Shown here one piece after another: positions 1 to 64,000 of a stretch of DNA of 64,000 bases; position 1 is the stretch's first letter, and each line of letters opens with the position of its first letter. The notes beneath the pieces were generated by a model. That model was not told where the DNA came from. It saw only the letters and a program-made list of their open reading frames with translations, and ran no database searches. The translations under genes and the position numbers were made by a program. This DNA comes from Rhizophagus irregularis (taxonomy: Eukaryota > Glomeromycota > Glomeromycetes > Glomerales > Glomeraceae). The stretch is from positions 3,288,501-3,352,500 of the forward strand of contig NC_089453.1 of assembly GCF_026210795.1 (NCBI RefSeq), written 5' to 3'.

Positions 1-1191
1 TAAATTTTTTTTCTTTATTAATTTATTTAATAAATAATCTATTTAGTACATAATTAGTTTTAGATTACTCCTTTTTAATTTAGTGGATAATATACTTTTA
101 ACAGACTCTTGATCAGTGGCTTGTTATTACGCGATAAATAGATGAAAATAAGATTTAATTTAATGATAAACATTGCCATATACTGTATAGTATTACAATC
201 TCTGGATTTTCAAATTTTGTAACAGGTAACAATTTAAAGGTTAAGTTCGCTTATCTGATTATCTTACAATATACAATTGCAGATAGAGAAGCTAAGTAAT
301 AATTTTTTAGAATTTTAATGATATTCGAAATTATATGAAAATATAGTATAAAAAATAATAAAAATAGTATAAATATTAAATTCAAAGTTACAAGCTGCAC
401 CGCTGCGTTCGAGATGCATCTTCTTTCACGTGATTGAATACAAAGTGATTGAAAAAAAAAAATAATATCACAATAAGCGGAATCAAAAATTCTGATAATG
501 ACGACTGCGGCTTAAATAGTATTGTCCACATTCAAATATTAATTTATCAGTTAATAATTATCGCTTTATTAAAAAAAAAATTGGTCAATATATATGTTGA
601 GACAACTAAAGTCAAGAAATTATAATCTGTTATTACTCGCTATTAAATTATTGGTATCGAAGGAGTTTGATTTTAATTTTTCTATTCTTCTTTTTTTTAA
701 TTTCCCTTTTCTTTTCTTTTTTTCATTTTTTTTCTTCTTTTTTAGGTTTGTCTCTTGACTTACCTTAAAATTATTTGTAGTTCAACAAGGTGAAAGTACT
801 CCTTTGAAATAGTGAGAACGAGCACGTACAATTACCGAATGAGCACGAAATTATTTTCATCGACTTGAATCAGCATCATTTAAGGAAAGATATTGGAATA
901 GGATAATGATGTCATTTTAAGAATAAAGAGATTACAAATGGAAAAAAGTTTTTCATTGAATGATTTATTATTGTTTATTGTGAAACTTAACTAGTATTTA
1001 AAAATTATTGATCGATGAGTTTTTACTGTATATAGTGAACTGCGTATGATCAGCAGCAGGCCTATCCTATGTTTGTATTGTACAAGATTCTCAGCCTTTG
1101 TGAAACTAAGTATAGTATATTTAATCATTTTTTGTTTTTAATTTATCTTATTTTATTTTTTTTTTACGTTCTCATAACGAAGGAAGGTCGT
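1..1191. other. upstream region of the RNF213-like gene
   Basis: No gene was recognised here. The stretch is A+T-rich, with a pyrimidine-rich tract at about 676-745 (runs of T with C) and one TCACGTGA palindrome near 427. An open frame runs from an ATG at 1069 into the gene. Its first 41 residues are hydrophobic and low in complexity and do not look like a CBM20 start, so this part is taken as untranslated leader or part of a 5' intron. Confidence 0.5.
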
Positions 1192-4100
1192 ATGGAAAAT
1201 AATACATTATCATTCACATTTCATATTCTTTTGCCAGAGAACATTGAAGAAAATGGTCAGCCCGTAGTTCTTGGCAATGTAAAAGAATTAGGATCTTGGA
1301 ATAATCCTATCGTAAAACTTCGTCAACCATTCCCTCAAAATCCAACATATTGGAAATCCGATCCAGTTGCTATTTCGGTATCAAATTTTGGAAATGTTCA
1401 ATATAATTATGCTATTCATACACCTAAATTCACGTTATTTGGAAGAGAAGGAAAAATTATATTTGAAGGAATTGATGTTCAAGATAGGCGCACATTGAAT
1501 ATTAAGATAACTGATCAATTTGATATATGGAGAATACGCGGATTTGCCTTTGTAGATTATATTTACGATTCTACTGAGGTTAATAATTTTAAAGATAAAG
1601 TTGTGGAATATCAACGTTTATTAATTCTTCATAATGATCTAACGATACGCGCGTCAAATCCCAAATTTATTATCAATCGAATCGATAATAACCTTAAAGG
1701 AAAACGATTATTTTTATGTATTCTCTTAGGGTATTATATATCAAAAAGAGAAGGTTCTCCTTATGTATTACTTGATAATTTCCCATCTAACTTATTACTT
1801 AATGCTTTTGAGGATTATAAACAAGAAATTTTACCTAAAGACTCCAAAGATCAAATGTATACTGCTATCTTAACTTTAATCAAGCATAATGCTTTTCAGA
1901 TGAAATTTGATTGGCTCATTATTTTTACAATCGCTTCTGAAGTTGATCCTGATTACACCTTCATTGATCATTTAAAAGCCTTAAAATATTCTGATGAAAA
2001 TTTAACAAAATTTATTAAAAGTTGTAAAATGATTAAATCTTATATTGAAAACATTAAATTAGAATCTTACGTTAAAATTGCAAAGGTAAATTTAGTTTAA
2101 AATTTTTTGTCAAATTTTGATTCAATTTGATTTTAATTAAACATTTATATATATATATTTTAGTGGTTAATCCCATTATGTCACAATATAGACTCTCTTT
2201 TAAAAATTTGGAATGATATTCTTTTTCATAACAACGAAATTGATGATAGTCTTTTTAAGTGTTTTATTGACCGAATTCAAAAATTTATTTCTAATGATGA
2301 AGCTGTTGACTTAGAATACCACTTTAAAAGCCTTTCAAAAGATCATCGAAACCGTAGTTCGGGAGTTTTCCGTGATCAAGTTATATTTTTACTTAAAAAT
2401 CCAAATAGAAAGTGGACATATGAAAATATCGATGCTATTAAAAAATTATTACATGATAATAGTCTAAATTGGCAGAGAGATGAAATTATTCAAACATTAG
2501 AGTTAATATCTCAGTCACGTACTTTGAAATTATTAAATATATTTCCAGAAATTTTAGACGATTGGTTCCGTAGTGATTTTTCTGATACCAAAGAAGAAAA
2601 GATACCAAAAATTTGTGCAATTTGGTTTAAAAATCTTCTCTCCAAACTCAATACAATTACAAACAATAAAAATGATAGCAATTTTATTTTTTCGGTATTT
2701 CAACAATTAGATTTTATGTATCCTTTGCTCGGTCAAAGAATTAATATTTGGCGAGATTTAACAGCAATTGCCATAGATAGAGTAAAGGATTGTTCAGAAG
2801 ATCAAATATTTTCTGCAACAAAATTAATAGTACAAATAAAGCAAGACAATGTTAAAGAACTATTTTTAGAGATGGTAAAGGATATATTAACTATTCAACA
2901 AACTTATGATCAGTTGTTAAACAAGATACGCATTATTTGCGATTGCAAAACAACCATGACTTTAGACGTTCCAAACATGTAAGTTTTTTGTAATAATTTT
3001 TTGCTTTTAATATGTTATTGTTTTAATATTTTTTTTTTATAATTGTTAGGATAAGCGAAGACATTTTATATTATATAATGACTTATTTACAAAAAGCATC
3101 TAAGACTTCGGGACACCATAATACTATTTTAAAATACAGCAACTTTTGGAATATTATATTACGCGCTACTGGAAGCGTCACAAAACTCAACTCAAACCCA
3201 TTTATGAAAAATATTAAAACGTCTATTAACGAACTCGCTGGATTACTTATTGAAAGGACGATTGACCTAAAATTATTACAACAAATTTTAAAATATGATG
3301 ACGAATATCTTTTTCGACATTTTGATTCGGCTGTTCCAAAAAAGAAAGCTTTAGGAGATGTAGTTGTTTCTAGAGATGAAATTGAAACACTTAGAAAGGT
3401 ATATGATTATTATCAAATTAAACTCGATATGCTTTCCAAGTTTTATAGCAGATTTTGTCCATCCGAGAAGGTAAAAGATGTAACGAATTATATTCGAGAT
3501 GTAAAACAGAATCTGCAAAGTTTAGATAAAATAAAGGCGAAACAAGTGTTCTTATCGGATCATTGGGCATTTCATGAGAAAACTTTAGACAGTGCAAGAA
3601 ATTGTTATAGATTTAATCGATCTCAAACTTTTCGAAATATCTTCGATTCTTGTATTAAAAAAGATGCTGCCGCAGTAAACGTAGAATACATAGCACAAAA
3701 ATTAATTCCAAACGTTTTTATAAAGTACAATGCTATTTGTAAACAACTTAAAGATTGGGAAAAGCTCAAATGCTCAGAAGCAACTTTGTTTTGGAAAAAT
3801 GTTATGGATATTAATGTAGAACTTGATTTGATAAAAGACTACAAAATCTCTAGAAGTCAAAAATTTATGCAAACCCTTGATTATGTTATAAAAATTCCTC
3901 ATTGGATCCAACGACTTGAAGAGCTAGAAAAAGTTGTGGAAATGAAAGTTTTCAAAATACCACATGATGATGATGATTGGTTATCAAAAGCAATTAGTAA
4001 TTTAAAAGGTGATTCCATGAAGCTTGGGCAAATAAATAATTTCTTCGATTGCCTTAGTAAAAATCTTTCAGATATCAATCATGATTGTTGGAAATTGATA

Positions 4101-7100
4101 AAAGAATTGTCAAGAGCTGAAGAATTTTTTAGTTTCATAAAGAAAATTGCCGAACATGATATTAAAAATTTGATTAATGGAGTGGATGATAATTTGGATG
4201 GAAGATTGATTCAAGAGAATACTATTTCATCTCTTATTGAAGTTAAACAATTTTTATTTCCTCTTATGAATAAAAATATGGAATCTATTTCTGATTTGTT
4301 AAAAGAATTACTAAATATCATTAAGAAGAACCATACATTAGGAGAAAAGATTGCATTATGTAATGGTAACAATATGGCATTACAAAATATTTACAATAAT
4401 ATTCAAAATCGTGAAGAAGTAACTAAAGAAAAAATCAAAAATGCTGTACTTAATGGAACCTTTACATTTACACGTGACCGAAAAGAAGACAAATGTTTAG
4501 TTTCTTTACAATATCCCTCTAAATTTAACGTGAAGTATAATTTAAAGGAAATTTTAGATTTACGTGGACGAGCTCTTTTGATTGTTTCAAAACCAAAAAA
4601 TACTGTTGTGATAAATAACAAAGAGACAGAAATGTTTAAAGATGTTATAGATAGATTCGTTACCCAAGTTGATGTTGCACTAGAAATAATTAGCACTGTA
4701 TCCATGTTAATACAAATTGGACATTTTGATTTTATAAAATTTGAAATTAAATTACAAGGAACTGATATGAAAGATTATCTGGAATTTTTAAAAGAAGAAA
4801 TTAAGAATTGGTAAATTTTCTATTTTCAATTTTTTAAACGTTACGAAACTTTTTTTAAATTTTTGTAATTGCTTTTGTATTCTTCCAAGTAAATTGATAT
4901 AGTTTAATTTTTGCAAATTTTATAGGCAAGATGTAATAGATCGTGCGCAGGAAAATTGTTACTATTTAACGTTCTTTACTGCTCGTCATGTATTGTCATT
5001 TTATGATTATTTCACATCGGAAAAATCAGATGAAGAAAATGAAGAGGAATGCAAAACATTGATTAGATTTGTAAACAGCAAAGCTCAATTGCCATCTCAT
5101 AAGGATATTCAAGGAATTTCACGCGAATCTAAAGATTATTTCAAAGTTCTTTGCGAAATTGGAAATGGATTAGAAAAAATTTTTACGAGTATTCCAAAAC
5201 AATCACGTAAACTTAAAGCGACTGGACAAGGCATAATTATAGATCTAGTTAGGAAGGGTGAATTATTTGTCGCTTCTTATACTGACAAAACACGAACTCC
5301 AAATATTATCATGTCATTATATGCTAATTATGGATCTTATCCCGAACCGTGGCAACTTTTGATATGTACTACTTCAACTACGATGGAAGAATTAGCAAAT
5401 TTCATAAGAAGAAGTTTATTCGCATCGAATAATGGATATGAAAATCGTTTATTTTGTATTGCAAATTTGGAATCGTTAGATATTGAATTACAATATTATT
5501 TTGTAGACTATGTTAAAAAAATGCAATTGAAATATACAAATGAAAGTTACCTTTTGGCATTTCTATGTTGTCAACAAACTGGAAGATCTACTAATTATAT
5601 TTTAGATCATTATTCTTTAGAAGTTCGAGAGATTGACGAATTAAATGTAGCAACATTGCAAGAAGTTTATCAGGAATTGTTTTCAAATATAACATGTGTT
5701 TCTTCCGATTTATCCGGCCAAGGGAAAACTGAATGGATTAGAGAAGTTAGCCATTCTAAACTAAAAATTCCACTTTTCTTAATCAGCGATAATATGGATT
5801 TTAAATATCTTGCAAATAAACTTAAAAAATGCAGCCTCTCACAGGAACAAAGTTTACATATCAATATTTTATCAGCTGATTGTCCTGAAGATGTGAATTT
5901 ATTTTTATTTGAATTATTGACTTTTAAAATAATTTTACATGATAATGTAATAGTCTCAATTCCTGCTGAAACTTTTATTTTTATTGAAATAGCTTCTTCA
6001 ATAAAACATAATTTGCTTAATATTCATCCTTTTATAAGTTATTTACCTTTTAAGCATTTATCTTGGAATATTAAAGACTTTAAAGTGTCTCAAATAATAA
6101 CAAGTCCGATTCAAGTTGTTTGTTACTTTTTGAATTTATATGATAATGGAAAAGTTGATACAGAAGAAATTTTCTCTGAAGGAACAGAATTTATCGAAGA
6201 TCCTTTATCAGAAGAAGTATGCCAAAATCTTATTATAAAATATTTTTTGAGTGAAAGTGGCAAAACTAAATTGTCTTTTAAATATATTGAGATTTTTGTC
6301 AATATTTTAGCGGATCAATTAATTAGATTCTCATCAAATAAGGATTTCACACTAAACAATTTGATAGGAGAAACTAGCGCCAATATCGCTAATTCCAGAT
6401 CAACAATAATTAAGTTATTATTATACACCTCAAAAGATTTAGTAATCCAAACTATTAAAGCAAAGTCAGACCAACTTAAATTTTTAACTATTAAATATGA
6501 AGATGAGATTGTTCGATCTTATGATTCAAACGATTTCACATCATTTTTTGATTATCAAAATTCTCTCTCATTATTTTATCATTGTAAAGATAAAGTTCCC
6601 GATAACATTAAATTATTGCTAAAACTTCAGTCACCTGGTGATGGGGAATTGGCTGATTTTAGTACAAATATAGAATTAGAAACAATATTAAAGGAACTTC
6701 CTAATTATGCTGTGACTATGGATAATCAGATGAAGATGGCCTTAATTCGTTTAAGAGTAAAAGCAAACATTCCAGTTGTGATTTGTGGTGATGCAGGATG
6801 TGGCAAGGCAAGTTTCACTTATATTACAATTTGAGATTAAAAACAATTTTGATATTAATAAGATTTTTGTTGGGTTATTTAGACAAGTTTAATTGCCTAT
6901 TTGGCATTGGTTGTTGAAGCTCAATTCTTGACTCTTAATCTTCATGCTGGAATTGATGAAGAAACTATTATGATATTTATGAATGATGCTTTGAAAAAAG
7001 CAGAAAAAGATGAAACGTGGATATTATTTGATGAAATAAATACATGTAATCATTTAGGATTACTTGCAGAGTTATTATCTAATAAAAAATTTAAGGATAA

Positions 7101-10100
7101 ACCTATACATTCAAATGTTCGATTATTTGCTACATGTAATCCATACCGTCTTTGTACAGGAATTCAAAGTGAGGCAAGTAAAGATAAAAGATATGATGAA
7201 AATCAAATTAATCTTGTTTATCAAGTTAAACCACTTCCTGATCAAATTTTGAATTATGTTTGGGATTTTGGTATTATAAAATCAAATTATGAACGTAGAT
7301 ACATTCAAATTATTGTTGAAATGGAATTAACAAATAATTTAGCACATCCCGTATTTTCTGAACTCTTATTTGCTTCTCAAAATTTTATACGAAAAGTAGA
7401 GGAACCATATAGTGTTAGTTTACGTGATATTAAACGAGCTATAACGTTGGTGAAATTCTTTTATAATTCCCTTGGGAATCGTCCGGCTTACGAAGAGGAA
7501 CATAAATATCCACCACTTGGAAATCCAACAATAATAATTAGATCTTATATTTTAGCACTTAGTATTTGTTATCATTCTCGATTATATAATCAAGACTTAC
7601 GTAAACAATATCGTTGTGAAATGGAACAAATATTACGAAATCACGAAATTTATATAGAAGAAAATATGTTTTCTAAAATTATTTGTGAAGAACAAGAGGA
7701 TTACATTAATAGAATGCAATGTCCACCTGATGTGGCAAATAATGAAGCTTTATTAGAGAATGTTTTGGCTACGATTGTATGCATTTTGACACGTATCCCT
7801 TTGTTTCTTATAGGGGCTCCTGGTTCTTCAAAATCTTTGGCAATTCGCTTAATAAATTCGAATTTACGTGGATCTGGTTCGAATGATAAATATTTTAGAA
7901 CGTTACCACAGATTTACTTAATTCCATATCAATGCACTTTATCTTCAACTTCAGATGGTATAATGAAAATTTTTGATAAGGCAAATAGATATCAAAAAAC
8001 GGCCTCCAAACAATTTCCCATTGCTAGTGTTGTTTTACTTGATAATGGTTATTGTCACTTTAGTTAATCTTTTTTTTGTTATTGTTTTTTTTAATTGAAA
8101 TTAACCAAATTTGTTCGTTATGATTTTTAATTTATTAGTCGATTTGGCTGAAGAAAGTCCTTTTAATCCATTAAAAGTACTTCATTCTCTACTTGAACCA
8201 AGCTACCCGGCTACAGAACAAGCTGTTTCGGTGATTGGAATATCTAATTGGCGTCTAGATATTAGTAAAAGTAGTCGCGCATTAATTGTTCAAAGGTATC
8301 TTTGTAATTTGTTTATTTTTTTTGCAAAATTTTCTTATTAACAATTTTTTTTTATATAGGCCACAAATTAATTTAGATGATTTAGTCGATACTGCTGAAT
8401 GTTTATTAAATACAAGAGCTATTGGACATGGACAGAAAGTTGCATTAGAACCTTTAGCTAAGGCATATTCAAATTTTGAAAAATATGATCAAGCTTTGTC
8501 TAACTTCCACGGACTTCGTGATTATTATGCACTGGTTAAACGGCTTTCAATAAACGAAATGACTCCAGAAAATATTCAAATGGCATTGGCCCGTAATTTT
8601 GGAGGGACACAAAATCATGTCAAATTATGCGAAAAATATTTTGGAAATGTTCTAGAATTATTTAATAATCATAATTCATGGTCATATAAACAAATTCCAA
8701 TCGAAAAATTAATTGATTCAAATTTAAATGATTCAGATGCACGTCATTTAATGATTATTGGTAAAAGTGATTCAATTGTAAATTTGTTAACTTATCATTT
8801 AAGAAAAAGAAATTTGGATTCAGTTGTAATTTTAGGATCACAATTTCCTAATGATCGGAATGATTACTCTTATAATGTTTTAAATAGAATAATGGTACGT
8901 AAATAATTTCAATTATTTTTCATCTTATTCATTATATTTTTAATCATACATATTTATATTATTTATATTCTTTTTTTAGATGTGTGTCGAAACAGGCAAA
9001 TTATTGATATTAACAGATTTAGAAATTATTTATGGTAATTTTTTGATTTTATAATAATTTTATTAATAATTTTACAGCAATGAAACTATTATTAATCAAA
9101 GAAATAAAATCTATTTAAACTTAATATTAGGTAATCTTTATGATTTATGGAATCAAAATTGTATTGGAGTAAGAGATAAGGAAAAGATTAATTACTTTAC
9201 ACGTGTTGCGCTTGGAGCCTATGCTTATCCTATGTTGTAAGTAATATTTGAAAACTCAAATAATGATTTTTTAAAATATTTTCAAAAGAAAACTTCTAAT
9301 TTATGTTTTGTTATAGTTATGTTTCGCCAAATTTTAAATGCATTGTTGTTATGGATGAGAATAATTTAGCATCAGTCGATCCTTCGCTTCTTAATCGATT
9401 TGAAAAACAAAAATTATCGATAAATGACATGCTTGATGATAGACAAAAGTTGCTTGTAAAATATTTATACAATTGGACAAATCAAATTACAACTTTGGTT
9501 AAAGCTAATTCGATGACTGGCTTACATAATAAATTCGCCCAAGAGGATTTATTCATTGGATTTGATAAAAATGAAACTTTACAAAGTTTAATATTTAACA
9601 TTACAATGAATAACCCTGAAGCTAATGATAATGAGATTTTAGAAAAATGCAAAGAATCACTAATTGCAATAGCGTCTCCTGATGGAATTATAAGAGCAGA
9701 ATTATCAATTTTGGATCAAGATGAAGTTGATCGATGGAAATATGTTTATTTCAAACATCATCATCACAATGGCCTTTTCAATTATTTTGACGCTTTATTT
9801 GATCAAGAAAAATTATCTGCGGATTCCAAAGGACAATTAGTAATTATAAACACATTTTCTAAGATAAATATAAAATTTAAATCTTGTTTACAAGATTATT
9901 TAAAATGCCAAGTATATAATTTATCGACCATTAAGACCGAAGTTCAAATAACAAATGTAGTGAAAAATTTCTTTTTTGAATCAAATGATAAGGTTTTAAT
10001 TCTTCAATGCGATATTAATACTATTAATACTAAATGTATCAAGTTAGTAAAGTATATTATTGAACAGTTTCGAAATGAATTTTTGGCTGAGAAAGAGAAG

Positions 10101-13100
10101 TGTGAATCAAATATGCCTATTAAATACGCATGTATAATATTTCATATTCAACGAGATTATGAACCAAGTTTGATAAAATCTAACTTTATTTGCGGATGGA
10201 ATAGAATTACTATTGAATCTTTAGAACCACCGGAAATACCATTAATAGATCTACTGGACAAATCTTTACATGATATAATTAATTCGGAACTTTTTGATAA
10301 GATAGTTAATTCAACGATGCCGTTTGAAAGAATTTTAGAGGAATTATTATTGCAAGAACATTATCATTCTAATGAAAGTCATATGGACCCTATTAGGTAT
10401 AATTAATTTATTTTTCTTTGCTTCATTTCGTATTATTTCAATTAATTTAATACATGATATTATTAATTTCTATAAAATATTAAGGAAAGAAATTTTAAAT
10501 GACTCTCATATCATGAAATGTATAAAAACAAAAACGTTCGAATGGATATTAGGGAATTACAAAAATTGGCAATGTGGAGCAGCTCTAAATAAAAAGGATT
10601 TATCAATGTTTACTTGTTTTTCAATAGTACTACAAAATTATATAAAAAAAATTATCAAGCATACAATTTATAAGATCTTATATTCAATTGAAAAATTACC
10701 GGAAATTGAAAGAATTTTCAAAAATGAAAGTAATGAAAAAGAAGTCGTTCATCTATGGAAACAATCCTTTATAGATAAAATAGTTAAAATCAATTATTTA
10801 TTTGAGCAAAGGTTATCAGTAGTTCCATCTGAAATGATTGAATTTCCTTTTTCATATTATTTTCTAATTAATTATTATAAAAGGTATTATTATGAAGAAT
10901 TGGATATATTAACACAAGACTCCGAAAATATTCAGGAATTAATTGAAGATCATATCGGAGATTTTAGAAATAACTTGATTTTTATTCATCCAAATTTTGA
11001 CAATCTACAAAAATGCTCAGAATTATATTATGATGATTTTATTAGAATTATTTTATCAACTTATTCTATAAAATCAGCTAGTAAAGAAAAATTGGATTTT
11101 ATTTTTAGGTATTTAATTGGAGATAAATTTGCTGATGATCCATTTATTCTTCATATTTATTGGTGGAAGTATGCAACAGAAATTTTAATTCAATTGAAAT
11201 TAGTTGAAACATTTCCAGATCTTATTATTAAGGCTCAAAATGATTTCATTGTATATGGTAAACTTGATCGATTTCTTTTCAAAGAATCAATTAACTTGAT
11301 TTTACAAAATATATGTGATGATAAACCATGGAAACAAGATATGGATGTCATTTTATCAATAAATAATTGTAAAATTGAAAATTTAAAGAATTTTTCAAAT
11401 TTGAACCTATTATTAATATGTAATGATTTATTAAAAATTAATTCAATCCCATTAGAAAAAATCAAAGAAATTATTTATTTGGGAAAATCCGCTAATAAGC
11501 AAGAATTTATTACAACTGATATTATTAATTTAGTATTTAGTGATTTAGATAATAACAATAATATAATTCCTATTACATCATTTATTACAAGAAGTCTTAA
11601 ACTTATTTCTTTGGAATCAGAAATTCGTGGAACTCTTTATAGAAATATATTTTCACAATATTCTTTCAAACTGATGAACGATTGTATAATTGAAAAAATA
11701 TTTGAAACCGAAATCCAACAAAACGAACAAATATTTTTCATGATAATTAAGAATCCTGAAGAAGCTTTACAACTTTCAATTAGATTAAAAACTATCAATG
11801 ATAATATTAAATACATCAACTCGAATATGGCTGAGTTTTGCTGTGAAATAATTCAAAAGATTTTCAGTAAATTTAAACTAAATGAATTGTTACCTTATTT
11901 CAAGAATTCAATTGATTCACTTATGAAACAAGAAAATTTGCCTTTGCAACAAATAACTTCAATTGCATTTCTAAAAGAATTTATAAATAAATACTGGAAA
12001 AATTACTTCCAAGAAGATAATTCTTTATCTAAATCGTTAATTAAAGAAATTAATGATATTATGAAGATTAGTGATGTCCAATCAATAAATTCTTATTTCA
12101 TACTAGATTTGTATAAAAAAAATTCTTTTAATATAAAGCAATTTGAAATATTAAAGAAAGAATTTATATGTTTTGAAAACCAAAAGTTTATTGATATAGA
12201 AACAAATACCAACACGGAAATGAATTTACTTCCCAAACTTTGGAAACCAGTTAGAAAAGTAGATTTTAAAGATTTATATACTTTTTATATTGCAAACTTA
12301 AATGAATATCCGTTTCTTTCATTATTTTTTAAACATTATAATAGATTAAAACTCATCAAGTATCTATATCCAATTATCAGATTTGTGAAAATTCTAAACT
12401 CTAAACTTGAATACCATTTAACTAGAGAAGCAGCTCAAATTATGTCATTTCATGAATTTATTAAAAAAGAATCAGTAGATGAAAAAGAATATATTAATTT
12501 GAAATCTTTATTTGAAGAATTTGCTTTTGGCTGGAATTCTGTTATTAGTCATATTAATCAATATCAATCCGAAGTTGACAAACCATTTATGACTCTTGAT
12601 CTTCCTGTGATATTTGGATTGGTTGAACAAAAAGATGGTGGAGTTTATTTATGTGCAATTGTGGAATTTTTAATTAAATTACATAATGAATTTTTAAATG
12701 ATGTTATGGCTATTCCAATTGAAAAATGTAAAAGTTTTAACTTTATAAAAGATTTTTCTTGGAATTGTTTGAATTCTAAAATATATTTCACTACATCAAC
12801 AGTAACACAAACACAAGAAAAGAATTTTATTAATTATGAATGGAGTGATAAAATTTTAAAGTATAATCAAAGAAATCAAAGAAATCTGAACATTGAAGAT
12901 AATGTAGACTTTATATTTGATTTACAAAAAATTGAGATAAAATTGGCAAGAAAATTGATTCTCTATAAAATTTATTTTGAAATGGAAAATAATCAGTTCT
13001 ATTTAAAAAATTTTTCATTTATGCATGAATTATTTCATAATTCTTCAAGTATTCTTTTTAATATTAAAAGGTTCTTGCCACAAGAACCTATCTTGGCAGA

Positions 13101-13885
13101 TAAAATGAAAATTGTATCTTCAATGTTTCAGAAATCAATAATTTTAAATAATCCATCCAATTCGATTAATTTATCTGAATTATTGTTACTTTTTGAAATT
13201 ATTCTTTGTTTCGTTAAAGAATTATCGATTAAAAATAATAATATTCTTATCTTAAATTTAGTTAATCAATGGCTAAAATTAGCAAGATATAATGTAACAT
13301 ACACAGATATATTTAAGGAATTTTCCTTAAAACATATTATTGCATTTTATGAACTAATTGAAGAACATGTGGCTAATTCTGTAATTTGTGACATTGATGA
13401 TAAATTTAAAATTCCATTAACACAATATATAATGGATTCAATTAATAATATTATAGATTATCATAATTCAGAAAATCAACAACTTATTCCTGCTAAAGCA
13501 TTTGTTCTTGCTTTAAAAAGATTTATTTATAGATATTTATTGATTGATTCAAATATTGAAAATATGAGCTTACATATATATTTCTTGGATTTTACATTAA
13601 ATCTATGGATTAGTAATATAAAAGAAGAATTAATTAAAGAATTATTTCCTACTTGTTTGTTAGTATCTCATGCTTATAATAGTTATGTATATTTACTTGA
13701 TGAGATTGAGGTATGTACTATACACTATATAATTATTTAATTCTTTTTTTAATAATAATCTAAGATTAATTTATTAATTTTAGAAAGCATCAAATGAAAG
13801 GCAAAATAGCAGAAGCTTTGCATATACATCATTAACAACAACTAGGAAAACATTAATTAAAAAATATAAAAAATTTACTGATTAA
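1192..13885 (+). CDS. RNF213/mysterin-like giant AAA+ protein, RING-less (12 exons)
   Basis: Predicted protein of about 3,925 aa. Exons: 1192-2085, 2164-2978, 3050-4810, 4926-6807, 6883-8047, 8139-8295, 8360-8894, 8980-9034, 9131-9236, 9317-10396, 10485-13710, 13784-13885; they sum to a multiple of three and every phase fits. The start is the ATG right before the CBM20-like segment (residues about 3-100, with the VVLGNVKELGSWN pattern). The first AAA module has Walker A GDAGCGKTSLI (lysine about 1784) and Walker B WILFDEINTC (about 1830). The second has GAPGSSKS (about 2095) and LLDNVDLAEESP (about 2169), followed by ISNWRLD and MDENNLASVDPSLLNRFEKQ. A family motif, GLVEQKDGGVYLCAIVEFL, lies near residue 3525. 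The long last part has no Cys/His cluster, so the RING E3 module of vertebrate RNF213 is absent. Family knowledge: RNF213 is a dynein-like AAA+ machine linked to lipid droplets and defence. Its role here is not known. Confidence 0.88.
6808..6882 (+). other. GC-AG intron inside Walker A of the RNF213-like gene
   Basis: The exon reads G-C-G-K and is followed by GCAAGT rather than GTAAGT. The intron ends in TTATTTAG, and the next exon begins T-S-L-I. Only removal of exactly this 75-nt piece gives a full Walker A motif and keeps frame; read-through meets a TGA after about nine codons. GC-AG is a known minor donor class. Confidence 0.85.
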
Positions 13886-14974
13886 CTTTTATTTACTTTA
13901 TCTTTTAAATTAGAAGACATTAAAAAGTTGTATCTATTGTTGTTTTTTTATTTTAAATAAATTTTTGTTATTTTATGAATATTATGCTACTAAAAACTAA
14001 AAATTTATGTCTATCCTAATTTAAAAATTTATAAATGATATTAATTATATATTAATACTTGATTTTGGCATAATGAAATTTGTAAATTGGAATTAATTTG
14101 TAATTCTTTGTAATTATATATCAGTATAAATGTATAATCTAAAATTATTATTAAAAATATTATTATATACATCATATACTTTGCAGAAACCTTGAATTTT
14201 TGCAAGGTATCGTTATATTGTTACTAAAACATACATAAAATATATTTAGTGATGATCCTTTTTTTTTAATGAATTGTTCCGACATTAATCCAGTATCGCA
14301 ATGGGATTTCACATGACATTTAGGCTGTACCAAAACAATTCTTTTTATAATATTGTTAATTCATCAAAAATATATAAAAAAAAAGCATATTATAGGTAGG
14401 GATCGAAAAAGATTTGATTAAAATCAAAACTATCAAAAATTGATAAGAATCGATTTTAAATCGAATCTTGAATAAAAATCGAATCTACTTATTGTGGCGC
14501 AGTTTTGTTAATTAATGACTGTAAATTATTATTTGTTCATAATAGTTTATAAAGGTGGATCCCTTAATTTTAGCCAAATTCATAATTCTGGCCATGAATC
14601 ACATGACAGAACACAAACTTCCTAAAAAGAAAATTTTATCTCAATAAAATTCAAGTTGCTATCGCACAAGGTTGTACAAATTTCCAAAAAAGGAAATTTG
14701 TTCATCAATCACAGTTAATTTTGTAATCACGTGATATGTGTTTAAACACCTCTATTATAAATAGTATAAAAAAAAATTGGTGATTAATCATGATTAAATC
14801 GAATTCTAATAATAGGAATCAATTCCAATTCCTAATTATAGGTATTGTCACAGTATTTTAAAAATATCAAAAATATCTTAAAATTTTGGGAAAAGCTCCT
14901 AGTATTTATATATCATGTGATATGCCACCAGTTTGATCTTTTTTTAATATGAACTATTTTTTAAATTTTTTTTT
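13886..14974. other. gene-free A+T-rich stretch
   Basis: No coding signal was found. The stretch contains a partly self-complementary segment at about 14,400-14,850, with GATTTGATTAAAATC-like and GATTAATCATGATTAAATC-like ends. It may be an old inverted-repeat element, but no target-site duplication could be fixed. One TCACGTGA palindrome lies near 14,727. Confidence 0.35.
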
Positions 14975-15540
14975 TAACTTCTTTCACTCGCTTTTTTCTT
15001 TTTAAAATAAACTTTTTTTAACTTTCTTTATCTCCCTTTCACTTGGTCTTTTTAAAATATTTTTTTTTAACTTTTTAACTTTCCTTTCACTCGCTTTTTT
15101 CTTTTTAAAATAAACTTTTTTTTAACTTTCTTTATCTCTCCTTTCACTTGGTCTTTTTAAAATAATTTTTTTAATTTTTTAACTCCCCTTTCATTCGCTT
15201 TTTTCTTTTTAAAATAAACTTTTTTTAACTTTCTTTATCTCCCTTTCACTTGGTCTTTTTAAAATATTTTTTTTTTACTTTTTAACTCCCCTTTCACTCG
15301 CTTTTTTCTTTTTAAAATAAACTTTTTTTAACTTTCTTTATCTCCCCTTTCACTTGGTCTTTTTAAATAATTTTTTTTAACCTTTTAACTCCCCTTTCAC
15401 TCACTTTTTTCTTTTTAAAATAAACTTTTTTTAACTTTCTTTATCTCCCCTTCCACTTGGTCTTTTTAAAACAAATTTTTTTAACTTTTTAACTCCTCTT
15501 TCACTTGCTTTTTTCTTTTTAAATTTTTTTTTTAACTCAC
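14975..15540. repeat. tandem repeat, about 103-bp period, 5-6 copies
   Basis: A pyrimidine-rich unit containing CCTTTCACTCGCTTTTTTC and then TTTCACTTGGTCTTTTTAAA recurs about every 103 bp (CACTCG-type landmarks near 14,986, 15,088, 15,192, 15,296, 15,398 and 15,502). Copies differ by small indels and substitutions. No open frame spans the array. Confidence 0.9.
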
Positions 15541-16851
15541 TTTTTCCCTCCATTATTTCTATTTTACTTCCTTTATTTTTCCCTTTGTTCCTTGTACTCT
15601 TTTCTTTCCTTTTTTCATATTTTGTTTGATAAAGAGTTGGAAAGTACCCATAAAAAAAATCAAATTCTATAACATTATAAAGTTTTATTTTTATTTTTTT
15701 TTAGGTGGCTTCTGGACGTGACATTTCATAAGTTTTTAAAGAACTCTTTTTTCTTAAACATTATTTCATAGATTTTCTACTTTTTTTATTTTAATTATTA
15801 TTTTGATCAAACGTTCAAACATTTATTACACTTCTTGCTTCTCTTCTCTTTAGACAGATTGTGTTTCAGTATTTGGTTGCATGAAATCCTTTTTTTGAAT
15901 ATTTCAGTTTGCTTTCTTTTAGATGGGTCTAGGCACACGGAATTTAGTTGGATTATTTTGTTTTTAGGCAGCCAGTTTTTTGATCCCTGGATCTTCTTAG
16001 ACATGTTGGTTTTTGGGTAATATTTTGTTCTTTTTTAATTTGTTTATATTAACAAACAGGTATTCATACTTCATTATTTTTTTCTTAGATAGCCTCTTCT
16101 GGTTTCTTTTTACAGGATTTGGGAAGTTTTTTTTTCATTTTTCTTTAATATTATTGATGTCTAAATGAAATAAAATGAAGAATGGTAAAGGCGAAACAAA
16201 GTAGTAACTGCACAAAGAAAGAAGAAGAAACTTGGTTGCAAGGAAGAGAAAGAAGAGAGTAGTGCAATAAGTTTATGATAAGTGAAGTCCTTAGTAAGAT
16301 TGGAAGCATATTTTGTTAAACTACTACTAAAAAATAGAAGTAGGGGAATAGCAGGAAGAAAGTAGAGAAAAGAGAAAAGAGGTAGTAATATAATAATGGA
16401 TACATCTATTTGAAGGAAGCAAAAATAAATTAATAACTTCAATTCTTTATCTGCAGGCATATCTAAAGAGATCAATCAGGTGATACTTTTGTCCAAATCA
16501 GGTTCCCATCTTGTTATAGTTGTGTCACCAGGAGTGCTATGTCAACGGAAATTTAGTATGTTGATCACTTAAAAATCTGTGGCTATCCAATTATAACAAG
16601 AGGAAAGAAAAATAATGGTAATTGTATAGTGATGGGATTAATTTTTACATTAGATAATATATTTATAATGTTGGTGCTGTATTTGACACCATATACAGAT
16701 CACACTATATAGTTAACGATATTAGGTGATCTTCATTTTAATAGTGATAGTCCTTGTAATTGGTTGTTATGCTAATCGTGCTATCCTGGAAAGGAAGGAA
16801 AATTTTACTAATTTGGTTAGCTCTTATGCGCTAAGTATAGGGTACGTTTTT

Positions 16852-16933
16852 ATATTATTGATATTGATATTGATATTGATATTGTATTGAATTGATATTG
16901 AATTGATATTGATATTGATATTGAGTTGATATT
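16852..16933. repeat. ATTGAT microsatellite
   Basis: Hexamer repeats of ATTGAT, with a few shortened or changed units (TTGAATTGAT, GAGTTGAT), run across the stretch. Confidence 0.85.
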
Positions 16934-18068
16934 GAGTTCAATATTACGAACAATGGTCGTTTATATAAAAAAAAAAAAATTAATCATGATCTGCAGCATG
17001 ATCCGAATTGGTTGATCAAAAATCAAGAGCTAACCATATATTGACATCAAGGAATTATGAATTGTCAATTTGGCTGGCCAAAAATCTGGGAGCTAACTAC
17101 ATATTAACATCAAGGAAATATTTATTATTCGTACAGTATACATTGTTCAGGAGGCTAATTTTTGGGATTAATTATAATAGGAATTGAAGGAAATTAAATA
17201 TATAAAGCGAATAACATTCTTAAATGAACCTGATCAAATATAAAAAAAAATATGTCTGAATTTTATTAAAATATACATATATCCAAATTATATAAAAAAT
17301 ATATATATCCAAAAATATATATATATCTGAATTTTATTTTATTAAAAAAAAATACATCTGAATTTTATTAAAAATAATATATATACCCGAATTTATTAAA
17401 AAAAAATATATACCCGAATTTATTAAATTTATTCATTAAAAAACATTATACGAGTTTATTTATTAAAAAGCATTATACAAATTTAATTATTAAAATATAT
17501 ATTACATGAATTGATTTATTAAGAAAAATTATATATCCGAATTTATTAAATTTATTTATTAAAAAAATATTTATTAGTAAAAAATATAATTAAAAATATA
17601 ATACAAACTTAATTATTAAAAACATTATATGAATTTAATTATTAAAGAAAAATTATATGAATTTTCTTATTAAAATATATATTCCATGAATTGATTTATA
17701 AAAAAATTATATATTACATGAATTGATTTATTAAAAACATAATATGTGGACATAGAATCGTCCAAATTTGATTTGAAATATCCTACAATATTAAGTTTTA
17801 ATCATGTGAAATAAATTTTATTAAATTATTTTATTTTGGTTAGAAAGTAGAAACGAAAAAAATTTTTTTAAAAAATTGTTTTTTATAAATTCTTCTTTTA
17901 AGGCCAATTACAAGATTATTAAATCAAAACGTAAAAAACAAATTAAAATATTTTAGATGAAAAAAAAAATAAAATAAATTATTTATTTATTTCAAATTAT
18001 ATCTTATCAATACTTTTGTTTCTGCAAATAAGTGTTAAAATTTATGGTATATATCATACTCTTAGAAA

Positions 18069-18085
18069 GGGCCGGTCACCGGCCC
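18069..18085. repeat. GC-rich perfect hairpin
   Basis: GGGCCGGT-C-ACCGGCCC: 8-bp perfect arms around one base in an otherwise A+T-rich stretch, followed by CTAGGGTA-like sequence (TAGGGTA from 18,086). It could be the end or core of an unidentified element. No neighbouring gene explains it. Confidence 0.6.
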
Positions 18086-18622
18086 TAGGGTATGACTCTA
18101 GTTTATATAATAAATATATATGTTAATAACAATTATGATAACAATGTAGCATTAATTTTACAATACAGCATTAAATTCTCAACAATCATAATACGATGTC
18201 TTTAAGATTCATATAATAATATAGTAATGACACTCAATGATGTGCATTATTTTTACCGTTACTTAATGGTAAGTGTTTCGTGATATATCATTATAGGAAT
18301 ATAAACTGGTTAACATCAGGAAAAATTTTATAGTTTCTGCAAAGTACAGTATAACACTTTTGATTGATTTAACGTCAAAAAATTTTCTTGGTATGCTAAC
18401 AATGAAATCAGTATTCCTTTAATTTTAAAAGGTCTAACAGAAACTTCATATGAAAGGGGTTGATTAACATGTTGGAGGGAACTTGGAATATATATGAAAA
18501 GGTTAAAGGCAGCCAAAAAATTTTACTATTAGTTTCACTCAAAATTACTACTATCCAAAGCAAAAGTATAGTAACTATAGCAATATCTGTCCTTTACTAA
18601 TATTAATTTACTTTAAATTTAC

Positions 18623-20791
18623 CAGCACTGAAGCTTTTGACCAGATATTATGAAGTTAAAGAATTCATTTGTAATAATAATATTTTTTTTAACTGACCAG
18701 GTGATAAATTTGTAACAAAAAGTTTCATAATTGATATTATTGATAAATTTGTTTAATTTTGAGATATAGATTTTTTAAAAATTGTGTAACAATAATATAA
18801 AAATCTGAATTTTCATTATCATCTGAAAATTTAAAATGCAATATAAATTGTAACAAATTGGATAGCTTGAATTTTAATAAGCAATAAATATTATTAATAA
18901 ATACCCTAATGCAAAAACATATACCAGTATGTAAGAATGAAAATAATGAAAATTAATATATTTTAATTTAATTATTGGTCAATTTAAAGGCCATTTTTTA
19001 TAATTCGTAATGAAGAAAATTTATTTTTTAAAAACAAGATCAGCCAGTTAACCTAAGATTTATTTATTAGAAATACACTTGTTTATTGAAAATTATTTAA
19101 AAGGCATTTTTTAAAAAAAAGGTTAAAAAAATCAGCCAATTGATGGTGATTAGAAATCCATTTTTTATTTTTTTTTAAAAAAAAAATACAAAATAAAAAA
19201 GCTTATTTTTAATTGTAAAAACATTTTTATTATAAAGCATTAAAAGCTATTATTTGCATAATTAACACCATTATTCTTATTTTTTTGATCAGTTCATTGT
19301 AAACAGTCAAATATCAAGTATGAAAAGATGATAAAATTCATCACCAAATATAATTGCCAAATATTAAGAACGAACAAATTGATTGTGAATTGGCATAGAT
19401 GGATAAATGATTAGCCGAAAAGGATAAACATTTAGGAAGAGTAATGATCTACATGATGTAATATTTATCGAATGATTAACAAAGAACCAATAGAATAATT
19501 AGAGTTGATCAATTGCGGCTTAGCAATCTTTAACAATAAGAACAATTAGAAAGAATAATTATAAGCCACAAAAAATGGATTATAAGCAAAACACATAAAG
19601 TGGGAAGATAGCGAATTAAAAGAATATATAAAATAATGTCAGAAAGATCAAAGAACATAAAATAATATAAAAAAAGATAATATAAAGATAATATAAAAAG
19701 ATAATATAAAAGATAATATAAAGATGGAACATAAAAGATAACATATTAAAAAGAACATATATAAAAAGATAACATATTAAAATAGAAGATACATGCATAT
19801 TAAAAGATAGCGTATTTAAAATATAGATAGCATAAAGATAGTTCAAAGATAATATGTAAAAAGAATATAAAAGATAGTATATAGATAGCACATATTAGAA
19901 TAGAAAGTATCATAAAATTTGTTTAAATAGAGAGCGGAATTCAAAGCGAATTCCACAGTTAGTCAATTAGTTTCGAAATAACTCAATAAAAATATAAGTT
20001 AAATTTAATTATTTGTTAATAAAGTATAATATTAATTAAAGGTAATAGGTTCGCCCTAAACTTTAATTAATGTTCGCTTAATTAATTTTAATTGAATAAA
20101 ATAAAAATTTTAAGATGAATTAAATATACCCTTTTGAAAAGTAATAATCCGTAGTGAGAGCTATCAAAGTTTGAAATTAAAGGTAAAAGTGGATAGAATT
20201 TGGGAAAAATTTAGAGAAGTTAAATTTAATTTTATGTTGCTTGATGTTTTATATTACTAACGTTATTTATGTTGTGAACCAAGAATGTTGTTGTATGTTG
20301 TTGCATGTTGTTCGTTGATTATGTTGTTTGTAAATTATGTTGTTGATTATTTGTTTGTTCATTTATTTGTTCGTTCGTTCGTTTATTCATTTGTTTGACC
20401 ATGAGAATGCCTATTCGACATGGCAACTCTGTAAATTGATGACAGAGGAAATAGGGGGATCTTATCGTGTTGCACACTGGATGTTACAATGATCCAAATT
20501 TTAATGATAGTAATAGGCCCATCTTGGATGGTCAATTCGAGCAAATCAATCCTAATTATAAAAGCATTAGTAATAATTTTATATGAAGAAAAATTTTGTT
20601 ATTATTATTTTTTTTTTGATACCCAGTCCTGTGGTGTAAAAATTTATTATTAAATCCACAATTATGTAATTATAATTTAAAATAAAAAAAAAAGTTTATT
20701 TGGTTAAATATAGCGATATTTAAAGGTATTTATTTATAATTATACCTTCTAAAAATAATCATTATAAAACATTTTAAACTATATAGCTCAA
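18623..20791. repeat. dispersed repeat, copy 1 (with 1.2-kb extra segment)
   Basis: This is the same repeat as 58,917-60,292, in the same orientation. Shared blocks are 18,623-19,270 (begins CAGCACTGAAGCTTTTGACC, ends AATTAACACCA) and 20,481-20,791 (begins ATGTTACAATGATCC, ends ATATAGCTCAA). Between them this copy carries about 1.2 kb not present in the other. That extra part includes an AAGATAATATAA-type low-complexity stretch (19,616-19,891) and a GTTGTTTGTTCATT-type simple repeat (20,286-20,397). There are no clear terminal repeats and no coding capacity, so the class is unknown. Confidence 0.8.
19616..19891. repeat. low-complexity AAGATAATATAA repeat
   Basis: Degenerate repeats of AAAGATAATATAA and AAAGATAACATATTA. 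A minus-strand open frame across it is a by-product of the repeat (almost only Y, I, L, F) and is not a gene. Confidence 0.8.
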
Positions 20792-20944
20792 ATAAAATAA
20801 AATATTAAACGAGGCTTAGGAAAATTGAGGCTTAGAAATATCAATAGATGAAGAAAATGCTAAAGAGCAAATTTCAAGGCTTCCACCTCAGGGTTCTGAT
20901 TTAGGCAAAGTTTTTCAATGTTATCATTTATATATTCTAGTGAA

Positions 20945-21188
20945 TAAGGTTGCTGGAGAAACTAGGGGTTTTGGCAAGTTGGTGAAATGCCAAAATAGCA
21001 AAACTTTGCCAAAACTATATGAAAGTCTTATTGAAAAGTTAGCGAAACTTTAGAGAAAAGCGAAACCTGACGAAACTTATTATAAATGCCGAAACTGCCA
21101 AAATCTTGCTGAAACTATAATAAAACTATAGTAAAATCTTGGAGAAACTAATCATAAAATTTTGGAAAGGTTTAGGCAAGCAACCTTA
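20945..21188. mobile_element. hAT-like MITE, intact copy (244 bp)
   Basis: The element has perfect 9-bp inverted ends, TAAGGTTGC / GCAACCTTA. It is flanked by an exact 8-bp duplication, CTAGTGAA, at 20,937-20,944 and 21,189-21,196. Eight-base duplications fit hAT-type elements. Flanking sequence is itself duplicated: AGGCTTAGGAAAATTGAGGC at about 20,813 and again at about 21,240. A second, inverted and interrupted copy lies at 24,842-25,198. Confidence 0.88.
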
Positions 21189-21196
21189 CTAGTGAA

Positions 21197-21929
21197 TAGC
21201 ATAGTGTCCATAAAATAAAATAAAATAAAATATTAAATGAGGCTTAGGAAAATTGAGGCTTAGAAAATATCAATGAATGAAAAAAATGCTGAATAATAGT
21301 ATAAATAAGAGTGAATTTCAATCAAGGAATAATAACCCTTTTTACCCTTACTATTATATTTCGATTTTTTTTGCCTTTTTCTTATAATGAAAAAGTGCTT
21401 CCTTAATAAACTTAAGGATTGATAGAATGTCTTTATGATAGAGTAATATTACAAGTATGAAATTATTATATAGTATATTTTATTATTGAATAAAGGAATA
21501 GAATTTGGTAACAACTCAATGTGGTTACAATCACACCACAGGATTGAACGTTACAGCATGATTTGTTACAAATGTACGAAGTCAAAAATTGAATCTTAAA
21601 AATCCTAAAAAAAAAGATTAATAACATAAAAAAAATAATAGATTACTAATAAATCCTAAAAATTTTTATTTTTTTTTGTATTTGTAAATATAAAATTTAT
21701 GAACAATTTTATTATTCTTTCATTATTATTATTATTATTTTTTTTTTGATAAAATGCAAAAAATTTTTTTGTGCTATTCTTTTTTCTTTTGAAAAAATGT
21801 AAATCTCTTTTTTTCATTATTTATTTAGATCATCATGATAATCTACTTTTTTCACCTTAAAATTTTTCTTACAAAAAAAAAAAAAATTTCCATTCAAAAA
21901 ATTCTTTTTCTCAATACTTTCTTTATACA
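21197..21929. other. gene-free stretch
   Basis: Contains the second copy of the AGGCTTAGGAAAATTGAGGC block (about 21,215-21,290), then A+T-rich sequence with poly-A and poly-T runs leading to the broken gene at 21,930. Nothing else was recognised. Confidence 0.4.
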
Positions 21930-22726
21930 ATGACTTCTACTCTTATAGTTATTGGTCTTATTACTTGTTTAAAAGTATCTGACAAAACTTTATTTGGTGA
22001 AGCAATTTACAGAGAGAAGATTTCATCACAAAATTATACTTTTGAAATAAAACAATTTACAAATGCTTAAAATGAGTACAATGAAGTATTTAGTGAAAGA
22101 GATCTTGTTCTTCTTGGTGGAAAATTTACATTAGATGGTCAGCAAGTAATGGTAAGTACTTGTTAAAAGTCAATATCTTAATGATATAGCATATATTAAT
22201 AGTAATTTTTTATATATATTTGTTTAAACAATTAGCTGTGAAGATGGCCTGCATTTTGGATCCCAAAATAGATTCAAATGGTCAACATTTAGAATGGGAT
22301 CCTGCAACAATTCCTTCTACTAAACCCTTTATGCATATTTGTACTACTTTTGTACCACTCCATATGACATCATTTGAGGATATGAATTTTGTAAAAACAC
22401 GATCTTCAATTTTTTCATCTTTTCACAAAGATACTCATTCTGTTCACTTTGAAATTGGATACTCTAAAAGCTCCAAATGGTTTGAATCCATTAAGGATAA
22501 GTGGAACAAATACACAAATTTCTACATTGGAGAGTTTTTAGAAGCTGTTTATTTATCCAGTGAAAAAAATACTGAAACAACCTATGCACAAGTTGACGTG
22601 AAAATTATTGATTTTGATGTCAAATCTTCTCAACAAAATACCTCAACTTTTAGTCCACAATCAACATCTATGAAATCAGTTAATAACACATTTACAAAAA
22701 GAAGATTTCAAATTCTCAATCCTTGA
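21930..22726 (+). pseudogene. broken hypothetical gene of a repeated Rhizophagus-type family
   Basis: Two exons joined by a GT-AG intron of about 80 nt (about 22,153-22,232). Exon 1 starts with an ATG at 21,930, has an in-frame TAA at about 22,068, and continues in the same frame with the KFTLDGQQV motif. Exon 2 has the LEWDPATIPSTKP motif, a WFESIKDKWNKYTNFYIGEFLEAV-like stretch and QVDVKIIDFDV. From memory the pattern fits a large family of uncharacterised Rhizophagus proteins that vary at both ends. No enzymatic motif is visible. The stop in exon 1 and the decayed sequence after 22,726 (further Lys/Ser-rich open fragments with stops to about 22,990) argue for a pseudogene. Confidence 0.6.
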
Positions 22727-22989
22727 CCAGTTCACCAGTAAAATCATCCACTTCTAAATACAAAGATTCTAACAAGTAACATTAATAATAATTTAGTAAT
22801 CACAATAGATGATCACAAAAATGATGATCCTCCTAAAGATTCAGTTAATTGTTCAGATAATGAATTAACTATGCAATTACCAAAATGCACTAGATCAAAA
22901 AAACAATTATCTGAAAATCAGATTAAGATGACAATCATAATCAAGAAGAAAAACCAAATGATAAATAAAAACAGCCTTATAAGAAGCTG

Positions 22990-23900
22990 AAACGTACTTA
23001 TAAAAAAAATAAATTATACTTATATGATGAAAATACTTTATTATTCTGCAGTGATCTATTTTTTTATAGGGCATTGCTAAATTCCATCGCAGGTGATTTT
23101 CACCACACCATCATTAGCAGATGAAAGTATATATTATGTATATATAATATTGTTAGCTGACGAAAAAAAAGATAATGAAAAAAAAAGAGGGGTAGCAATT
23201 TATAATATCTCAAAATATGATATAACAATAACAAGAATAGTTTTTTTTTTGAACATTTTTTAAATGTATACAAATATATACAGTATAAATAAAGTTTCAT
23301 ATTTTATATAAAATTTTCAATTTTACTATTTCTTTTTTCTAAAGTCTTTAGATGAACAAAATTGGTAAGTTTGTCCAACTTTAATAATAAAAAAAAAAAT
23401 ATTTTTCTTAATAATATATGATTTTTTTTTCCTTCATTGCCAAAATATTAGTTATATAAAATGATGTCAGTAAAATTCATGTTAATCATTAAAATTGTTG
23501 AAATTGGTAATTTTATATTAATTTATTAATAAAAAATTAATTAAATAAAACTGGATTGAAAATGTATTGAAAATGATATGTTAACGTTAACTGAATTTTT
23601 ACCACCAAAATGTTATGCAACTTTTTTTCGTTAAATTAAACAAATTACTGAAAAAAATAATTTTGTTGATTGATATATTTTCAATGTAAAATTTTTTTTA
23701 AAAAATTTACTGTATTTTATTTAATTAACTAGTTATTATTAGAAAAGATCTGATTGAAAAAAAAGACTGAAAAAAATATTATTATTAAAAAAAAGATCTA
23801 ATCTTAAAAAAAGAAAAGATCTGGTTTAAAAAAGACTGATAAAAAAAAATGATCCAGTCGATTAAAAGTTAAGCTTTTACAAAACTCTGCAGAGCTCTGA
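22990..23900. other. gene-free A+T-rich stretch
   Basis: Holds long A/T runs and repeated AAAAAAGATCTGATT / AAAAAGACTGAAAAA modules at about 23,740-23,850. No gene or element boundary could be supported. Confidence 0.4.
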
Positions 23901-23954
23901 ATCTGTCTTGACAGAGTAGCATGATATGATTGTTATCTTCGTACTAACTCCAAT

Positions 23955-24722
23955 CTTATAAAAGTAACTGAAATTGCGAGAAATTATGTATCAATCACAC
24001 AGAGTGAAATCCCGCCTGATAAAGATGGGCCCTTTACGATTAATTATCAAGAAAGTGAAAAAGAGGAGGCTTATATATGTTGTACAAAAAAATATGAAGA
24101 CTAAGACTCTATAGCTAAGTGTAGTAAGTATACAATTTTTCAATGTTTGTATAATGTTCATTTGTCCTCGTGGCTTTCGCTTTAACTTTTTATAATACTA
24201 ATCATTCTATTAATTTTTTCTGTAGCTTTTGACCATCCCAAGATAGTATATAACGAGGAGGTAGCAACATGAGATGGTCGTAAAATAACTTGCAATTTTT
24301 ACTTTCCTTCAAAATTTATTGTTCAAAATTTATCTACAAGAAATTACGTTATGTTATTACACTGAGAGCCTATTAGGGAATTGCTAATGTTGCCCTATAA
24401 CCATTTCAGTAATGAGATGTTGTTAAAGAATATTGATTTTTGGAATGAATTGTTGAATCAATGGTGACGCTTGACTTTCTATTTAATAGCACTTAATTAT
24501 GGTTAATGGGAAATAAAGCATTTCTGGGACAAATACGTCCAGTCATGCATGCCATGCACATGTACATCTATATTTTGATAAAGAAGCTTGGAATGATGTA
24601 AAAAAGTTAGTAAAAGACCATGAGATAATAGTAAAGATGAATGCCCGAGATTATCCTGGGAAAAACTACTTACTTGAAAATTGTATATATGGAGCTGGAA
24701 TAGCAACGTTTACTATTGGCTA
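23955..24722 (+). pseudogene. degraded unrecognised protein-coding gene
   Basis: Protein-like fragments occur in order on the plus strand but in different frames. They are one with IARNYVSITQSEIPPDKDGP (about 23,967-24,100), one with NFYFPSKFIVQNLSTRNYV (about 24,290-24,360), one with ELLMLPYNHFSNEMLLKNID (about 24,375-24,440), and one with VKDHEIIVKMNARDYPGKNY (about 24,545-24,722). Internal stops and frameshifts separate them. Codon content and charged-residue mix look like real protein rather than random A+T sequence. I do not recognise the family. Confidence 0.5.
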
Positions 24723-24841
24723 AGCATCAGTACATGTTAAATATTAATAAGTCACTCGTTAAGATGATTGCACAACTTTCAGAAGATTTGAAATATAATA
24801 ATAATTCACTCATTACTACAATTACAGATACTTGTTGGTAC

Positions 24842-25198
24842 TAAGGTTGCCTGCCTAAACCTCTCCAAAATTCTAATATTAGTTTCTCTAAGATTTTACT
24901 ATAGTTTTATTATAGTTTCAGCAAGGTTTCAGCAGTTTTGGCATTTATAATACACAGGTTGAAAAGTGAAAAATCAGGCACCAATCGGTCACCAATCAGG
25001 TAGTTGATTGGTGACTGATTGGTGCCTGATTGATGCCTGATTTTTCACTTTTCAACTTGTGATAAGTTTTGTCAGGTTTCGTTTTTCTCCAGAGTTTCGC
25101 CAACTTTTTAATAAGACTTTCATATAGTTTCAGCAAAGTTTTGCTATTTTGACATTTCGCCAACTTGCCAAAATCCCTTAGTTTTTCCAGCAACCTTA
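24842..25198. mobile_element. hAT-like MITE, inverted copy interrupted by a foldback element
   Basis: The reverse complement matches 20,945-21,188 along its length, with the same TAAGGTTGC / GCAACCTTA ends. The flanking octamers GTTGGTAC and ATTAGTGC differ by three transitions, which fits an old, decayed 8-bp duplication. It carries a 109-bp inserted foldback element at 24,953-25,061. Confidence 0.82.
24953..25061. mobile_element. 109-bp foldback MITE nested in a hAT-like MITE
   Basis: About 27-bp inverted ends (CACAGGTTGAAAAGTGAAAA against CACAAGTTGAAAAGTGAAAA, one mismatch) and a core that is also palindromic (CACCAATC / GATTGGTG). It is flanked by a 3-bp duplication, ATA, at 24,950-24,952 and 25,062-25,064. 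The uninterrupted site is seen in the other MITE copy at about 21,090. A CAC start with a 3-bp duplication would fit a CACTA-type non-autonomous element; that assignment is inference. Confidence 0.85.
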
Positions 25199-25559
25199 AT
25201 TAGTGCAATTACAAATCTTTCAGAAAACATTGGGAATTCAGTTACTCCTAGAAGTTATCATAAAAAGGAGGGACTTTTTGTTTATCAAAATGAACAATTT
25301 TTTCTATTATCTGTTACACACTCTGATATTCTATAGTAGTAGAAGGGAAAAAATTATTTTTATAACATATATAAAAAAAGGTAATAATGATATTCAAGTA
25401 GAATTTAGTATAGAAAAACATAATAATAATTTGTACTTATTTTTCATGTTATTCACGCTATAATGTAATAATAAAAAACTGCTATAAATTGCATTTTTAA
25501 AAGTCTCTTTTCAAAAGCAAATTATTTCAAACAGTTATAATAAATGAAGCTTCATATAT

Positions 25560-25760
25560 TGGTGGCAAGATGGATGTGGGCCATATTCTATCCTACTTTA
25601 TTTTTAGAGGATCTATTAATAAATCCGTTGGTTACTTTCATCGTAAATTTTAATTGTACATGCAACAGGTTCGTGACATTCTGAGCATAAAAGTGATTCA
25701 CAAATTCTTCCAGTTAAAATATCCTACATGAAAGTACCTATATCAGGCCAGGACTCTCTA
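25560..25760 (-). pseudogene. short degraded coding remnant with Cys pairs
   Basis: Minus-strand frame with fragments WPDIGTFM, a stop, then ILTGRICESLLCSECHEPVA and CTIKIYDESNQRIY, then more stops. Two cysteines sit in a CSEC pair, so it may come from a zinc-binding protein. It is too short to place in a family. Confidence 0.35.
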
Positions 25761-25912
25761 AAAGCATTAAATGTAGTACATATAATATGATCCATGAAAT
25801 TATTTTATTTATATTATGTGTTTAAGTAATAAAATTGCAATACTCCAAGAAAATTTTTTATTAATACATGTGAAAATAAATACATTGTTTGGGATTGCAC
25901 CTGTAATACATA

Positions 25913-27090
25913 TTATTTTTTGATAATTTTTTTGATCCTAGCCCTCTTACTAGTTGGAGAACTATTTACACTAACCTTATCCTTTAACAGCCCAACAATT
26001 ATACCTATTACCCTTTTAACATCGTTTTGAAGTAAATTGGGATTTTTTTTGACAGAAGATTTTGTTAAATTGATTTGATATTTGCTTCCACTCGTAGAAT
26101 ATATACCATCAGGAGTATATATGATAAAATGCCACTCATACCCATAGTCATAATACCATAGATATAGTCAAAATAGTTATTCCCAAATGCTTGATCCGCA
26201 GTCCATTTCTTTTTATTTGTCTGAAACGCACTTTCAAGCTGTGCCAGATTCTAAGAGATAAAATACATCACCATTTAGTCTTGTTTCAAAGCTAATAGAC
26301 TGAGAAGACAAACAGTCTTACCTGGGCATATCCAATCTTAATATTACGCAGTTTTCCTTCAGTAATACAAAGGAGATCTTCCAAACTTTTGATTACGTAG
26401 TCTACACGACCTGTCGCATCCTTACTGGAAACATCCTTTTGAAATACTATAAATATATCTTGGTAGGTAAGTTTTTTAACTATAGTGATGGATGCATAGA
26501 GAATTGATGAAATAAATTCACAGCGCGTCACCTCATTGGCATCAGTCATAGTTTCTACATTCAAAAGTTTTAAGATAATGTCCTCCATGCAGTGTTGTGT
26601 TCAAATGCCTTATCATCATCATTAATCTCCTCGAAGACTAAAGAGAAAAATAAAGTTAATATAGCTATCTAGTCAATTTGAAAATTAATTAATTATTTAC
26701 CAGGAGTAAACTGCTTGATGTTTGTTATATCTTCCCTGTTCACCTTATTTTTATGTAACATTTTCTTTAAGTTGTTGAGAATTTTAAGCGAGGAATAGTT
26801 TTGTAGCTTCTGGCTGAGACCTTCGATAAATTTTGCAAGTATTGTTGCTGGTCTAATGTAAAACCAATACTGCAAAATTTTTCTTCTGTTAACTCAAGGA
26901 AGGCAAGACCAGATATTTTCTCTTTACAAAGAATTTTAATATCATCTTCATCAAGTTTCAAGTCTTTCCTTCCCAAATAATCGATAAGCTCCTGTGTATT
27001 AAAATCTTTAACCACGTCCGACATTGTTCTAGTGGAAATTTCTTCTGTTATTGAGATGGGTGAAGCAGGTGAAGAAGCTTGTGAAGACAT
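25913..27090 (-). pseudogene. broken SAM-domain family gene
   Basis: Three exons on the minus strand (27,090-26,701; 26,637-26,322; 26,250-25,913) with proper GT-AG introns. Exon 1 has a Ser-rich start (MSSQASSPASPISITEE), then a SAM-like module with FNTQELIDYLGRKDLKLDE and ISGLAFLELTEEKFCSIGF. Exon 2 carries VETMTDANEVTRCEFISSIL and SLEDLLCITEGKLRNIKIGY. Exon 3 has WTADQAFGNNYFDYIYGI and a basic end SKRARIKK. The reading frame breaks at least three times: after the SAM GF motif (about 26,870), before the EDIILKLLN motif (about 26,590), and after FDYIYGI (about 26,140). Exons 1 and 2 read in different frames on either side of the breaks, so it should not make the full protein. From memory the family is common in Rhizophagus; its function is unknown. 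Confidence 0.72.
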
Positions 27091-27473
27091 GGTTTTTATA
27101 TGTATGTGTTTGTACTTGCAAAAAAAATATGCACTTGACTGCAGTTACAGGTAAAGCTGGTTTATGGATATAAAAGTATTTTTTGTTTCAGTGCTTGGAG
27201 AGAAATGATTAATTTTTTTTTTGTATCGATTCATAATGCTTTTGCTATTACCAAAAACAACTGCTAAAAAAAAACACCTGCCACAACACCTGCTGTGATC
27301 AGGCGTGTATCTGCTGCTGAACCTGCTGCACCAATATATATGCAATTAAGGTGTAGTACAGAATTATCAGACGATTATATTACATCATTACACATGACAT
27401 TTTCAAGATTTACAACAAGAACATAACTTACATTACATAAAAATTACAAATATATCGCTACATGATACAGAAA

Positions 27474-27827
27474 TTATTTGGGATAAACAGTGAAATGGAA
27501 GTGCTCTGCTTTAGGTTCCTCAGTAAAAATATTGATAAAATCATCATGCATGTCCATTTCCATTTCAATAATGCTTCCAGCTCAAATTATACAAATTTTG
27601 AGAGGAATTTTATTAAATGGTGCCCCTAATCTACTTTGAATTGCAGTCTCAAGATTACTATAATGACCACCTCTGTGAATTGTAATCGATTGCATTACTT
27701 TAATGCATAGAATATTCATAAGTTTGCCTATAGGAGCGATAAGACAATTGATAGTAATGTTGTTATCATCCATTTTGACTCCTAAATGCAAGAATCCAAT
27801 AGTGAGAAAATTGCTTGGCCTACTCAT
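27474..27827 (-). pseudogene. Crinkler-like N-terminal domain remnant
   Basis: The minus-strand frame reads DDNNITINCLIAPIGK, a later IKV, LETAIQSRLGAPFNKIPLK, an in-frame TGA, then INIFTEEPKAEHFHFTV. The order matches the ubiquitin-like Crinkler head domain known from oomycetes and Rhizophagus: a start like ITLxCLV, a helix like LKKAIKxK, an LWKV-like strand, and an end like FxxxPPKxHIHVIV. The LWKV part is weak and the stop breaks the frame, and no C-terminal effector domain follows. It lies next to the copied RNF213 fragment. Confidence 0.45.
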
Positions 27828-27883
27828 ATTAAAGAATATATACTACATACCTTATTTTGCATTATTTTTTACGGAATGTTTTT

Positions 27884-28318
27884 TGCGAAAAATATTTTGG
27901 AAATGTTCTAGTCACTTCTAGAATTATTTAATAATCATAATTCATGGTCATATAAACAAATTCTAATTGAAAAATTAAATGATTCAAATTTAAATGATTC
28001 AGATGCATGTCATTTAATGATTATTGGTAAAAGTGATTCAATTGTAAATTTATTAACTTATCATTTAAGAAAAAGAAATTTGGATTCAGTTGTAATTTTA
28101 GGATCACAATTTCCTAATGATCGGAATGATTACTCTTATAATGTTTTAAATAGAAGAATGGTATGTAAATCTTTCAATCATTTTTCATTTTATTCATCAT
28201 ATTATTAATCATACATATTTATATTATTTATATTATCTTTTTAGATGTGTGTCAAAACAGGCAGGTTATTGATATTAACAGATTTAGAAATTATTTATGG
28301 TAATTTTTTAATTTTATA
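27884..28318 (+). pseudogene. copied fragment of the RNF213-like gene
   Basis: Nearly identical to 8,628-9,052, covering the end of exon 7, the intron, exon 8 and the start of the next intron. Because the intron is present, it is a genomic copy and not a retrocopy. The frame is broken at the left end by a 10-bp insertion (TTCTAG, TCAC, TTCTAG at about 27,906-27,921), where the source has a single TTCTAG. Downstream it retains SDSIVNLLTYHLRKRNLDSV and GSQFPNDRNDYSYNVLNR. It has no promoter or start of its own and is not expected to be functional. Confidence 0.92.
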
Positions 28319-28320
28319 CG

Positions 28321-28745
28321 TCTCATCAAAACGAGTCAAATGGTGGTTAGTTCATGTCTCTAGCATCGATAGTTCACGTGATAATTGCTAAAACGTCCAA
28401 ATTTTTTTAAATTAAAAATTCTGGCTGGAACACATTTATGACTTTATCTCGCCATCTAGTGATTCAAATCTGACGATTAAAGACTCATTGGATTTGTCTC
28501 ATTGAGACAAATCTAATAACGACTAGTTAATGTCTCCAGGTTCGATGGATGCGGAGATATATTTAAAAACAAGTTTTGGGCTTTTTTGCAATTACATCGT
28601 GTCCTATTGTGCTAGAAGTGCGAGCTGACCACCATTCGATTCCTCTTGATGAAACGAATTCCAATGAGTCTTTACTCATCAAATTTGAATCACTGGATGA
28701 CGAGATAATCACAAATGTCCGGATAATTTTGGCCACCCTCTGTAG
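28321..28745. repeat. foldback repeat with GATTTGTCTC core
   Basis: The segment at 28,441-28,494 (TATCTCGCCATCTAGTGATT and on) recurs inverted at about 28,657-28,712. The first 80 bases, containing GGTGGTTAG and CTCTAGCATCGATAG, recur inverted near 28,595-28,655. At 28,491-28,513 lies a near-perfect palindrome, GATTTGTCTC / GAGACAAATC. It starts directly where the RNF213 copy ends, so it may be the element that broke the copy. Terminal bases and a duplication could not be fixed. Confidence 0.7.
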
Positions 28746-29522
28746 TACTCTTTTTTGATAATTAAAATTATTACACTTTGGACCAACAACATTACCAGGG
28801 CTTGGCAAAAATGTGCACTTTTTTCTCATAAATGATTGAAAAGTTGGTATTATTATACAACAAAGCTTTCTCACACCACCAATTTACTATGTTAACTATA
28901 CTATATGTTTTGCATCTAGGGTAATTGGAATTGGTCTGCAATGATCTAAGACGTAACATTAGCAAATAAAATTACGTATATCGTAAAACCATCAAATTCC
29001 CATGAGAAGAAGAAAAGAATGACGTGATGATAAGTGGATACTATTAGAGAAACAACTAGGTCTTTAAGATGGTGACAGGAGCAAAGAAAGTAACGTTCTG
29101 CTCATTGTCATAATTGGTGCATGTTTATTTTAGTTACTTGTAATTGTATTAAGGTTAATATACAGTATATACCCAATTGTGTGATTAAAATAGTTTGAAG
29201 GATATCATCCAAGAAAATTATTATTAATATATAACTTTTTGTAAATATTGAGATCTAAATAACTCGCGTCTAACTTAGGTGCAGAAGGTTGACTCCTTAC
29301 ATGAATCCCAACCACCTTTGGTGTATTGAAGCCAAGAGATATTTCTGGTTCAAAGTCACAATCAAACGCGTCCCCCAGTGTAGGTATTTACCATATATAT
29401 TTTGGTGAAACATTATCAATCAGCATCATGGTTGTACAGTACATCGGAGTTTCATATAATATTGATTTTATTTATTTGTTCTTTTTATCCTATTATTTAT
29501 TCCTTTTCTTCAAAAAAAAAAA
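28746..29522. other. intergenic; upstream block shared with the second F-box gene
   Basis: No gene up to about 29,400. From about 29,401 the sequence GGTGAAACATTATCAATCAG and the following bases match the region before the F-box gene at 53,585, so the duplication included the promoter-proximal region. Confidence 0.6.
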
Positions 29523-31001
29523 ATGTCTAAATTTAATAAAGATATTCTTTTCTTAATATTTGAGAAATTACAAAATAATTCAAAAAATTCAAAATTTCTC
29601 TTTTCATGTCTAATGGTTAATAGAATTTGGTGTGAAACCATGATTCCAATTTTATGGAAGAATCCTTGGTGCTATTCTATTAATTATTGTAATAAAAATT
29701 CTTTATACTCCATTATTACTTCTTATTTATCCAATGATATTATAGAATCCTTAACAAAAAAAGAAATTCTAATTTCAAACCAATCACTTGCATTTGATTA
29801 TTTGTCTTTCTGTAGAAGTATTGATACAAAAATTATAGACGTTATCATTTCCATTGGATCATCATCAGAATATGATCAATTTCTTTTACAAGAGGAAATT
29901 TACAGTTTATTTATAAAGAAATGTCCAGAAATAAAGTATTTGAACATACGTGGTACCTATGAGATAGTATATCTTCCGGAAGCAAAGTTCCGTCTTGAAT
30001 CACTTTGTGAATTAACTTGTGATACATTGATTGATCCTAGGTACTTTTACAGATTAGCACATATCTGTCAACAAATACAAAGAATCATCATTATTAATAA
30101 AAACTTAAAAGCTAATTATGGAACTATTAAGTTAATAGAACTTCAAAAAAATTTAAAATATTTTAAATGGAAAGATGAAGAATATTTATCAGAACTACTA
30201 TTGGAAGACCCTTATAAAGACATTTTTAATATATTAAAAAAACATGCAAATACCCTTAATCATTTTGAAGTAAAGCTTCAATATTATTGCGGTCGTCACA
30301 TTAATTTCTATGATATTTACGATGATTTTGATTATACATTTCTACAATATACACTCTGAGAACTTCATAATTTAAAAATATTGGATATTAATTCTCCAAT
30401 ATTTTTAAAGAATAATGATTTTAATGAAAAATTAGAAAAGGTGGCTTATCGTGATCTTGAGATCCTAAAGATAGATTTTATAGAAATTTATCAAGTTAAT
30501 TACATAATTAAAAATAGCTTATATCTTAAAGAATTATTAATCAACGATTATCATTGGGATGAAGATAGTTTTAATGATGACTCTATTAATTTTATACGTA
30601 CAATTTATGAAAATTGTTTTTTAATTGAATGTTTATCAATCCCTATATTTCCATTATTGGAGAATCATTTTATCGAATTTGAAAAATTACTTAAAAGATG
30701 TCAAAATTTGCGATCATTATATTTTAAGGATACATATTATAAAGCGAGAGAGTTAGAATATGGAGATTATTTGTCAAATTCGTTAGTTAAAGAAGCATCA
30801 ATTAATTTAAGAGTAATTAGAATTTCTTATGACATTAGATTTTCTTTAAAAGCTTTTGAGACATTCTTTGAAAAGTGGAAAGGACGACCTGCAGTGTCCA
30901 TACATTTCGATGATTATTATTTTTATCATAAAAATGGTTTATATATGAATCTTATCAGTAAATATAAAATTGAAGGAGTAATTAAAGACATAGGCGTGTA
31001 A
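29523..31001 (+). pseudogene. F-box protein gene with one in-frame stop
   Basis: An uninterrupted frame apart from one TGA at 30,357-30,359; both halves are in the same frame and total about 490 codons. The start MSKFNKDILFLIFEKLQ and VNRIWCETMIPILWKNPW is a fungal F-box pattern (residues about 1-50). The rest is Leu/Ile-rich LRR-like sequence ending KYKIEGVIKDIGV. The intact relative at 53,585-55,039 has Leu and Gly codons (CTAGGA) where this copy has TGAGAA. F-box proteins bring substrates to SCF ubiquitin ligases; the LRR-like part would bind the substrate. The rest of the frame is well kept, so the stop is recent, an allele, an assembly error, or read through. Confidence 0.82.
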
Positions 31002-31953
31002 TTACTCGTTTTAGTATTAATTATACATTTTATGTATTATGGTTTATGAAGGCAAATTCAATAAAAGATTTTCATTTTGCAATTAAATGTATCTCAGTTT
31101 CTGATTTATAATATAAATACTGTAAGGTATGTTTAAAATTAATTTATTTTGAATTTAGAATATTTTATTTGATTTTCTACTTTAAGTACAATTATTATAA
31201 TAACCTTTATTTATTATTGCATTAAGAGTTATATGTGATCGCTTTAGACGCAATAATTTATTCAAATATGTTAGACGACAAAAATGATGATTTTTCGATA
31301 TTAATGTAATTGTCATCAATTATGATATAAGCGATTTACTTAAATAATAATTTTCATTGAACGAATCTATATAACAAATTACAAATTTTATGACTTTATG
31401 ATAATGAAAGGGCTTCAAAATAAACCATACAATTCATTTAAATACTCAATTGTGGATCAAAGATTAAGAATTATAATATTTTTTAAACTCTATTTATTTT
31501 TATTCATATGAAAATTCAAGTTTCCTATTAACATGATACTATTATCCGAAATCACATGTAACCGGCATGTTGTAACACTTTTCGGTGGGCGATGCTAGGT
31601 CGTTTGATCGCGCCAATAAGTCACGTGGAAAATTTGGAAGATGATTTTTCGATGAATGGAATTTTGATAAGAAAACTTGATAAAAAATATAAAAGATGTG
31701 ATATTTTGATAGATTTTATTTCGCGTGATATATTGTATATTATATGATTTTATATTAAAAAAGAAATATTTTTTATATTTGAGAATATTTTCATCAATCC
31801 TAAAATTAATTGTTTTTTTCTCTATACTACAGTAAGTCTAATTACTAATGTACTCAATATGTTTTCAATTTTCTTAATAAAGAAATAAAAGGATGGAAGA
31901 CATTATGTTTTTAATTAGCAAATTGTTAAAATGGAATGGTTGAATTTAAAAAT
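31002..31953. other. intergenic, nothing recognised
   Basis: A+T-rich sequence between the F-box gene and the left target-site duplication of the giant transposon. No open frame or repeat family was identified. Confidence 0.5.
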
Positions 31954-31961
31954 CATCTAAT
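31954..31961. repeat. left target-site duplication CATCTAAT
   Basis: An octamer identical to 49,398-49,405, directly abutting the CACCCC terminus of the giant element. Confidence 0.95.
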
Positions 31962-32093
31962 CACCCCATTCGCCTGATCGGCAAAGGATATAACCTTATC
32001 CATCGTGTCTCAAATGCATAGGTTATATCCTCCATGGAAACCACGGTTTTTATTGGCCAATACTAAGCAGTGATCATGTGACCTTATAAGTGT
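31962..32093. repeat. unique outer part of the left terminal inverted repeat
   Basis: The inverse of about 49,266-49,397. It contains an internal inverted pair, GGATATAACC at about 31,986 and GGTTATATCC at about 32,021, which could be transposase binding sites (inference). Confidence 0.9.
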
Positions 32094-34270
32094 AGACATT
32101 TTATCCTCGTAACTTAAGGACATAATTGTCTTAATAAATTTGAGGACATTTTTGTCCTCATAATTTTGAGGGACATATTTGTCCTTGTAAATTTTGAGGA
32201 CATTGTTGTCCTTGTAAATTTTGAGGACATATTTGTCCTCGTGATCTTGAAGACACTGTTGTCCTTATAATTTTTGAGGACATGTTTGTCCTCGTAATTT
32301 TGAGGGCATTGTTGTCCTTGTAAATTTTGAGGACATTTTTGTCCTCATAATCTTGAGGACATTGCTGTCCTTGTAAATTTTGAGGACATGTTTGTCCTCA
32401 TAATCTTGAGGGACATTGTTGTCTTTGTAAATTTTGAGGACATATTTGTCCTCGTGATCTTGAAGACACTGTTGTCCTTATAATTTTTGAGGACATCTTT
32501 GTCCTCGTAATTTTGAGGGCATTGTTGTCCTTGTAAATTTTGAGGACATTTTTGTCCTCGTAATGTTGAGGACATTGTTGTCCTTGTAGATTTTGAGGAC
32601 ATGTTTGTCCTTGTAATCTTGAGGACATTGTTGTCCTTGTAAATTTTGAGGACATTGCTGTCCTTGTAAATTTTGAGGACATTGCTGTCCTTGTAAATTT
32701 TGAGGACATGTTTGTCCTTGTAATGTTGAGGACATTTTTGTCCTCGTAATAATCTTGAGGACATTTCTGTCCTTGTAAATTTTGAGGACATGTTTGTCCT
32801 CATAATCTTGAAGGACATTGTTGTCCTTGTAAATTTTGAGGACATGTTTGTCCTTGTAATCTTGAGGATATTGCTGTCCTTGTAAATTTTGAGGACATTG
32901 CTGTTTTTGTAAATTTTGAGGACATGTTTGTCCTTGTAAATTGTAATGTTGAGGACATTTTTGTCCTCGTAATAATCTTGAGGACATTTCTGTCCTTGTA
33001 AATTTTGAGGACATGTTTGTCCTCATAATCTTGAAGGACATTGTTGTCCTTGTAAATTTTGAGGACATGTTTGTCCTTGTAATCTTGAGGACATTGTTGT
33101 CCTTGTAAATTTTGAGGACATGTTTGTCCTTGTAATCTTGAGGACATTGCTGTCCTTGTAGATTTTGAGGACATGTTTGTCCTTGTAATCTTGAAGACAT
33201 TGCTGTCCTTGTAAATTTTGAGGACATGTTTGTCCTTGTAATGTTGAGGGCATTGTTGTCCTTGTAAATTTTGAGGACATGTTTGTCCTTGTAATGTTGA
33301 GGGCATTGTTGTCCTTGTAATGTTGAGGGCATTGTTGTCCTTGTAAATTTTGAGGACATGTTTGTCCTTGTAAATTTTGAGGACATGTTTGTCCTTGTAA
33401 TCTTGAGGACATTGTTATTCTTGTAAATTTTGAGAAATTTTGAAATTGTGATTCTCGTAATTTTGATGATATTGCTATTCTCATAATTTTGATTGTTCTT
33501 GTAAATTTTGAGGACACTATATCCTTATAAATTTAAGGACATTTTTGTCCTTATAATTTGAAAACATTTTTGTTCTTGTAATTTGAGAACATTATTGTCC
33601 CTATAATTTGAGAATATTTTTGTCCTCATAATTTCGAGGACATTTTTGACCTCATAGTTTGATGATATTGTTATACTTGTAATTTGAGCTTGTAAATTTG
33701 AGACCATTTTTGTTCTTGTAATTTTAATTATATTGCTGTCCTCATAATTTGAGGACATTTTTGTCCTCATAATTTTGATGATATTGTTGCCCTCGTAAAT
33801 TTAAGGATATTATTGTCCTTATAATTTTACAGACATTTTTGTACTCGTAATTTTGATGGTATTGCTGTCCTCATAATTTAAGGATGTTTTTGTCCTTGTA
33901 ATTTGAGGACATTTTTGTCCTTGTAATTTTGATTATATTGCTGTCCTCATAAGTTGAGGACATTTTTGTCCTCGTAATTTTAATGATATTGTTATCCTCA
34001 TAATTTGAGGACATTATTGTCCTTGTAGTCTTGCCCTATAAAAAAATTTTGTGCTTTATTTGTGCCAAATGGGTTAATCATATGATATTTATTTAGAATT
34101 TGTTTGAATTTTATATAATTTTTAGTACAAATTTCGAATAAATATTGCATGATTAGCCCATTTGGCACAAATTTAGCACAAACCTTTTTTATAGGGCTGA
34201 TGATCATTGTTGTCCTTGTAAATTTTAGGACATTAGTAAATTTGAGACATTTTTTTATGTCCTCATGATT
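32094..34270. repeat. left-arm palindromic tandem array
   Basis: About 80 imperfect units of 26-27 bp of the form TTGAGGACATTTTTGTCCTC plus a TAA-rich spacer. Each unit holds a small palindrome GAGGACA-NNNN-TGTCCTC. Units near the outer side are regular, while those after about 33,430 are more decayed. Minus-strand open frames of up to 302 aa here are repeat read-through and not genes. A 163-bp MITE sits inside at 34,034-34,196. Confidence 0.93.
34034..34196. mobile_element. 163-bp MITE with CCCTATAAAAAA ends, in the left arm
   Basis: Inverted ends CCCTATAAAAAAA / TTTTTTATAGGG, followed inward by GTGCCAAATGGG / CCCATTTGGCAC and AATCAT / ATGATT. Flanking triplets are TTG and CTG, an imperfect 3-bp duplication. 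It interrupts the array, so it came later. The same terminal dodecamer is used by the element at 62,443-62,737. Confidence 0.82.
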
Positions 34271-34347
34271 CATATTTTTTGTATAGTGGTAATTTAAAAT
34301 TAACTTTTATTTCATTATTTAAAATGTTAAAATGTATTAATATTATT

Positions 34348-34498
34348 CCCAGTAAATAGTTTTTGTATTAATTTGTACCAAATGGGCTCATCCATATATA
34401 ATTTGGCTTAAATTTGGATTATTTTTTGCATAAATTTGAGCTAATTTCGAGCCAATGAGCCCGTTTGGTATAAATTTATACAAAAACTATTTACTGGG
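34348..34498. mobile_element. 151-bp MITE with CCCAGTAAAT ends
   Basis: Inverted ends CCCAGTAAATAGTTTTTGTA / TACAAAAACTATTTACTGGG, then TACCAAATGGGCTC / GAGCCCGTTTGGTA. Flanked by an exact 3-bp duplication, ATT (34,345-34,347 and 34,499-34,501). The inner CCAAATGGG block resembles that of the MITE at 34,034, so the two are probably related families. Confidence 0.87.
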
Positions 34499-34831
34499 AT
34501 TTAATGGACATATCACATATATATACACATATATATATGAAAAGCTCTAAATATTACATAAAAATAAGACTTTATAAATGCAAAAAAATTTGTTCTTATA
34601 AACAACCTGTAATGTAAGAAATGCGGAAATCAATTTTATGATTATTTAATCAATCTTTAAGATTATTATTTCTCTTCATCTGTTTATTAATGAAAAATTA
34701 ATTAATTCAAATGTATTGATTAAATTATAATATAGCAACAGATTTGATTACATGAATTAAACTTGTTGAGTATTTTATTTATTATTGATTAATATTATTA
34801 TTCTTATTGCACTAATTAGTTCACTAATATC

Positions 34832-36364
34832 CTATTCATTTTGTTCAAATCTAATGTTATAAAGTGAATCCAGAACTTTAATTCTTTCTTCTTCTTTAAG
34901 ATTAGAATAATCCTGAAATTCAACATCTAATGGCCATCCTATAACTTTATATGAAGTTTGTGTTTTCCATCTTTTATATGGTATATTATTACCTTTTACA
35001 TCTTGTTCTATAATATAATTACAGTAAATGTTATTTTTAAATTAAACTTGAATTAAAATTAATTGAATACTTACCAAACTTTTGCCGCAAAATAAATCTT
35101 ACTTTATTTCTTGTTTCAATGCTATTAGGTTTTGAAATATTGATAGCAGATAGATTAAAAGTATGTCCAGTTTCAGATTCATCTGGCAAAATTTCAGATG
35201 ACTTAGTTTCAGCAACAGATTTGATTACTCCTTCATTTTCTTATATACAGAATAAATACATACAGGTTGTTGTTAAAAAATCAAATGTAATATATAATAA
35301 TATATGAACATTATATCCCTTTTTTTTTAAAATAGAGAAACAACGAAATGGAATGATTGCATCACTTAAGTTGCTATAAGTCTGATAAAATTCTTCACCA
35401 ATATTTGATCCAAACCAATGACTTCTAAGCTCATCATAATTGGATACAGCCAATGTAATAAACTCCATGCCACAAGTGACATGTAAAGTTCGAAACTACA
35501 AGTTGTAATTTATTATTATTACAAAATTAGATTGATACTACCAAGATAATATTAATTTACCATTTTTCGGATATCTTGAATTCCATTATTTAGTTGTGTT
35601 TTTCGTGATTTTGCATTTGTAATAAATGAGTTTTGCTCTTTAACACGTAAATTTGCAGCATTTTTAGCTTCTTCTTCATAATATTTACGTGTATCATTAT
35701 TTAATGCATTCCATGCATCTGCACAGAGTTTTTGGGACCCTTTATCTTTAATATTTAAGCCTTTAAAATAAAGTAAAATTGTTAAAACATTGAAATTTAA
35801 ATTTTAAGTAATATAAATCAGTTTATATATACACACCTTTTCCATGTGTTGCCCACCAATTAGATTGCCAAATATTAAATCCACTGATTTTTCTTTGTTT
35901 TCTAATAGCAGGTTCTCTATAATCTTTCATTACACTCTAATATAAAATGAGCATTTTAAATATCAAATTTTTAAGGATTAAACATTATTAAGTTTGCCTA
36001 CCTTAATAAAATATGAATGCACATTAAGTTCATTAGCTAATAATTCAATTTCAGAATCATGCTGTTGCTGCAAATTTTTAATTTTTGCAAATGCTTCTAC
36101 ATTTAATTCTGAAACTATAAATTGTTAAATTATTAGTATTTATTCCTTTTTTAAAAAAAATTACTAAATAAAATATTTTATTAAATTAAATTTATAAAAT
36201 TTGCATTTAATAAAATCTAGTATATCAACCCATTATACTGTTTAGCCAAAAATATATTTTAGTTTTTTTATTCTATTTTTCTATTCTTTGTTAGCATATA
36301 TTCTTGTATTTTATAAATATTTACCACTTAAGTCAGAATCTAAGTCAAAGTTATTATTTTCCAT
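34832..36364 (-). CDS. HMG-box-like protein carried by the KDZ element
   Basis: Multi-exon gene on the minus strand. The start is the ATG at 36,364, giving MENNNFDLDSDLS. Exons 36,364-36,325, 36,114-36,002 and 35,936-35,837, and the one starting at 35,760, join in frame through GT-AG introns. They spell RKISGFNIWQSNWWATHGKG and then GSQKLCADAWNALNNDTRKYY-EEEAKN. This matches an HMG box: Phe near the start, Trp in the middle, a W-x2-L-x3-xRxxY helix and a basic/acidic tail, so DNA binding is likely. Later exons hold FITLAVSNYDELRSHWFGSN, INISKPNSIETRNKVRFILR and a C-terminus with YKVIGWPLDVEF. One junction near 35,290-35,330 could not be settled: a stop follows if no splice is made. A late frameshift is therefore possible. 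The role in transposition is unknown. Confidence 0.68.
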
Positions 36365-36618
36365 CTCAATGAACGAAGCCAAGAATAACGCGTAACAATG
36401 CGTCATAATATAACATATATATATTTGCCGATCAGTCAGGTGATAAAACGTTATTTCAAAAAATTATATATCTTAATGTAAATTTACAATCTAAACAAAT
36501 TTATTGTATTATCTCATAGTAAATCCACCAAATTTTATTGATTTTATTTAATAACAAGATAGAATAAAACAAAAAGAGAAAGTACATGTAAAAAAGTAAA
36601 TAATAATGTCTAACTACT

Positions 36619-38524
36619 TTAATTTGCAACATTGCTTTCGTTACTTTCACTATCTTCCGTATCTAGATCCATATTATCTTGCATATTAGGATTTTGAAAT
36701 AAAATTTTGATCGTTCCTAGTTTTAAATCAGTCAAAAATATATCGTAATAATAATCTGTAACTTCAAAATTTGAAATGTTAAGACCAGTATTTACTAACT
36801 GATCAAGCGTAATCCCAATATTAATTAATTTATATATTCTAAAAGCACTTTTCTTTTGTCGCCGTTCAGTTCTAGTATGAATACCTAATTGGGTGCACAT
36901 AAAGTTTCGTTCAAATCTTCTTTGTTCTCTCTCATCATTTGGATGTTTTTCCACTGAAATGATATGTAAATCATTGTAAATATAAACAAGTGACATTCGA
37001 TGATAAAGCTTATAAGCTTTAGTAGCAAGCTCAACTTGTTTAGAATGATTTTTTTGATCGACCCATTGCGTAATTCTTTCCTTAGCAGACTCTTCATCTG
37101 TAATTTGAATTGGTTCTGAAGTCATAACTTTTAAAGCCTGGTTAAAATTTGTGCGAATTTGGTAGTCTTTAATTTCTACTAAAGTCTTGTTCTCAATGGT
37201 TTTTACTACCAAACTATTTAGACTTTTTCCAAAATTAGAATATTTTTTTTTCTTTTCACTTTCTTGTGATTCTGTTATTTAATTTAAAAAATTCAATCAA
37301 ATTATAAAAATTAAAATAAATTTAGAATTATCAATATTTTAATGTCATTTACCTTTGCTAGCAATAACTTTTTTCTCAAAATTTTCAACTACCATATTAC
37401 GACCTTTTTTAATATAAGAATATAGATTGATTAATTATGGTAAATTTATAATATCAATATATTTTAATAAAACAAATAAATTAATATAAGCCATATAAAT
37501 AAATATTATTGCTACTTGAAATTCTTACCTTCTTCCTTTTTTTTCATAAGAGTTATATTAACTTTATTAATCCAAAGTTCAACAAGTAAATAATATTGAT
37601 TAAATTTATCCCAAATTGTATAAGAAGGTAATGTTTTTTCTGCCCATCGTAATTCTTCTATATCAGTTGATTCTTTAATAAGTTCTTCAAAACCAAATTT
37701 TTCATGACAACGTTTATTTAGTGACTCCCAAACATCATCTGGATTGCTTTCTATCGTAAATCCCATTTGATGTAAATCATTTACAAGTATATTAATATGG
37801 TCATTATTTCTTTGTAGTGAAGTATTATCCTCATCTTCACTATCTGAACTAGAAACTATTGTTGAAGAGCTTTTTGACATATTAATTTGGTCGGATTTTC
37901 TTCTGAACTTATTGATTTTTTTCTATTTGCAATTAAGAATTTCATTAAATTGAATTAATCTTTAAAACGTAAAAACTAAATTTAATATGCATTTACATTT
38001 ACCTCAAGATTATGATTATAAATTTGCAATGAATTTAACTCATCATTAAGTTGCTTATTTTTTATTTTTAATTTTTCATAAGTTTTTTCGGCAATTAGCA
38101 ACTTTTCCTAATATAAAATTAAATTATAAAGATAAGCTGCTTAAATTAACGTTAATAAACAAGGTTTATTATATATGTAAACCTTACTTGCAATTGATCT
38201 ATTTTCTTTACATGCTCAACATCGCAATTTTTTTCAGAATCCTAGAAGTTAAATTATTAAAATGATTACCATTTAATACTTTTATTAAAAAATTACAATA
38301 TATATAATTAAAATATTAATTATATGAACCTGATCGGTTATAATATAATTGGAATCTTCAAGGTTAACTGTTATCCTGTCAATACGTTTACCATAAGAAA
38401 TATTTGCAATATTATCTGTTATAGTAACATTACGTAACCGATATTTAGTTCTTCTCCAAATTAGTGATAATGCCTTGCTAATTTGAGTTATGTCATCTTC
38501 ACTTAAGGTAAATATTTCTGCCAT
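36619..38524 (-). CDS. coiled-coil protein of unknown function carried by the KDZ element (483 aa)
   Basis: Six exons: 38,524-38,330, 38,241-38,188, 38,107-38,003, 37,922-37,529, 37,403-37,353 and 37,271-36,619. They total 1,452 nt with all phases matching, so the gene is intact. Order of parts: an N-terminal module starting MAEIFTLSEDDITQISKALS; a Lys/Glu-rich coiled coil at about residues 66-120; a Ser/Asp-rich acidic linker (SSSDSEDED); and a middle module with CHEKFGFEELIKESTDIEEL and AEKTLPSYTIWDKFNQYYLL. Next come a basic segment and a C-terminal module with VYIYNDLHIISVEKHPNDE, FERNFMCTQLGIHTRTERRQ and ILFQNPNMQD, ending in an acidic tail. I recognise no known domain. It lies between the transposase and the HMG-box gene, in the same orientation, which suggests a joint role in the element. 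Confidence 0.75.
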
Positions 38525-38683
38525 ATTTTTGTTATCAATAATACAGACTTGCTTATAATACTCTTAAGAAAAAATAAGGTCATAGTATTTCCTTTTAAAA
38601 ATTTTTGGTTTTATGTATATAATGCATATCCACAATACAAAATATAAAGCTTACCAGTTTAGCTTTTATTTTGAACTTTTAAT

Positions 38684-38800
38684 CAAATAGAGCATAGAGC
38701 AAAAAAAATAGACGTGATGTTTATGGTCAAATAGAGCAAAAAAAAAAATAGACGTGATGTTTATGGTCAAATAGAGCAAAAAAAATAGACGTGATGTTTA
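38684..38800. repeat. three tandem copies of a ~38-bp unit
   Basis: The unit contains TCAAATAGAGCAAAAAAAA and TAGACGTGATGTTTATGG. It lies 160 bp upstream of the coiled-coil gene start (that gene runs to the left) and may be part of its control region. Confidence 0.8.
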
Positions 38801-38869
38801 TTTTATATTCTTAAATGTTTCACAAAATGATACATATTCTGAAGCATTACGCACCTGTGATAAAAATAG

Positions 38870-39310
38870 TTTGCTATTTTTAGTATTGAAAAACGCGTTT
38901 AACTCAATAAACATTTAAGATAATACTAAAAATAGTTTACTATTTTAGTATTGTAAAAACGCGTTTAACTCAATAAACGTTTACTATTTTAGTATTGAAA
39001 AACGCGTTTAACTCAATAAACATTTAAGATAATACTAAAAATAGTTTACTATTTTAATATTGAAAAACGCGTTTAACTCAATAAACGTTTGAGATAATAC
39101 TAAAAATAGTTTACTATTTTAGTATTGAAAAACGCGTTTAACTCAATAAACATTTAAGATACTACTAAAAATAGTTTACTATTTTAATATTGAAAAAACG
39201 CGTTTAATTCAATAATGAGATAATACTAAAAACAGTTTACTATTTTAATATTGAAAAACGCGTTTAACTCAATAAACATTTGAGACTATTTTTATATTTT
39301 TAGTATTGAA
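38870..39310. repeat. ~60-70-bp palindromic tandem array (seven copies) upstream of cargo gene
   Basis: Seven copies of AAACGCGTTTAACTCAATAA (copies near 38,892, 38,952, 39,001, 39,065, 39,127, 39,197 and 39,256) alternate with AATACTAAAAATAGTTTACT-ATTTTAGTATT, which is itself a hairpin. Each copy thus has a small AAACGCGTTT palindrome and a larger A+T hairpin. It is inside the KDZ element, about 350-790 bp upstream of the coiled-coil gene. It may be an enhancer, an origin-like site or a protein-binding array. Confidence 0.85.
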
Positions 39311-39319
39311 AAAACATGT

Positions 39320-42300
39320 TTAATTAGATATCAGACAATAAACTTGTCCCAGATTTATTAGATTTATTTGAGATGATACTAAAATTAGTAAACTATTTTT
39401 ATTACAGGTGTAAAATTATTTACTCCATATTCCAATCTGCAAACATGGTAAATTTTTTGTAGACATTTGTACAGCTTTTTAAATGATTATTTTAACAAAA
39501 TATTGCTAATGTTTCTTTTTTTCTAGATTTTAGGTATTTCTTTAGATGGAATATTGACATTTTGAAAGAATTTATACTAAAATATTTTTTTTTGTTGCTT
39601 CTTTTAATAGAATGTCAAATAACATTTTATTTTATATTTGAACATTTCTATATATGTATTTCTACATTTCAAAGGTATATACCAAAATGTTTTTTTGTTT
39701 TTGAATGAAAAGTTAGCTAATGTTTGTAGGACTACAGAATTTAAGCATGTGAATTTTATTGTTCTTTTACCTTTTAGACATAATTACTTTTTAATCTTGT
39801 TATTTTTTATCTTTGGAATGTGATTTTTGTTGTTCTTCATCTTTGGGAGTAATCATTTTTTTTTTAATATTACATTAAAAAAATATAATTTGACCAGTAC
39901 TCTAAATTATCTCTAAATAAATGTTTATCAAAATGTAAATGCATGAATGAATTACTGAAATAGCTATAATATTAGTGTCTATATCATTGATTTACCTTAT
40001 CACTATTTTCGCATTTTTTATTAATTAAAATATTTGTATTTTTAATAAAATTTCGCTCAAAAACATATAAAAAATTTTAACACAAAAAAATTTTTTTCTG
40101 GGGTCTGAAGACCCCCCAGACCCCCTCCTTAGGCCTTTTTTTTTTTATCATTTATTAATTTTTTTCTCAAATTTATTATTATTATTTTTAATTTTTTATT
40201 ATTTATTTACATTTCTTATTCATTGTAAAACGTGAAAGCTACAATAAAATAAAAATAAGTAATAATATTATTAGTATAGTAATATTATTCATATATACAG
40301 TTTTTAAAAAAAGTAATCAGAACTATAAAAAATGCAAAAAATAAAGAATCATAATTAGAATACCTTTAAATTTTGCAAATTTGTTAAAATTTTAAAAAAT
40401 ACTTAAATACTTACTTAAATATTGTCAATCTGCCTATATTTTTATTAAAAAAACTATAAACATAAAGGGTTAATTTATTGAAAAATTTGTTTTGCTAGTT
40501 TTTTATTAAATTAAAATTAAAATTGACTCAAAATTTAAATTTTTAAAATTAAGATAAATTTAAATATATTAAACTTAAATTAATATTTTTTTTATTTATT
40601 TATTTTGAAAATTATTGATTAAAACTAAATATAAATGTTGATCATCATGATTAATTTTAATATATTAAACTTAAATTAATAATTTTTTTTTTATTTATTT
40701 TGAAAATTATTGATTAAAACTAAATATAAATGTTGATCATCATGATATTTTCAATAACTATCAAATAATAAAGTGTTAAACTTTTTTTAATAAAATTGAT
40801 AGTATAAATCAAAATTTTAATTATTCAATTTTTAATAAACTGGCAAATTGAATGCTTTATAAAAATTTAATATTTTTCATAGCTTAAATTTTTAACAAAT
40901 TTTTTTTCAAGATAGAAGGTTGAAATTTTATACACATAAAGTTTGTAACTTTGTATATTTAATAACAAATTTATAAAATTTGAAGAAGCCCTAATCACCA
41001 GTTTTTTATTTTTTTGCATTTTTTTTTGTAATTCTAATTTCTAAATACTTTTTTTGAGGAATGTAAATAGGTTTTTGTTAATTGTATATTTATAAAATGT
41101 ATTGCATATTATTATACATTACTGTACATCATCATACATTGGTCACTATATAATGCATATTTTCTTTATGCTTAAAATAGACAACATTAATACTAATGCA
41201 TATGATTATAAGTTTTCTAGTCAATCCTTTTTAAAAAATTTTAACCAGGCTTTTATTTTTTTTAATAAGTATTAGGGTAGTATGGTTTTGTTTAATAAAT
41301 TTGTTAGAGAATTTTTTTAAGAATTATTTCATTGGAATTTTTTTTAGGAATTTGTTTTACTAATAGTTCTTTTGTCAGAAGATAAATTTTATAATTTGAA
41401 TAAATTTATAATTTTAATTATTGTTTTAATAAATATTAAAAAATAAATTACTAATATGTGAAAAAATCAAAAAAAGGATACAAATTTAAAAACAGTTTGT
41501 AATGAGTAAAAAAAAATGCTTTTTATAGCAATTATTGTTATACTTCTAATCTTTTTAAAGGTTTCTGCTATCTATTTTGTAATTGATATCTTTATATACC
41601 ACAATAAAAAAAGCAAAGACAAATTGTCTATTGTCCATATAGCTTATTTATTAGAATTCTATTTTAGCTTAAATTCTTTTAATTTTATCTTTAGTTAATC
41701 TGTTATGTAATTTAATTTTATTTTCATTATCTATTTCAGATTTTTTTTAATTTTATTTCATAATAATATTTTTTAATTTATCTTTAATTAATTATTAATA
41801 ACCTTTTTTGTATTATTTAGTTTCAGATTTTTTTTAATTTTACTAATTTTATTATATTTGTAATTTATTATTTTCTTAAATTTATAGTTAATTTACCTGA
41901 ATAATTCTTTTAAATTATTTTAGCATTTTTATTTTTATTTTTATGACACTTTTATTTTATTTTTTTAACTCCATTTATTTAATTTTATTTAATTAAATTT
42001 ATTTACTGTTTAATAATTTTAAAAATACTAATATCTTCATAATAAAAAAATCAACATTAAAGGAAAAAAAATTAGTATTTTAAATTTGAATATTAGGAAT
42101 TTAAATGCATATTATTTAGTGTGTTAAAAGCATATTTTTCATACAATAATTACTAGTAATTTAATCAGTTGATAATTATTATTTAATAAATAGATAAAAG
42201 TTTATTAAATATATCTAAATTTGAGTTTTATAGCAAGTTTACTTTTTTTGTTATCTAAAATATGGCTGCTTTAGCTTGGATGCAAAAGTATTGATCTTGA

Positions 42301-42783
42301 CCAATCAGATGGTATTTTCTTGACACATCAAGGAATTTCTTATAATTCCTAGTACCCATTAAAATTTAAAACCTTGATCTTTTATTTTTATTAATTAAAA
42401 AAGGCATTTGAATGCCATCATTTAAAAAAATAAATTATACAGATATATCATTAAATAAATTTTTTTCTAAGTATTTTTTAACAAATAATAATAAATAACA
42501 ATGAGTTCACATAATAATAATCATTATTGAAATTTTTTTTAATTTTTTTTCTAATAGTATAAACTGGTATGCAAGAAAAATTCATACAAAATTTTCTTTT
42601 TTTATAATATATAATACAATAATATGTATAAATTTATTGTTGTGTATACTATGCTAAATATTCAAATAAATCACAAAATGAAAAAGTAAAAATGTCCAAC
42701 TGAGGTAAAAGTTCTGGTATCCACCTCTTTCAATATTTTTATAATCATTATATTATTACTTCTTTCTGTTCTTTAATTTTATC
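39320..42783. other. A+T-rich spacer inside the KDZ element
   Basis: No coding gene was recognised on either strand in this 3.4-kb stretch. It holds a GC-rich hairpin at 40,100-40,115 (GGGGTCT-GA-AGACCCC, then another AGACCCC). It also holds a tandem duplication of about 95 bp at about 40,563-40,744 (each copy ends AAATGTTGATCATCATGA). It may be the decayed remains of further cargo. Confidence 0.5.
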
Positions 42784-45700
42784 TTAATCTTCATTTTCCT
42801 CTTCTTTATTTTCTTTTTCTTCACTCTCCTCTTCTTCACTCTCCTCTTCTTCATTTTCTTCTTCCTTATCCTCTACTTCCTCATTCTCTTCTTCATATCT
42901 TTCTTCTTCATCTTCCTCAATAAAGTTAAAATCCTCATCATAAATAATATTTTGATTATTATCATCGTCTCCAAAAATCTTATTTTTCATATTTTTAGCT
43001 ATTTCTAAATTTAATGATATCTTATCTAACTCTTTCATTAAATTGCAATATATTCCATCCTAAAATAATAAAATTTATTAATTTATTAATAAAGTAATTC
43101 AATCATATAAATTTATTTACCTTTTTTTCCTGAAATTTAATAGCTTTTTCAATGAGTTCCTTTTGTTCTAACCAAAAAATAACAAGTCTTGTAATTTCAG
43201 ATTTGACAAGTTCTTGCTCTTCTTTACTTCTATTAAGGTTATTGAAATTTTGTATTGCATTGTACATAATAATTCGTGGTATATTGCAATTTTCATCTAA
43301 AATAATATCTAGTGATATCCAAAAATTAGATTGATTATCTAAAACATTCTTGATTGATGCTGTTAGATATTTTTTCTTTTGTGTAGACGATAAAAATTCT
43401 CTTGTTTGATTATAATTTTCAATTGTCTTATTTATATTGGTTAATGCATTAGCATTCAAATTTTTAATTTTTGATGCTAACTTTTGACCTTTTAAAAATA
43501 ATATTATAATTAATATATAATTAACAATTTATACATTACATATAAAAAAATTTTATTACCTTTGTGAAATTCATTATATAAATAAGATGAATTGAATAAA
43601 TATTCATTTCTTTCTTTTCTCAATCCATCAATAAATTTAGATAGTTGATTAATACAATAAAATTCAAGATATGCACTATATTTTGAATCCATAGGATCCC
43701 ACCGATGTGTTTTAGGTATACTTAATGATATTTCATAATTTTCAATTTTTTTAAGTATATTATCATGTTTTTTTCTTAAAAGTTCTTTCTTCTTTATATT
43801 ATTAATCTTTGTAGTTTCAATGCTAATAGTAGAATTATAAAATTTTAGTATTCTATTAATAATTGCAAATTATTACAATATATAATGCAATACACTAACT
43901 TAATACTTCTTAATTCCATTAATAATTCAAAGTATGCATGTTCTCCTTCTAAATGATGCTTAAATGCTAATGGTAAAAAAATATTAGTTATATACAATCT
44001 AACATATTTTAATAATAATATTTATACTGTACCATATTCAGAAGTCTTTTGTTTTTCTATTGTTTCTTCAATTAACTTGAAATCTATATTATGTTGTTGA
44101 TTTAGAAGACTTAATTTTTCTAATGATTCATGTTCTACTTTTTTTGCATTTTTGTATCTCTTGAACAGATTATTTGCTATAATAAATAAATAATAATTAG
44201 TAATTTACTTTTAGAAAATAATTATAATCGATAATATACATTTCAAACCTAATTTTTCTACAGATTTTTGATAATGAAATTCAAGTGCTGTTCCTATAAT
44301 ATCCAATCTATGACCAAATTTCATATATTTAGTAGTTTTGGCAAATTTACCAAGGTAAGACCACAATCTCTCCAGTGATTCACCATCAGTAAGACCTACT
44401 GATTTAATTACCCTTGGATGGTATTTTTGTTGGCATTTTGATGTATGGGCATATGCATGAAATATAGAAACTGCCCATGTAAATCTTTCACGATAAGGGT
44501 AAAGGATATTGTTTGGATTGGCAATATGAGCATCAAGAAAACAAGCAATATCATATAAAAATATAAATTTCTGATTTGATTTTGAAAATTGCTGTTGAAA
44601 ATGATCAATTAAACATTCTGCTAGAACATATCTAATTAAATTATTTAATAATTATTAAATTAATATGAATAATAATATTATAATAGTCAAATTTATTTAT
44701 TACCTTTCACCCATATTACGCAAATTTAAAAATTTTAAGGGAATTCCATGCCGACATGTACTTCCAAATATTCCTGTATCATCTAAATGTTTAAATTTTT
44801 GAAGAGATTTTATTTGGTTAGTGGCCTTAAAATTGGATTCACATGATGTTGGCCCGGTCTATTTTTTTAAAATAAATAAATAAATAAATAAATAAAAATT
44901 AAAAATCTGATATATGTTAATAAATATATTAACAACTTATATAGCTTATAAATAAATTAATATTTACCTCGGATTTATTGTTATTATTCATTAAGTGAAT
45001 ATTAGTAGTTGAAGCTTGATTATTTGATAACAACCAACATCTAAAATTATCTTCAGAAATAATAAATCTATCATTAACTAATCGATTTTCAACATCATTT
45101 CCCGCACTTTTTAATCTTTTTAGCTGAAAGTTTCCATCAAATGCTATAATAGTATTTGAATTTTCTTCATTTGGCTAAATAAAAGTTGTAAAAATATTAT
45201 AGTTAGCTTTTATTAATTATATTGATTAATGTTTTAATAAAATATTGGTCTAAAGAATGAATATAATATTTTTATACTATAAATATGAATTATTTATTTT
45301 GTTATAAATAAGTAAAAATAAAAATATACTTGTGGACATGCAGGACATCCAAACTCATTATCATTATTTTTATAAGCTTTTCTAAAATTAGTCTGAATTC
45401 TTGATTTCAATCCAAGATATTGATGAAATGAAGAAATAAATGAATGATATATATTCTACAAATTATATAAAATTAGAATTATTACAATAAAATTTTAATA
45501 TATAAAGCTGAAAAACTTACTTGTGTTATAATTTGTTTACTTTGTAATGCTTCTAAAACTTTGCAAAATGCCAAATATGGCACATGTGCTTCAAAAAGTA
45601 ATTTATAATAAAGTTCAAATACTTCAAAATCAAAAGCAAGTGAAGGGTTGCAAGGTGTTGCAGGAAATAATCCATTTTTGATTAATGAATTTACATTTCC

Positions 45701-46570
45701 ATCACATGCTGGAAGCTGAATATAAAACCATCCTAAAATATAAACAATTAGAATTATAAATTATTAAATAACTGAAGTTTAGAAAAATTAAAGTTACTTT
45801 AGTTACCTTTTAATGTAATTGTTAAAATTCTAATTATAGAATGCTCACAATTTCCTTCACATAATTGTGGCAATTTTACATCATTTGATTGAATTTGAAA
45901 ATTTTCAAATATAAGAGTACGATGAAATAAATTGACCTTGTGATGAAAAATATTAAAACATGAATTACAATAAAATATTTTTGTTCCACAATCCAAGCAC
46001 CTTAATACAGCCAAATTATTACAATTAATGCAAGTTGCATTGCTTGGAATTGCTTCATTTTCTAACATAATATTATAAATATCATCCATCCCCATTTTCC
46101 AATTTGTTGAAAGTGTAATTTGTCTTTGTTGATAACTAATATTTTTGTGATTGGATTTATTATCAGCAAATTCTATTTCACCAGTATTTTCATATTCATC
46201 ATTCTTTGCTTCTAAAATTTGCTTAACTTGAAGTTTTGTATAACTGGATGCTTTATACTTATTTATTCCTTTAGAAAATTTATTGTTTATAACTCTTCCA
46301 GCATCTTTATTATTAAAGGAAACTCTATAAGGTCTATAAAATTTTGGTCCTTTAAATGTAAAATAAAGCGGAAAATTGTTATTACATCTTAAAAAATTTA
46401 AACTTTAATTATATTGACTGACCTTTTTTTGTTTTAGTATTAAGAGTATTTTTCTCAAAATTCATAGAATTTATCTCTTTAACCTTAAATTTAATAAATA
46501 AAGATGTTTATATTAGTATTCATAAATTATTTTTAACATTATTAAAACATACTTTGTTGAAATCTGACAT
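42784..46570 (-). CDS. KDZ-type (Kyakuja-Dileera-Zisupton) DDE transposase
   Basis: A gene of many exons, about 1,000 residues. The start ATG is at 46,570 (MSDFNK, then an intron). Exon 4 has a CxC-type zinc module, CINC-x8-CLDCGTKIFYC-x2-C-x4-H (about 45,955-46,045). Next come YIQLPACDGNVNSLIKNGLFPATP (split by no intron, about 45,655-45,735), a CPACPQ pair, and AFDGNFQLKR with the first catalytic Asp (codon at 45,136-45,138). Then come TGIFGSTCRHGIPL, FLYDIACFLDAHI with the second Asp (44,550-44,552), and FHAYAHTSKCQQKYHPR. GLTDGESLERLWSYLG carries the catalytic Glu (44,379-44,381). The C-terminus is helical and ends in a Glu-rich tail. This order is diagnostic of KDZ transposases. It would cut and paste the surrounding element. 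No frame break was found, though a few splice sites towards the 3' end are not certain. Confidence 0.93.
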
Positions 46571-46794
46571 TTTATTAATTAAAAAAAATCGAAAAAGATC
46601 AATTATTAAGATAATCTCTTTATATGATATTAATGAATGATCGGCAAACAAAAATGCAAATCCAACTGTTACCTACGTAAATGATCATAAGATTAATATG
46701 AATTATGGAAAATGATATATGAATGTAGTCTATTTAATTAAGATACAACATATAGATAAAAATAATCTCTAATAATTAAATCCAAAAATGTGAG

Positions 46795-49265
46795 GCAACT
46801 CAAGTAATGAAGACAAAATGTTTTTAAAATTATGAAAACACAAGTTACAAGGATACAATATCTTCAAATTATTACAAGGATAAAAATATCCTCAAAATTA
46901 TGAGGATAGCAATATCATTAAAATTACAAGGACAAAAATGGCCTCAAATTTACAAGTACAGCAATGTATATTCTCAAAATCTACAAGTACAACAATGTTC
47001 TCAAAATTATAAGGATAGCAATATTATCAAAATTATAAAGACAAAAATGTCCTCAAAATTATGAGGACAGCAATATCATCAAAATTATGAGAACAATAAT
47101 ATATATTATCAAAATTATGAGGACTAAAATGTTCTCATTACAAGGACATCAAATTTATAAGGACAACAATGTCTCAAAATTATGGGGACAGCAATATCAT
47201 TAAAATTATAAGAACAAAAACATTCTCAAATTACAAGGATAAAAATGTCCTCAAATTATGAGAATAGCAATAACATTAATATTATGAGGACAATAATATC
47301 ATCAAAATTATGAGGACAAAAATGTCCTCAAAATTATAAGGACAAAAATGTCCTCAAAATTATGAGGATATATAGCAATATCATCAAAATTATGAGAACA
47401 ATAATATATATTATCAAAATTATGAGGACTAAAATGTCCTTAAATTGCAAGGACATCAAATTTATAAGGACAACAATGTATGTTCTAAATCTACAAAAAC
47501 AACAATGTCTCAAAATTATGGGGACAGCAATATCATTAAAATTATATGGACAAAAACATCCTCAAATTACAAGGATAAAAATGTCCTCAAATTATGAGAA
47601 TAGCAATAACATTAATATTATGAGGACAATAATATCATCAAAATTATGAGGACAAAAATGTCCTCAAAATTATAAGGACAAAAATGTCCTCAAAATTATA
47701 AGGACAAAAATGTCCTCAAAATTATGAGGATAGCAATATCATCAAAATTATGAGAACAATAATATATATTATCAAAATTATGAGGACTAAAATGTCCTTA
47801 AATTGCAAGGACATCAAATTTATAAGGACAGCAATGTATGTTCTAAATCTACAAAAACAACAATGTCTCAAAATTATGGGGACAGCAATATCATTAAAAT
47901 TATAAGGACAACAACATCCTCAAATTACAAGGACAAAAATGTCCTCAAATTATGAGAACAGCAATAACATTAATATTATGAGGACAATAATATCATCAAA
48001 ATTATGAGGACAAAAATGTCCTAAAAATTATGAGGATAGCAATATCATCAAAATTATGAGGACAAAAATGTCCTCAAAATTATGAGGATAGCAATATCAT
48101 CAAAATTATGAGGACAAAAATGTCCTCAAAATTATGAGGATAGCAATATCATCAAAATTATGAGAACAATAATATATATTATCAAAATTATGAGGACTAA
48201 AATGTCCTTAAATTGCAAGGACATCAAATTTATAAGGACAACAATGTATGTTCTAAATCTACAAAAACAACAATGTCTCAAAATTATGGGGACAGCAATA
48301 TCATTAAAATTATATGGACAACAACATCCTCAAATTACAAGGACAAAAATGTCCTCAAATTATGAGAACAGCAATAACATTAATATTATGAGGAAAATAA
48401 TATCATCAAAATTATGAGGACAAAAATGTCCTCAAAATTATGAGGACAACAATATCATCCAAATTATGAGGACAAAAATATCATCAAAATTATGAGGACA
48501 AAATATCATGAGAACAAAAATGTTCTCAAATTTACAAGGACAACAATGTATGTATGTTCTCAAAATTTACAAGGACAACAATGTTCTCAAAATTATAAGA
48601 ATAGCAATATTATCAAAATTACAAGGACAAAAATGTCCTCAAACTTATAAGAACAGTAGAGGACAGCAATATCATTAAAATTACGAGAACAATAATATTA
48701 TCAAAATTATGAGGACAAATATGTCAGGACATCAAATTTATAAGGACAACAATGCATGTTCTCAAAATCCACAAAGACAACAATGTCCTGAGGACAGCAA
48801 AATCTTCAAAATTATAAGGACAAGAATGTCCTCAAATTACAAGAACAAAAATGTCCTCAAATTTACAAGGGCAATGGTATTCTCAAAATTTACAAGGACA
48901 ACAGTGTCCTCAATATTTACAAGGACAACTATGTCCTCAATATTATGAGGTCAAACATGTCCTCAACTTACGAAGACAACAATGTCCTCAAGATTATGAG
49001 GACAAACATGTCCTCAAAATTTACAAGGACAACAATGTTCTCGGACAAATATGTCCTCAAAATTTACAAGGACAGCAATGTCCTCAAGATTACGAGGACA
49101 AAAATGTCCTCAAAATTTACAAGGACAGCAATGTCCTCAAGATTATGAGGACAAAAATCTCTTCAAAATTTACAAGGACAACAATGCCCTCAAAATTATG
49201 AGGACAAAAATGTCCTCAAATTTATTAAGACAATAATGTCCTTAAGTTACGAAGATAAAATGTCT
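46795..49265. repeat. right-arm palindromic tandem array
   Basis: The inverse of the left array: units of ATTATGAGGACAAAAATGTC-CTCAAA type, regular from about 48,850 to 49,220 and more varied inward. It includes a higher-order repeat of about 350-450 bp; the block starting TATATATTATCAAAATTATG recurs at about 47,405, 47,765 and 48,175. It is about 0.3 kb longer than the left array. Open frames across it are repeat read-through. Confidence 0.92.
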
Positions 49266-49397
49266 ACACTTATAAGGTCACATGATCACTGCTTAGTATT
49301 GGCCAATAAAAACCGTGGTTTCCATGGAGGATATAACCTATGCATTTGAGACATGATGGATAAGGTTATATCCTTTGCCGATCAGGCGAATGGGGTG
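49266..49397. repeat. unique outer part of the right terminal inverted repeat
   Basis: The inverse of 31,962-32,093 with about two differences. Ends GGGGTG. Confidence 0.9.
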
Positions 49398-49405
49398 CAT
49401 CTAAT
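49398..49405. repeat. right target-site duplication CATCTAAT
   Basis: Identical to the octamer at 31,954-31,961. Confidence 0.95.
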
Positions 49406-50014
49406 AATCAATTCATCAATGTAATATATGAAAATCCCTGCGCCTGATCTATTCCTTATTTATCTGTTATTATTACACTAAATTGCTAAGTACCACACAG
49501 AATGTAATTTATGATGTAATAATTTCTTTCATTTATTTTTTTTTATTAACCATTACCCATATATTTTGTTCAAACTTATATTACTTATATTTGCGATCAT
49601 TATTATAATTCTACAGAAATTCTTCTCTTAGATATGACTTTTTTTTGTAGAAATAATAAGTTGAATGATTTCTTAATCTTTCACGCTCGTTACTCACCAA
49701 TTATTTAAAATAAATTCAAATTAAAAAAATTGACCTTTCATCAATCATGTTCATATTAATTTTTAAGTAAGATTTAAAAATAACAATAAATTAATAGTCT
49801 ATTAAATAACAACCATTGATTTTGTTTATCAAATTATTTGAAATATTAATCAATAACAAGGATACTCATTTCATTAAGTATGACAATCAAATTTGTTAAA
49901 CATAAATTGTATTCGCTGAAAAAAAAAAAATAAATAAAGTAAAATTTTAATTTTAAGTTATACTAAATATAGAAAGTACAATAATAAATCGTAGTATATT
50001 TTTCTTTTATTGGT
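49406..50014. other. intergenic, nothing recognised
   Basis: A+T-rich stretch between the giant element and the Mutator-like MITE. No gene or repeat was identified. Confidence 0.5.
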
Positions 50015-50023
50015 TATGAGGCG

Positions 50024-50505
50024 AACTACCCCAGTGGCACCGACAAAAATTTAGCGATCACGTGACCAATTTTGTCGATCTTTCCCAAAAATGGTAAGCA
50101 GATTTAACGAAAAAATTTATTGTTATTATTTTTTTTGAATAAAGCTTACTACAGACATTTTCTAATTTTAAAATTCGTACACTATACCTAAATTTGCTTG
50201 ATCTGCAAGTTTACATAGGCAATAAAGGTAGGTTTTGAATACAGAAATTTGTAAAATTAATTATTTACGAATTATTATATAAAAAGTCAAAAATTTATAT
50301 TTAAAATGTATTTTTATCGTCTAGGTAAATTTGTAGAGCGTTCAAAAATACACATACCATGTAAGTTTAAAAAATTTATGGCATTTATATTGTGTTTTAT
50401 TCTTATTTTTTTATTTTTTCGTTAAATCTGCTTACCATTTTTGGGAATGATCTACAAAATTGATCACGTGATCGCTAAATTTTTGTCGGTGCCACTGGGG
50501 TAGTT
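50024..50505. mobile_element. 482-bp Mutator-like MITE with ~95-bp inverted ends
   Basis: The ends AACTACCCCAGTGGCACCGA / TCGGTGCCACTGGGGTAGTT extend, with few changes, about 95 bp inward through GATCACGTGA and AATGGTAAGCAGATTTAACG. An exact 9-bp duplication, TATGAGGCG, flanks it (50,015-50,023 and 50,506-50,514). Long inverted ends and a 9-bp duplication are typical of Mutator-like elements. It has no coding capacity. It lies 127 bp upstream of the kinase start, so it may form part of that gene's upstream region. Confidence 0.92.
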
Positions 50506-50631
50506 TATGAGGCGTAAAATACTACGCCTCAAGGTCACAAGGGCACAACATGAGTTTGATCAACAATTTGCATTTCACTAATTTATCTCGGAGTAACGAA
50601 CTTAAAAATAATTATTTCTTTCTTTCTCATT

Positions 50632-52916
50632 ATGTTCACTCTTCGATATGAGTTAATTTATGCAACAAAAAATAGAGCAACAACGTTAACAGATACTAAT
50701 ATTTATAATGATATACACAAACAATTTGAATTTAAAAAACAAACAGTCCTTGCTGATAAAATTCTTACAAATGATGAAAAAACTTATGCAATAAGATTAT
50801 TAGTTGAAAATTATGATCGAAATAAAGTTAGAAATAATTCAGGAACAAAAAGAATTTGTGAAAATTGTAACCAAGAATGTTTAGCCACATTATATTGTGA
50901 ATATTGTGTTCGAAATTATTTACAAGAAAATTTTCCAAATTGGACATCCGGGAATGATGATATTGATAATTTAATACAGAAATGTCAAATGGAATCTCTT
51001 GGACCAGAGAATATAGTTGAATGGATCCCATATAGTAATTTAGAAAATATTAAATATTTAACAAAAGGTGGATTCTCAGAAATTTATACAGCAGATTGGA
51101 TTAATGGAAAGTATAAAGAATGGGATTCTGAAAAAAAACAATTAAAAAGATTTGGAAATTTCAAAGTAATATTAAAAAAATTAGAAAATGTTGAAAGTGC
51201 AAATCAAAGTTGGTTTGAAGAGGTTTGTATAATTATATTCTAAATTTATTGCATGAAATTATGCACACTTTGTATTAATATAAGCATTTTTACAAATTAT
51301 TGTTTTTTAGGCTAAATCACATTTAACTATAAGTAATAAATGGGCAGATGTTGTTCGATGTTATGGTTTAACACAAGATCCATCAAATGGAAATTATATG
51401 CTTGTAATGATGAAAATGGATATAGATTTAAGAAAATATTTACAACAAAATCATAATCAACTTACATGGAAAAAAAGAATTAATATTACTTATGAAATAA
51501 TCAATGCAATTCTTTTTATTCATAAAGAGAAAGCAATTCATAGAGATTTACATTCTGGAAATATATTATTTTCACAATATAATAATTCTTGGTGTGTTAG
51601 TGATCTTGGATTTTGTGGGCCTGCTGATAAATCTTCAACAAGTATATATGGAAATCTTCCTTACATAGCACCCGAAGTTATTGTTGGAAGAGAATATACT
51701 TTTGCATCTGATATTTATAGTATTGCAATTCTTATGTGGGAAATTTCATCTGGACAACCACCATTTATAAATTATGAACATGAAAATGATATTGTAATGA
51801 ATATTATTAACGGTATAAGACCAAAAATTGTGCCAGGAACTCCATTAGAATATAAAAATTTAATGAAAGAATGTTGGGATGCTGATCCATTAAAAAGACC
51901 TGACGCTAATACACTTTGGGAAAGAATGCAAAGATTTAATTTAGATTATCAAAATATGTCTGATGAATTATTCAAATCAGAAATGGATAATTTAGAAATG
52001 AATAAAGCAGAAGAAAATTATACGAGTAGCAGATTATTTACAAGTAAAATTCACAACTTTGGAAATCTACCTGAACCAAGAAATGCAACAGAAGGTATAA
52101 GTGTATAATATTTATTAATGAATGTATTTATTTTAAAATATATTATTAATATTATCTTTTTTTTGAATTTATATTATAATAGAAGAACAAGAAGGTATAA
52201 CCATATAAATAATGATTTCTACAATTTTTTATAATAATGCAGTTTTTAAAATACTTAATACTTTAATTTACTACTTATAGTGTTTCATAGTAAATTGTAT
52301 GATTTTAACATTCCTAACAATAGTAAGTAATTATTAACATTACAGCGTTGGATTATTACATAATGAAGTTTAATAATTGTTATTTATTTTAGTTAATAAT
52401 TTTAATAAATCAAATAAGCGAAATAGCAAATCATCAAAAGTAATTTCTATTTTTAGAGGTAATGTATTTTAATTATTGCCAAATCGAGATTGATTTATAT
52501 ATTAAATCTAATATCTTAATTTTTAGATAGTAATAAAAAATTATCTAAATTATTTAAAAAGTTGCAAATAAAATCAAATAGTAAGTAAATAACTAACAAA
52601 ATAAAATCATCCATTTTATCAAATTTATTTATTAAATGCGACTTTATTTAAAATTTAGATGATGAAAAGGTAATAACTCAACAACATGTCGATGGTAGGT
52701 GAAAATTTTACGTAATAACAAACAATTTTTATACTATTTTAAGTATGTTTATTTTCTTATAGATGAAGACGAAGTATATAATAATCCAAATCTTCATTCG
52801 GAAGAACAAGATGAACTGGAAATTCCTGATGGTAAGTTCTTAAATAAATTAAATTTCTTTTTAAAGCAAATAATTAATTAATAATTTTTTATTTTTTAAC
52901 TTTAGATGGATTTTGA
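50632..52916 (+). CDS. protein kinase (TKL-like) with Cys-pair head and mini-exon tail
   Basis: Eight exons: 50632-51222, 51311-52094, 52183-52194, 52393-52458, 52527-52580, 52659-52694, 52763-52831, 52906-52916. Total 1,623 nt, 540 aa, with all phases matching. Residues 76-92 hold two Cys pairs (CENC, CEYC). The kinase domain has a Gly loop GGFSEIY (146-152), a likely ATP-binding Lys in VILKKL (182 or 183), HRDLHSGNIL (274-283), DLG in place of DFG (295-297), APE (317-319) and SDIYS (329-333). It ends near residue 410 with the KECWDADPLKRPDA motif. The catalytic residues are present, so it should be active. The tail is acidic and basic by turns and is spread over tiny exons, ending EIPDDGF. 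The type is greatly expanded in Rhizophagus; substrates are unknown. If the third exon is not spliced in, translation stops after EGISV. Confidence 0.88.
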
Positions 52917-53584
52917 ATCATTTATTAATGTTTTGTTATATTTTAAATTATTATCAATTATTTATTTATCTATCTATTTATTTATTTTGGGTTATTTAAA
53001 CACTAAGGCTAGAGTAGTAAATGTTTTACAAAATTCTTAGTTTGTAATTTAAATAATTTTAATAAATTTATTCAAATTAGTAAATGTATTTACTATCGTA
53101 TATTGATTTAAAATTAAGTAACTTAACGTAAATTTATGTCATAAACCACGATAGATTATTCCATTCGTTATACATGAATTTATTAAAACAAGTTCTTTAA
53201 CCTCATGAAAGTATGACAAGAAGCGACGTAAATATTGTGCACACGTTCTTTATTTATAATAAATAATTTAGATTGTACAATAACAACTTGTTTAAACTTA
53301 TAAGTTTCTTAATAATTTAACGTATAATCAATATTTATAAGTTAGTTAACATCAAAATAAAATTATAATCCTTAGTTATTTGATGGTATGCAAAATAATT
53401 CACATAACAAGTATCGAAACATTTTTTTTATGAAAATCACATCTAAACTAACAATTTTTAACGCGGTTTTTTACATCGGTGAAACATTGTCGATCAACAT
53501 AATGGTCGTACACCGGAATTTATATAAATATGTATTCTATTTGTTTATTTCCCCCCCCCCTATTTTTTTTTTTTTCAAAGAAAA
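52917..53584. other. intergenic; upstream region of the intact F-box gene
   Basis: No gene. The final 110 bases (from GGTGAAACATTGTCGATCAA at about 53,480) match the same region before 29,523. A run of ten C, rare in this A+T-rich sequence, is followed by a T run directly before the F-box start (53,550-53,575). Confidence 0.6.
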
Positions 53585-55039
53585 ATGTCCAAACTTAATA
53601 AAGATATTCTTTTCTTAATATTTGAGGAATTACGAGATAATCCAAAATTCCTCTTTTCATGCTTAATGGTTAATAGAGTTTGGTGTGAAACCATGATTCC
53701 AATTTTATGGAGGAACCCCTGGCACTATTCTATTAATTATTATAATAAAAATTCTTTATATTATATTCTTACTTCTTACTTGTCCAATGATATTAAAGAA
53801 TTCTTCACAAAGAAAAAATTCAACATTCCAGGTCAATCACTTGCATTTGATTATTTGTCTTTCTGTAGGAGCATTAATATAGAAATTATAGATGTTATAA
53901 TTTCCATTGGATCATTAGAATATAATCGATTTCTTTTACAAGAGGAAATTTATAGTTTCTTGATGAAGAAATGTCCAGAAATAAAGTATTTAAATATATG
54001 TGGCACCTATGATATACTACACTTTCCAGAAGCAAAGTTCCGCCTTGAATCACTTTGTGAATTAACGTGTCACACATTGATTAATCCCAAGTATTTTTAC
54101 AGATTAGCACATATCTGTCAACAAATACAAAGAATCATCATTATTAATAAAAACTTAAAAGCTAATCCTGGAACTACTAGATTAATCGAATTTCAAAAAA
54201 ATTTGAAATATTTTGAATGGGTAGATGAATTTGAAGTAGAAAATGACATGTATTATTGGGAAATGTTGGAAGATCCTTATACAGAAATTTTTAATGCATT
54301 AAAGAAGCATGTAAATACTCTTAATCATTTTCAGTTTGATAATTCATTAGATAATTACCATGATGATGGTGATTATACATTTCTACAAGACGCACTCCTA
54401 GGACTTCATAATATAAAAATATTGAAAATCAGTTCTCCTCTATTGTCAAATAATGATGATTTTAATAAAAAATTGGAAATGATGGCTTATCGTAACCTTG
54501 AGTTTATAGAAATAGATTTTATATATATTTACCAAGTTAATTACATAATTAAAAATAGCTTATTTCTTAGAGAATTAAGGATCAATCATTTTTGCGTAGA
54601 AAAAGATTCTTTTATTGATGATTCTCTTAATTTTATTCGTACAATTTATGAAAATTGTTTTTTAATTGAATATTTAACAATTCCTATGTTTCCATTATTG
54701 GAAAATTACTTTATTGAATTTGAAATATTACTTAAAAAATGTCAGAATTTACGATCTTTATATTTTAAAGAAAAATATGAAAAGGGGAAAGATTTAGAAT
54801 ATGGGGATTACTTATCAAATGTGTTAATTAAAGAAGCATCAACAAATCTAAGAAAAATAGGGATTCCTCATGGTATTAGGTTTTCTTTAGAAACTTTAGA
54901 GGCATTCTTTGAAAAATGGAAAGGACGACAAGCAATTTCCATTCATTTATTTGAGTATTATATTTATCAAACTGATTCATATATGAAACTGGTCGATAAA
55001 TATAAGATTGAAGGAGTAATTAAAGATATAAACATATAG
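53585..55039 (+). CDS. F-box/LRR-like protein, intact (484 aa)
   Basis: A single-exon frame. Residues about 1-45 form an F-box (MSKLNKDILFLIFEEL, LMVNRVWCETMIPILWRNPW). The rest has irregular Leu-rich repeats such as LRLESLCELT-like, IKYLNICGTYD and NLRSLYFKEKY, and ends KYKIEGVIKDINI. It would be the substrate-binding part of an SCF ubiquitin ligase. It is the close relative of the broken copy at 29,523-31,001 (same orientation and length, conserved upstream block); the two copies lie on either side of the 17.4-kb transposon. F-box genes of this form are numerous in arbuscular mycorrhizal fungi. Confidence 0.88.
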   Translation: MSKLNKDILFLIFEELRDNPKFLFSCLMVNRVWCETMIPILWRNPWHYSINYYNKNSLYYILTSYLSNDIKEFFTKKKFNIPGQSLAFDYLSFCRSINIEIIDVIISIGSLEYNRFLLQEEIYSFLMKKCPEIKYLNICGTYDILHFPEAKFRLESLCELTCHTLINPKYFYRLAHICQQIQRIIIINKNLKANPGTTRLIEFQKNLKYFEWVDEFEVENDMYYWEMLEDPYTEIFNALKKHVNTLNHFQFDNSLDNYHDDGDYTFLQDALLGLHNIKILKISSPLLSNNDDFNKKLEMMAYRNLEFIEIDFIYIYQVNYIIKNSLFLRELRINHFCVEKDSFIDDSLNFIRTIYENCFLIEYLTIPMFPLLENYFIEFEILLKKCQNLRSLYFKEKYEKGKDLEYGDYLSNVLIKEASTNLRKIGIPHGIRFSLETLEAFFEKWKGRQAISIHLFEYYIYQTDSYMKLVDKYKIEGVIKDINI

Positions 55040-57052
55040 ATAATTCAATTGTATTATTGAGGGAATTACTACTCATTTTAAATAAAGACTACAAATTTCG
55101 CGATAATCGAATAAATCTCAGTTTCTATTCTTATGAATAATATATTTTTTTAATATTCTAGTCCTTTTTTATATTGACTTATCATACTAAGGCTGATAAG
55201 TATAAATTGATCGCTTATCGATTACAGTAAATAAGGTTAATGCGGAAAATGTTTTCAATAAACGTTTTTTTATATTATTTTATTGTAGGGAATCGGTTAT
55301 ATTATATTATGAATATATCCCTTAATTACTGTTTAACTAGATTAGGTTGATATGCGGCGTCTTCGTCGCTGCCTTTTTCCATATAAAAAAAGAAGAAATA
55401 AAACGCTTGTAAGTGTTTCATTAAAAAAAATGGTTTAAAAAAAAAATGCTCAAGTTCCCACCTTCAAACTCATCTAGAAAAAAATTCCTGAGTCAAGTAG
55501 TATTTTAGCCGACTATCCAAAATCCCACATCCTGTTTCTTCTTATCTTTGTTTCATAATCTTTTCAAAAACTTCTTGATATTTCCTGTGAATATAAGGGT
55601 TAGGTGACTAGGATATATATCTAAGGCTAAGTAGTAAAGCTGATTTTTCACCAAATCCCCATGTGTCTAGACTGTCTAAAAAAGAAAGTTCAAACTGTTA
55701 ATAAATATTTCGTTACTGTAAAAATAAAAAAAAAATAAGGAAACCTAATAACCTACCCACTAAATTCCAACACGCTTAAAGGCCAAAATGAGACAAACTC
55801 TAAAAAAAATGAATTAGTACTAAAGACGAAAAAAATAAATTAAAACCCCCAAATTTACTTACAATTTCATAAGAGATCGCTAAAACTAAAATGTACCTAT
55901 CTATAATTTTTTCACGTTAAGAAAAGTGGTTAATTTAGGTAAAAGTGAAGGATGAAAAGAGGAAGAGAGGAATAAAAAGAGAGGGAGAGAACAAAAAAAG
56001 GAAAAAGGAAAAAATGGGAGAGGAAAGGAAAATAAAAGACAGGTAAAAGGGGAAGAACGAAAAAAAAAGAAAAAGAAAAAGAAAGAGAGGGGGGGAAAAT
56101 GAAAGAAAAGTTTTGTTAAAAAAAAAAAAGTTAGATCAAACATTAGTATTAAATCACGTGATACGCGTGATACATAATTTCGAATCCTGAATGTAAAATA
56201 AAATTTCTATTTTTGTGCAAAAAATTAAAATTAATGGTTAATTTCCATTTTTTTGCACCACTTACACATGAAACTGTGCTGCTTAAAAATGAAATATATG
56301 AACAAAATTCGGTTATATGCATACGTGTTAAATGAATATATTCTTTACAAAGAAGTCTTACATCAATTTTTTATAATATAATCCATTATCCGCAGCGGCA
56401 TGTACATTATAATTGTAACTCATAAAAAATTTTCTTATTATAGTATACAGTATTTCAGCGCATGGACAAAATTATCCTTTATACATTAATCAAAAAAAAA
56501 GAGGAAACCATTGAATTTGAGTTAATAACATTTAGAGTTTCATTTATAATTTTGATGGTATGTTTTTCTTCAACTACCATAGGATATATTTTCCAATTAC
56601 AATTGGGATACGTCTTTTGTGGGGCTAATCGTAGGAATATCAGCAAAGTAGTAATGGAATCGACATTAGTGATATTGGAAAATCAACTGGAAATTTAAGA
56701 ATAACTGGGAAAATAAATCTATTTTAGAAAAATTCTTCGCCTTTGCGTGGTTTTCTGAATATTCATTTGGTGCTGACCTTCTCAATGATAAATCTTAAAA
56801 TTTGATGCAAGAATTATACTTCATTTATTTAAAATATTACTCACGCATTTGATTCATAATTTTTTAAAAAATTATTATATCGCTTTTAAATATTTATGTA
56901 CCGTATTATTTGCAATAATGTTCAGAACATTCGACCAACTTAAATCAATGATTCTTATGTATTTTAGTATCTTTATTAGAGTTTTTAAGAGCTAAATAGT
57001 AAAATAGAGGAAGCTACCAATTATTCTACTATAGCTTATAAATAAATAATAT
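55040..57052. other. intergenic with a long polypurine tract
   Basis: No gene is convincing. A plus-strand frame at 56,462-56,698 (78 codons, hydrophobic middle) has no recognisable motif. A G/A-only tract with few interruptions spans about 55,938-56,133. A TCACGTGA palindrome followed by a GATACGCGTGATAC segment lies at 56,152-56,172. Confidence 0.5.
55938..56133. repeat. polypurine tract
   Basis: About 195 bases of almost only G and A on the plus strand, including GAGAGGGGGGGAAAATGAAAG. A minus-strand open frame across it (Phe, Ser, Pro, Leu only) is a by-product. Confidence 0.85.
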
Positions 57053-57694
57053 TTAATTCACAAAATCATCAACCTTACTTTCATCGTCAATATCTATAGT
57101 ACCTCTTAATTGTATTGAATTAGATACTTCCAGTCGATTAATTGAGAGCCACAAACTATTGAAACAATAAAGTTAATAAAGTTAATAATTATTTAAGTAA
57201 AAATAAAATTTTTAAATAAAATATAAAATACCTTCATTATTGACATATGAAGTAATAATGGGGTTTTGGTAATACATTGCCAAATATAAACGCTCTACTA
57301 GTATATACAGCATCAGAATTCTTTTCATACGAAGTTGAGATGTTTGGTATTTTCTTATCAACTTCTTCAAATGCTGCTTTAATTTCTTTTCTTTTATAAC
57401 CAAATTTTTCTACTTTACCATAACTACTACCTCCAATAGAAACATCCCAAAAATCAAATATATTTCTTAATTCTTTGGTTGTTGGTCTTTCATTTGGATT
57501 AGCATCCATGCATTTATAAGCTAATTTCTTATAAAATTCAGGAGTTCCTTTTCCAAATTCTGGTCTGAGTCCATTACATATGGCTAATGTTAAACTTAAA
57601 TCATGTTTTTTATTGTAAAAAGGTGGTTTTCCTGATGATAATTCAGCCATAAGTTATGGCTGAATTAGCCCATAACTACACCTACACTATATAT
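57053..57694 (-). pseudogene. truncated kinase fragment
   Basis: Minus-strand remains of the end of a protein kinase. It begins with SDIYSVGVVM at about 57,694, is cut by a stop-bearing 22-23-bp insertion at about 57,645-57,672, and resumes AELSSGKPPFYNKKHDLSLT, with ANPNERPTTKELRNIFDFWD as the last kinase motif. A tail with YTSRAFIFGNVLPKP follows, then a decayed last exon with LEVSNSIQLRGTIDIDDESK (57,053-57,130). The Gly loop, HRD and DFG parts are absent, so it cannot be active. It is the same family as the kinase at 50,632 (shared SSGQPPF/SSGKPPF and the Thr-Ser-Arg tail motif). Confidence 0.85.
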
Positions 57695-57699
57695 ATCGG

Positions 57700-58916
57700 A
57701 TGATTATGTAATCTCTAATTCTTGAAATTCCGATGTCATTGTCACAATGATCATTATTACGCAGTACGCAGTTCCGAAGTTCATTGTATCATTTGATCTA
57801 CAATTCCTTTGTCACAATCACTTCCCCTTTGTGATAATCATGTCGATCTTATTACCATTGTTCACAATCACAGTGATCTACAAATTCCATTCATTGGTTC
57901 CTAAATTTGATATTCTAATTTTCAAAGGTCACAGTTTAACGTCATTTGCGGACGTAATTACTCCTGTAAATTTGCGTCGAAAAAAAATTTGAACAGTAAA
58001 AATAAATATCAATTTTTTTTCTTCAGATTTATGATCTTTCACAAATTGTGCATTTGTATTGGTTATTAACACGTGATTATGATCGAGAAAACGGCAATTT
58101 ATTTTTAATTGTTTGATCGGTGTGGCTTAGAAATTTTATAAACGACCAAAAAGGTATTCAAAGAAAAGAGTTCTTATATTTCTCGTATACCAAAATTTTT
58201 AAATATCATTTTTATACGTTTTTTTTATAGGCTTTACATATATTTAATTAACAAAATAATCTTTAGAACAAAAATAATCACAATAATGTCATGGTTTATT
58301 TCTTTCATATGATTGATTTTTTTAGTCCATGCACTTTGATATATAAATCTGTACAGTATGATGAGCCAAAAATATTATTAAATTTGAAATGCTGCATAAA
58401 ATCGAATCATCACACTTTTGGTGTCGTACATTCTGTAAAACTACTGTTTTTTATTCTAAAAAAAAAGAATGATCTAAAAATAGCTTTTTTATAATCGCAA
58501 TAAACTGAATAGAATTATCACCACTAAAAGAAGGTAAATTAATTAAGTTTAAGTTCGTATAATTGTATAAAGATCTGAATGTGTATATTATTTTTGTGTG
58601 ATAAATGTTGCTTTTTTTCCTATTAAGATATAAATTATACAATAATGAAAATAAATTATTAACTGTTAAATAAATTAAATTTGGTATCAGGTTATTTATA
58701 CTTAAACTAGAGGCCTCCAGTCTGACCTGAATTTAAATATATGACTTGGCTTGGTTTGAACCTGCTAGTATTACTTTTTTGTGAATATAATTTGATTATA
58801 TTTATCTCGATTTAAACCGATTGACCGGTTACAATTAGTAAATTTGTTTTGTTGGCATTTTTCTTTTATTATATTTCTTTGCTTAAAATTAAGCAAACAA
58901 CTGACCTAGGTTCAGG
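57700..58916. other. gene-free stretch
   Basis: No gene. A repeated CACAATCACTTCC / CACAATGATCATT theme occurs at about 57,740-57,900. Open frames of 60-80 codons here are A+T-rich by-products. Confidence 0.4.
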
Positions 58917-60292
58917 CAGCACTAAAGCTTTTGACCGGATGTTGAATTCATTTGCAATAATAATATTTTTTAACTGACCAGGTGATAAATTTGTAACAAA
59001 AGCTTCAAAATTGATATTACTGATAAATTTGTTTAATTTTGCGATATAGATTTTTTAAAAATTGTGTAACAATAATATAAAAAACTGAATTTTCATTATC
59101 ATCTGAAAGTTTAAAATGTAATACAAATTGTAACAAATTGGATAGCTTGAGTTTTAATGAGTAATAAATATTGTTAACAAATATCTTATGCAACCGGTAT
59201 GTAAGAATGAAATAATGAAAATGAATATATTATAATTTAATCATTGGTCAATTAAAAGGCCATTTTTTATAATTTGTAATGAAGAAAAAATATTTTTTAA
59301 AAACAAGATCGGCCAGTTAATCTAAGATTTATTTATAAGAAAAACACTTGTTTATTAAAAATTATTTAAAAAGCATTTTTAAAAAAAAAGTTCAAAAGAA
59401 TCAGCCGTTTTTTTTTTAAAAAAAAAAATACATAAAATAAAAAAGCTTATTTTTAATTGTAAAAACATTTTTATTATAAAGTATTAAAGGCTATAATTTG
59501 CGTAATTAACACCAGCATGTTACAATGATCCGAATTTTGACGATAGTGTTGTAACTGAAATTGAAATTTGACTGAATTTAAAATTCAGATACGGGAATTT
59601 CTGGGAAAGCCGATTGAAATTTAAATTCAGATATGATCTTCAATAAATTTCAGTTAAATTGGGATTTCAGATACGAGGTTAACTGAAATTAAAATGTCTA
59701 AATTTCAAATTCAGATACAATTGGAATTTCAAATACAAAGTTGTCTGAAATTAAAATATCTGAATTTCAAATTCAGATAAAATTGGAATTTCAGATACAG
59801 GGTTAACTGAAATTAAAATGTCTGAATTTCAAATTCAGATAAAATTGGAATTTCAATTACAGGGTTATCTGAAATTAAGATGTCTGAATTTTAATTTCAG
59901 ATAAAATTCCAATGTCTGAATTTAAAATTCAGTCAACTTTTCCAGAAATTCCCATATCTGAATTTTAAATTCAGTTAAATTTCAATTTCAGTCACAACAA
60001 GTGTAATAGGCCCATCTCGGTTGGTCAATTCGAGCAAATCAAACAATAGAAAATTCTAATTATAAAAGCATTAGTAATAATTTTATATTGAAGAAAAATT
60101 TTGTTATCATTATTTTTTGATGTCCAGTCCCGTGGTGTAAAAATTTATTATTAAATCCACAATTATGTAATTATAATTGTAAAATAAAAAAAAAGTTTAT
60201 TTGGTTAAATATAGCGATATTTAAAGGTATTTATTTATAATTATACCTTCCAAAAATAATCATTATAAAACATTCTAAACCATATAGCTCAA
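58917..60292. repeat. dispersed repeat, copy 2 (with nested foldback)
   Basis: Matches the two outer blocks of 18,623-20,791 but lacks the 1.2-kb middle. Its own interior is interrupted by a 453-bp foldback element (59,547-59,999). Same orientation as copy 1. Confidence 0.82.
59547..59999. mobile_element. 453-bp foldback element built of AATTCAGAT palindromes
   Basis: Inverted ends of about 60 bp: TGTTGTAACTGAAATTGAAA against TGTTGTGACTGAAATTGAAA, then ACTGAATTTAAAATTCAGAT and GGGAATTTCTGG. The core repeats TCTGAATTTCAAATTCAGAT with AAATTGGAATTTCAGATAC spacers several times. The site without it is visible in the other repeat copy (GATAGT-AATAGG at about 20,509). The flanking AG dinucleotide gives at most a 2-bp duplication, so the class is uncertain. 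Confidence 0.85.
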
Positions 60293-60901
60293 CCTACATC
60301 TATTTCTATTTAAAAAAGCATAACGATAAAATCAAAACATAAGAAACTTCTAATTTTTAATTTAATTCTTTAAAAATTATTACCGGTGGTGACACATTCA
60401 CGTCTAATTAGCCTTCTCTAGTCAACATATGTAATTAAACCTTATCATTAAAACATTATTAATTATTTTTTTTTTAACTTCTCATGCAATACCGCGGCAC
60501 TGCAGCTAATAATAGACAACTGTTAATACTAGTAATGTTAATCAGAGAATAAGATGCATAAAATACTTTAAACTGGTTTGTTTTCGTTACCTTACATACT
60601 AATACATACTAAAATTTACAATTTTGACTATTTAATCAAAACTTTCTGTCAATTATGATTATACAATATGTTTATAATATGAAATTATGTGATACTAAAA
60701 TACAAGAAGCTATTGTTAAGGAACATTTAACGAGTCAACTGCAGACGATCTGCAGAAAATGGGAATCTGGCGTGGCGTAAAATAAAGTAAAAAATCGTGA
60801 AAAAATATTGTAAAAAACAAACTATTGAAACTTTAGATAAATATTATGTATTAATATATGTTGGTATTGAATGGGTTCACATAAAGAGCATTATTTAAGG
60901 A

Positions 60902-61093
60902 ATGAAAATCGGGTATCAGTTGACTCACGGATCACTAATTAAACTATTACGAACACATTTTAGCAACATTCACGAATTTGACACGGAAGCTTTAAAAAAG
61001 TGTACCATACAAATTGGAAATTTTAGAAAACCAATTTGCGCTAAAATCTTTATTATTAATCTTAACAATGTCACTATAGAAGAAATTGTTTAG
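60902..61093 (+). CDS. small hypothetical ORF (63 aa)
   Basis: A 63-codon frame, with LIKLLRTHFSNIHEFDTEAL and FRKPICAKIFIINLNNVTIE. Its composition is more protein-like than most short frames here. No family is recognised; it may be a decayed piece of a longer gene. Confidence 0.25.
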   Translation: MKIGYQLTHGSLIKLLRTHFSNIHEFDTEALKKCTIQIGNFRKPICAKIFIINLNNVTIEEIV

Positions 61094-61171
61094 AGATGAT
61101 TTAGTATTCTATACATTTTTTTTTTGTCAATAATTTTAATGTTTGAATTATTTAGTTAAAACTAACTGTAG

Positions 61172-61190
61172 CCTGTTGCGTTGCAACAGG
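61172..61190. repeat. short perfect hairpin
   Basis: CCTGTTGC-GTT-GCAACAGG, 8-bp arms. It lies about 80 bp after the small ORF. It could act in termination or be an element remnant, but no test is possible from sequence alone. Confidence 0.5.
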
Positions 61191-62284
61191 ATGAGTTTAA
61201 ATCAATATAACAATAGAATTTTTGTTTTATATTTATATGAATTAGATTTTATATAATATTAGCAAGTTTTTTATTTTCTAAGTAAAAAAAAATACACTTA
61301 ATCTAACTAAAAAATCACACATAGGATATTTATTTATTCAATAAAAAGTATTTATTATCGAAAAAATAGAAAAAATAAATTAGTAAATATTAAGAAAAAA
61401 ATTATTGAAAATAAAAAATCATGTACACAGCAATCCAATAGATCCGATCACCGATCTAGAGACGACGATGATAAAATATGTATAAAAATAAATAAATAAA
61501 TTACACAAAAAAAACACAGTATTAGTATAGATTATATAGAGAAAAAAAGCAGGATGAAAATATTAAAAATTCAGTCTTAAAAAAAATTGAAAAAAAATTA
61601 TTAAATCTTGGTTAAAAAATTCCGGTAGGTAGCAAGTAAGTAACGGAAATTGGCTAAGTAAGTAACATAAAATTACTATTTTGGGCCAATTTACGTTACT
61701 CTCCAGTCTCTCCTTATATAAGGCACGGAACGTAAAGTCAATTATATTTACTTTACGTTACTCCCCTTACTAATATAAACTTTGATTTATAAAATGCCTT
61801 GTGGCGCCTCAACCCTTTTGTATCTCAAAATGGGTTATATAAAGTACTAAATATCATCTGGGTTTTTCCAAATATGTCACATGATGTACAATATTTATTA
61901 ACCGGCTGATGTTTGATTTTTTAACTTAGCTAATTTTTGATCGGCTAAACTTAAAATTTTATTGCGAAGATATTTTTTTTAAAATTTTTTTTGCAAACAT
62001 ATTTATTCAAAATAATCTTATTTAATGAGATTTTATTTGCAAATATTAAAATTTAAGTCCCACATTTTCGATTTTAAAGAAAAAATTTACTGTATTTATT
62101 TTTAATGAATTGATACAAATAAAAAATAATAACATTAAATAAAAAAAGATAAGTAAATTACAATGATCAAGGAGAAAGATGCTAATAAAAAAATGAAATA
62201 ACAATGGAGTAATGGAAAGTAATAGAGGAAGAAAGGGAGTAAAAAGAGTAATGAGAAGTGATAGAAAACAAAAAGGAGAAATAG

Positions 62285-63005
62285 GATATGATGGATGATG
62301 AAAAGAGTGATGGGAGACGAAAAGAAGTGGTGGGAAGATGAAGAGGAGTGATGGGAGACGAAAAGAAGTGATAGAGACGAAGAGGAGTGATGGGAGACGA
62401 AGAGGAGTAATGGGAGACGAAGAGGAGTGATGGGAGACGAAGCCCTATAAAAAAAGAAAATTCGGAATTTGTCCTGAAAAGTATGGAAAATGTCCGGAAA
62501 TTTTCCGTGCGTCCGGAAAACATTCGGAAACGGTCATGTTTTGGAACATTTTCCGGACGCTCGATTCTGGACAAATTCCGGACAAATTCTAGAGTGTCAA
62601 GAAAATGTCTGGAATTTGTGCGTCCGGAAAATGTTCCAAAACGTGACCGTTTCCGAATGTTTTCCGGACGCACGGAAAATTTCTGGACATTTTCCATACT
62701 TTTCAGGACAAATTCCGAATTTTCTTTTTTTATAGGGAAGAGGAGTGATGGGAGACGAAGAGGAGTGATGGGAGACGAAGAGGAGTGATGGGAGACAAAA
62801 AGGAGTGATGTGAGACGAAAAGAAGTGATGGGAGACAAAAAAAAATGATGGGAGACGAAAAGAAGTGATGGGAGACGAAAAGAAGTGATGGGAGACGAAA
62901 AGGAGTGATGGGAGACGAAAAAAAGTGATGGAGACAAAAAGAAATGGGAGACGATGAGAGACGAAAGGAAGTGATGAGAGACAAAAAGAAATGATGGGAA
63001 GTAAA
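62285..63005. repeat. 20-bp minisatellite GTGATGGGAGACGAARAGRA
   Basis: About 20 units of a 20-bp purine-rich repeat, split by the MITE at 62,443-62,737. Minus-strand frames (Ser-Phe-Arg-Leu-Pro-Ser-Leu-Leu pattern) are direct read-through of the unit and not proteins. Confidence 0.9.
62443..62737. mobile_element. 295-bp near-perfect palindrome MITE with CCCTATAAAAAA ends
   Basis: Arms of roughly 130 bp: CCCTATAAAAAAAGAAAATT / AATTTTCTTTTTTTATAGGG, then CATTTTCCGG-type and CGTCCGGAAAA blocks near the middle, rich in TCCGGA. Flanked by an exact 3-bp duplication, AAG. It shares ends with the MITE at 34,034-34,196 but not its inner sequence. Confidence 0.88.
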
Positions 63006-63595
63006 CAGGAGAGATGGAAAATGAAAAGATGTAATAGAAATAATGAGAGATGAATAATGAGAAGTAATATGAGGTGAAAAATGATGAGAGACAAAAAATA
63101 AAAAAAAGATCATGATAGGAGGTTGGGTAATGATAAGAAACCAAGTAAAAAATAAAAAACAAACAATAAAGTAAAAAAAAATGAAATTAGTAAGAAACGA
63201 AATATAAGATAAAAACGAAATAAAAATTAAATAAAAAATAAAAAAAAGCATACCTTCATTAATTTCAGAACTGAAAGAACTAAAATATCTAAAAAAAAAC
63301 GAAATAAAATTAGTGAAAACCGAAATATGAAACAGAAACAAAATAAAAAATAATAAAAGATGAGTAAGAAACGAAACAACTGAACCTCCGGAAGAAACCA
63401 AGGAAATGAACCTATACTGAAAACGAGATTCGATAAACAAATAAACATGACGCGATCATGTGGCAAATATAAGGAGTAACGTAAAGTATTTACCAAAAAA
63501 AATTACGCTCCGTACCTTATATAAGAGAAGTAACATAATAGATCATGTGACTTTACGTTACTTACTTTGCCAATTTCTATTACTTACTTTCTATA

Positions 63596-64000
63596 TATTC
63601 TATAGTATTTTTTTTTATAAAACTTAGTAACCATCAATTAGAATGTGTCTGATAAGTAATAATGTTATTATTTTAGCTTATATACGTTTTCAATTTCATA
63701 ATTTATCAGTACTGAAATAAGAAATAATGGAACAAAAACTGCACGTTAATTTCATAAATTTCTTCTGCTGGAATTGGGCATTTGTATATAATTAATATTG
63801 TTACCATCGATTTTTGATGATTATTTAGGTAGTAACAGAAGAATGATTAAGGATCGGTTAACAACTGGTAAGGTAATAGTAGAGTGTGTATATGATAAAT
63901 AGCTGATAATCGAAAATAAATCGTGTAAAAATAGGCAAATGATGTATAACAAAGGTTAACAATTGATAATGAACACTGTGATAAATAAGACGAATTGTTT
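63596..64000. other. window end, nothing recognised
   Basis: A+T-rich sequence with no open frame of note. Confidence 0.4.

Follow-up and report, generated by a model that had tools for sequence, protein, structure and literature searches.

How the transposase of a giant DNA transposon finds and pairs ends that lie 17-18 kb apart is the question raised by this locus of Rhizophagus irregularis, a 64-kb stretch of DNA (hereafter the window, the whole stretch analysed) that carries a 17,436-bp KDZ transposon at positions 31962-49397. We searched one assembly (146.7 Mb, 32 contigs) for its copies and relatives.

The element, its genes and its copies

The window copy (the C25 copy of the family that we call A) is complete, and its features are as follows.

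31954..31961, unstranded: left 8-bp target site duplication (TSD), CATCTAAT
31962..32161, + strand: left terminal inverted repeat (TIR), outer 200 bp, starting CACCCCATTCGCCTGATCGGC
32095..34027, + strand: left satellite arm of 26/53-bp units, with 41 GGACA-N4-TGTCC palindromes at 32144-34022
34832..36364, - strand: HMG-box-like gene, 7 exons, 314 aa, inferred splice model
36619..38524, - strand: ORF2, 6 exons, 483 aa, of no known family, whose last exon encodes a conserved C-terminal domain
38525..42783, unstranded: interior without recognised gene; short frames only in the open-frame listing
38694-39325, unstranded: tandem repeats in the interior
42784..46570, - strand: transposase gene of KDZ type; 13 exons encode 950 aa in an inferred splice model free of internal stops
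46845..49264, - strand: right satellite arm, in opposite orientation to the left one, with 21 perfect palindromes at 47314-49215
49198..49397, - strand: right TIR, outer 200 bp, with 3 mismatches against the left end
49398..49405, unstranded: right 8-bp TSD, CATCTAAT, an exact repeat of the left one

The element ends in CACCCC...GGGGTG, and the boundaries given in the first-pass annotation are right to the base, with the exact 8-bp duplication on both sides. In good agreement with its estimate of about three differences in the outer ~200 bp, we counted 3 over the outermost 200 positions of the TIR alignment (without gaps, the mismatches fall at offsets 43, 144 and 162), and the likeness falls apart from offset 211, within the satellite arm. 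The other three 17-kb copies have 5, 5 and 23 differences per 200. A 135-bp segment by the left outer end (31966-32100) has matches elsewhere in the genome.

Residues 328-558 of the transposase match the KDZ family (PF18758; E 1.6e-47, 162.4 bits, where the curated cut-off is 26.6). This domain contains D333, D468 and E525, which by their position we take to be the candidate catalytic triad, so that candidates for the three catalytic residues claimed earlier are present; the same motifs occur in the transposase of lineage 2, described below. For the N-terminal cysteine cluster of the superfamily, the transposase scores 23.4 bits against CxC2 (cut-off 27) and 21.2 against CxC1 (cut-off 26.9), and a B-box-like Zn cluster at about residues 133-166 falls just short of its threshold (26.8 versus 27). 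The frames of the transposase and of the HMG-like protein are open in all four family A copies; in the C17 copy, one modelled acceptor of the transposase reads GG in place of AG. ORF2 is open in the window copy only; each of the other three is one base off in an A run, a difference that could reflect a true change or an error in the reads.

The structure predicted for the ORF2 exon is poor (mean pLDDT 41.7), and the only PDB match of an ORF2 profile was histone H1.0 (E 0.66). The HMG-box-like gene was modelled with exons at 36364-36325, 36114-36002, 35936-35837, 35760-35561, 35495-35345, 35239-35075 and 35007-34832. Its 314-aa product matches HMG_box_2 with E 0.011, under the Pfam cut-off, as is the case for every HMG match, and for lineage 2 a slightly higher score goes to an unrelated family. 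A profile built from three lineages retrieves mostly HMG boxes from the PDB, weakly; searched alone, the family A region retrieved no HMG box there, and three protein A chains were matched at E 0.15-0.42. The three modelled proteins have no Pfam match to a TET/JBP dioxygenase and no match to a hAT transposase domain.

As proof of mobility, the first-pass annotation had asked for a number of full-length copies whose 8-bp duplications differ, along with empty sites in other isolates. This genome holds four such copies, each with its own exact duplication, at unrelated sites that differ in flanks, TSDs, arm length and orientation. Their interiors diverge by 0.08-0.21% (10-26 differences per about 12,300 bases per pair), which supports the earlier suggestion of recent movement; the C28 copy has an 893-bp insertion in its interior, within the part that corresponds to 38525..42783 of the window copy. 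Seven relatives of 8.6-33 kb (family B) have the same ends and arms and no KDZ match, and the three A proteins found no match in them (tblastn, E 0.01). In the core of one of these, the C10 copy, the longest frame lying wholly within 2300-7200 is 107 aa. The 23-kb and 33-kb relatives were considered as cargo carriers and are not called so, because their extra DNA contains, by eye, gypsy-like and LINE-like frames. All 11 A and B elements with both ends (11/11) have exact 8-bp TSDs, every one different.

Unoccupied paralogous sites were found as well, the sequence of one site being inspected for each of two elements. For the C10 relative, five places are uninterrupted over at least query 5-288 (76-79%); for the C28 copy, sites on C2 and C3 extend to 16-19 bases on the left side of the TSD, and two further places (C29, C26) barely reach it. 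Taken together, the domain, TIRs, TSD and multi-copy spread bear out the description of a complete 17.4-kb KDZ-type transposon, and the sequence supports a real, recently mobile element of known class.

Companion genes and palindrome arms in four lineages

Of the 14 KDZ loci, 11, spread over four lineages, have the transposase in company with both ORF2 and the HMG-box-like gene; no companion genes were reported near the other three loci. The HMG-like query of this locus search ended in five residues outside the 314-aa model. Both ends were found in three of the four lineages, giving elements of 17.4, 18.1 and 17.4 kb. Lineage 2 (C4:2647032-2665125, 18,094 bp, TSD TGAAAATC) has the same three genes, at 31-62% identity in transposase pieces, 35-43% in ORF2 and 36-43% in the HMG-like protein. 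Lineage 3 (C5:487168-504588, 17,421 bp, TSD CCTACCAC) has no TIR mismatch in 400 bp; the 8-bp TSDs of lineages 2 and 3 are from one copy each. For lineage 4 (C10:4196724), the arms and left end were found, and the right end and TSD were not found in the 6 kb examined on that side. Across lineages 2-4, identity to family A is 32-37% for ORF2 and 34-70% for the HMG-like protein. Viral contigs, probed with the transposase core in a way sensitive to close relatives only, gave eight pattern matches, none of which was a relative by tblastn.

The arms of the window copy are about 1.9 kb (left) and 2.4 kb (right) long, and all 62 GGACA-N4-TGTCC sites of the window lie inside them, against a mean of 0.00 in 100 dinucleotide-preserving shuffles of the window. 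The palindrome was predicted beforehand for lineages 3 and 4 and then seen in both. The arm units have diverged among the four lineages in length (about 26, 55, 49 and 65/99 bp) and, except for this palindrome, in sequence. When GGACA and TGTCC were counted with spacers of 0-12, the spacer was 4 in 225/225 cases in family A, in 42/43 in lineage 2, in all 32 palindromes of the two stretches examined in lineage 3 (which has one palindrome in the interior, away from the arms) and in 19 in lineage 4, where one more has N7. The resulting total for the transposase-bearing lineages, 318/320, is too generous, because neither the tandem units nor the near-identical copies count as independent cases. 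In the seven relatives without KDZ match, the spacer is 4 in 193 of 311 palindromes and 7 in 100.

The longer perfect form GAGGACA-N4-TGTCCTC occurs 327 times genome-wide (reversed control: 0), and of the first 50 sites, 44 belong by position to lineage 2 loci and the other 6 to a B element. By set examined, we counted 73 in A, 57 in B, 32 in one lineage 2 copy, 18 in the examined part of a copy on C9 and 4 in one-ended relics. Three shared genes and long arrays at the ends, with one palindrome conserved in them, suggest a dedicated DNA-recognition system.

Twenty-three of the 28 outer TIR bases recur in a third group, made up of short elements, and no palindrome of the GGACA-N4-TGTCC type was found in the nine loci examined; elements with ends of this kind therefore do not all require the palindrome, or another enzyme serves this group. 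One third-group element has a hAT-looking gene, recognised by eye, nested within it.

A model for end pairing and its alternatives

We consider it likely that the element, taken as a whole, is a cut-and-paste KDZ transposon with an accessory-gene module and with arms that serve as arrays of palindromic binding sites. The transposase would cut at the CACCCC...GGGGTG termini and insert with an 8-bp stagger. A dimeric module protein would read GGACA-N4-TGTCC in the two arms, which we infer to be its binding sites, and the HMG-like protein may bend the DNA and so bring together the two ends 17 kb apart. ORF2 and the HMG-box-like protein would then be accessory transposition proteins rather than cargo. 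The seven relatives without KDZ match would most simply be mobilised in trans, because their ends and arms are kept. In this model, the arms and module protein have a working likeness to the CACTA/En-Spm elements of plants, in which the transposon encodes, next to the transposase, a second protein that binds DNA and recognises arrays of subterminal repeats; those elements have CACTA ends, 3-bp duplications and an unrelated transposase without KDZ domain.

Alternatively, in a real transposon the arms could be passive satellite grown by slippage, with no role in recognition and the palindrome an ancestral inheritance. The arms do vary by hundreds of bases among copies with interiors about 99.8% alike, and the relaxed spacing in the relatives without KDZ match, the third group with its TIR and without the palindrome and the near-identity of the outer TIR between lineages 2 and 3 (26/28 bases in common) all point the same way. 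Set against this are units that diverged among lineages around an unchanged GGACA-N4-TGTCC and the 4-base spacer held in 318/320 counted cases of the transposase-bearing lineages, and we regard passive arms as rather unlikely.

The first-pass annotation described the extra genes as cargo. The genes are there; however, the recurrence of ORF2 and the HMG-like gene with the transposase at most KDZ loci makes them look like a module, as which they probably serve. That they are instead captured host genes, passengers with no part in transposition, is improbable: 30 of the 45 ORF2 matches in the genome do lie elsewhere, away from any KDZ match and many with long open frames, yet the two genes accompany the transposase at 11/14 loci and have diverged between lineages, and one and the same pair is unlikely to have been captured several times over in separate events.

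The arms might also act mainly as sources of hairpin or double-stranded RNA, or as silencing or replication signals, and not as transposase sites. Folded as single-stranded DNA, 161 bases of the left arm are far more stable than shuffles (z -10.2), but such folding is inherent in any palindrome array, and the fixed 4-base spacer and the place beside both termini suit protein recognition at least equally; we hold this reading to be very unlikely. Finally, long similar arms are difficult to assemble, but an assembly artefact or segmental duplication instead of transposition is scarcely credible, and a single locus or artefact, which would have undone the earlier description, is ruled out within this assembly by four loci that differ in flanks, TSDs, orientation and arm length and by the unoccupied paralogous sites.

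Relation to known KDZ transposons

Zisupton of fish, which Bohne et al. are said to have described in 2012 as an element of about 11 kb with a 99-bp TIR, an 8-bp TSD and a single multi-exon gene, shares with the window element the KDZ superfamily, the TIRs and the 8-bp TSD. The Kyakuja and Dileera groups also have a KDZ transposase, with an 8-bp TSD in Dileera. According to the portions of one account that treat these groups, Zisupton has TIRs and 8-bp TSDs, Dileera (Zisupton-1_PGr) has 8-bp TSDs, Kyakuja ends are CA..TG, the Kyakuja families described from Basidiomycota have 7-bp TSDs and no TIRs, the Basidiomycota KDZ families described carry a TET/JBP gene, and Plavaka has a 2-3-bp TSD with TGT or CATCA ends (PMC12730594). 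The window element has CA..TG ends, as Kyakuja does, but with its 8-bp TSD and long TIRs it falls outside the Kyakuja pattern, and in contrast to the TET/JBP carriers its three modelled proteins lack a TET/JBP match. Its TSD and CACCCC ends separate it from Plavaka, and with hAT it has the 8-bp TSD in common, but not the domain.

Further fungal KDZ elements are KDZ1-KDZ3 of Cryptococcus neoformans, 9.2-11 kb long with TIRs of 139-241 bp, demonstrated mobility and TSDs of 8 bp in KDZ1 and 4-8 bp in KDZ2 and KDZ3 (PMC12810828). They share with the window element a fungal KDZ transposase, TIRs and, in KDZ1, the 8-bp TSD, and differ in being smaller; the passages describing them name no domains but those of the transposase (KDZ and CxC1) and contain no description of palindrome, tandem-repeat or subterminal arms of this kind (PMC12810828). 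The size that the first-pass annotation found unusual for a cut-and-paste DNA transposon has precedents in giant KDZ elements of up to 30.3 kb in Ectocarpus and an active 31.7-kb element in Chlamydomonas reinhardtii (PMC12477816). These resemble the window element in size, accessory genes, nested insertions and non-autonomous relatives presumably moved in trans; their accessory genes are mostly of unknown function in the description, which, in the parts devoted to them, includes neither an ORF2 and HMG pair nor palindrome arms (PMC12477816). For R. irregularis itself, the curated repeat library made use of a KDZ profile, but no KDZ family is named where its results set out the new families (PMC11075540).

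Giant KDZ elements are therefore already known, and new here is the variant with a probable three-gene module and palindrome arms. More tentatively, with slightly less than even confidence, these elements may represent an undescribed giant-KDZ lineage with a three-gene recognition and bending system, a cis code of palindrome arrays that large transposase-less elements exploit, and an ORF2 multiplied in the host (about 30 further matches), perhaps as domesticated regulators of the elements. The transposon, recent, multi-copy and accompanied by relatives without a transposase match, also provides a marker for strain comparison. Within one genome, four related lineages have kept the 4-base-spacer palindrome and the companion gene pair while their arm units diverged, and a DNA site and candidate proteins can thus be named for a direct binding test of how such distant ends are found and paired.

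The window element and its copies in the genome

The element in the window is a real, complete and recent KDZ transposon. Its limits, the exact 8-bp duplication and the roughly three differences over the outer ~200 bp of its ends, all proposed in the first-pass annotation, are borne out: CATCTAAT stands at both sides, and aligning one end with the other shows 3 differences in the first 200 positions, which without gaps fall at offsets 43, 144 and 162. The 200-position alignment gives 5, 5 and 23 differences for the other three 17-kb copies.

Features of the window copy (window coordinates; splicing set by hand, GT..AG introns)
31962-49397: complete element, 17,436 bp, flanked on both sides by CATCTAAT
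32095-34027: left satellite-like arm, inside the terminal inverted repeat (TIR), orientation opposite to the right arm
34832-36364, minus strand: HMG-box-like gene, 7 exons, 314 aa
36619-38524, minus strand: ORF2 gene, 6 exons, 483 aa
42784-46570, minus strand: KDZ transposase gene, 13 exons, 950 aa
46845-49264: right satellite-like arm, inside the TIR, orientation opposite to the left arm

Elsewhere in the window, a pyrimidine-rich tandem array of 103/207-bp units (14970-15523) is strongly strand-skewed; the 15001-16000 bin has a GC skew of -0.43.

Searching the genome with 135 bp of the left end turned up 62 candidate places, 40 of which were scored. Complete sequences were read for eleven elements that have both ends. 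Of these, four carry KDZ (family A: contigs C25, the window copy, 17,436 bp; C28, 17,814 bp; C20, 17,040 bp; C17, 17,122 bp) and seven share the ends (family B: C10, C12, C19 and C2, ~8.6-8.7 kb; C11a, 10.6 kb; C29, 23.4 kb; C11b, 33.1 kb). Neither the KDZ transposase domain (PF18758) nor, by tblastn at E 0.01, the family A proteins matched any of the seven B elements. The 8-bp target site duplications (TSDs) are exact in 11/11 elements and no two are alike. The first-pass annotation had named multiple full-length copies with different duplications as its check, and this genome holds four in family A; with interiors only 0.08-0.21% apart in substitutions across the six copy pairs, its reading of recent movement is also supported. 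From the termini to a fixed anchor in the interior, the arms vary in length by up to 477 bp on the left and 285 bp on the right, and the C28 copy lies in the opposite orientation to the others. C28 also has an 893-bp insertion, present in one of the four copies, at approximately window-equivalent 40962-42461 with ACTGTACA on both sides.

The transposase and HMG-like frames are open in all four A copies, with one modelled acceptor AG changed to GG in the C17 transposase. ORF2 is open only in the window copy; each of the other three has a one-base difference in a run of A, which may be decay or read error. The two largest B elements (C29:2907446-2930815 and C11:919605-952675) contain extra internal DNA with, by eye, gypsy-like and LINE-like frames, and their TSDs are intact.

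Joined flanks of three elements were searched for unoccupied paralogous sites. For the C10 element (B), five places cover at least query positions 5-288 uninterrupted at 76-79% identity, and the one read has a diverged form of the TSD. The C28 flanks (A) match four places at 71-83% identity: C2:3834382 and C3:2103627 extend 16-19 bases left of the TSD, while C29:1057373 and C26:2498421 barely reach it; the C2 site, when read, has a single occurrence of the TSD. The case for the window copy is weak, because only a 46-bp stretch (C25:1674807-1674849, with CATCTAAT present once) crosses the junction and the right flank lies 270 bp away from it.

Another 16 loci, each matching the end in part, were examined. 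In seven of them both ends fall within the sequence read, with five exact 8-bp TSDs, one 7/8 and one 6/8. These seven make up a third group of short elements (C1:6699668-6699760 and others on C1, C2, C3, C4 and C9; stretches L020, L021, L025-L029; 93 bp to 5.7 kb), which ends in CACCCCA(T/C)TC(G/A)GGTGATCATC, which is related to the A end (23/28 outer TIR bases alike in the one element compared). The GGACA palindrome described below is absent from nine loci (L020-L023, L025-L029); L020 and L021 have tandem units of different sequence. One third-group element holds a nested hAT-looking gene. In 9/16 loci the stretch examined has one end only, and five of these (L024, L030, L031, L032, L034), with 1-7 palindromes each, resemble A or B relics.

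A probable three-gene module across KDZ lineages

The transposase matches KDZ at E 1.6e-47 (Pfam), with CxC1, CxC2 and B-box matches all under cut-off. Pfam assigns no family to ORF2 (NUDE_C, E 0.005, is under its cut-off). The third protein is probably, though not provenly, an HMG protein, judging from profile matches. HMG_box_2 matches the A protein at E 0.011, ahead of Neugrin (E 0.025), and the lineage 2 and 4 homologues at 0.043 and 0.053, all under the Pfam cut-off; an unrelated family (E 0.034) slightly outscores HMG_box_2 in the lineage 2 piece. A profile of these three HMG-like proteins matched 31 different PDB sequences with E no higher than 1. Of these, 28 are HMG boxes, restricted to four kinds (SOX, TFAM, HMGB1, BBX) and none better than E 0.045; the top match overall is toxofilin (0.02). 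The A sequence alone found no HMG box in PDB.

Genome-wide, PF18758 has 23 exon matches, grouped here into 14 loci, and ORF2 and the HMG-like protein have 45 and 24 homologue matches. Both homologues are present at 11/14 KDZ loci.

KDZ loci and element limits
Family A: four loci, both homologues at 4/4
Lineage 2: five loci (C4 twice, C2, C9, C10:3835556), both homologues at 5/5; one C4 copy, C4:2647032-2665125, 18,094 bp, TSD TGAAAATC, TIR CACCCCAGCCAAATGATCGACATAG
Lineage 3: C5:498005, both homologues; element C5:487168-504588, 17,421 bp, TSD CCTACCAC
Lineage 4: C10:4200347, both homologues; left end CACCCCATTCAACCGATCGACAAAGG at C10:4196724
C15, C18 and C10:2778905: no ORF2 or HMG-like match reported nearby in the genome searches

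The C4 copy read for lineage 2 is 31-62% identical to A in transposase pieces, 35-43% in ORF2 and 36-43% in the HMG-like protein, whose gene differs in position and orientation. Lineages 3 and 4 were compared with A for the latter two proteins only (ORF2, 32% and 37%; HMG-like, 34% and 48-70%). Of 28 outer TIR bases, lineages 2 and 3 have 26 in common, against just 19 for A and lineage 2. The lineage 3 TIR has no mismatch over its first 400 bp; the right end and TSD of lineage 4 were not found in the 6 kb examined. On visual inspection, a 20-bp minisatellite (GTGATGGGAGACGAAAAGA-like) at window 62289-62999 recurs next to the lineage 3 element on C5 (L043, 4466-5062).

Of the 45 ORF2 matches, twelve fall at KDZ loci and three within a single decayed relic (C25:2345522-2346168). 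The other 30, without an adjoining KDZ match, are dispersed homologues of the ORF2 C-terminal domain, many of them in long open frames; the one scanned, of the family exemplified by C21:3458972-3459409 (L039), has no Pfam family. They are possibly domesticated, or a gene family that expanded independently.

Palindrome spacing in the arms

The window has 62 GGACA-N4-TGTCC sites, every one within the two arms, against a chance mean of 0.00 (100 dinucleotide-preserving shuffles). Genome-wide there are 327 perfect 18-mers (GAGGACA-N4-TGTCCTC) and none in the reversed control. Arm units are 55 bp in lineage 2, 49 bp in lineage 3, and 99 and 65 bp in lineage 4. A and lineage 2 led us to expect that the remaining lineages would have ends in CACCC, TSDs of 8 bp and arms with GGACA-N4-TGTCC, an expectation recorded in advance for lineage 4 only; in lineages 3 and 4 we found the arm motif in both and complete ends in one (lineage 3).

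Counting GGACA-TGTCC pairs with spacers of 0-12, N4 occurs in 225/225 in A (four near-identical copies) and 42/43 in lineage 2 (one copy). In the end stretches, to which the counts for lineages 3 and 4 refer, the spacer is 4 in 32/32 and 19/20 palindromes respectively, the exception being 7; an interior piece of lineage 3 (L040) has one further palindrome. The pooled figure is 318/320, in which tandem units and copies are not independent. B is looser, with N4 in only 193/311 (100 N7, 10 N3, 5 N6, 2 N5, 1 N10), which fits relaxed constraint, yet weakens a strict spacer-4 reading.

Mechanism and comparison with known KDZ elements

Structure, copy number, TSDs, three-gene linkage and the conserved motif are established here. 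We infer that the transposase would cut at the termini and insert with an 8-bp stagger, and that a dimeric protein would bind the palindromes; ORF2, the HMG-like protein and the transposase Zn cluster are candidates that the data do not separate. The HMG-like protein could bend DNA so that the distant ends pair, and B elements might be mobilised in trans. HMGB1 is used by RAG and by Sleeping Beauty.

Neither the size nor the class of the window element is new: Cryptococcus KDZ elements are mobile, measure 9-11 kb and have TIRs together with TSDs of 8 bp (or 4-8 bp) (PMC12810828), Ectocarpus has giant KDZ elements of up to 30.3 kb with accessory genes, and a 31.7-kb KDZ element has moved in Chlamydomonas (PMC12477816). 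For KDZ/Zisupton elements, neither HMG genes nor palindromic arms appear in the available portions of PMC12730594, PMC12810828, PMC12477816, PMC9297572, PMC8226300, PMC11258239 and PMC11075540, which is no proof of their absence from print. It is the shared architecture of three genes and palindromes, more than the single window copy, that is of interest.
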